This document shows positions 1 to 35,353 of a DNA stretch of 35,353 nucleotides, piece after piece (positions within the stretch are counted from its first letter, which is position 1; each line of letters starts with the position of its first letter). A program made the translations under genes and the position numbers. The notes under the pieces were generated by a model that saw only the letters and a list, made by a program, of their open reading frames with translations, was not told the origin of the DNA and ran no database searches. The stretch spans positions 1 through 35,353 of the forward strand of contig JACDHS010000045.1 in the NCBI GenBank assembly GCA_013820875.1. The letters are read 5' to 3'. The stretch is from Verrucomicrobiota bacterium. Lineage in GTDB: Bacteria > Verrucomicrobiota > Verrucomicrobiia > Limisphaerales > JACDHS01.

Positions 1-1
1 C

Positions 2-106
2 ATTGGGCGCAAGGCTGACGGAATGCCAGGCTGGCTGACCATCTGGCGTGGCTGGCAGCGACTCATTTGGATGTGCGAAGGATTAGAAAGCCTTAAGGTA
101 AACTAA
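2..106 (+). CDS. IS4-family transposase, C-terminal fragment (runs off left edge)
   Basis: The reading frame is open from the window edge to the TAA at 104-106 and encodes the last 34 residues of a DDE transposase. The motifs GRKADGMPGW and IWRGWQRL match the C-terminal dimerisation segment common to Tn5/IS4-type transposases (consensus like GRKxDGxPGxxTxWRGxQRL). The catalytic core would lie outside the window. The insertion sequence end must lie shortly after the stop, probably within about 50 bases, where the sequence reads gatgtgggtaatgacaag; I cannot fix the terminal inverted repeat without the other end. The element flanks, and probably interrupts, the gene on the opposite strand downstream of the McrB-like ATPase. 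Family assignment is from motif recall and covers only 34 residues. Confidence 0.7.
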   Translation: MGRKADGMPGWLTIWRGWQRLIWMCEGLESLKVN

Positions 107-376
107 AAAGATGTGGGTAATGACAAGCTCTTCAGTGTTGTGTTCGTATTCCCGGTGAGGGAATCGAAATACAAGACGGGAGGATTCAAATTGCAGGACA
201 GCTGCTTTCTGAATAAAAGGCCAAACGTTTCCCGCATTATTTTGGTTTCTCCCTCCACGCCTCACTTCCAGGTATGGGCCACACATTCCTTTGGTGAAAA
301 TGCCGTCTTTTATCCGGTGGACCGTATTGTCCACCAAAGTGCCGTCAGCAAGAATTTCGCTCAGAGGTTTACTCAC
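83..376 (-). CDS. Hypothetical protein, probably truncated by the neighbouring IS element
   Basis: The frame begins at the stop codon of the McrB-like gene: a GTG at 376 overlaps its stop by 8 bases, and a TTG at 385 is the alternative start. Such coupling is typical of a true downstream partner gene. About 97 residues are encoded. The last 15 or so (ITHIFLVYLKAF region) are read from sequence belonging to the IS end and overlap the transposase stop, so the authentic part is roughly 80 residues and its remainder is missing. McrB-type ATPases usually have an McrC-like or DUF2357-type nuclease subunit directly behind them, but this N-terminal piece has no motif I can tie to either. I see no signal peptide or membrane segment. 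Truncation is an inference from position. Confidence 0.4.
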   Translation of the reverse strand: MSKPLSEILADGTLVDNTVHRIKDGIFTKGMCGPYLEVRRGGRNQNNAGNVWPFIQKAAVLQFESSRLVFRFPHREYEHNTEELVITHIFLVYLKAF

Positions 377-2108
377 GGATTCCAAACACCTTTTGGAATT
401 CTGGGATCAAAGTCTCCTCCCGCCCGGAACCACGCAAATACTCTTCCAGAAGTGGTCTGATCGAGTCGTCCCAGATTTTCTTACGTAATTCGGTTCGAGT
501 CAGCGCGGGCGAATAACGCAGGTTCATCAGATAAGCATGACCAATTTCGTAGTCGCCTCCTAAAATGTCGGTTTCCCTAATTCGTTTGTTCAGCGACTCC
601 AAGTCGTCGGCGAGTCCTACCCATGGACGAGAAGCATTCCCCGGTTGCGCGTCCCGTTGTTTCAGATGGTAGCGCAGGGCGGCGATGTCGGGATTGATGC
701 GTTCCCAGCGAAAACGACGGCGCAATGCCAGATCGAAGCTCTCCACGCTGCGATCGATGGTGTTCATCGTGCCGATAATATAGACATTATGTGGGATGAA
801 GAATTTAAACGCGCCATTGGTTGTTACGATGAGAGCGGTCGTAGCATCGTTCAGTGAGGCGTACTGCGTCGAGATCGCTCCTCCCACGCCGCGATATTCC
901 ATGCAATACATCAGTTCGCCAAGAACCCGGGATAGTTCGGCGCGATTAATTTCGTCGATAATGAAAAAGAACGGCGGAGTCACGTCCGATATTCTTTCTG
1001 AGTCCGGCAGGAATCGAATGCTTTCCCAGGAACGGTCTTTCAGTTGATGCCCAATGTAGGGTTTAAGCTGGCCCACGGTGAGATAGCCCCAGTTTTTTGC
1101 GAGCTCTGGCCCCTTCTCGGGAATCTTACAAACCTCAACCTCCCAGAGACCGGCACGTCGGCAGAATTCCTTGAAGATTCCATTGTGAAGTGTGAGGCGA
1201 GACTGGCCGGATTGGGACAGCGTCGGACGCAGTCCCTCAATGAAGTCTTCGTAACCGAACGAAGGATGAAACTGCACCACCGCAGAGCACTGCTCGTAGG
1301 ATGGGCGAAGATAGGTGAGGTTGTATTTATCGGACCAAATATCGAACTGTAATCGCGTCACTTGGCGGGCTGTGAACGTTTTCCCGGTGCCCGGAGCGCC
1401 ATATTTGATCACCTGCTTTTTCAGAGAGAACGGGTTATAGATGTTCTCGTAGAGGTACCAAACAAAGATGCTAAGCAGATGTTGGTCTGTTTTTTCCTCG
1501 CGGAGGTCATCTGCAAAGGCGTCATGGAGAAAGGTCATCAACTGAACATTTCTATCAAACCAATCTGCATTCGCATTCGTATGTGCCGGCAGAAGCCCCT
1601 CGCAAACTAACCACGAATATACGGTATCGAAATATTCTGTGTTAGCGGTGCTAGAAACGTCCTGTCGGCAAGCTGCTAGTGTCCGGTTAATCAGCAGCGG
1701 ATTCCGATTCCCGCCATGTTTAATTCGCGCAGTTTCCCACGCTTCGTTGAACTGATCAAAGTTCCCTCGCGAAGGTTCCTTAATCAAGGATGCCAGAGCA
1801 TTGACGAAATCTTGCTCAGCGATGAAGTGGCCGAAGTTTTCTAGGCTGAGTACAGATTGCCCTCGCGACGAGATTCCATTGCTTCTATCGAATAGTAGCC
1901 GTTTTGCGAACTCCTTCCATGGATCGCTTTCGTCTTTTAGAGACGTGTTCCGGTAGGTCGGTATCTCTTGGAGAGATTTGCCGGCTACCAATTCTTCTCT
2001 GACTGCTGCAACGTCCCGGGTCATAGCTTGGTAAGCTTCGTGCCACTCATCAATTTCGCCGCGGCAGTTCTTGATTAGGTAGGTATATAAGTTTTTGAGG
2101 CGGGACAT
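369..2108 (-). CDS. McrB-like AAA+ ATPase (AAA_5 type)
   Basis: A 579-residue NTPase of the McrB branch of AAA+ proteins, the motor of modification-dependent restriction complexes. The N-terminal 230 residues are a specificity or adaptor region without recognisable fold. The motor domain shows Walker A GAPGTGKT at 237-244, the McrB-typical segment VVQFHPSFGYEDFIEG from 277, Walker B IIDE at 383-386 followed by INRAELSRVLGELM, the McrB signature MNTIDRS at 448-454, and an arginine-rich stretch ALRRRFRW at 461-468. A C-terminal GGDYEIGHAYLM (517-528) is also usual in the family. In McrBC systems the ATPase drives an McrC nuclease. Here the following gene is a short, probably broken frame, so either the system is inactive or the nuclease role falls to the upstream Cas4/DEDD protein. 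It is last but one of the minus-strand gene set, 148 bases after the DUF2779 gene. Family call is secure; substrate unknown. Confidence 0.88.
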   Translation of the reverse strand: MSRLKNLYTYLIKNCRGEIDEWHEAYQAMTRDVAAVREELVAGKSLQEIPTYRNTSLKDESDPWKEFAKRLLFDRSNGISSRGQSVLSLENFGHFIAEQDFVNALASLIKEPSRGNFDQFNEAWETARIKHGGNRNPLLINRTLAACRQDVSSTANTEYFDTVYSWLVCEGLLPAHTNANADWFDRNVQLMTFLHDAFADDLREEKTDQHLLSIFVWYLYENIYNPFSLKKQVIKYGAPGTGKTFTARQVTRLQFDIWSDKYNLTYLRPSYEQCSAVVQFHPSFGYEDFIEGLRPTLSQSGQSRLTLHNGIFKEFCRRAGLWEVEVCKIPEKGPELAKNWGYLTVGQLKPYIGHQLKDRSWESIRFLPDSERISDVTPPFFFIIDEINRAELSRVLGELMYCMEYRGVGGAISTQYASLNDATTALIVTTNGAFKFFIPHNVYIIGTMNTIDRSVESFDLALRRRFRWERINPDIAALRYHLKQRDAQPGNASRPWVGLADDLESLNKRIRETDILGGDYEIGHAYLMNLRYSPALTRTELRKKIWDDSIRPLLEEYLRGSGREETLIPEFQKVFGIRE

Positions 2109-2256
2109 GATGAGCGTAAGAGGTTGCGATGCTGTCTTGGGCGTTTGTATTGAATTAGTCGAGATTGCCTGTCCAGTTTATAAATCGCCTATCTCAGAGT
2201 GTAGTCATTCTTTAGCGTTTACAAGACGACTCGGGATCGATTGTGGGATGTTTGCT

Positions 2257-3732
2257 TTACCTCGTTGTGAGTCGCTTCAGGGCATTTAGGATGTCGATCA
2301 TTCCAGAGGTGTCCAGTGTGCAATACTCTTCTAATGCACGTCGGATTCTTGCCCGTTCCGGGTCGTCGGGGGCCATCCCTAACGATTCTAGGAACTGTGA
2401 ACTCGCGCTACCTCCATCCTGTATTTCCAAATGGCTGTAGTTTTTGCCAGTCAGTGCGGGAAGCACAGCTTTCATTGAGGCGCTGCCTTTTTGCTCCGGG
2501 TGGTAGAAATGGAAGGCGCGGAAGGGCACCAGTAGATCAACGATTCGGTTCGAAATCCCCTCCAGCCATTGTTCGAGTCCTCCCATCTCGCTGCAGCACT
2601 CTCGCAATCGGGCTTTTTCGAAAGCTGCGTTGTAGGTCACGATGGAACCGGTTTCACCAAGCACCTCTTTCAATCTTCGCAGGAACGAGGGTCTGGGATC
2701 TTCAACGCCGTCGGCTAAAAACATGTAGTGCTCCGGTTCCGCCGTTTCATTTCTCAATATGTGCAGTGAAAACTGAAATGGCACCTGCTGGTAGGGTTTC
2801 ACTCCATCATAGAGTGGGATAGCGTTGCTGAACGTTTCGAAATCCAGAAAATAGAGAGGATATATGAGCCCCTGGAGAAAAGCAGCGATCGAGGTTGGTT
2901 CCACATATGGAGTTCCCGTAATTGTGCTAATCCGCTGGATCGATTGTTTGCTGCTCAACCCGAAATCCTCGGGTATATCTTTGATGTCTAATACACCTTG
3001 ATTAAAGAGAGTTGTCTTTTTCTCTCCACCGCGAACTAGGGTGAAGACATTGTGTGCCGGTAGAAACGCCCAACAACGATCAGTTAGCGGGCACTGGTAG
3101 GGATTGGAACAGTGATCGCCTACAATGATTTCGGGACATTGTGCCGCAGAGATAGTTCGATGCATGGAGCTAACCTGCTGGCTGATCTGCGGGAGGAGTG
3201 CCGTTACCTGTTCAGTAACGTCGACCCGGGTGAAGAGTTCCTGAGGATTGATGGCTCCGCGTTTTACGAATTCGTTGTTAATATGCAGTATGAATGCCTT
3301 GGCTATGTTCAAGCCTGCACCCGCGTAAACAAACCACTGAAACGCCAGATCATTCAAGTGAACTTCTTTTACGCTCGTTGAGCTTTTTACCTCCAGTATG
3401 TTCCACGAGTGTAGATCTGCGGGTTCGAGGATGTCCGCCGAGGCGAATGCATCCTTGTAACTGATTGACGCCTCAAAGATCGGTAACGGGCCCTGAAGCA
3501 GGTTTTTCGTACAGCCCACAACTGCGCTAAAGTCCAGCCCACCGCTCCTTGCATCTATTCCGTTCGGGAACAAGGATCGGGCCATTGCTGTTACTTCGTT
3601 GCCCTGGTCCAAAATCGCTGAGGTTCGAGCATCGAGTTCTGCGAATTGTTCTCGGGCATTATAAAGGGACCAGAGCAGTTTGCTGCACTGGAGTCCCGAC
3701 ATGAATTTAGATTTAGTGATGATGGGCGGCAT
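2257..3732 (-). CDS. DUF2779 protein: Cas4-like Fe-S nuclease fused to a DEDD exonuclease domain
   Basis: A 491-residue two-nuclease protein. The N-terminal half has the plan of a Cas4/RecB-type PD-(D/E)XK nuclease: GLQC with Cys16, a glutamate in IFEAS (87), Asp100 in SADIL, the E-x-K pair in LEVK (114-116), and a cysteine cluster Cys208, Cys214 and Cys220. Together with Cys16 these four could hold a 4Fe-4S cluster. The C-terminal DUF2779 half carries DEDD exonuclease residues: D297-F-E299-T, TYNAAFE near 366-372, IVDLL with Asp399, and Y470 followed by Asp474. Both sets look intact. The gene lies 48 bases downstream of the ADP-ribosylglycohydrolase gene and upstream of the McrB-like ATPase, all on one strand, which suggests a joint nuclease/motor role. 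Residue roles come from family knowledge; metal and Fe-S binding are inferred. Confidence 0.82.
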   Translation of the reverse strand: MPPIITKSKFMSGLQCSKLLWSLYNAREQFAELDARTSAILDQGNEVTAMARSLFPNGIDARSGGLDFSAVVGCTKNLLQGPLPIFEASISYKDAFASADILEPADLHSWNILEVKSSTSVKEVHLNDLAFQWFVYAGAGLNIAKAFILHINNEFVKRGAINPQELFTRVDVTEQVTALLPQISQQVSSMHRTISAAQCPEIIVGDHCSNPYQCPLTDRCWAFLPAHNVFTLVRGGEKKTTLFNQGVLDIKDIPEDFGLSSKQSIQRISTITGTPYVEPTSIAAFLQGLIYPLYFLDFETFSNAIPLYDGVKPYQQVPFQFSLHILRNETAEPEHYMFLADGVEDPRPSFLRRLKEVLGETGSIVTYNAAFEKARLRECCSEMGGLEQWLEGISNRIVDLLVPFRAFHFYHPEQKGSASMKAVLPALTGKNYSHLEIQDGGSASSQFLESLGMAPDDPERARIRRALEEYCTLDTSGMIDILNALKRLTTR

Positions 3733-3780
3733 TGTTCTTGGGTGACTTGATTAAGATTATCGGACTTGCATTGCCAGTAT

Positions 3781-4716
3781 CTACCTACCTAGTACAGCAG
3801 AATTAGCTAAATCATCAGCCATTCTCATTATTTCGTTCAAATCGGTTATCTTCTTTCGCCATCCTTCCGGAATGTTCTCCAGACCGTGGTAAGCACCGGC
3901 GAGTTGCCCATACACAGCCGCAGTTGTATCTGCATCTTCTCCAAGATTTACAGCCGCCAAGCAACCTTCCTTGAAGGATTCGGTAGTCGCGAACGCCCAC
4001 AACGCAGCTTCTAAGCTTTGAACCACATAGCCACTTCCGCGAATCTGGTTTACCGTTTTGTGACGGTAGGATCCATTCGCGATCTCAGCAATTTCGCTGC
4101 AAAGCGGTTTCGAGCCCCAGAGTCCGGGTGCAGGAGAATAATCAGGGGAAAGGAGAGCTTCCTTGGAACTACCTCTCAATGCTCCTACGATCAAAGCACT
4201 GAGATAGCGGCAGGCATCAATAGCAGTTCGGGCCTGGTGAGTGGTGCGGGAACTTTCGCCCGACAGGTGGATTGCCTGCTCAGGATTTGAGAAATAAAAC
4301 AAAGGCACAGGCGCTAGCCGCATGATCGATCCGTTCCCAGCAGAATGTGGATCAGTGGAGCCGGCAAACGGTTCTTTGAATTGCAGATACCGGGTGAGAG
4401 CACCCCGCACAGTATTCCCGATGTCGAAGCAACGTCCAGTGCTGCTCATGTAACCTTCACGCCACCAGCGCAAATATTTCTCCTGCTGATCACGAGCATC
4501 GAAGCCTCGACAATCAATTAAACTCTGAGCCAGGCATAACGCCATGGAGGTATCATCCGTCCATTGACCTGGCTTAAGTCCGAAGGGACCACCCCCGACC
4601 ATGTCAGTCACTGGAGTGAATGTACCTGGTGCCTGAAACTCGACGGTCGTTCCTACTGCGTCGCCGATGGCTAAGCCAACTAAAGCACCTCTAAAGCGTG
4701 ACTCAAGAGATGTCAT
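3781..4716 (-). CDS. ADP-ribosylglycohydrolase family protein (DraG/ARH type)
   Basis: A 311-residue member of the ADP-ribosyl-glycohydrolase family, binuclear-magnesium enzymes that remove ADP-ribose from proteins, nucleic acids or small molecules. The opening FRGALVGLAIGDAVGTTVEF, the metal ligand motif WTDDT (52-56), GNGSIMR (127-133) and the C-terminal GEDADTTA (259-266) are all present, so the active site looks complete. Its start overlaps the stop of the preceding 158-codon gene by 4 bases, which indicates translational coupling. In phage defense such enzymes act either as antidotes to ADP-ribosyltransferase toxins or as effectors on NAD-derived signals. No ADP-ribosyltransferase is recognisable beside it, so the substrate is open. 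Length is normal for the family (about 300). Confidence 0.9.
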   Translation of the reverse strand: MTSLESRFRGALVGLAIGDAVGTTVEFQAPGTFTPVTDMVGGGPFGLKPGQWTDDTSMALCLAQSLIDCRGFDARDQQEKYLRWWREGYMSSTGRCFDIGNTVRGALTRYLQFKEPFAGSTDPHSAGNGSIMRLAPVPLFYFSNPEQAIHLSGESSRTTHQARTAIDACRYLSALIVGALRGSSKEALLSPDYSPAPGLWGSKPLCSEIAEIANGSYRHKTVNQIRGSGYVVQSLEAALWAFATTESFKEGCLAAVNLGEDADTTAAVYGQLAGAYHGLENIPEGWRKKITDLNEIMRMADDLANSAVLGR

Positions 4717-5189
4717 TGGGCCGATGTGTTGGGCGGCAGCAATTCGTCCAGGAAACTCGCCGAGGCTGGTTCGAGTTGCCGCACACTCCGAAGCGTTTGT
4801 TTATCGAGATGTGTATCGTCAACAAAGCGAAGCGTTTTGCTTTTCGATGAGGTGATAAATCGCAGTCGCTTCGCCACTTTCACTGGAACCTCTAAGGTAA
4901 AATCCTTAGGTGTGGCTGTGGATGCGAGGATATGCTCTTCTGCATTCCACAGGTCATCAATGCCCAGCAGTTTTTCAGCTTCTTTTTTGCTGCACACGCG
5001 ATCAACAACCATACGTCCGAGGAGAAAGAGCCGGCCTGCCTGAATCGTCAGCACGCAAATGGAGTCGCCGGGACTCGCGCCTCGTTTTCGAAACTGGTTT
5101 CCAGCCGTATGGCCAAGGGGCTCACCTTGCTGCTTGGAATGGGTTTTCCACGTCTCGTTGCTCCAATAGTGGGTAAAGAATTTCTTCAT
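4713..5189 (-). CDS. Conserved hypothetical protein, coupled to the ADP-ribosylglycohydrolase
   Basis: A 158-residue soluble protein that I cannot place in a named family with confidence. The first half (FFTHYWSNETW, then GNQFRKRGASPGDSICVLTIQAGRLFLLGRMVVD) reads like a compact beta-barrel resembling PUA/EVE/ASCH-type domains, which bind modified bases or RNA; this is a fold impression only. The second half is charged and ends in a flexible proline/serine tail. It overlaps the next gene by 4 bases, which argues that the two products are made together. There is no signal peptide or transmembrane segment. It belongs to the minus-strand set headed by the VWA gene. Confidence 0.7.
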   Translation of the reverse strand: MKKFFTHYWSNETWKTHSKQQGEPLGHTAGNQFRKRGASPGDSICVLTIQAGRLFLLGRMVVDRVCSKKEAEKLLGIDDLWNAEEHILASTATPKDFTLEVPVKVAKRLRFITSSKSKTLRFVDDTHLDKQTLRSVRQLEPASASFLDELLPPNTSAQ

Positions 5190-5242
5190 GCAGTTCTAAA
5201 AAACGTTTCGAGTATCTGTTCAAGCGTTCGTAATCTATGTCT

Positions 5243-5758
5243 TCATCTCTTAAATCGGGATTCGACTGCTTCAAAGTATTCATTCCATTTTCCTCGATCT
5301 AATTCGAAGAAGAATGCTCGACGAACTTCTCGGGGGAGGTCCTTTGCTTTTTGCTCAACAAAACAGACAACGAATGAGCGCAGGCTAATGCCATTTCCTT
5401 CCAGTGACGCGGCGTTAATTGTTTGTTCGAGAATCGATTGTTGAGCATTTCGCAAACGCGTTATCTGATTGCTGAGTACACCAGCATGTGCATCACCTGA
5501 CGCGCAACTGGGATCAGTAGCGAAACGCAAGAGCAGGGGCACTCCTCTTGGAACAATTTCACTCACCGGAAGGGACGGTGAAACCGGTTGTTGCTCTAAT
5601 TCCTTCTTCAAACCTGGCCTGATGCAAACCGCGGTATGTTCTTCTCGCCAACGTTCGGGATAGTATTTGCCACAAGCTGAACAGGCGACCAGGAATGGTC
5701 CTCGAACCTTTGCTGAGGCTCTTGCCCGTCCAATTTCATAGCTTAAGTCCCCATCCAT
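5243..5758 (-). CDS. Hypothetical protein with a C2HC zinc-finger-like motif
   Basis: A 171-residue protein of unknown function. Near the N-terminus Cys26-X2-Cys29, His41 and Cys45 (CSACGKYYPERW, then EEHTAVC) form a C2HC arrangement likely to bind zinc. A proline-rich linker follows (about 50-75), then a mostly helical, charged C-terminal region with QITRLRNAQQSILEQTI and REVRRAFFFELDRGKWNEYFEAVESRF. It starts 2 bases after the stop of the VWA gene and precedes the 158-codon gene by 53 bases, so it is almost certainly cotranscribed with both. It may be an adaptor for the VWA protein; that role is a guess from position. Confidence 0.65.
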   Translation of the reverse strand: MDGDLSYEIGRARASAKVRGPFLVACSACGKYYPERWREEHTAVCIRPGLKKELEQQPVSPSLPVSEIVPRGVPLLLRFATDPSCASGDAHAGVLSNQITRLRNAQQSILEQTINAASLEGNGISLRSFVVCFVEQKAKDLPREVRRAFFFELDRGKWNEYFEAVESRFKR

Positions 5759-5760
5759 GA

Positions 5761-7119
5761 TCAGATCGGTTCGTTCGTGTCTCCGGGTTGTTGAGGTGGC
5801 CGACGCCGTGGACGCTTGAAACTGGGTGCTTCTTCATTGGAGGTCCAGAGGTCTTCCGAACTCATCTTCCCAAGACTTTCGAGCCGATACTTGGTGCCTT
5901 TGCGCTCGCGTTCCGACCATTCTCCCTCCCGTAGCTTCTGCAATAGCTTTTCCAGTTGCACGAGGGCTTCACAAATCATCTCTACCGATCCGTATTCCTT
6001 AAGGCTCGCGATTGCTCCCTCGAGAAGTCGAATTGCTTCGGTCTGCTTCCCTTTATCCATCTGCTCCATCACTTCCTGCATCACCTTGCCAGCTGTTTGC
6101 ATCGCCACCCACGGCACGACTTCTGCGTGGACTCTCACGTCTTCAGGGTTCTGGGTCGCTTGAATCCGAATTACCTGGGTGATTGTTCTTGAAGCCACTT
6201 CAGCCTGGCCAATTTCATCAAAGGCCAATTCCATCTCAATGAGACGTTCACCTTCAATACTGAATGCTGGTTTGTTTTGGATGGAGGGCAGGGGGAGAAC
6301 ACTGAGGGTGAAGCATACAATACGCGTTTCACCGCTTACCAGGTCACCCATCGCAATTTCGGTTCGTCCATCCGGCAATTCAACCATCGGATAGTTACCC
6401 AGAAGGACTGCGGCATCGCAGAATTCTAAGCGTTTGAACCTTAATCGAAGGTTCTGCACTGATAGCTTCTGGAGACCTTCAAGTTCAGCTTCGAAAATTG
6501 CGGGGAGCTTTTCCGCTGAGTCGGCGTCATAAAACTGCCCACCAGTGACTTTGGCTAAATCAGCCATCAAGTCCTCATTATAACCATCCCCGAAACCCAG
6601 ACAGGAAGTGCGGATGCGATCCCTCTCAAGGCCAGCCGCTACGACTTGCTTTACAATGGGTGGATCAACAATGCCTACGTTGAGGTGCCCATCGCTTAAG
6701 AGAAGAAGGCGTCTAGTAGCTTCAGTTGGGGCTTTCTTTAATTCATCGCGACCCAACATCCAGCCTCCCGTTAAATTGGTGCTCCCTGCGTCTGTTATTT
6801 CGGCAATAATACGGAGCCACTCATCTTTCTTTGCCGCCGCAGGCTGTAGCGGAATAAGCGTTTGGGCTTCGTCGGCAAAAACAACCAAGCTGAAATGATC
6901 TTCCGGTCGGAGGTTCCGGACGGCTAGTTGTGCTGCCTCTTTAGCACGTTTCAGCGGTTCCCCAGCCATCGAGCCGCTGTGATCAATCACTGCATTGAAT
7001 GCGGCTGGCTTTGGACGGTTGTTGGTGACTGAAGCCGCTTCAAATTTCACTGCAAAGTGAACTGGTCGTGCGTGGTTGGCGAGGATCGTTTGGTAATCCA
7101 AATAAGTGTCTATTTTCAT
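5761..7119 (-). CDS. VWA-domain protein (Mg-dependent MIDAS), first gene of the minus-strand unit
   Basis: About 452 residues from the ATG at 7119. The frame extends to a TTG at 7203, but the extra 28 residues look non-coding and the VWA/VIT-like fold begins right after the ATG. An intact MIDAS is seen: D46-H-S48-G-S50, the threonine loop in GSTNLTGG, and the aspartate loop LLLLSDGHLNVG. After the VWA domain come a beta-rich region (about 220-320), a helical segment rich in Glu and Lys (about 335-410), and a basic proline-rich tail (PSFKRPRRRPPQQPG). There is no signal peptide or transmembrane segment, so the protein is cytoplasmic. VWA proteins commonly partner MoxR/McrB-type AAA+ ATPases, and one lies at the far end of this gene set. 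The gene is transcribed divergently from the Wadjet operon and likely leads the operon 369-7119. Confidence 0.85.
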   Translation of the reverse strand: MKIDTYLDYQTILANHARPVHFAVKFEAASVTNNRPKPAAFNAVIDHSGSMAGEPLKRAKEAAQLAVRNLRPEDHFSLVVFADEAQTLIPLQPAAAKKDEWLRIIAEITDAGSTNLTGGWMLGRDELKKAPTEATRRLLLLSDGHLNVGIVDPPIVKQVVAAGLERDRIRTSCLGFGDGYNEDLMADLAKVTGGQFYDADSAEKLPAIFEAELEGLQKLSVQNLRLRFKRLEFCDAAVLLGNYPMVELPDGRTEIAMGDLVSGETRIVCFTLSVLPLPSIQNKPAFSIEGERLIEMELAFDEIGQAEVASRTITQVIRIQATQNPEDVRVHAEVVPWVAMQTAGKVMQEVMEQMDKGKQTEAIRLLEGAIASLKEYGSVEMICEALVQLEKLLQKLREGEWSERERKGTKYRLESLGKMSSEDLWTSNEEAPSFKRPRRRPPQQPGDTNEPI

Positions 7120-7425
7120 GCCCGCAGGGTTGGTTGATGCACTTAGTTCTACACGTCCCCGAATCCGATGTCTACAAGTCAGGAAAAACCTGTGATTTAC
7201 CAACTAATGGGCTTGCACGGCTTGGTAGAAGTAAGCTTCTTTAATAACGACTCAGCTCACCTGCCCTCGCGGGGGGTATTTGAATCTTTGCAGGTAGAGG
7301 ACGGAGTATGTTCTTGCGCGAATGCCGTTTTTGGATAAGCATCTTGCATCTCACAGACAACATGAAAGCGGCGACTTTCACCTACGATATGGCGTCTCTG
7401 CCCGTTGCTTCTGGAAACCAAACAG
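7120..7425. promoter_or_regulatory. Divergent intergenic region between the VWA unit and Wadjet
   Basis: This stretch must hold promoters for both divergent transcripts. A short hairpin lies at 7227-7240 (AGAAG, loop TAAG, CTTCT), followed by a T-rich run. I see no convincing -35/-10 pair on either strand; TTGAAT at about 7280 is the nearest to a -35. A good ribosome site (GGAG five bases before ATG 7308) opens a 45-codon frame on the plus strand, described separately. No repeat array or operator with long dyad symmetry is apparent. Confidence 0.35.
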
Positions 7426-7445
7426 ATGCTTTTTCATTTCGATGA
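7308..7445 (+). CDS. Possible 45-residue leader peptide overlapping the start of jetA
   Basis: An ATG with a well placed GGAG opens a 45-residue frame that ends at the TGA in 7443-7445, about 20 bases inside jetA if that gene starts at 7426. Because jetA itself lacks a strong ribosome site, translation of this leader could feed ribosomes to jetA. The peptide has no recognisable domain. It may be only chance, since the same bases encode nothing else upstream of 7405. Confidence is low. Confidence 0.2.
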   Translation: MFLRECRFWISILHLTDNMKAATFTYDMASLPVASGNQTDAFSFR

Positions 7446-8862
7446 ATCGCCAGCGATAGCACTTCTTCACAAGAAGCACGCTGCAATCGTGCTTTCTTTC
7501 TATTCCAGGGCCTTCAAAGCAAACGGGGCCAGTGAAATTTCAGAAGAAAGGCTGGAGAGCAGGTGGGAAAAATTCATTGAAGAGGAGGTAACCGGAGCGG
7601 ATTGGGAAGGGGAGCCGCCAGCTAATTCCGCTAAACACTATTTTGAAGAATGGTGCAAAAACCGTTGGCTAGCCCGTAGTTATTCCGACAAGGAGGAATC
7701 CTATTTATACCGACTTACTTCGCACTCCGAACAAGCATTGCTCTTTATTGAGCAACATCTCTCCGGCAATCGCCGGTCGTTTGTAGGCACTGAGTCTAAT
7801 TTTTCTAAGATATGGCACGCACTGGTCGAGCTGAGCGAGAAGACGCAAACAGATCCAGCTGTCAGAGAAAAGCAACTGCTTGCGGAAAGAGATCGCATCG
7901 ATGCTGAGTTGATGGAGCTGCGGGAAACAGGAAAACCAAAGACTCTGGATGTTACAGCGGTCAAGTCTCGCCTTTTTGACTTGGTAAACATGGCGAATCG
8001 TTTTTTGGCGGATTTCCGGGCTGTAGAAGACTCTTTCCGCAAACAACGAGACCAAGTCCAGAACCTTTATCTTGAACAAGAGCAGTCGCCCGGTGACATC
8101 ATCGCGTGTGCTATCGACGCCGTCGAATTACTGAAAGACTCGGATGAAGGGCGGAGTTTTTTTGGCTTTCAACGAATGCTCCGGTCTTCGGAGGATCTGG
8201 AACTTCTTAGATTGCTCACCGAAGATTGTGTCAAACTCGCGACGCAGTATGACATCGAGCCGTCAGTGCTCAATGGTTTGGTTGGACGACTTCTTGAGGA
8301 GAGGAATAGGACACACTCTACCTTATCGACCATAACGAAGCAGCTACATGTGGTTGTGGAGGAGTCGTTCCGCAGAGATCGACGGCTGCTCCTGGACCTT
8401 GTTTCTGAAATTAAGAAGCGAGCACATTTCCTAAGGTCATCTCCTCCTGAACATATCGAAACGGTATGCCACCTGAGTCCATCCGTGAATCCTCTCCTCG
8501 GAATGAAGTTTTTTGAGAAAACTCAAGTTCCTGTGCTGAATACCACGCTCCGAAAAACTGATGAAAAAGCAGCCATGGACAGGTTTTTCAAGGGCATTGG
8601 TCCACAGCTTCGCCTGCAGGAGATACTCTCGATAATCAATTTGGCTCTCAATAAGCAGCCGCAAGTCATGTTATCCCGCCTGGTGGAAGATCATCCGCTA
8701 AAGGCCGGTGCAATCGACCTCCTTTGCTATGTCTTTGCCGCAGGCAGAAGTCGGGAACACCAGATCCTCGACATCAAAGTGGAAGTTTCAATCAGCGAAC
8801 AGCCGCGGCGTATTGTTCGGTTACCTGAAATAATTTATCGCCGCGCTAGCAAACATGAGTAA
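7426..8862 (+). CDS. jetA: Wadjet subunit JetA (DUF3375), MukF-like kleisin
   Basis: A protein of about 478 residues and the first gene of a type I Wadjet operon. JetA is the kleisin of a MukBEF-like SMC complex that recognises and removes small circular DNA. The N-terminus (SPAIALLHKKHAAIVLSFYSRAF) has the usual DUF3375 winged-helix opening, followed by LTSHSEQALLFIEQHL, a long charged coiled-coil middle (about 150-230), and a C-terminal winged-helix part. I chose the ATG at 7426 because the family's N-terminus aligns there; a TTG at 7405 would add seven residues. The stop overlaps the jetB start by 8 bases. Assignment rests on family features together with the full jetABCD order, which is diagnostic. 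Confidence 0.9.
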   Translation: MLFHFDESPAIALLHKKHAAIVLSFYSRAFKANGASEISEERLESRWEKFIEEEVTGADWEGEPPANSAKHYFEEWCKNRWLARSYSDKEESYLYRLTSHSEQALLFIEQHLSGNRRSFVGTESNFSKIWHALVELSEKTQTDPAVREKQLLAERDRIDAELMELRETGKPKTLDVTAVKSRLFDLVNMANRFLADFRAVEDSFRKQRDQVQNLYLEQEQSPGDIIACAIDAVELLKDSDEGRSFFGFQRMLRSSEDLELLRLLTEDCVKLATQYDIEPSVLNGLVGRLLEERNRTHSTLSTITKQLHVVVEESFRRDRRLLLDLVSEIKKRAHFLRSSPPEHIETVCHLSPSVNPLLGMKFFEKTQVPVLNTTLRKTDEKAAMDRFFKGIGPQLRLQEILSIINLALNKQPQVMLSRLVEDHPLKAGAIDLLCYVFAAGRSREHQILDIKVEVSISEQPRRIVRLPEIIYRRASKHE

Positions 8863-9475
8863 TAAACCCCTTCTTTCTCGTCGGCACGTCATCGCACGTT
8901 TGATCAATGGTGCTATTTACTTCGATGATGGGGATTACTGGAGCATCCTCACAGAAGATCCTACGCTATCGGAATACTTCGAAGAAATGGGTGTGAAACT
9001 GGTCGTAGACCATGAACTTGGTATGGGGTATCTGCGCCCTCTTAATGCTGCAGAGGAGGAAGAGATCATCGCGGCTGGTCAGGCTCCAATCCCTAAAGTT
9101 ATCCCGTCGAAAACTTTAGGATATTATCCATCGCTTCTTTGCGCATTCCTTCGGCAAGAGCTGCAGCTACACGAAGAGCACTCCGTCGATAGCCGTTTCC
9201 TTTACCTTGGTGAAAAAGACTTGAATGACCTACTTCGACCGTATTTGCCCGAATCTTTTGACGAAAAAGCGCAAAGGCGCGAAATCCGGAAAATCATCAA
9301 TCGTGTGGAGGAGATAGGAGTGTTGCACAAGATGCCAAACCGATCCGAAGCGCTTTATCGCGTTGAACCAATCATCCGAGCGCGAATCCCGATTGACCAG
9401 ATACAAAACCTCTTAGAGCAACTCAAATCATGCTCCGAAAGTAAGGACGGTTCTATTTCAGAGGAAGCAATATGA
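8855..9475 (+). CDS. jetB: Wadjet subunit JetB (DUF4194), MukE-like kite protein
   Basis: A 206-residue protein of the DUF4194 family, the size expected for JetB. In Wadjet it forms the kite dimer that binds the JetA kleisin, as MukE does with MukF. The sequence is acidic and helical with winged-helix-like segments: the N-terminal RHVIARLINGAIYFDD, the central GYYPSLLCAFLRQELQLHEE, and RREIRKIINRVEEIGVLHKM, which reads as a recognition-helix region. It overlaps jetA by 8 bases and jetC by 4, so expression is coupled along the operon. No enzymatic motif is expected or seen. Confidence 0.9.
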   Translation: MSNKPLLSRRHVIARLINGAIYFDDGDYWSILTEDPTLSEYFEEMGVKLVVDHELGMGYLRPLNAAEEEEIIAAGQAPIPKVIPSKTLGYYPSLLCAFLRQELQLHEEHSVDSRFLYLGEKDLNDLLRPYLPESFDEKAQRREIRKIINRVEEIGVLHKMPNRSEALYRVEPIIRARIPIDQIQNLLEQLKSCSESKDGSISEEAI

Positions 9476-12400
9476 ACCAAGTCCAAGATCTTCTCGATAT
9501 ATACCAGCAGGATGCAGCTTCCGGATACAGGTTGGATTACTGCGAAGCTTACAACTGGGGAACGTTTCATGAAACCGTGGTCCGAGCGCAATTCGATGGA
9601 CAGACTTCTCTTCTGACGGGAGAGAACGGTGCGGGAAAATCGACTATCGCCGATGCCCTCGTGACACTGCTGGTTCCGACAAACAAAAGAAACTACAACG
9701 CTGCTTCTGGCGAAGCAAAACGAGAAAGATCAGAACCGGATTACATTCGCGGAAATACTGGGTTGATTTACAACGATCAAAAAGAAAAGGACGAGCCGTT
9801 GTATCTACGGGGTGATGGCAAATACTCCACTATCCTTTTAGCGGTTTTCCAAAACCGACGGGCAAACAAGGCCGTCACCTTGGCACAAATCCTTTGGATT
9901 AAGAACAACGGTGATACAGGCAAAGTGTTCATTGTCGAGCCGCGTCCTCTTGCTATTGAGTCCGACATCTTAGGGTTTACGTCGATTGATAAGATCCATG
10001 ACTTCCTTGACGAACGTGGAATTCGTACATGCGAAAACTTCAAGGTGTATTCAGAAAGGTTTCATCGTTTGCTGAATCTCAATCCAGATCGCAATCCGAT
10101 GGACATCTTCAATCAAACAGTGGCCGTCAAAGACATCCGCAACCTTACCCATTTCATTCGGGATTTCATGTTGGAGGGTGGTTCCGCAGAGCAGGATTTC
10201 GCCCGGCTAAAAGAACGGGTCCGGGAGCTTCGTGAAACACATAGAATGATCCAGACTCAGAAGGAGCAACTGCGATCCCTCCAGGAAGTCACGGATCACG
10301 TCGCTAGGTGCAATGAAGCCAGAGACAGGAAGCGAAGCTTAGAGGACCAGCGCTCTGCTCTCGATCCGTTCTTTGCTTCTATTGAGTTCCGGCTTCGTCT
10401 TGCTTTGAGCGAAAGGAACTTCGGCGAAATTCAGGACTTGGTAGTCGAGCGTGATCGTTTAGCTCAGGCACAAGCTGAGTTGCAAGCGACGCTGGATTTA
10501 TACAAACAACAGCAAAAGAGTTCTGCTGCGGGTGATTCGTTGTCTCGACTTGAGGAAGAACTAGGATTGTTGGGAAGAAACTTAGAGCTGACAGATCGTG
10601 CAAGAACCCGGCTGCAGTCGGCAGTTGAAAAAATAGGGGCGAATCACCGGATTGATTCGGAGGAGACTTTCGCCAAACTTTCTGCGGCTTTGCCCGGAAT
10701 GGCGTTGGAAGCAAGAGCTCAAGAGCAGGCCATTCAAGATGCAGCAAAGTCTGCTGCCGGAAAGGTTTCTCGACTGAAGGAGGAGTGCGAGACGACGGAA
10801 AAGGAAATCGGCAGCCTTATTCGGCAACACACTTCGCTTCCAGCAGATGCTCTCGAACGTCGAGACTTCATTGCCGAGAGTCTCGGGATGCACAACAAGG
10901 ACCTTCCGTTTGTTGGAGAGCTTATCCAAGTTTCGAAAAATCATGTTCGCTGGACAGGCGCGATCGAACGATTATTACACAGCTTCGCGTTAACGATTCT
11001 GGTCCACGAACGAGATCGTGTTGCTGTAGACGCCTTTGTCAGTGCAACCGGGATGAAAGGACGAATTGAATACTTTCCTGTCCCGGAAAACGGCGGCTCC
11101 CTATCGGGAAAACCGAGTCAAGATACCGTTGCAGGCAAAATCGATATAAAGCCAAACTGCGGCTCTTTTGGGAAGTACATCGCCAAAGAGTTGTCTCAGC
11201 GATATGACCATGTCTGCTGCGAGACCACAAACGAACAATGGCACGGCGCATGCCAAGCGCTTACCATGAGCGGCTTGTTTAAAGGGCGCTCTGGTCGACG
11301 CATTAAAGACGATCGTAACGATGTTAATGATCGCAAAAAGTGGGTGCTCGGATGGGACAATCAAAGCAAACTGCAACTATTGAAGGAACAGAATAAAGCT
11401 TCTCAAGGGCAAGGCCAAGCTGCTGTCGAAGAATGGCAACTAGCCGAACGTCGGAAGAAAGCACATGAACTGAAACTGCAAGCGATAGAAGCATTAATTG
11501 AAGAAAAGCTGTCTTTCGATTGCATTGATTCTAAGAGCATTCTTATCGAAATATCCGCCAAGGAAAAACAACGAGAGCTGCTGCAAAAGGATCCTGAATT
11601 AGAGCAATTGAGCAGGAACATCGCCGTAACAAAGAGAGAGCTTTCGACAGCAAGCAAGGATCACGATAAGACAGCATTTGCGGTTCGGATGAAAGAAGCC
11701 GAGGAGACTAAAAACTTAGAAAGGATCGAAACCCTTCGGCAATTAACATCTCAGCAAGGGGAAGAGCTGGAAGATACTTTCCTTCTGATCCGGCAGCGTT
11801 GTTCAGAGAAATTTGATGAAATCGAAACGTTGGAGCAGCGGCGTCGCGGGCTAGAGAGTGAATATTCGCTGGATATTGAAGGAGAACGCAAAGTCGAGAA
11901 TGCAAAACAATTGGCTGCGCTGGCAAAGATGGCCGCTATAATCATGCACGACGGTTGGCAGCACCTGCACGACGAACTTGGATCGACCTCCCCGAGCGAG
12001 CTTTCCCTTGAGGTTGTGAATCGGTTCAACCAAGTTGAACAGCGCATTCGGATGGATGATATTCCCAAGAACGAAGAGAAATTTAGAAGGCTGCTTCAGG
12101 AAACGGTTATCGATGATTTTAATTCTTTTTACCAGACCTTACAGAATCTCGAGCAGACGATTCGAACCCGAATTAGTCAAATAAACCTCCATCTTGGAAA
12201 GGTTGATTTTGACCGTCGAGAAGAGCAAAAAACTTATATTCGCCTCTTGCCCGAAAAAACGAAGGACCAACTTGTTCGCGATTTTAGAACGAAATTGCAG
12301 GACTCTCTTAAAGGCATTTTAAACATCGATCTTGACCTCAATGCCCGCGAGCGATGCTTTCACCAGATCAACGCATTGATCGAAGAATTAGACGCGAACC

Positions 12401-12852
12401 CCAAACAAAGGCAGCATGTGGCAGACGTGCGCAACTGGTTTGACTTCAAAGCCGAAGAGCGCTTCCGGGTGGGCGACCGGCCTAAAGAGACATACCAGGG
12501 TGCAATCGGTAAGTCCGGAGGTGAAAAATCCCGACTGGCTTCTACAATCCTGGCCACAGCGATCGCTTATCAGTACGACATCGAAATCGACAAACCGCAT
12601 GGCGACACCTTCCGATTTGTTTTGATTGATGAAGCCTTGAGCCGGATTGGTGATGAGTTCTCGGAGTTTCTGTTCGAAGTTTTTGCACGCTTTCATCTCC
12701 AGTTGCTGATCATCCATCCTCGAGACGCAAAGCTCCATGTTACCGAGAAGTTCGTTACCAGGTACAGCGTAGCCCTCAAGCCGGATAGGTTTTCGACCCT
12801 GGTAAATATGACGGTGCATGAGTTTCAAGAGTATAAGAGCCAGTTTGCATAG
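9472..12852 (+). CDS. jetC: Wadjet subunit JetC, SMC/MukB-like ATPase
   Basis: A 1126-residue SMC-type ATPase, the motor of Wadjet that loads on and extrudes DNA. Walker A GENGAGKST lies at 50-58. The ABC signature GKSGGEKS is near 1013-1020 and Walker B FVLIDEALS near 1049-1057, so both halves of the ATPase head are intact. Between them are two long coiled coils, rich in Glu, Arg and Gln, flanking a globular middle region at about 480-640 (HVRWTGAIERLLHSF, then VSATGMKGRIEYFPV), which should be the hinge. The ATG overlaps the jetB stop by 4 bases, and the stop is 2 bases before jetD. Length agrees with type I JetC. The ATPase is expected to work as a dimer with JetA and JetB. Confidence 0.95.
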   Translation: MNQVQDLLDIYQQDAASGYRLDYCEAYNWGTFHETVVRAQFDGQTSLLTGENGAGKSTIADALVTLLVPTNKRNYNAASGEAKRERSEPDYIRGNTGLIYNDQKEKDEPLYLRGDGKYSTILLAVFQNRRANKAVTLAQILWIKNNGDTGKVFIVEPRPLAIESDILGFTSIDKIHDFLDERGIRTCENFKVYSERFHRLLNLNPDRNPMDIFNQTVAVKDIRNLTHFIRDFMLEGGSAEQDFARLKERVRELRETHRMIQTQKEQLRSLQEVTDHVARCNEARDRKRSLEDQRSALDPFFASIEFRLRLALSERNFGEIQDLVVERDRLAQAQAELQATLDLYKQQQKSSAAGDSLSRLEEELGLLGRNLELTDRARTRLQSAVEKIGANHRIDSEETFAKLSAALPGMALEARAQEQAIQDAAKSAAGKVSRLKEECETTEKEIGSLIRQHTSLPADALERRDFIAESLGMHNKDLPFVGELIQVSKNHVRWTGAIERLLHSFALTILVHERDRVAVDAFVSATGMKGRIEYFPVPENGGSLSGKPSQDTVAGKIDIKPNCGSFGKYIAKELSQRYDHVCCETTNEQWHGACQALTMSGLFKGRSGRRIKDDRNDVNDRKKWVLGWDNQSKLQLLKEQNKASQGQGQAAVEEWQLAERRKKAHELKLQAIEALIEEKLSFDCIDSKSILIEISAKEKQRELLQKDPELEQLSRNIAVTKRELSTASKDHDKTAFAVRMKEAEETKNLERIETLRQLTSQQGEELEDTFLLIRQRCSEKFDEIETLEQRRRGLESEYSLDIEGERKVENAKQLAALAKMAAIIMHDGWQHLHDELGSTSPSELSLEVVNRFNQVEQRIRMDDIPKNEEKFRRLLQETVIDDFNSFYQTLQNLEQTIRTRISQINLHLGKVDFDRREEQKTYIRLLPEKTKDQLVRDFRTKLQDSLKGILNIDLDLNARERCFHQINALIEELDANPKQRQHVADVRNWFDFKAEERFRVGDRPKETYQGAIGKSGGEKSRLASTILATAIAYQYDIEIDKPHGDTFRFVLIDEALSRIGDEFSEFLFEVFARFHLQLLIIHPRDAKLHVTEKFVTRYSVALKPDRFSTLVNMTVHEFQEYKSQFA

Positions 12853-12854
12853 GT

Positions 12855-14012
12855 ATGACAGTTGAGGAACTTAAGAGAAAAGCATCCAGTCATTACGCTG
12901 GCATGATTCGGGAAATTCTCTCTGGCACAAATCCATTCCCAATTCGGTTAGGCTACAAACGCCCGTCACGCTCACAAAACCCTGCGGAGTTTTTGCGGGT
13001 GAAGGAAATGTTGCGTTCTCAATCAAAGCAAATGGTTGGCTTCGGTCCCTCTATTGGGTTTGAGGAAGTTAACACCCGGCGATTCGCAAAAGCGCTGATT
13101 CCTGGAACAATTTTATTCGACACGTTCGAAGATCTCACCCGCTATATCGACAAGGAACAGGAAGCCCTGCGCATCTTGGCGCATGCAGCAATAGTTACAA
13201 ACGAATATCCAGCTGCTCGAGCATGGGTAGCAAAACGTTGGAGGGTGCTGATCGACGGCGACCAGGAACATTGGTCCGGAATCGTTGAGGCGGTGCGTTT
13301 CTTTCAGCAAAATCCCAAGCCTTGGATTTATCCAAGGGAGGTTTCGCTTTCCCGTGGAACAAAATTCTTAGAAAACAATTACGCTCTGATCATCGATCTT
13401 TTGGAGCATACGTCACCCTTGACACTTAACACCCATTACGAATCTTGGCAGGATCGGCTAGGTCTCAGATCGGCATCGTGTTTCATCGAGGGTCGGTTCC
13501 TGGATCAGAAAACCGTTCCCGCGCTTCCAAGGCATCTGATGATCTCCACAGAGGAGTGGAACCGTGCTCTTGAGGGAAGTGTATCCACCTTCCTGATTGT
13601 CGAGAACCGAACGACTTTTCTGACATTGCCCCCGACTTCTAATTGCATCGCTCTGCTTGGAAAAGGTTATGCAGTTGCTCGTTTAGAGGAGATTAAAGCG
13701 TTAGCGACTTCGAAGGTATTTTACTGGGGAGATACTGATCAGCACGGCTTTGAAATCCTTGCATTGCTTCGCGCTCGTGTTCCTCAGGTGCAAAGCGTGT
13801 TGATGGGGCTTCTGATTTTGAAGCGGTTTCCCAAACTTGTGCAGATCGAGACAGTTGACCCGACATTGCCGACCGAGTTCGTCCAGACGCACCTCGATGC
13901 ATCCGAGCAGGAAGTCTGGAGATTATGCGCGGACTCGCACACTCGTGTTGAGCAGGAACATCTGCCTCTTGCATTTGTGAACGAAGTTCTATCAGGACGG
14001 CTCAATCATTGA
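12855..14012 (+). CDS. jetD: Wadjet subunit JetD (DUF3322 + DUF2220), Toprim-type nuclease
   Basis: A 385-residue nuclease subunit. The N-terminal DUF3322 region (about 1-190) ends with FLENNYALIIDLL. The C-terminal DUF2220 region has the Toprim residues: Glu250 in LIVENRTTF, Asp293 and Asp295 in WGDTDQHGFEIL, and a late acidic site in RVEQE (367). JetD is the subunit that cuts circular plasmid DNA once the SMC complex has completed extrusion. It starts 2 bases after jetC, so the four genes form one transcript. Its last 11 bases overlap the tail of the convergent FRG gene, and no terminator is visible between them. Confidence 0.93.
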   Translation: MTVEELKRKASSHYAGMIREILSGTNPFPIRLGYKRPSRSQNPAEFLRVKEMLRSQSKQMVGFGPSIGFEEVNTRRFAKALIPGTILFDTFEDLTRYIDKEQEALRILAHAAIVTNEYPAARAWVAKRWRVLIDGDQEHWSGIVEAVRFFQQNPKPWIYPREVSLSRGTKFLENNYALIIDLLEHTSPLTLNTHYESWQDRLGLRSASCFIEGRFLDQKTVPALPRHLMISTEEWNRALEGSVSTFLIVENRTTFLTLPPTSNCIALLGKGYAVARLEEIKALATSKVFYWGDTDQHGFEILALLRARVPQVQSVLMGLLILKRFPKLVQIETVDPTLPTEFVQTHLDASEQEVWRLCADSHTRVEQEHLPLAFVNEVLSGRLNH

Positions 14013-15150
14013 AGCATTTGGCCCTCAAAGAACGACAAACACCTTCAACACCAGGAAAAAGCGTGGCTGCAGTAATGCCCATAAAACGAAGGTCCTCAAC
14101 AACCGCATCCCGTTCTTCGGCCAATATATCGAAGCGCGTTAAAAATTGTCGGTTCTGCTGCTTTTCCAAGGTGCTCACATAGCCTTCAATGTCTTCGATA
14201 TTGGTGTATGCCGCCACCGATTGCTGCGGATAGTATCGTGGATTGTTATGTGCGGCTGGGTGGACGAATTGCAGATTAGGCCAGGGATCTTTCAATGATA
14301 CTCCTATCTGCGTTGGCCAGTATTTTGAATCAAAAACGTAAATCCTCGCGGGAGCCTTATTCGGCGTTTCACTCCAATGCCCACGGCTCGCTAAGCAATT
14401 GAATGCGAAGAATGCTGCAACGTAAGGAGAAGATGTCCAATCTAGCAATGGAGTGGGGTATTGATGATGTTGAGCAAGGCTTAGCAATGCCAGATAATCT
14501 TCGCCATGTGGATGGTAGTAGTGCTCGGACACTGCATTAATCTGGTGTCTGAGGCGCGGCACGTCCTCTTCAACATAGCGGACGAGGTTGTTCCGCCCTG
14601 ACCGATGAAAAGATGTCTTTAACGAGTAGGCGTTTGAATGCTGACCTCGGAACAGCACTTGTTCGAGCCCTCGGAATCGGTTCATTTCCTTTTTAAATTC
14701 TTCCCAGCGGAGGGGGCCGACCGCTGGAAGTTTCTGTTCGCAACCCATTGCCTCGGCAAACGATTTTGTCAGTTCAAAGCGCCCCGTCTGACCCAAGTTA
14801 TTTTGAAAAGAACCAGTAATTTTCTTGCTTGAGAATTCTGCGTGATAATCAGCCTCATCCGGAGCCGGTACGTTAACATTGTGCGCTGCCGTATAATCTC
14901 GAAGCGCTATGAACTGATCGGTGCTTGGATCAAAAACGCGATAGTTCTGAGTTTTACCGAGAAACTTATTACCCTCAAAAGACCCCACCGCATCGCTGAT
15001 TGTGCGGATACCATGTTGTGGGCTCAACCCCAGAACCTGCGCATGCCCATTCGATCGGCGCTCGATATTCACCACGACCACGGTTGTGGTTCCGTCTGGC
15101 AACCAGGAATGGCCTATCCATTGGCCTGAAGAATCGTTCGTTTCATCCAT
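14002..15150 (-). CDS. FRG-domain protein
   Basis: A 382-residue protein whose C-terminal part is an FRG domain, named for the Phe-Arg-Gly motif. FRGQ is at 167-170, and the second conserved block AQHHQYPTPLLDWTSSPYVAAFFAF is at 226-250. The N-terminal 140 residues (WIGHSWLPDGTTTVVVVNIERR, then SFQNNLGQTGRFELTKS) form a beta-rich region unknown to me. FRG proteins are frequent in defense islands and toxin loci, and their biochemical activity is mostly unsettled. The gene converges with jetD with an 11-base overlap, which could cause transcriptional interference. It may be a separate defense gene or the distal member of the pVip/ankyrin strand. No signal peptide. Confidence 0.85.
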   Translation of the reverse strand: MDETNDSSGQWIGHSWLPDGTTTVVVVNIERRSNGHAQVLGLSPQHGIRTISDAVGSFEGNKFLGKTQNYRVFDPSTDQFIALRDYTAAHNVNVPAPDEADYHAEFSSKKITGSFQNNLGQTGRFELTKSFAEAMGCEQKLPAVGPLRWEEFKKEMNRFRGLEQVLFRGQHSNAYSLKTSFHRSGRNNLVRYVEEDVPRLRHQINAVSEHYYHPHGEDYLALLSLAQHHQYPTPLLDWTSSPYVAAFFAFNCLASRGHWSETPNKAPARIYVFDSKYWPTQIGVSLKDPWPNLQFVHPAAHNNPRYYPQQSVAAYTNIEDIEGYVSTLEKQQNRQFLTRFDILAEERDAVVEDLRFMGITAATLFPGVEGVCRSLRAKCFND

Positions 15151-15574
15151 CGTCCGAACATACCGGGCCCAATTCGAACTTCAACCCACGACCATCTGTG
15201 TAGAGCAGGATCCGCGAAATGACGCGCAGCACGGAACGCCCAACCAGCGATAAGGACTATAGAATAGGTATTCCTGCCAAAGTGGGAATTGGAGGGAGGG
15301 ATAAAGTTTCAGTTATGAGGGGGTGTTGTGGAATTCCGCCGCCTGAGTTCTGTAACTACCCTCTTCAGTAGCCACGGTGTGGCCAAAACACCAATCAACA
15401 CCAATATGACCATCGTCCAATTTACGGAGTTCACTAGGCAGCAATAAACGTCAGCGCGATAAAGAGTTTGTTTGTTCGCGGGGTCCCTTTCATGGATAGG
15501 GCAGAACCCTAGGGAGCAAGCCGGAATTTGCAACACTTCTCACCAACCGTTCTGCGTCAGCGTCATTTGTTAGT
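15151..15574. other. Intergenic region between the FRG and ankyrin genes
   Basis: About 420 bases with no well supported gene. A GTG-started minus-strand frame at 15309-15536 encodes 75 residues with one plausible membrane helix (MVILVLIGVLATPWLL) near the C-terminus and a basic tail, so a small membrane protein is possible; a 34-residue version from the internal ATG is equally likely. The N-terminal half of that frame looks random. A promoter for the FRG gene probably lies within 15151-15300, but I cannot point to it. Confidence 0.3.
15309..15536 (-). CDS. Possible small membrane protein (doubtful)
   Basis: A 75-residue frame with a GTG start. The only protein-like part is the C-terminal third: a 15-residue hydrophobic helix followed by KRVVTELRRR and a short polar tail, the layout of a single-pass protein with a cytoplasmic basic end. 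It follows the ankyrin gene on the same strand. There is no family match that I recognise and no clear ribosome site. Confidence 0.2.
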   Translation of the reverse strand: MLQIPACSLGFCPIHERDPANKQTLYRADVYCCLVNSVNWTMVILVLIGVLATPWLLKRVVTELRRRNSTTPPHN

Positions 15575-18034
15575 TTATAGATGATCAGGAATTATCCGTC
15601 GCATCTGTTCTGACATGCGCATCGTGTAGATTGGTCTCCCAAGTGCCTCTACAAAAAGGCGATAGTCGGCCCCATATTCCATTAGTAGCTTCGCCATTTG
15701 GTAATCATCATTCATGACGGCTCGCAACAATGCGGTCCCGCCTCCTTGGAAGCGGTGATTCACGTTCGCTTTAGCAGCAAGGAGCAGTCCTACCACATCC
15801 TGCAGGCGTCCTTCGGCGGCTAAAGTAAGAGCAGTGTTGTCTCCTACGTGCGGTATATCGACGTCGACTGTTAGCTCAGTAACTAGGTAATTGATGCAGG
15901 AAAGTACCCCCTCTTTATTCTCCTTCTTTACCAATTCGGCCATGATTTGCTTCGTGGTTTCCGAACCGGATGGAACTGAACGAAGGTGTCCCTCGGGGTG
16001 TCGGGAAAATATTAGGCAGTTGATTGCGTAGTAGAGCGCGGTGTTTCCATGGATACGTGCCACGTTCATATCGATGTCCGGACGCCAGGGCCTCCATCGA
16101 GCTAGTTCGCGGAGAATCTCAAGTTGTCCAGTTGAGATCGTTTGTTCCAGTCCGCTAATACGCCTTTTTTTTGTCTCTCGCAGAATTGTCTCGCGTCGAA
16201 TCGGATTATGCTCGCGCCGAAGGATCTCCAGCACGATTTCGTAATCTTTGACCGCAATCGCTTTAGTCAAACAGGTGTCCCCGGTTGAATTTACAAAATT
16301 AAGATCTGCACCATTCCTCAATAGCTCACGAGCGCGATCCAGTTGTCGTCTGTCTAAAGCTTCCATCAATGGAGTTTGATCCCGCCCAACGATTGTTTCG
16401 GACATTATTTTCTTTTGGCGACGGTCGATGGGTACCGCCTGTAAATTCTCCGTATGTTCGCTGAAACTAAAAACGCCTCCAAGATTCCAATGAGTCAGCC
16501 CAAGTTGGGGCATTGTCGCTTTGAGCCGCTTTCGCAGGTCGGGGTTTAGGGCGTCATTGAACCGCGATTCGGCCAATTCAATGCGTTGCTCTAACTGCTC
16601 GTGATTGTATTCCATGCCAAGGCCGAGCAGATCCCACCAACCCAGCAATTTCTTGATCCAAGGCTTGATTGGACCTTCCCCGGCTTCATGCCGATGCAGT
16701 AACGAAGCTAACCCTAATGCTTCGCGGACGGTTTGGGCGGTAAAGATTCCTGCTCGGTATCGAGATTCTGAAAATGCCTCTTCGTAAAGGTGTAAGGCTT
16801 TTTGAAGAGAATCCCTTGTCGGTAGCGGATGATAAAGTGCCTGCCGTGCTTCGATTGTCAGTAGCGGCCCAGCAAATATGTTGCACCAGTCAGGGTATTC
16901 TCGCCGTAGCTGCTCTAACTCTATCTCTATCTGTGATGTCGCCAGGGTAGGCGTCCGCAGCGAGGTTTCTTTCCAAATTCTTCCCAGACGGCTTTCGAAT
17001 GCGTGGAACTGCGGAGGCGGAGCCTGCGATTCCAAAAATCGGCGATCATATTCATTGTACACCGCAAACCTGGCGACTCTCACGTCTAAGGCGGCCGCAC
17101 CGCGTGGTAGAGATCCCAACAGTTTTTCAAACGTGAATAAGGCATCGCCGAGCAAACTCATGAAATCGGGGAGGCTTGTGTTTGGGTGCCGAGCCAATTC
17201 GTTGTTTACAATCTCTTCGACTGAATGCAGACAACTCGCTTGCCGAATAAGTAATCTCCCGCACTCGTTCGATTCATCGGCCGAACCAATGTCTCGCAGG
17301 TGCCGAACCAATTCTTCGACCAGGCCACCAAATGCGTGATTTAGCAGCAGCCCCAATTTATCCGGTGTCTTAGCGAAGTGTCGGCCAAGAGCATCACAGG
17401 TTGGACGTTCAGCGCCGGACTCCCAGGCTGCGAGTGTTTTAGGGTCTACAGGGGAAGCATTGTCCTCGTTTACTTTGCAATAGTGTTGGAAGCAGATGCG
17501 TTGCAGGGGATGCCTATAGTTGCTCTTTGGGAACCACGCTTCGTCGATGAGCTTGTCCAACCCCCAGTTAAGCGTGGGACCGTTTGAACCATCAAAGCGC
17601 CGGAGCGTCTTTTGCAATAGCCAGATCAGGTTTAATGCCCGAGGTGCTACTGCTCGTGCATACCAGGCACGCGTCTCCATACGGCCAAAGTAAGTCGTGT
17701 TTACTCTGACGCCGTTAACGTGATCCTCTAGAACGATGTCCCATAAGCAGCGAAGCGCCCTGGCAATGTCCTCTGAATACGGTAGAGACTGTGTTTGGTG
17801 ACTGATGAAGGTGGACAAGTCGTCGCGACTTGGGACCCGACCTTCAACCTCTGTGGCCCAATCTCTTAGTTGATCACAGACGTCCCTAACTTCTTTCGCG
17901 GTGCGCCTTTTCGTCGATTCTTTGTGAAACGCGTCGCCCCACGAAGGCAAGTCCATTGCCGATACTAGGAAATGGAAGACTTCTCCGCATGTTGGGAAGT
18001 GGCTCGGAATCGGTTCTGGCGGTCTTGTTTTCAT
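15575..18034 (-). CDS. Large ankyrin-repeat protein next to pVip
   Basis: An 819-residue cytoplasmic protein. About 540 N-terminal residues have no fold I can name; they are helical and include LAAWESGAERPT at 201-212, which resembles the end of a Cro/XRE-type helix-turn-helix. From about 545 to the end are ankyrin repeats: TPLMEALDRRQLDRARELLRNGADLN, then GNTALYYAI, and a better kept pair NTALTLAAEGRLQDVVGLLLAA and GTALLRAVMNDDYQMAKLLMEYGAD. Ankyrin arrays bind partner proteins. The gene starts 31 bases after the pVip stop on the same strand, so the two are probably one operon. This makes it a candidate partner or sensor for the viperin. No enzyme motif, signal peptide or membrane segment is seen. 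Confidence 0.75.
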   Translation of the reverse strand: MKTRPPEPIPSHFPTCGEVFHFLVSAMDLPSWGDAFHKESTKRRTAKEVRDVCDQLRDWATEVEGRVPSRDDLSTFISHQTQSLPYSEDIARALRCLWDIVLEDHVNGVRVNTTYFGRMETRAWYARAVAPRALNLIWLLQKTLRRFDGSNGPTLNWGLDKLIDEAWFPKSNYRHPLQRICFQHYCKVNEDNASPVDPKTLAAWESGAERPTCDALGRHFAKTPDKLGLLLNHAFGGLVEELVRHLRDIGSADESNECGRLLIRQASCLHSVEEIVNNELARHPNTSLPDFMSLLGDALFTFEKLLGSLPRGAAALDVRVARFAVYNEYDRRFLESQAPPPQFHAFESRLGRIWKETSLRTPTLATSQIEIELEQLRREYPDWCNIFAGPLLTIEARQALYHPLPTRDSLQKALHLYEEAFSESRYRAGIFTAQTVREALGLASLLHRHEAGEGPIKPWIKKLLGWWDLLGLGMEYNHEQLEQRIELAESRFNDALNPDLRKRLKATMPQLGLTHWNLGGVFSFSEHTENLQAVPIDRRQKKIMSETIVGRDQTPLMEALDRRQLDRARELLRNGADLNFVNSTGDTCLTKAIAVKDYEIVLEILRREHNPIRRETILRETKKRRISGLEQTISTGQLEILRELARWRPWRPDIDMNVARIHGNTALYYAINCLIFSRHPEGHLRSVPSGSETTKQIMAELVKKENKEGVLSCINYLVTELTVDVDIPHVGDNTALTLAAEGRLQDVVGLLLAAKANVNHRFQGGGTALLRAVMNDDYQMAKLLMEYGADYRLFVEALGRPIYTMRMSEQMRRIIPDHL

Positions 18035-18065
18035 TGCACGTCAAGATTTGCTAGTTCCAGGGAGT

Positions 18066-18980
18066 TCAACAGACCTCTTTCTTGATGTTAAGACCGCTTA
18101 CGAAATCATACTCTCCGTGCCGTTGTCGAAATCGTTCCACCGAGAAGTTGATCTCGGCCCATGCCGCTTCGATCCCCACGCTCACAATCGGTTGGCTGTA
18201 TTGGTGCGTTCGTTTCGAGTTGTCAAAAAAACATCCATTTGGTGCAACCATTGCATAGCTGCCATATATCTCGTCTTGCGTTTCAGGCACGAGAACAATG
18301 CCCGATTCTTCGAGTGAAGAATGCCGCGCCGAGAACATTTTGAATTCTTCCTCGCTGACACCCCATCGATCAAAGTCCTCGCCGTTTTCCTCCTCGATCC
18401 TTGTGGCTTGGAGTATTTTCCACCTCAGTGGCTGGGCCTTACGCATGAAACAAGTGAAATCCTCGTGCGCGTTCAATCGGTTTACAACCGTGTTGACCTT
18501 TACCCGGATACCCAAGGTTTTTGCCAACTGGATCTTTGACAGGTATTCAGCTTCAGAAAGGGGACCGTTGTAACCACTTCGCCCGATGCGACGATTTGTT
18601 TCGAGATCGAGAGAATCAATGCTGATGGTAAGCCAATCAAGCACGGGTGCTAGACCATAGATTCTTTCTTCAGTTAGAAGTGACCCATTCGTTACAAGCG
18701 AAGTCACAAGACCATGCGAATGGGCGAACTGAACATCCTCGACCAACGAACTGGATAAAAGCGGCTCACCTCCGGCAAAAGTCACTTTTCGGGGCTGCGA
18801 TCCGGTCAACTGCGGCGTTTGCGCTATCTGCCGAATGATCTGATGCAATTCCAACTTGGGGATAGTCTTGCGTTTGGCGGAGATGAAACCGGAATGGCAG
18901 AAGCCGCACCTGTAGTTGCACGGGACGAGCGTATGGAGGTTTACGGTGACTGGGAGCGGTTTAGATACAGGATGTGTCAT
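18066..18980 (-). CDS. Prokaryotic viperin (pVip), radical SAM ddh-nucleotide synthase
   Basis: A 304-residue radical SAM enzyme with clear viperin identity. The opening VNLHTLVPCNYRCGFC places the cluster cysteines at 21, 25 and 28 in the viperin form CNYxCxFC. Next come FAGGEP (68-73), VTNGSL (96-101), ISIDS (119-123), RIGR (131-134) and VKVNTVVNRLN (160-170), then LRWKILQ (185-191). The C-terminal lobe (EEFKMFSARH, then VPETQDEIYGSYAMVAPNGCFF and IVSVGIEAA) matches the nucleotide-binding end of viperins. Viperins dehydrate the ribose of a nucleoside triphosphate to a 3'-deoxy-3',4'-didehydro form that terminates viral RNA synthesis; which base this one uses cannot be read from sequence. 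No nucleotide kinase lies beside it, unlike some pVip loci. It precedes the ankyrin gene by 31 bases. The alternative, a general radical SAM protein, is unlikely. Confidence 0.92.
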   Translation of the reverse strand: MTHPVSKPLPVTVNLHTLVPCNYRCGFCHSGFISAKRKTIPKLELHQIIRQIAQTPQLTGSQPRKVTFAGGEPLLSSSLVEDVQFAHSHGLVTSLVTNGSLLTEERIYGLAPVLDWLTISIDSLDLETNRRIGRSGYNGPLSEAEYLSKIQLAKTLGIRVKVNTVVNRLNAHEDFTCFMRKAQPLRWKILQATRIEEENGEDFDRWGVSEEEFKMFSARHSSLEESGIVLVPETQDEIYGSYAMVAPNGCFFDNSKRTHQYSQPIVSVGIEAAWAEINFSVERFRQRHGEYDFVSGLNIKKEVC

Positions 18981-19214
18981 GGATGATCCTGTAACCCAAC
19001 AGCGGCAGCGGAGGCAAAAAGGGGAGATTCGGAAAAATTCCGTTCTTCTCTTGGGTCTAGAACTAGAGAACTCTAGGAATTGAGGATCTATGACGCTACG
19101 TGAAGGATATTTACCAGGAGGGGTCGTTTACATACAGCCCACATACACTTTTGGAGGAATTATGCGAAGACTAAACCTGCTTAACCGTTTATACGCAGGG
19201 GGTTAGGAAAAAAT
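18981..19214. promoter_or_regulatory. Upstream region of pVip with two short perfect dyads
   Basis: Two perfect inverted repeats lie 50-100 bases upstream of the pVip start: CGGAA/TTCCG with a 3-base spacer at 19030-19042, and CTAGAG/CTCTAG with a 2-base spacer at 19063-19076. Either could be an operator for pVip. Further right, ACATAC occurs twice at an 11-base period (19130 and 19141), and a GGAGG precedes a 14-codon plus-strand frame (19162-19206) that I regard as doubtful. No -35/-10 pair stands out. The region separates the defense genes from tRNA-Glu. Confidence 0.35.
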
Positions 19215-19290
19215 GGCGACCCTACCGGGAATCGAACCCGGGCTACCTCCGTGAAAGGGAGGTGTCCTAACCGCTAGACCATAGGGTCGC
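19215..19290 (-). tRNA. tRNA-Glu (anticodon TTC)
   Basis: Read on the minus strand, it folds as a full cloverleaf: acceptor stem GCGACCC with GGGTCGC, anticodon stem CCTCC/GGAGG around the loop CTTTCAC (anticodon TTC), and T-arm GGGTTCGATTCCC. The CCA end is not encoded. Its 3' end faces the defense island, the usual side for integration of mobile elements, but no integrase and no second copy of the 3' end are visible in this window. Confidence 0.95.
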
Positions 19291-19400
19291 GCAAGAGGGC
19301 TGAAATATATGGATGAGTTTCAGCTTGTCACGAGAAAATAGAAAAAAAGTTGTCGCACTTTATCCGCAATCCGGCAGTTGGAATTCAATAAAAGAAGGGA

Positions 19401-19512
19401 AACCACAGATGGGCACAGATGAACACAGATTTTTCAGCAAAAAAGAATTCATCCGCCGGGTGATCTCAGGCCTTTTCGGAACTCCCTTTTTACTGTGTCC
19501 ATCCGGTTTTAA
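19401..19512. repeat. MITE/REP-like element with ACACAGAT motifs and imperfect terminal inverted repeats
   Basis: The left arm (19401-19430) has three near-copies of CACAGAT spaced by ten bases (aaccacagat, gggcacagat, gaacacagat). The right arm (19492-19512, actgtgtccatccggtttt) is its imperfect reverse complement: AACC, GATGG and CACAG pair in order. The 60 bases between are not coding. The element sits between tRNA-Glu and a small secreted protein gene. Similar ACACAGAT elements are, to my memory, scattered in Verrucomicrobia genomes; a copy count would settle this. Confidence 0.5.
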
Positions 19513-19524
19513 CTGCTTTTAGCT

Positions 19525-19911
19525 TTATCGCGACGATACTTGCCTGGGGCCGGTTGCCGGTGTTTCAATTTGCACCACCCGGAATGTCATCATGCTGGCC
19601 TGGTCACCTGAGGACGGACGACGCATCACGACGGTGGCTGGACCTGCAACAACCACTTGGTTTGGAAAGAATTCAGTCACACCTCCCGTTCCAAGTGTTA
19701 TCGTCTGTTCCCCCACGGTGATATCTATGGCAGTCGAACGGTCCATGATAAGAGACAGCACCTCCATCACCTGGTTTTGACCGAGAAGCAGCGTCTGGTT
19801 GGTGGTCACGTTTCTGGGCTGAATCCAGGTGGTCACCGTTTGTGCGGAAAGACTGAAAGTTGTTGCAAGGATGAATGCGGTAAAGAGGGCAGTCAGGGTG
19901 AGTCGTTTCAT
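19525..19911 (-). CDS. Small secreted hypothetical protein
   Basis: A 128-residue protein with a standard Sec signal peptide: basic MKRLT, a hydrophobic core to about residue 20, and a probable cut after LSA in FSLSAQT. The mature part of about 105 residues is beta-rich with polar Gln and Thr runs (TLLLGQNQVMEVLS, IDITVGEQTITLGTG, VVAGPATVVMRR), consistent with a small periplasmic or exported beta-sandwich. I do not recognise a family. The gene is monocistronic and lies divergently from the 19916-20233 frame. Confidence 0.7.
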   Translation of the reverse strand: MKRLTLTALFTAFILATTFSLSAQTVTTWIQPRNVTTNQTLLLGQNQVMEVLSLIMDRSTAIDITVGEQTITLGTGGVTEFFPNQVVVAGPATVVMRRPSSGDQASMMTFRVVQIETPATGPRQVSSR

Positions 19912-19915
19912 AATT

Positions 19916-20233
19916 TTGCTTTTCCAGAAAGTTAATCCTGTAAAAGGAAAGAAAACAGGCCCGAGAAAAGACGAAAAGAGCGTCGGATTACCGCCTGATG
20001 CCTTTGTTTGGCATAAAACGCGCTATCAAGCAGCGAAGATGGAAAGAGGCCTATTACCTAAGAAGTTTGAAATCCAATTTCGTCTGACCGCCGAAGATCA
20101 GTACACTGGTGTCTTGTTGGTGGAGGGCATGCAAATGGGAGTCGGCACACCAAAAACGCTTGAAGAGATTACCGCCTTCCTGATGCCCTCAGTGGACATC
20201 CGCCTTCCCAAGCTGGATCAGGTTCGCACCTGA
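19916..20233 (+). CDS. Hypothetical protein, start uncertain
   Basis: A plausible frame of about 105 residues from a TTG at 19916, or 64 residues from the ATG at 20039. The second half, with KKFEIQFRLTAEDQYTGVLLVEG and TPKTLEEITAFLMPSVDIRLP, looks protein-like: amphipathic strands and one helix. There is no signal peptide and no known domain. Its tail overlaps the tail of the minus-strand 68-residue gene by 16 bases, so one of the two may be false; I find both credible. Confidence 0.4.
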   Translation: MLFQKVNPVKGKKTGPRKDEKSVGLPPDAFVWHKTRYQAAKMERGLLPKKFEIQFRLTAEDQYTGVLLVEGMQMGVGTPKTLEEITAFLMPSVDIRLPKLDQVRT

Positions 20234-20424
20234 GTTTTGGCGAAATCCAGGCACGCATCGCAAAAGCGAAGTGCCACGTTATGATTGGATAACTGTGATT
20301 TTCTGCGGAATTCCGAAGCGATCGAGGTGTCTTCGAATCCCATGGCGATCTGCAAATTGGCTGTGTATTTCCCTGGCCCGGCAAACATCAGTCCTTTGCG
20401 AGTATCCAGAAGGACAATTTTCAT
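20218..20424 (-). CDS. Small hypothetical protein, 68 residues
   Basis: A short soluble protein with a good-looking N-terminus (MKIVLLDTRKGLMFAGPGKYT) followed by ANLQIAMGFEDTSIASEFRRK and an end containing VALRFCDACLDFA. Regular alternation of hydrophobic and charged residues supports coding. AAAGA just upstream is a weak ribosome site. There is no recognised family. It is convergent with the preceding plus-strand frame and lies beside the CAT-anticodon tRNA. Confidence 0.5.
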   Translation of the reverse strand: MKIVLLDTRKGLMFAGPGKYTANLQIAMGFEDTSIASEFRRKSQLSNHNVALRFCDACLDFAKTQVRT

Positions 20425-20582
20425 TCTTTATTGTGGTGTTTCAGTGCTTTCGGCGCAAGTGGTGGCTGGCCTGTTTAGGGTTTGGGGGAAAGTTGGAGGT
20501 TGTTTGACGAAAAAGGTTTTAGAAGGAAATTTCTTGTCTGTCTTTGGCGTGTGCATAATATTTCGCGCCTTGATTTAGGCCA

Positions 20583-20659
20583 GCCAGCGTAGCTCAGTTG
20601 GTTAGAGCGTGGGACTCATAAGCCCGAGGTCACTGGTTCGATTCCAGTCGCTGGCACCA
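20583..20659 (+). tRNA. tRNA with CAT anticodon (elongator Met, or Ile2)
   Basis: The cloverleaf is acceptor GCCAGCG with CGCTGGC, D-arm GCTCAGTTGGTTAGAGC, anticodon loop CTCATAA (anticodon CAT) and T-arm ACTGG/CCAGT, with the CCA end encoded. A G1-C72 pair excludes the initiator type. The anticodon stem has a terminal T-G pair and an A-G mismatch next to the loop. Elongator Met and lysidine-modified Ile2 cannot be told apart with certainty from the gene alone. Confidence 0.93.
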
Positions 20660-20794
20660 TTTAAATCAAAGGGAAAATCAAATAGTCGCCCCGGGTAATA
20701 TCAAACATTTCGCCCCCTTCCTTTTGGGCTCCTTTTGCAGAGTAAACGTGAGTTTTGGTTGTATGAACTTCTTCCCTCCTGTTCAGTTTGGGAA

Positions 20795-21112
20795 ATGACG
20801 GCTTTCCTGGCGATCAAATCAAACAGACATAAGTATGTGGCCAAATGTTCTGACGGCACGTGGTGTGTATTCAGCATCCGCGGCGGAGATGTGGAACTCG
20901 GACAAACACTTGAGGCAAAAGACTTCAATGGCAGTTTTGGGTCAGACCGAGCCAACGTCTTGAACATGAGCACAAATCAGCCGGTGCATATCTACCTTGA
21001 GGATTGGCAAAACAGCGTCAACAACTCTATGGCATTTCTCGCCAAGCTTGGACGCCCCACAACCCTCACAATGATCGAGTCGGATGGACGCACAACCACT
21101 CAGAGAATTTAG
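20795..21112 (+). CDS. Hypothetical protein, 105 residues
   Basis: Starts at the ATG at 20795, where GGGA precedes the codon; an upstream alternative at 20735 would add 20 unlikely residues. The product (MTAFLAIKSNRHKYVAKCSD, then GTWCVFSIRGGDVELG and VHIYLEDWQNSVNNSMAFLAKLGRP) is a small soluble alpha/beta protein with no family I recognise. A strong terminator hairpin begins 4 bases after the stop, which supports a real monocistronic gene. It lies just downstream of the CAT tRNA. Confidence 0.6.
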   Translation: MTAFLAIKSNRHKYVAKCSDGTWCVFSIRGGDVELGQTLEAKDFNGSFGSDRANVLNMSTNQPVHIYLEDWQNSVNNSMAFLAKLGRPTTLTMIESDGRTTTQRI

Positions 21113-21115
21113 TCG

Positions 21116-21144
21116 GACCAACAATGGAATTGTACGGTCTTTTT
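21116..21144 (+). terminator. Rho-independent terminator
   Basis: GACC pairs with GGTC, and inside it ACAAT pairs with ATTGT around a GGA loop; five T bases follow directly. It lies 4 bases after the stop of the 105-residue gene on the plus strand and ends that transcript. Confidence 0.65.
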
Positions 21145-21187
21145 CTTGCCTCAAGAACGTTGAAATACCTCACCCCGCATTTCTCAC

Positions 21188-21362
21188 CGGGAATTCACCA
21201 CAGAGGCACAGAGTTGGACTGAGGCAATGACGAATGGCGAAGCGGGAATGGCGAATAACGAAGCCCGAATGAAGAGAGCAGCATTCATCATTCAAACATT
21301 CGGGAACCGGGCGGCTTTTTGTTTCATAATGATTTGTCTCCAACTTGCTTGATGTTCACTCC
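21188..21362. repeat. Intergenic region with dispersed short repeats
   Basis: The stretch holds caccacagaggcacagag (21197-21214), a variant of the ACACAGAT-type repeat, and then several imperfect copies of GCGAATGACGAA-like units (21227-21290: atgacgaatggcgaa, atggcgaataacgaa, gcccgaatgaag). No gene is apparent. Such arrays are probably genome-wide interspersed elements and not CRISPR, because the units are short, degenerate and lack unique spacers. Confidence 0.4.
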
Positions 21363-22304
21363 TTAAACCACCGCTGATTCCATCAGCTCGACGGAAAGAG
21401 CGTCCGCGTCGAGGCGGGTGTGAACGCCTAGCGGCAAGGTCAGTTTGCGGGCGATGTGGCCATATTGGAAGCGTTCGAGGGTGGGCACCCTGGCATCTTG
21501 CAGCGTTTCATCGAAGACTTGCGGCATGGTAAGATGGGGCTTCTTGGGATCGGACGGTTTGCAATCGGTGAAATGGCCCAGGAGCAATCCATTGATTTGC
21601 GAGAGAATTCCGGCATTGCGCAAATGAATGAGCATGCGATCGGCGCGATACGGTTCTTCGCTGATTTCTTCGAGCGCAAGAATGGCGTTTTTATAGGATG
21701 GGCTGAACGGTGTGCCGAGGTTGGAAATGATCAACGACAGGTTGCCGCCGAGCAGAGGGCCTTCGGCGCGTCCGGAAATTCGTTTTTTTGACGGTTCCTT
21801 CGCCGGTTGGGGAAGTTTGCCAGGTTTCTTTGTCGAAGTGACGAGTCGCCAGAAATGTTCTTCGGTGTAGGGATCGGGTTTCTTCCAGAATTCAACTCCC
21901 GACATCGGACCGGAAAAGGTAACCAGACCGGTTTTGCGAAAGATGGCGAGTTGCAGTCCGGTGATGTCGCTGTAGCCGACAATGATCTTGGGCTGTTGGC
22001 GAATCGCTTTGTAATCCACGAACGGCAGCAGGCGGGGAGTGCCGTATCCGCCGCGCACAGCGAAGATCGCCTTGACCTGCGGATCACGCAACATGGTGTT
22101 GAGATCGTTGAGACGTTGTTCGTCAGTACCTGCCAGGTGTCCGTGTTGTGCGTGGACATGAGTTCCCAGTTTCACGCGATACCCGAGTTGCTCAAAGTAG
22201 CGAACGCCTTTCTCGATTTTTTCCGAGGCAGACGGCGCGCTGGCGGGTGCAATGATGGCGATGACATCGCCGCGGCGGAGTTTGGGTGCTTTAAGCAACT
22301 TCAT
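21363..22304 (-). CDS. LD-carboxypeptidase (peptidase S66, LdcA-like)
   Basis: A 313-residue serine peptidase that trims the terminal D-alanine from L,D-linked tetrapeptides in murein recycling. The catalytic serine is Ser112 in VGYSDITGLQ. The glutamate is in LALEEIS (211-212), and the histidine is His282 in YGHIARKLTLPLGV. FAVRGGYGTPRLL (81-93) is the family's first signature. I start at the ATG at 22304, since an N-terminal extension to 22352 has no family counterpart; there is no signal peptide, so the enzyme is cytoplasmic. It lies alone and divergent from the glycosyltransferase. Confidence 0.92.
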   Translation of the reverse strand: MKLLKAPKLRRGDVIAIIAPASAPSASEKIEKGVRYFEQLGYRVKLGTHVHAQHGHLAGTDEQRLNDLNTMLRDPQVKAIFAVRGGYGTPRLLPFVDYKAIRQQPKIIVGYSDITGLQLAIFRKTGLVTFSGPMSGVEFWKKPDPYTEEHFWRLVTSTKKPGKLPQPAKEPSKKRISGRAEGPLLGGNLSLIISNLGTPFSPSYKNAILALEEISEEPYRADRMLIHLRNAGILSQINGLLLGHFTDCKPSDPKKPHLTMPQVFDETLQDARVPTLERFQYGHIARKLTLPLGVHTRLDADALSVELMESAVV

Positions 22305-22458
22305 GGCTGCAAGCAAACGAAGTGGAGAAAATGAAACAAGCCAATTCTGCACGATTCAAGAAATCTCAGATTCATATGTGCGGCAAAAGCTTGCGGCATT
22401 TTTGTATTTGTCTCGGCAAACGCTATGGTTACGTTCACGGTTGTTGGTCGCAGACACC

Positions 22459-23403
22459 ATGAACTCCCCCCAAATCAGCGTTCTCATGCCCACCTACAAC
22501 TATGGGCGATTTTTACCAGAAGCAATCGAATCGGTTCTCAATCAAACCTTTGGGGATTTTGAACTACTGATCCTGAACGATTGCTCCAACGATAATAGCG
22601 CTGAAGTGATTGCTCATTACGCTGCCAAAGACCGGCGCATTCGTGCCCATCTCAATTCCACTAACCTGGGCATGGTCCAGAATTGCAATCTCGGCCTGCA
22701 ACTGGCCCAGGGTGAATACCTGAAGTTTTTGTTCAGCGACGACACTTTGGCAGCCCGGACCACCTTGGAGAAATTCGCAAGAATGCTGGACGAGAACCCT
22801 TCAGCAACGCTTGTCTCATGTGCACGCAAGGTTGTGGACCAGGACTCAAAGCCCACCACCATTTGGGCACAACTTGGAAAACCGGGGATCAAGAAAGGCG
22901 ACGACATTATACTTTTGTGTCTTGGCGAGATGCACAATCTCATTGGGGAACCTTCAGCAGTGATGTTCAGGAAACGGGATGCGGGCCGGGGTTTTAGTAG
23001 TCGTTATCGACAAATAATGGACCAGGAGTTCTGGATGCATCTCCTGGAAAAAGGAGATTTGGTTTATACCTCAGAACCTCTCAGCACGTTTCGAAGCCAT
23101 GCAGCGCAGGAAACAGAGATGAATCGTTCCACCAAGCTCGGGGAGAAGGAGCATCTGATGCTGCTGGAGGAATATTTACAAAAACCTTTGCTACGTAGCG
23201 CCAAGGCTCGTAGTGCGATTTTCAATAATCTTTATCGCAGCCGAATCAAGCGCAATGCTCCACCCGGACTCGAAACCGCAATGTTGGAAGCTCTTGGGAA
23301 ACAGTGGTATCCAGTCTATTGGTTGCGCCACAAAATCATTCGACCGTTCAACAATCTCAAACAGTCGCTTCAAAAGCGATCCAGCAAGCGTCTTGGTTCT
23401 TGA
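22459..23403 (+). CDS. Family 2 glycosyltransferase
   Basis: A GT2 protein of 314 residues from the ATG at 22459. The GT-A opening ISVLMPTYNYGRFLPEAIESVLNQT is immediate, followed by LILNDCSNDNS, RIRAHLNSTNLGMVQNCNLGL and the metal-binding FLFSDD, all typical. The C-terminal part (MDQEFWMHLLEKGDLVYTSEPLSTFR) carries the usual acceptor-side motif with a W-containing loop, and the last 40 residues are basic. It transfers a sugar from a nucleotide donor, most likely to a cell-surface glycan; acceptor unknown. The longer frame starting at 22252 is not used because it precedes the fold. The gene is isolated from other glycan genes. Confidence 0.9.
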   Translation: MNSPQISVLMPTYNYGRFLPEAIESVLNQTFGDFELLILNDCSNDNSAEVIAHYAAKDRRIRAHLNSTNLGMVQNCNLGLQLAQGEYLKFLFSDDTLAARTTLEKFARMLDENPSATLVSCARKVVDQDSKPTTIWAQLGKPGIKKGDDIILLCLGEMHNLIGEPSAVMFRKRDAGRGFSSRYRQIMDQEFWMHLLEKGDLVYTSEPLSTFRSHAAQETEMNRSTKLGEKEHLMLLEEYLQKPLLRSAKARSAIFNNLYRSRIKRNAPPGLETAMLEALGKQWYPVYWLRHKIIRPFNNLKQSLQKRSSKRLGS

Positions 23404-23772
23404 ATTCCCTCCCCACCCCGTGTCCATTCGTGGGTTAAATTTCCCGGTTCCTATCCCTAAACCACTGCAACCAGCCAATTGCATGCCGACAGTATTTCTT
23501 GCACCCCGACTCGCCCGCTGGCCGGAGTCGTGGGAAAATATATTTCTCGGAATTTTCACCCGTGAACCAACCGGGGACATTGTGCCGGGCAACCAAGAGG
23601 CGATGTTGTTCTCGTTTCCAGGTTGCTGTCTGCACTGCAATGATTGAATCCCACGCTGCCTTCGTGCGTCCTATTGTTTCGAGCGTTCCCGGGGCCAAAC
23701 TCGTCTCCGAAAGAATAGTTTGCTGTAATGTTGGCTTGCCTCATCGCTCGAAACGCGAGATGAGAAGCGGGC
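23404..23772. other. Intergenic region before purN
   Basis: About 370 bases without a credible gene. At 23421-23440 is gtccattcgtgggttaaa, a fragment of the dispersed gtgtccattcgtgg repeat type. An imperfect hairpin (CTCATC at 23740-23745 with GATGAG at 23759-23764) lies just before purN and could influence its mRNA. The rest shows nothing recognisable. Confidence 0.3.
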
Positions 23773-24399
23773 ATGATTGAGCAGAAAAAATTTCGTATCG
23801 GTATCCTCGGTTCCGGCAAAGGTTCGAATATGGTGGCGATTGCCGAGGCCTGTGCCAACGGGACGATCCCCGCGGAAATCGCCGTTGTCATCAGTGATGT
23901 GGAATCCGCCGGCATCCTGGAACGCGCACGAGAACGCGGATTGAAAGGTCAATTCATTGCTCCCGGAAAATTTCGCACCAAGCTCGATGAATCTGCTGAA
24001 AATGAATTCATCAACACATTAAAAACCGAACAGGTGGATCTCGTGGTGCTCGCCGGTTTCATGCGGATATTGAAAGGTGATTTTCTGCGCGTCTTCGAAC
24101 ATCGCGTGGTGAATATTCATCCGTCGCTCCTGCCGGCGTTTCCTGGGTTGGAAGCGTGGAAACAAGCGTTGGATTACGGTGTGAAAGTGACTGGATGCAC
24201 GGTTCATTTCGTGGACCAGGGGGTGGATACCGGGCCGATCATCGCGCAGCAAACTGTTCCCGTTTCTTTTGAAGACACGGACGAGACGTTGCACGCGAGA
24301 GTACAGGAAGCCGAAAGGGAGCTTTATCCCGAATGCGTGGCGGCACTGGCGAGAGGGGAAGTGGTGGTGCGCGGACGGCAGACAGCCTGGAAGAAGTAA
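23773..24399 (+). CDS. purN: Phosphoribosylglycinamide formyltransferase
   Basis: A 208-residue PurN, which passes the formyl group of 10-formyltetrahydrofolate to GAR, the third step of purine synthesis. The phosphate-binding GSGKGSN is at 13-19. The catalytic triad is complete with Asn114 and His116 in [12 protein letters not shown] and Asp152 in QGVDTGPII. Length is normal (about 210). There is a weak ribosome site (gagaagcggg). hisG follows 60 bases later on the same strand, so the two may be cotranscribed, linking purine and histidine synthesis. Confidence 0.96.
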
Positions 24400-24459
24400 G
24401 AAAAAGGTTGGCATTGTTTCCATGACAGTGGCAAATCAGACGGGACCGCGATTCGTGCT

Positions 24460-25347
24460 ATGAATACTGAACAAAAAAAAGTGCTGAGACTTGGGCTTCC
24501 AAAAGGGAGTTTGCAAGATGCGACTATCGAAAAAATGGGCAAGGCTGGATTTAATATTCAAGTCAGCAGCCGCTCCTACGTTCCTTATGTGGATGACGAA
24601 GAATTGGAAATTCGGCTGATCCGCGCGCAGGAGATCAGCCGCTACGTGGAGCACGGCTACCTGGACTGCGGAATTACCGGTCATGATTGGGTGCGGGAAA
24701 ATAGTTCCGACGTTCATGAAGTTGGGGAATTCCTGTTCAGCAAAGCGACCCGGCAGGCGGCGCGTTGGGTGTTGGCTGTCCCGGAAGCTTCGTCGATTAA
24801 AAGCGTCAAAGATTTGCAGGGTAAACGCATCGCCACCGAGGTCGTCAACCTGACAAACAAATGGCTCGCCAGTCACGGAGTGCAAGCGGAGGTGGAGTTT
24901 TCCTGGGGCGCAACTGAATTCAAAGCACACGAACTGGTCGATGCGATTGTTGAAATCACCGAGACGGGTTCTTCACTGCGCGCGAACAAGTTGCGGATCG
25001 TGGAGACGCTACTGACTTCTACTCCCCGGTTGATTGTAAATCACACCGCCTGGAAAGATCCATGGAAGCAGCAGAAGATCCAGACGCTCGCTTTGCTGTT
25101 GCGCGGCGCGCTGGAAGCAGAGGCCAAAGTGGGCCTGAAAATGAATATCGAGGAGAAAAATTTGCAAAAACTGCTCGATACTTTGCCCGCGCTTCGTAAT
25201 CCTACAATTTCAACGCTCAGCCAGAAAGGTTGGGTGGCAGTGGAAACAATCATTGACGAACACGTAGTTCGCGAGTTTATTCCACAGCTCAAAGCGGCGG
25301 GTGCCGAAGGAATAATTGAATATCCGTTAAACAAAGTAGTATACTGA
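24460..25347 (+). CDS. hisG: ATP phosphoribosyltransferase, long form
   Basis: A 295-residue HisG, the feedback-controlled first enzyme of histidine synthesis (ATP plus PRPP). The catalytic domain shows [40 protein letters not shown] and [14 protein letters not shown], the last being the PRPP-loop region. The extra C-terminal domain of about 75 residues ([43 protein letters not shown]) is the regulatory histidine-binding module, so this is the hexameric long form that needs no HisZ. It is followed 15 bases later by a tiny AURKAIP1/COX24-like gene. No other his gene is in the window. Confidence 0.96.
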
Positions 25348-25362
25348 ACGCAACCTAAAGAT

Positions 25363-25464
25363 ATGGGTTCTCTTAAAAAACGCCGAAAAGCCAAGATCAA
25401 CAAACATAAGCGACGCAAAAAGCTTCGCGCGAATCGCCATAAGAAGCGCACTTGGCAGAAATAG
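25363..25464 (+). CDS. AURKAIP1/COX24-domain mini-protein (33 residues)
   Basis: A very basic 33-residue protein starting [19 protein letters not shown] and ending RTWQK. It matches the short bacterial AURKAIP1/COX24 type, the same domain as mitochondrial ribosome protein mS38. Residues Lys, Arg and His make up more than half of it, as expected for an RNA-binding peptide on the small ribosomal subunit. It sits 15 bases after hisG and could easily be missed in annotation. Role on the ribosome is inferred from homology; cotranscription with hisG is likely. Confidence 0.8.
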
Positions 25465-25551
25465 TCTGCCGGCTCTGGCGGTTCACCGCTCAGTTTACGA
25501 CAGCGCAGCTTGCCCAAGGCGAGTTGCGCTGTTTGTTCGTTGTATTCACCG

Positions 25552-27252
25552 ATGAAACCGTTGTGTCAGTTCGTCCTCGTTCTCTTCGTTGCGGGTGGGA
25601 TATCTGCATGCCGACAACCTTCTCTCCAGAAAAACAGCCCTTCGGTTGAAAAGAAATCGACCGTCTCTCGTGGTATCGAAAAGAGGGCGGCCGAATTGGA
25701 AGGGGAACATCGCGCTCGCGTGGAAGCGTTGGCGCGCTACGCCACGGGGGTCAGCTACGAAGCCAACGAAGAACCGGAGTTGGCGCTGGAAGAATTTTAT
25801 AAGTCGGCATTGGCAGACGCTTCCGATGAGGCTTTCGTCCTCGATACCTCCAGGCGTTTGCTGCAAGGTAAACAGGGGGAGAAAGCAATCGAACTGCTTC
25901 AATTGGCCAGCAAGAGACCTGAAACAACTGGCCTGGTTTTTGCCCTCCTCGGGCGAGCTTACATTCTTTCGGGCAAAACCAACGAAGCTATTGCTGCCAA
26001 TTCGGCTGCCATCAAAGTTTCGCCCACTTCCATTGCGGGCTACCAGAATCTCGCCGAGATACAATTTCGGGCAGGCAAACCGGAGGCTGCCATCAAGGTT
26101 CTGGAAGAGGCAGCCAAACAGCAGAAACTGGATGCTGCATTTCTCATCAATCTTTCGGAAATCTACAGCAAACAACTCCAATTGCAGCCCCAGCAGTTCG
26201 ACACATTAAAGCCACGCGCCGTAGAACTTTTGGATCGGGCGATGAAGTTGGCTCCGCATAATACCGGGACTCAACAAAGATTGGCGGATGGGTTCGCCAT
26301 CCTGGGGGAACGCGACAGGGCGGCCGCGCTCTATGAGGAATTGATCGCGAAGTATTTAGAGTTCCCGGTCTTGCGTGATCCGATCCGCGAAAAGCTGGCC
26401 AACAACTATCTTTTGAGCGGAGATAAAAAGCGCGCCGCGGAACAACTGGAACTGATCGTTCTGGAAAATCCGACGCGCTATCCTCAATCCTACTATGTGC
26501 TTGGCACGATCGCGTTCGAAGAAAAGGATTTTGCGCGCGCGGCGGAGCATTTTAACAGGACGATCTTGATCATTCCTGATCTGGAGCAGCCTTATTATGA
26601 CCTGGCAGCCGCGCAATTGAATAGGGGTCATTCCAATGAGGCATTGAACACGTTGGAAAAAGCTTCCGCACGATTCGCCCCGAACTTTGTTGGCGAAATG
26701 TATATGGCACTTGCGTCTCAGCAGTTGAAGGATTACTCCAAGGCAATTCGCCACCTCGGCACCGCTGAAATTATTGCGAAAGCAACCGATCCTAAACGCC
26801 TGGATCACAGTTTTTATTATCAGCTCGGCATGTGCCATGAACGGAGCCGGGATTATGAGTCCGCGGAGAAAGCGTTTTTGAAGGCGCTGGAACTCAAACC
26901 GGACGATGCTGATGTGCTGAATTACATTGGTTACATGTGGGCAGAGCAGGAGATGAAACTCGATCAAGCTCGGGATTTCATAGAAAAGGCGCTGAAAATT
27001 GAGCCGGATAATGCCGCGTTCCTGGATAGCATGGGCTGGGCGTTGTTCAAATTAAACAAATTCGAACAGGCTCTTAGCTACCTGCTGCGGGCGGCTGAAC
27101 TGTCCAAAGAACCGGATCCGACGATCTACGATCATATCGGCGATGTATATTTTTCGTTGAAACAACTGGAAAGAGCGCGCGAAGCATGGGAAAAATCAAT
27201 TGCTATCGAGCCGAACGATGAAATCCGGAAGAAAATCGGCTCGTCGCTCTGA
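25552..27252 (+). CDS. TPR-repeat lipoprotein
   Basis: About 566 residues from the ATG at 25552; a TTG at 25510 would precede the signal sequence. The N-terminus is a lipoprotein signal, MKPLCQFVLVLFVAGGISAC, with the lipid-carrying Cys20. The rest is a chain of tetratricopeptide repeats, for example LVFALLGRAYILSGKTNEAI, YYQLGMCHERSRDYESAEKAF and FLDSMGWALFKLNKFEQAL. Such proteins act as assembly scaffolds at the outer membrane. Its stop shares one base with the ATG of the DUF2203 gene (TGATG), which indicates coupling. Partner unknown. Confidence 0.88.
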   Translation: MKPLCQFVLVLFVAGGISACRQPSLQKNSPSVEKKSTVSRGIEKRAAELEGEHRARVEALARYATGVSYEANEEPELALEEFYKSALADASDEAFVLDTSRRLLQGKQGEKAIELLQLASKRPETTGLVFALLGRAYILSGKTNEAIAANSAAIKVSPTSIAGYQNLAEIQFRAGKPEAAIKVLEEAAKQQKLDAAFLINLSEIYSKQLQLQPQQFDTLKPRAVELLDRAMKLAPHNTGTQQRLADGFAILGERDRAAALYEELIAKYLEFPVLRDPIREKLANNYLLSGDKKRAAEQLELIVLENPTRYPQSYYVLGTIAFEEKDFARAAEHFNRTILIIPDLEQPYYDLAAAQLNRGHSNEALNTLEKASARFAPNFVGEMYMALASQQLKDYSKAIRHLGTAEIIAKATDPKRLDHSFYYQLGMCHERSRDYESAEKAFLKALELKPDDADVLNYIGYMWAEQEMKLDQARDFIEKALKIEPDNAAFLDSMGWALFKLNKFEQALSYLLRAAELSKEPDPTIYDHIGDVYFSLKQLERAREAWEKSIAIEPNDEIRKKIGSSL

Positions 27253-27632
27253 TGTTCCAGTTTAAAAAGCATTACACGATCGAAGAAGCTCGCGCCCTTT
27301 TGCCGCAGGTTCGTAAATGGCTTGAGCTTCTAAACCATTGCCGTCAACGCATCGAACAGCTTGAGAAGCGATTCGAAGGTTTGCTGGCGGAAGGATACGA
27401 CGCCGGCGGTGATTCAGTGAACCAATACATCAGAACACTTTCTGAATTGCGCGCTGTTCTTGTCGAGTTTCACACCCGCGAAATCCAGGTCAAAGATGTG
27501 GAGCGTGGTTTGATCGATTTTCCTTCCTTACGCCAGGGGCGTGAAGTTTTTCTCTGCTGGGAAAGCGACGACGACGATATTGAACACTGGCACGAACTCG
27601 ACAGCGGTTTCGCTGGTCGCGAGCCAATTTGA
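27252..27632 (+). CDS. DUF2203 family protein
   Basis: A 126-residue soluble protein with the DUF2203 pattern: YTIEEARALLPQVRKWL at the N-terminus, a long helical middle, then VKDVERGLIDFPSLRQGREVFLCWESDDDDIEHWHELDSGFAGR at the end. The function of the family is not established. It is coupled by one base to the TPR lipoprotein gene and ends one base before the convergent gene. The length is typical. Confidence 0.85.
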   Translation: MFQFKKHYTIEEARALLPQVRKWLELLNHCRQRIEQLEKRFEGLLAEGYDAGGDSVNQYIRTLSELRAVLVEFHTREIQVKDVERGLIDFPSLRQGREVFLCWESDDDDIEHWHELDSGFAGREPI

Positions 27633-27633
27633 T

Positions 27634-28473
27634 TTATTTAAGCGCGCTGCTGTAAACCTCGTAAACATCCAGTTCGCCCCCGATAAAGTAATCATTCCGT
27701 GGCAGACGAAAGCTGCGCTTTGCCTTGTCGAAAGTTAGAACAGTCGGAGCGTCTGGTGTGTTGGGATCATAAACAGAAAATGAGATGGTCCGGTCATTTT
27801 CCTCTGCATCAAACAACAGCAGCGCATGATTCACCGCGAGGCTTGGGAATCGCACGATATGAACAACGGGCGCGTGGTTGTTCCGGAGTTTTGCAATGAG
27901 TCGCGCGGCTTCCTTCTCCTGGTTGCGTTTTGAAAACGGGAAAGTCATGCGCCAATGCCCGCGTTGCAGGTAACTTTGCCACGCGCCACCGCATTCCTCT
28001 TTTAATAATTGTTCATGTGCGCCACTGAACTCACGCAGGTTCGCGTAACCTGGAATGATAATCTTTTCCTCCTCCGGCAATGTTTTGCGTGGATTGGTAT
28101 TCACAACCCGGCGGATTAGTGTGCGGTAAGTCGTTTCGTCTGCTATCGGCAGAGACTCGTCGAAACGCGCATGTTGGAAAAACTGCTTGGCACTGCGCGC
28201 TACCACGAAGCAATGCAATGTATAATCCGGCCTGGCAGTTTTTTTCCAACTTCCCCACTTTCCATCTTCCTTGAAGCCATAGTGTCGTTCCAATTCATTC
28301 GCGTAAGCGAAGGTGTCCTGAGGAAATGAAAACGGCTGCTCGTTTACAACCTGCTGGGTGGCGCATCCCCCCAGTGCCAAAATCAACGCAATCGCCGGAA
28401 GAATGCTTCGAGTAACCCTGCGATGCAGAGCTTGAAAACTGAACACTGAAAACTGAACACTAAACTTCACCAT
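27634..28473 (-). CDS. Lipoprotein, possible papain-like cysteine peptidase
   Basis: A 279-residue protein with a lipobox (LALGGC, Cys37). Its first 14 residues (MVKFSVQFSVFSFQ) are read from a dispersed repeat of the AACTGAACACTGAA kind, so the start may be repeat-derived; the hydrophobic signal segment from about 24 follows it. A Cys88 in LHCFVVARSAKQFF, a His216 in VNHALLLFD and an Asp236 in VYDPNTP are spaced as in papain/C39-like peptidases, and the His and Asp contexts resemble such folds. I offer this as a hypothesis only. The gene converges with DUF2203 and diverges from the acyl-adenylating gene. Confidence 0.65.
   Translation of the reverse strand: MVKFSVQFSVFSFQALHRRVTRSILPAIALILALGGCATQQVVNEQPFSFPQDTFAYANELERHYGFKEDGKWGSWKKTARPDYTLHCFVVARSAKQFFQHARFDESLPIADETTYRTLIRRVVNTNPRKTLPEEEKIIIPGYANLREFSGAHEQLLKEECGGAWQSYLQRGHWRMTFPFSKRNQEKEAARLIAKLRNNHAPVVHIVRFPSLAVNHALLLFDAEENDRTISFSVYDPNTPDAPTVLTFDKAKRSFRLPRNDYFIGGELDVYEVYSSALK
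28431..28465. repeat. Dispersed repeat unit AACTGAACACTGAA
   Basis: Three tandem, slightly varied units of gaaaactgaacact lie at the start of the lipoprotein gene on the complementary strand and supply its first codons. This type of simple repeat is often found between genes in this kind of genome. No secondary structure or gene beyond the lipoprotein start is seen. Confidence 0.35.
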
Positions 28474-28510
28474 TGCGAATCAACCTACCGTTGCGCTACC
28501 TAACTGACAA

Positions 28511-29770
28511 ATGTTATACGAACGCTGGCGCCAAATCGCCGAGGAATTCCGGAACGAGATCGCCTTGAGCGATGCTGCGTCCGGCCAGCGTTGGACATTT
28601 GAAGAACTTGCTGCAAGAACAGAGCAGGGGATCGTGTCGATCGAACCGCTCGTTTTTCCGAAAGGCAATTCGCCTGAATTTATCTTCAATGTTCTCCGTG
28701 CCTGGCGCTCAGGGAAAACGATTTGTCCATTGGACACCGGGCAAGCTGCTCCCGTTTTTTCCGAACTGCTGCCGAGCGGTTGTGTTCATTTGAAGCTGAC
28801 TTCCGGCAGCACTGGAACTTCACGCGCCGTTGCCTTCAAACCGGAACAACTAGTCGCCGACGCCGCGAATATCGTGCAAACGATGAGGCTTCGCCGCGAC
28901 TCGCCGAATATCGGAGTCATTTCACTGGCGCATTCCTATGGATTTTCAAATCTTGTTTTGCCCCTTCTCTTGCATGGCATTCCGTTGATCCTTGTGCCCG
29001 CCCCGCTGCCGGAAATCGTGCGTCGCGCCATCGGTGATCTGGGTAATGTCACGCTCGCTGCAGTGCCGGCGCTGTGGCGCGTCTGGCATGATGCCGACGC
29101 AGTTGCATCGAAAGTGCTACTGGCGATCTCGGCGGGCGCTCCGCTGCCGTTGGTTTTGGAATCGGCAGTCTTCGAACGGTTCGGTTTGAAGATTCACAAT
29201 TTCTACGGTTCGAGCGAATGCGGCGGCATTGCCTACGACCGCAGCGAACTGCCTCGAACCGATAACGCCCTGGTTGGTGAACCAATGGAAGATGTGAATC
29301 TGTCGGTGGGAGAGGACGGTTGCCTCGAAGTCAGAAGTCGTGCTGTGGGTGAAACCTATTGGCCCGAGGGAAATGAGAAGTTAAAGAACGGTGTTTTCCG
29401 CACCAGCGATCTTGCGGAAATCTCAAATGGGAACATCTACTTGCGCGGACGCATCACAGATCAGATTAATGTCGCTGGCAGGAAAATTTCACCGGAAACG
29501 ATTGAACGCGCCTTGTTGAAGCATCCGGATGTCGAGGAGTGCCTTGTGTTTGGAGTTCCCAGCGCGGAAGCCGAACGAAGCGAAACGATCGTCGGCTGCG
29601 TTGCCGCACGGACAGAGATTCGAGCCGATGCATTGAAACAATTTCTCCTGACGGAACTTCCCGCCTGGCAGATTCCGCGCGGTTGGTGGTTTGTGGACGC
29701 GCTCCAAACGAACGCACGAGGCAAACTATCCAGGGCTGAATGGCGGAAACGTTACCTCGCGCGGAGTTAG
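28511..29770 (+). CDS. AMP-binding acyl/aryl-adenylating enzyme
   Basis: A 419-residue member of the ANL superfamily, which makes acyl- or aryl-AMP and usually passes it to a thiol. The P-loop-like TSGSTGTSR is at 97-105, A5 is YGSSECGGIAYD, A7 FRTSDLAEI, A8 LRGRITDQINVAGRKISPETIE, and the catalytic lysine of A10 is in NARGKLSRAEW. All core motifs are present. The N-terminal region is about 100 residues shorter than in full acyl-CoA synthetases (500-550), as in some stand-alone ligases. No acyl carrier protein or thioesterase lies nearby, so substrate is unknown. It is monocistronic and ends before a weak terminator. Confidence 0.88.
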   Translation: MLYERWRQIAEEFRNEIALSDAASGQRWTFEELAARTEQGIVSIEPLVFPKGNSPEFIFNVLRAWRSGKTICPLDTGQAAPVFSELLPSGCVHLKLTSGSTGTSRAVAFKPEQLVADAANIVQTMRLRRDSPNIGVISLAHSYGFSNLVLPLLLHGIPLILVPAPLPEIVRRAIGDLGNVTLAAVPALWRVWHDADAVASKVLLAISAGAPLPLVLESAVFERFGLKIHNFYGSSECGGIAYDRSELPRTDNALVGEPMEDVNLSVGEDGCLEVRSRAVGETYWPEGNEKLKNGVFRTSDLAEISNGNIYLRGRITDQINVAGRKISPETIERALLKHPDVEECLVFGVPSAEAERSETIVGCVAARTEIRADALKQFLLTELPAWQIPRGWWFVDALQTNARGKLSRAEWRKRYLARS

Positions 29771-29785
29771 GTGCAATGGTTGGTT

Positions 29786-29803
29786 GCGGTCTCACCCGCT
29801 TTT
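29786..29803 (+). terminator. Weak rho-independent terminator candidate
   Basis: GCGG pairs with CCGC around a 6-base loop and four T bases follow, 15 bases after the stop of the adenylating gene. The stem is only 4 bp, so it is a weak candidate. Confidence 0.3.
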
Positions 29804-29812
29804 AATTACGAA

Positions 29813-30616
29813 CTACAAGTCGCCCTGACCTTTGGGAGTCAACGACGATAAGCTATCTCGAAGAGTGGCTGGAATATCCTCCTGCCCCATATAGGCGTGA
29901 ACCGTGCCGTTGTTCCAACTATGAAAGAAATAAAGTTTGTCGATTTTGATCCACCTGGCAGAGCCGTCCATGAACAAGTTATTTCCGCCTTCAGGAGCAT
30001 TAGCGGAACCCCTCTTGTGGGAAGGCATTCCTTCGTAAGCTGTCGCGCGTCCGCCGCCCCATGACCCCGCGACTTTCATTGTAGTGTCCGCAGCCAGGAC
30101 CATGCCCGGGCGTGCGCTCGCGGTCCTGACCGGGCTTTGTCCTGGAAATTTATCGATCGGATTACTCCAATTGGTGACCCCTCCGAAGTATTGGTAGCCG
30201 ATAACCCATTGCGTAAAGGCTTCTTCATATTGCGGAAACCCGGGACGATTGGAGCAGGTCCAAATGGAGGGCGCATTACTTTGCACAATGAGGCCAAGCT
30301 GATTGGCTGCTTTTTGTTCGGGTGGATCCAAACAAATTTGAATGCTATTCTGCCGAGCGGGCAGCAGGTTTCCCTGGTTGTCATCGGCATACATAATCAT
30401 GCCGATGCCAATTTGTTTCAGGTTACTGAGGCACTTGATTCTTTTGCCGCGCTCCTTCGCTCCGGCAAGCGCAGGGAGCAGCATCCCCGCTAGAATTGCG
30501 ATGATAGCGATTACAACAAGCAGCTCGATCAACGTAAATGCGCGTGTTTTGAATTTGCGCGTTCTTTTCAGAGTTATGATGGAAATCTCCTCCTCGGATC
30601 GGTTAATGCAATTCAT
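29813..30616 (-). CDS. Prepilin-like protein with N-terminal methylation motif (DUF1559-like)
   Basis: From the ATG at 30616 it is about 267 residues; an upstream start at 30664 adds 16. A basic leader ends at the type IV prepilin cleavage site [14 protein letters not shown], where the leader peptidase cuts before Phe and the helix [16 protein letters not shown] follows. After it come [22 protein letters not shown] and a globular C-terminal part ending with [14 protein letters not shown]. This large pseudopilin type is greatly expanded in Planctomycetes and Verrucomicrobia and probably enters type II-secretion-like fibres. It is alone in its locus. Confidence 0.9.
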
Positions 30617-30802
30617 ACATTTTTCTCTGACAGGGGCGACATCGACGATGTTCCCAGATCGCACCGTCAGGATTCAAGCTCCTTATAATTTCCTGCTGTT
30701 TACGTTCGTTTTACGCGTAACCTTGCCGCGCTAACGGAAAGTCGGCAGGTGAACATACTTGGTTCGTGCGTTCGCCCGTTGAGATGTTATCAAATGGCCA
30801 GC

Positions 30803-32503
30803 ATGAATACGCGACGTTGCGGCAAATGGCTTTTATATTGCCTGTCTGTTTTCTGCGGTATTCTCCTCGCTCATTCTGCGGAAACGGAGAAACCCCGCGT
30901 CGGTGTTTACTATTTTCCGGGTTGGTATCGCACCGGCGGCGAAACATTCAAGCCGCCCTATGACAAGGCCAGCGACTGGAGTGAATGGCGCGGCGCGATC
31001 GCCAAGGCGCCTTCGCCCCGTCCACTCGCCGGTTTCTACGATGATTCCGATCCGCGGCTTTGGAATTATTACATTCCGTGGATGCGCGGGCACGGCATCG
31101 ATTTCATTACCTTCGACTGGTACTACAACGCTGGTCAGGACTACCTCTACGAATCGCTCGATCGCGGCTTTCTTGGCGCAGCGGGTAACGAGCAGATGGA
31201 ATTTTGCCTTACCTGGTGCAATCACGGCGGCTATTGGTGGTCCAAACCGATTGACCAATCAAAGCCAGCGCTTACCGAAATGACCGAACGGGTGGCAAGC
31301 CGTTATCTGCATCGAAGCAATTACCTTAAACACGAAGGCAAACCGGTGTTCATGATCTACGAGGTGGATCTATTGCTGGACCAGAACGGCGGCGTGGAGA
31401 AAACGCGTGAAGCGTTGGATGCGATGCGCCGGGTAGCACGAAAACATGGGCATCCGGACTTATACCTGGTCGCAGTTTATTCTTATTACAGCCCGGACAT
31501 CATTGGGCAACTGCGAGAAATCGGCTTCGACGCCTTTTGCGGTTACAATTACGTGGGCTTGAAAAGCGCCCGCGTAAACTGGGATTCAAAAAGTTATCCT
31601 TACCGGGATGTTGCGGATCGATTGATTGATTATATTTATCCGCATTTGAAGAAAACCGGCGCCGAGAAACAGATCCCTTATTGGCCAACGGTTTTTGCCG
31701 GTTGGGACAACAGCCCGCGGGTTGGCGCTGAAGCCACTATCCTGACCGACAATACGCCATCCGAATTCGGCAGGTTATTTCAGCACGCCTTGAAAAATGT
31801 AAACCCTGCATCGCCTTTCGTGATTGTCGAAGCGTGGAACGAATGGGGGGAGAACTCTTTTATCGAGCCGTCAAAACAACATGGGTTCGGCTACCTGCGG
31901 GAAATGGCTTCGGCTCTGGGCAAAAAGAGACCTTTCGATGAATCACTGCCGACGACGGAAGAAATCGCTTCATGGAGTATTCTGTCGCCAGCAGAGTTGA
32001 AGATTGCCGAGGCAAACGAAAATAAGCCAAAGCTGATTGAAGAACCGAAGTGGTTTCAGTTCGGCAAAAGCGAGAAAGCGCCCGCGCCAGAAATGCCGGT
32101 CACAATTTCATTTGGCACGAATGGCATCGATTTCAAAAACGTGTATGTAAAGAACCTGGAAGTGATCGAGCGCGATGCGAACGGGGTCACTTTCAAGACG
32201 AAAGGGGGCGAATGTGGCATTGAGATTTCAATTGAAAAAATTCCGACCCAATCCGTTCGGAGCATTCGCATCGAGGCCGAATTGTTGAATCAGGAGCAAT
32301 CTACAGTTCCGATTCCCTGTGAATTCTATTGGGCCACCAGTTACATGCCGAATTTCAGTCCGTTCGCTTCCGTCTTCACGCTGCTGCGGCCAGGACAGCC
32401 GATTATTATCCCGACGCATGAACTTCCCGGCTGGAAAGACACCGGAACACCGCTTACCCGCTTACGCCTGGATCTGGGCCGGAAGAAAGGTCTGCTAATG
32501 TGA
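30803..32503 (+). CDS. Secreted GH99/WbsX-like glycoside hydrolase family protein
   Basis: About 566 residues from the ATG at 30803, which gives a signal peptide with core LLYCLSVFCGILLA and a probable cut after HSA. The mature part opens with VGVYYFPGWYRTGGE, then YIPWMRGHGIDFITFDWYYNAG, and later VIVEAWNEWGENSFIEPSKQHGFGYL, which are the GH99-like/WbsX (DUF on polysaccharide) signatures. It should act on surface or environmental polysaccharide, perhaps mannan-type; activity cannot be read from the sequence. The C-terminal about 150 residues (VTISFGTNGIDFKNVYVKNLEVIE) form a beta-rich appendage. It faces the radical SAM gene end to end. Confidence 0.85.
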   Translation: MNTRRCGKWLLYCLSVFCGILLAHSAETEKPRVGVYYFPGWYRTGGETFKPPYDKASDWSEWRGAIAKAPSPRPLAGFYDDSDPRLWNYYIPWMRGHGIDFITFDWYYNAGQDYLYESLDRGFLGAAGNEQMEFCLTWCNHGGYWWSKPIDQSKPALTEMTERVASRYLHRSNYLKHEGKPVFMIYEVDLLLDQNGGVEKTREALDAMRRVARKHGHPDLYLVAVYSYYSPDIIGQLREIGFDAFCGYNYVGLKSARVNWDSKSYPYRDVADRLIDYIYPHLKKTGAEKQIPYWPTVFAGWDNSPRVGAEATILTDNTPSEFGRLFQHALKNVNPASPFVIVEAWNEWGENSFIEPSKQHGFGYLREMASALGKKRPFDESLPTTEEIASWSILSPAELKIAEANENKPKLIEEPKWFQFGKSEKAPAPEMPVTISFGTNGIDFKNVYVKNLEVIERDANGVTFKTKGGECGIEISIEKIPTQSVRSIRIEAELLNQEQSTVPIPCEFYWATSYMPNFSPFASVFTLLRPGQPIIIPTHELPGWKDTGTPLTRLRLDLGRKKGLLM

Positions 32504-32533
32504 ATCGAACGCATTGTGTTGGAGTAACAAAGG

Positions 32534-33838
32534 CTAAGTCCTGCCCCTGCGTTGACGAACAAACGACCTTAATCGTTTGGAAGTTTCTTCGCGGGAATAG
32601 GTTTCCTTGAACAGCCATTGCAATCCCTGTTCCAGTTCTTCAACCGTCATCTTCTTTGGTTGATAGTTCACGTCGAACAGGGTGCATCTATCCCAGAATC
32701 TTTCCCGGAGCAAACGTCGTTCGCTTTTTAGCCGATGATAAAGTGGTGTTTCGGGGAAGGGGGTCTGGACGGTGAATTGAACCTCGGCCAATCCGGAGTT
32801 GCGGACAAACTCCAGCACTTCTGGAAAAACATCCGGCGTATGGTTGTCAAGACCGAGAATGAAACACCCATTCACGCTCACACCACGACTTTGCAGGGTG
32901 TCAATGACCCGGCGAAAACGTGGTGCTTGATTGCGTTTCCATTCTACCGGATCCATGCCGGACAAATCATCAGAGCGCGGACTTTCAAATCCGATGAGCA
33001 GTTGTTTGCAACCGGACGCGGCCAGGAGATCGCATAGTTCCAGGTCGTCGGCAACTGAGGTATCGGTTTCGGTGAAATAACGAATCTCTTCCGGGATCAA
33101 CGCTCGCAGAAAATCCTTGGACCACGCTTTGTTTAAGAAGGTGTTGTCATCGGCGAATTCGAAGAAGGGGGCGCGAAACCATTTGCGGGCCTCGCGGATT
33201 TCATGGATCACCCGTTGCACCGGTTTTTGATTGAACCGTTTGGTAATGGTCAGGCTCGCCGCGCAAAATTCACACGCACGCGGACACCCTCGCGACGTTT
33301 GCACCGTCACCCGGTTGTAAGGACGACCGGAAAGCAAATCGAAGCGCGGCAAAACATAGTTCTCAGGCTCGAATACCCGGTCATTTGCGCCGATGTAAAT
33401 TTCGCGAACCTGGTTCCTTTCAGCATCGCGAAGCAATTCCGGCCACGCGCCCTCGGCTCCATTAGTCACAACCGCATCAGCATGTTCTAAAGCTTCCTGA
33501 GGCAGACGCGACACATGCAAGCCTCCCATAACAATCGTGGTGCCCCGCGCTCGATACGCATCAGCCACCGCGTAAGCTTCATCGATTTGCGCGGTCATGG
33601 ATGAGATTCCGACAAGATCAAATTCAGGCAGAACGGTGTTCGCGCGTAGTTCGTCTATTTCGATGTAGGTAACCTGATGTTCGGGCGGAGTCAGGCCAGC
33701 CACCGTTAAAAGCCCGAGACTCGGCAGGGAGGCAATAACTTTTCCACGCCGAACGAATCCCGGCAATGTGACCCCAAGCGCAGCGAGTTCAGCCGACTTC
33801 ACCCGCACCCCGCTCATGGCGATGAGGCCGATGTTCAT
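32534..33838 (-). CDS. B12-binding domain radical SAM protein
   Basis: A 434-residue protein. The N-terminal 130 residues (LGLLTVAGLTPPEHQVTYIEID, VGISSMTAQIDEAYAVADAYR and TIVMGGLHVS) form a cobalamin-binding Rossmann-like domain. The radical SAM domain begins with TSRGCPRACEFC, cluster cysteines 185, 189 and 192. A later ILGLDNHTPDVFPEVLEF and FTVQTPFPETPLYHRLKSE are typical of this class. Such enzymes often methylate or rearrange lipids or natural products. Its start overlaps the stop of the membrane protein gene by 4 bases (ATGA), so the two are one operon. Substrate unknown. Confidence 0.9.
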   Translation of the reverse strand: MNIGLIAMSGVRVKSAELAALGVTLPGFVRRGKVIASLPSLGLLTVAGLTPPEHQVTYIEIDELRANTVLPEFDLVGISSMTAQIDEAYAVADAYRARGTTIVMGGLHVSRLPQEALEHADAVVTNGAEGAWPELLRDAERNQVREIYIGANDRVFEPENYVLPRFDLLSGRPYNRVTVQTSRGCPRACEFCAASLTITKRFNQKPVQRVIHEIREARKWFRAPFFEFADDNTFLNKAWSKDFLRALIPEEIRYFTETDTSVADDLELCDLLAASGCKQLLIGFESPRSDDLSGMDPVEWKRNQAPRFRRVIDTLQSRGVSVNGCFILGLDNHTPDVFPEVLEFVRNSGLAEVQFTVQTPFPETPLYHRLKSERRLLRERFWDRCTLFDVNYQPKKMTVEELEQGLQWLFKETYSREETSKRLRSFVRQRRGRT

Positions 33839-35094
33839 TCGGGTGGGGTGTTGGTGGTGATTGTTTCCGGAATGGAGTTTGTTTGATTGGCATCATCCGA
33901 GACCGCGTTATCAATGGTGAATATCGATAATTGTGGACCGTGTTCTGATAGCCACGATGCTCCCTCGGGAATTTGATTCAAACTCGAGACAATTTCCTGG
34001 TACGATATTTTGTGTTTCCAATAAACTTTGTGGTTAATCAAGATTGCCAAGTAGGAGAGGTATAATTCCCGCACCCATTTAGGTTCTGATCCGTCCATGG
34101 CCTCAAGCATTTTGGGAAGCTTTTCGAAAATTTCGACTTCGTATGGTTTGGGAGGAAAAGTTCTGGCCGGTGCGAAATCGTGCGGCTGATGCAGTGACAG
34201 AAACTGCAGCGCCTCCTTGTACTTCTCCTCCGCGACGAGTTGATCCAAATGAGCGTTCCTTTTTACTTGTTGTTGCGGATAGATGGACACGCTGATCCAG
34301 AAAAGTGAGGCTAACCCTACGAAGATCCATGGTAATCGCGATTTGTACCTTTCAGGAAATGCTTGGAGCGGGCTCTGATTTTGTAGAATGGGAAGCAGAA
34401 TTAAGCACGCCAGGCCAATCCAAAAAGCAATGCCAGCACTCCTGTATAAAGCTGTCAGGAGAAGCGTTTCCTCCGGCGAATTACGCATGCCTCCCATGCC
34501 AGACATTACAGATTTAGCAAAAGCACCACCGAAGATATAAAGGCCAAATACCTCCACACACGCGGGTAGGAGCACCCACAACAGCGCTCGCCCAAACGGG
34601 GTAATCTGGATGACTGAGATGACCCTTGCCAACAAAAGCACGCGCCAGAGGGCAACGGTTGCCAATAATGCCAGATTCGCCTGAGCCGCTTCATAGCTTC
34701 CAAGGAATCGCTCGACTGGAATCGCGTAGAGCCACGCAATCGGAGCCGTCATCCAGAAGAGCCCAAGAAACGACAGATACTGTGAGCCGATGTTCGGTCT
34801 CGGTTGAGGTAAATGGTGCCGGATGAAAATCAGATAGATCAGGCAGAAAATAAAAGTCGCCGACCCAATCGAAAAGAGCAGGGGACCAAACACCCACAAC
34901 AACGGTTTCTCCAGGATAAACGTCTGATCGTAATTGCGAGCAATTGCAGTCAGAAGGACAAGGATCATTCCGACGGCTAGGACGGATTTGCTTTCCGCGA
35001 TTTTCCGAATCGCTTCGGCATTGCCGAATAGAAAGCGGAGGATGGTACTGATCGTCACAAGAAGAGTTCTATGTTGTTTTGCTCCCCGATTCAA
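33835..35094 (-). CDS. Polytopic membrane protein, operon partner of the radical SAM gene
   Basis: A 419-residue inner-membrane protein. Hydrophobic segments are seen at about 40-60 (VLAVGMILVLLTAIA), 66-110 (LLWVFGPLLF and FIFCLIYLIFI), 127-145 (FLGLFWMTAPIAWLYAI), 155-180, 185-205 (LLWVLLPACVEVFGLYIF), 230-250 (IAFWIGLACLILLPIL) and 270-290 (PWIFVGLASLFWISVSIY). The last 130 residues are soluble and acidic, probably cytoplasmic or periplasmic. I do not recognise a family; there is a resemblance in layout only to Yip1-type proteins. The overlap with the radical SAM start implies joint expression, perhaps for modification of a membrane lipid or cell envelope molecule. Confidence 0.75.
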   Translation of the reverse strand: MNRGAKQHRTLLVTISTILRFLFGNAEAIRKIAESKSVLAVGMILVLLTAIARNYDQTFILEKPLLWVFGPLLFSIGSATFIFCLIYLIFIRHHLPQPRPNIGSQYLSFLGLFWMTAPIAWLYAIPVERFLGSYEAAQANLALLATVALWRVLLLARVISVIQITPFGRALLWVLLPACVEVFGLYIFGGAFAKSVMSGMGGMRNSPEETLLLTALYRSAGIAFWIGLACLILLPILQNQSPLQAFPERYKSRLPWIFVGLASLFWISVSIYPQQQVKRNAHLDQLVAEEKYKEALQFLSLHQPHDFAPARTFPPKPYEVEIFEKLPKMLEAMDGSEPKWVRELYLSYLAILINHKVYWKHKISYQEIVSSLNQIPEGASWLSEHGPQLSIFTIDNAVSDDANQTNSIPETITTNTPPE

Positions 35095-35353
35095 CTCCGC
35101 AGGAAGTGGGGACAGCAGAGCCCGTTAGAACAATATAGCGATTGCCAAAAGTAATTTTCGGATACGCTCGCCCTCGTCAAAAAAGTCTCTCGAGCCGCGA
35201 AAGGGTTGTCGACCCGCTGTTGTCTTCTGGTCCTAAGCACCAAAGGTGCGGGCATTCCTCAGCCCAGCCCACGCGGGCTGGGTAAACCCCGCAGATTAAC
35301 AAGCGGTCTGAAGGACTGCGATAATCACCGGCACATGCCACAATCAATTATCG
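35095..35353. repeat. Intergenic region with a paired-hairpin dispersed repeat
   Basis: Two perfect hairpins stand in a row: GCACC/GGTGC with an AAA loop at 35237-35249, and CCCAGCCC/GGGCTGGG with an ACGC loop at 35263-35282. The intervening ggcattcctcag and the following ggtaaacccc are conserved in my memory of such repeats in Verrucomicrobia-like genomes. The hairpins could end transcription or act as a REP element. No gene is visible in the 35100-35353 stretch; a promoter for the minus-strand membrane protein gene must lie near 35100-35160. Confidence 0.45.

What the first reader, a model, noticed from the sequence alone, without database searches (positions are those of the whole stretch)
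18066..18980. A prokaryotic viperin sits in this island
The protein reproduces the viperin pattern almost in full: CNYRCGFC, FAGGEP, NGSL, SIDS, KVNTVVNRLN, RWKILQ and a viperin-like C-terminal lobe. Viperins make ddh-nucleotides that stop viral RNA polymerases. pVips are few and scattered, and one in this lineage next to Wadjet is worth recording.
Basis: partly seen in the sequence, partly recalled or inferred. Interest (0 to 1): 0.8.

Follow-up and report, generated by a model that had tools for sequence, protein, structure and literature searches.

The report
Bacterial viperin paired with ankyrin protein
This is a genuine bacterial viperin, an antiviral enzyme expected to make RNA-chain-terminating nucleotides, and in five related species it is always followed by the same large ankyrin-repeat protein (three of them with a small toxin-like gene between the two), which points to a viperin defence operon with a partner not described in the papers I could search.

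Summary
The ORF at 18066-18980 is real. It lies on the minus strand and encodes 304 aa. It is a prokaryotic viperin: it passes the NCBIfam viperin equivalog cut-off (272 vs 180 bits), branches with viperins rather than MoaA-type enzymes, and keeps the CX3CX2C cluster and the residues invariant across pVips and mouse viperin. The enzyme itself is a new member of a known family.

The new part is its neighbour. The next gene (15575-18034, 31 nt downstream, same strand) encodes an 819-aa protein: a helical N-domain, a disordered linker and ankyrin repeats. Homologues were found in only five species of the phylum, always just downstream of a closely related viperin (54-64% identical; one clade, 100/99 support). 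None was found elsewhere. In three of the five, an ~80-aa ParE-like toxin gene lies between them with start/stop overlaps, so the unit is an operon. The window and one relative lack the toxin gene, yet both keep viperin plus ankyrin.

Best reading: a viperin defence operon whose ankyrin protein is a dedicated partner, most likely a sensor or regulator. Pairing is well supported; the partner's role is inferred. Wadjet lies 4 kb away and is not conserved beside these viperins.

The parts
18066..18980 (-). pVip gene, 304 aa radical SAM viperin
   Evidence: NCBIfam NF038283 272.5 bits vs cut-off 180; PADLOC pVip; PDB viperins; tree
18897..18920 (-). CX3CX2C [4Fe-4S] cluster motif CNYRCGFC (residues 21-28)
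   Evidence: translation; C21, C25, C28 invariant in the 12-sequence alignment
15575..18034 (-). 819-aa ankyrin protein, dedicated partner of this pVip clade
   Evidence: Pfam Ank_2/Ank; homologues only beside close pVips in 5 species
16502..17998 (-). all-helical N-terminal domain of the ankyrin protein (residues 13-511), weakly TPR-like at 341-511, otherwise no matched fold
   Evidence: AlphaFold pLDDT 80.8, pTM 0.79; no Foldseek hit below E 0.001; VIA-align Z up to 8.6 over 341-512
16382..16501 (-). predicted disordered linker (residues 512-551)
   Evidence: pLDDT about 30
15578..16381 (-). ankyrin-repeat domain (residues 552-819); its first half is the best conserved part of the protein
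   Evidence: Pfam; VIA-align Z 19.9 to Bcl-3 ankyrin domain, 219 residues, 2.9 A; 58% mean identity in residues 552-660 against 28-45% in the N-domain
18035..18065 (-). 31-nt gap between pVip and ankyrin genes; the place where three relatives carry a ParE-like toxin gene, absent here
   Evidence: gap sequences and translations; ParE_like PF24732 in L001, L003, L004

Best explanation
The locus is a two-gene antiphage unit: a prokaryotic viperin and a dedicated helical/ankyrin partner protein. SHOWN: the viperin has the cluster cysteines and the conserved substrate-site residues; the partner gene travels with this viperin clade in all five species found and occurs nowhere else in the sampled phylum; in three relatives the unit is a translationally coupled operon viperin - ParE-like toxin - ankyrin (coupling read from overlapping start and stop codons). 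INFERRED: the viperin reductively cleaves SAM and abstracts the 4'-H of an NTP (which one is unknown) to give a ddhNTP that terminates phage RNA chains. The ankyrin protein, which shows no enzymatic domain, has a protein-binding repeat array on a flexible tether, and diverges faster than the viperin except in its first ankyrin repeats, most likely senses infection or holds and releases the viperin. The ParE-like protein, where present, would be an added toxic arm. It is dispensable while the ankyrin protein is not, so the ankyrin protein is tied to the viperin rather than being a mere antitoxin.
For: Viperin identity. Pairing: L001, L002, L003 and L004 (one each from genomes G296, G649, G261, G039) and the window all have the ankyrin gene just downstream of the pVip, or one small gene further (the G039 copy is cut by a contig end and continues in L101). 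In 388 phylum genomes 4 have the ankyrin protein and all 4 are among the 15 with pVip; by chance alone p about 1.5e-6, adjacency not counted. Order and class samples add one further pair and no orphan. Operon: 4-nt or 1-nt start/stop overlaps at both junctions in L001, L003, L004. ParE_like PF24732 46-55 bits, cut-off 24.4. One clade 100/99.
Against: No experiment. Only five species, all in one pVip clade, so the pairing could be one association inherited together, although adjacency survives down to 31% identity of the ankyrin protein and across several families. The window's gap is 31 nt rather than an overlap, so co-transcription here is inferred. Sensor or regulator is deduced from lack of an enzymatic domain and from the repeat architecture, not from a match to a known sensor. 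Other phyla were tested for the ankyrin protein only through plasmids and IMG/VR and indirectly through the pVip-pattern scan of genome contigs.
Confidence: 0.6

Rival explanations
1. The pVip works alone as in experimentally tested pVips; the ankyrin protein is an independent defence protein that only shares the operon and island.
For: pVips without this partner are common, and tested pVips act as single genes (established knowledge of the family; PMC10865869 states their anti-phage activity).
Against: An independent gene should also occur without pVip; it never does in the sampled genomes. Coupled overlaps in three relatives.
Confidence: 0.2
2. The ankyrin protein is the antitoxin or neutraliser of the ParE-like toxin, and the unit is a toxin-antitoxin pair added to a viperin.
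For: In L001, L003, L004 the ParE-like gene lies directly before the ankyrin gene with overlapping codons; no classical small antitoxin was seen beside it.
Against: Window and L002 lack the toxin but keep the ankyrin gene intact. L079 has pVip plus a ParE-like gene with no ankyrin protein.
Confidence: 0.12
3. The radical SAM protein is not a viperin in function but a MoaA-like or peptide-maturing enzyme.
For: Distant similarity to MoaA and SPASM maturases, as for any radical SAM protein.
Against: MoaA score 60.7 against cut-off 284, viperin 272.5 against 180; tree; conserved viperin residues beyond the cluster; no C-terminal SPASM-type cysteine array in the translation.
Confidence: 0.03

Closest known systems
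Prokaryotic viperins (pVip; NCBIfam NF038283, PADLOC PDLC02903 'viperins not associated with kinases')
   Same: Full-length family match, cluster motif, GGEP, KxNTVVN, RWK; groups with viperins
   Different: No kinase gene beside it; instead an 819-aa ankyrin protein
Eukaryotic viperin (RSAD2, PDB 5vsl/6q2p)
   Same: 33% identity, shared catalytic-site residues
   Different: Separate clade (100/94); no FHTAKTS segment after the cluster; no N-terminal extension that could hold the membrane-anchoring region of the animal protein
pVip with adjacent HicA or RelE toxin genes (PMC10865869)
   Same: Three relatives of this unit, and L079, carry a ParE-like (RelE superfamily) toxin gene beside the pVip
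   Different: The passages of that paper on viperins report no ankyrin partner; the window itself lacks the toxin gene
pVip-kinase systems and fusions
   Same: Viperin paired with an accessory gene; examples seen here in Nostoc and Pseudoalteromonas plasmids and as a cytidylate kinase fusion in L080
   Different: Accessory protein here is a helical/ankyrin protein with no kinase match
Ankyrin domains of Bcl-3, IkappaB-zeta and RNase L
   Same: Ankyrin fold (VIA-align Z 16-20)
   Different: Generic fold match only; no relation of function is implied

Membership tests
Prokaryotic viperin | CX3CX2C radical SAM cluster motif | tested here: met
   C21, C25, C28
Prokaryotic viperin | Score above the curated viperin equivalog cut-off | tested here: met
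   272.5 vs 180 bits
Prokaryotic viperin | Phylogenetic place among viperins, outside MoaA and other radical SAM families | tested here: met
   split 94/93; one divergent radical SAM row (L018, branch 8.3) was placed on the viperin side and is not to be trusted
Prokaryotic viperin | Residues conserved from mouse viperin through pVips in the NTP and SAM site (K161, N163, W187, K188, N98, R134) | tested here: met
   invariant in the 12-sequence alignment with mouse viperin; their role in NTP binding is from established structural knowledge
Prokaryotic viperin | Forms a ddhNTP from an NTP | not testable with these tools
   needs an anaerobic in vitro assay
Prokaryotic viperin | Protects against phage | not testable with these tools
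   needs expression and phage challenge in a laboratory strain
Kinase-associated pVip | Nucleotide kinase gene adjacent or fused | tested here: not met
   the adjacent genes are the ankyrin protein and a tRNA-Glu gene; the protein ends at 304 aa with only the viperin domain
pVip with RelE/ParE-type toxin (PMC10865869) | RelE-superfamily toxin gene beside the pVip | tested here: not met
   31-nt gap without an ORF in the window, no homologue elsewhere in the genome above chance; met in L001, L003, L004 and L079
MoaA | Score above the MoaA cut-off | tested here: not met
   60.7 vs 284 bits

The most novel reading that the evidence does not exclude
A class of regulated viperin operons exists in which a large helical-repeat protein gates ddhNTP synthesis, with an optional ParE-like toxin as a second arm. 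The ankyrin protein here would be one such gatekeeper. An unrelated 640-730-aa protein family beside other pVips (L079, L084, IMG/VR L116), a 703-aa protein overlapping the pVip in L098, and Sel1 repeats fused to the pVip in L087 would be others.
Probability: 0.4. Interest if true: 0.68.

Novelty: new variant of a known kind. Interest (0 to 1): 0.5.

Why it matters
How pVips are switched on, and how cells avoid harm from their own chain terminators, is to my knowledge open; published work in the held library treats pVips as single genes, or beside HicA/RelE toxins, and PADLOC adds kinases. A partner that never leaves its viperin gives a concrete, testable candidate for that control. It also shows that viperin operons can contain parts that current defence-system models (PADLOC pVip) do not list.

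Tried and rejected
Wadjet as a partner of the pVip: rejected, no Jet homologue in the fetched flanks of the closest pVip loci. FRG protein (14002-15150) as third gene of the unit: rejected, more than 400 nt away and no homologue in the L001-L004 flanks. Phage or plasmid origin of the ankyrin protein: no homologue in plasmids or IMG/VR; only weak radical SAM hits to the pVip in phage records. Similarity of the ankyrin protein to the other large pVip neighbours (L079, L084, L098, L076): none by BLAST or hhalign. Fold of the N-domain: no significant match in PDB or BFVD; a weak TPR-like segment only; the rest of the domain was barely tested. Integration-type duplication of the tRNA-Glu 3' end in the window: none found. 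Predicting which NTP is used: no specificity data were available, not attempted. Bernheim et al. 2021 could not be read, so its list of pVip neighbours was not checked directly. Papers naming viperin with ankyrin in a defence setting: two hits; the one read treats the two terms in unrelated passages, the other is a survey of animal-virus protein domains by its abstract.

Full report
The observation. The stretch 18066-18980 holds one open frame of 304 aa on the minus strand. NCBIfam's viperin equivalog scores 272.5 bits against a cut-off of 180; MoaA scores 60.7 against 284. PADLOC's pVip profile 'not associated with kinases' is its best match (267.9 bits). Viperin structures are the best PDB matches (E 5e-33).

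Tree. I placed the protein among 24 other prokaryotic viperins, four viperin sequences from PDB and eight other radical SAM proteins, three of them from the window's own genome. It lies with the viperins. Five sequences form one clade with 100/99 support: the window, L001, L002, L003 and L004, all labelled or grouped as Verrucomicrobia in the records. The other radical SAM proteins fall outside (94/93), except one very long branch (L018) whose place is not to be trusted. In a 12-sequence alignment with mouse viperin, the three cluster cysteines, GGEP, N98, R134, K161, N163, W187, K188 and others are invariant, so nothing suggests an inactive copy.

The neighbour. The next gene on the same strand starts 31 nt after the viperin stop. 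It encodes 819 aa with ankyrin repeats at the C-terminus. The same protein follows the viperin in L001 (54% identical), L002 (43%), L003 (41%) and L004 (31% over its N-terminal part; the rest is on another contig, L101, 36%). In 388 genomes sampled evenly from the phylum, four have this protein, and all four are among the 15 that have a viperin. Drawing four at random would do this with probability about 1.5e-6, before adjacency is counted. Samples of 293 genomes of the order and 305 of the class gave one more pair and no orphan. It was not found on plasmids or in IMG/VR. The five viperins are the only ones in the set with this partner; the next nearest (44% identical, L098, L100) lack it in the sequence held (L100 is cut by its contig end).

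A third gene in relatives. In L001, L003 and L004 the space between viperin and ankyrin genes is about 250 nt and holds one ORF of about 80 aa that matches Pfam ParE_like (PF24732) at 46 to 55 bits against a cut-off of 24.4. Its start overlaps the viperin stop (ATGA or GTGA), and its stop overlaps the ankyrin start (ATGA or TAATG). This is the signature of a translationally coupled operon. The window has only 31 nt there and L002 157 nt with no such ORF; the window's genome has no other credible copy (best E 0.145, with stops). Because L004 is the outermost member of the clade and has the gene, loss in the window and L002 is the simplest reading. RelE and HicA genes beside pVips are already reported (PMC10865869); an ankyrin partner is not mentioned in the papers found.

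What the partner looks like. AlphaFold gives an all-helical N-domain (residues 13-511), a linker with pLDDT near 30 (512-551), and an ankyrin domain. The ankyrin part matches many ankyrin structures (Z up to 19.9), including RNase L's sensor domain, but that is the generic fold. The N-domain alone, predicted well (pTM 0.79), has no significant match; residues 341-511 look like TPR hairpins at Z about 8, which is weak for helical repeats. No enzymatic domain was recognised. Conservation is highest in the first ankyrin repeats (58% mean identity among five species, equal to the viperin's 57% among four) and low in the N-domain (28-45%).

Mechanism. From established knowledge of viperins: the cluster cleaves SAM, the radical removes the 4'-hydrogen of a bound NTP, and loss of the 3'-OH gives a ddhNTP that ends RNA chains. 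That this protein does so is inferred, with high confidence, from residue conservation; which NTP is unknown. The partner is inferred to sense or regulate: it never leaves the viperin, it shows no catalytic domain, and it is built of protein-binding modules on a flexible tether. The toxin is optional in the unit while the ankyrin protein is not, which argues against the ankyrin protein being only an antitoxin.

Other viperin partners seen. L079 and L084 each have a 640-727-aa protein just upstream of the viperin; the two are homologous (29% over 268 aa, E 2e-25), and a relative stands before the viperin of an IMG/VR contig, L116 (E 2e-16). L079 also has a ParE-like gene right after its viperin (43.4 bits). 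L098 has an unrelated 703-aa protein overlapping the viperin gene. L087 has Sel1 repeats on the same open frame as the viperin, and L080 a cytidylate kinase domain. L076 carries a viperin between CRISPR-like repeat arrays, Cas1 and a Card1-like CARF protein. Large accessory proteins thus recur beside viperins in this phylum; whether they do the same job is unknown.

Wadjet. JetA-D at 7405-14012 is a complete type I Wadjet by PADLOC matches, but none of its genes lies in the fetched flanks of the closest viperins. The two are neighbours in an island, without evidence of a link.

Verdict. The viperin is a new member of a known family. The viperin-(ParE-like)-ankyrin operon is a new variant of a known kind, with strong evidence of association and an inferred role.

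Noticed in passing
L076:8001-8912 (pVip) with 4884-5873 Cas1 and 8953-10230 CARF: A pVip sits inside a CRISPR locus next to Cas1 and a Card1-like CARF-domain protein, between repeat arrays; a viperin possibly wired to CRISPR signalling.
   Followed up: partly
L079:614-2536, L084:8974-11157, L116:2784-4856: A second unnamed family of large pVip neighbours (640-727 aa), found upstream of three pVips including one on an IMG/VR contig; no Pfam match for the L079 and L084 proteins.
   Followed up: partly
L079:3512-3787: ParE-like toxin ORF directly after the pVip (PF24732, 43.4 bits), in a locus without the ankyrin protein.
   Followed up: partly
L098:8867-10963: A 703-aa protein of unknown family overlaps the end of the pVip gene in the sister clade.
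   Followed up: partly
L087:7989-10202: Open frame joining Sel1 repeats to a radical SAM viperin domain (737 aa).
   Followed up: no
L003:1-300 (same gene in L085): The pVip of this genome lacks its start and the first two cluster cysteines, about 145 nt from a contig end; assembly fault or broken gene, not resolved.
   Followed up: partly
window 369-7203: Minus-strand cluster beside Wadjet: an AAA ATPase resembling McrB, a DUF2779 protein with Cas4-like similarity, an ADP-ribosylglycohydrolase with a small partner, a VWA protein; possible further defence genes.
   Followed up: no
window 14002-15150: FRG-domain protein matching PADLOC candidate system PDC-S15, between Wadjet and the pVip unit.
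   Followed up: partly
window 19214-19288 and 20583-20659: tRNA-Glu just upstream of the pVip and tRNA-Met further on; the tRNA-Glu end is not duplicated in the window, so no integration site could be shown.
   Followed up: partly
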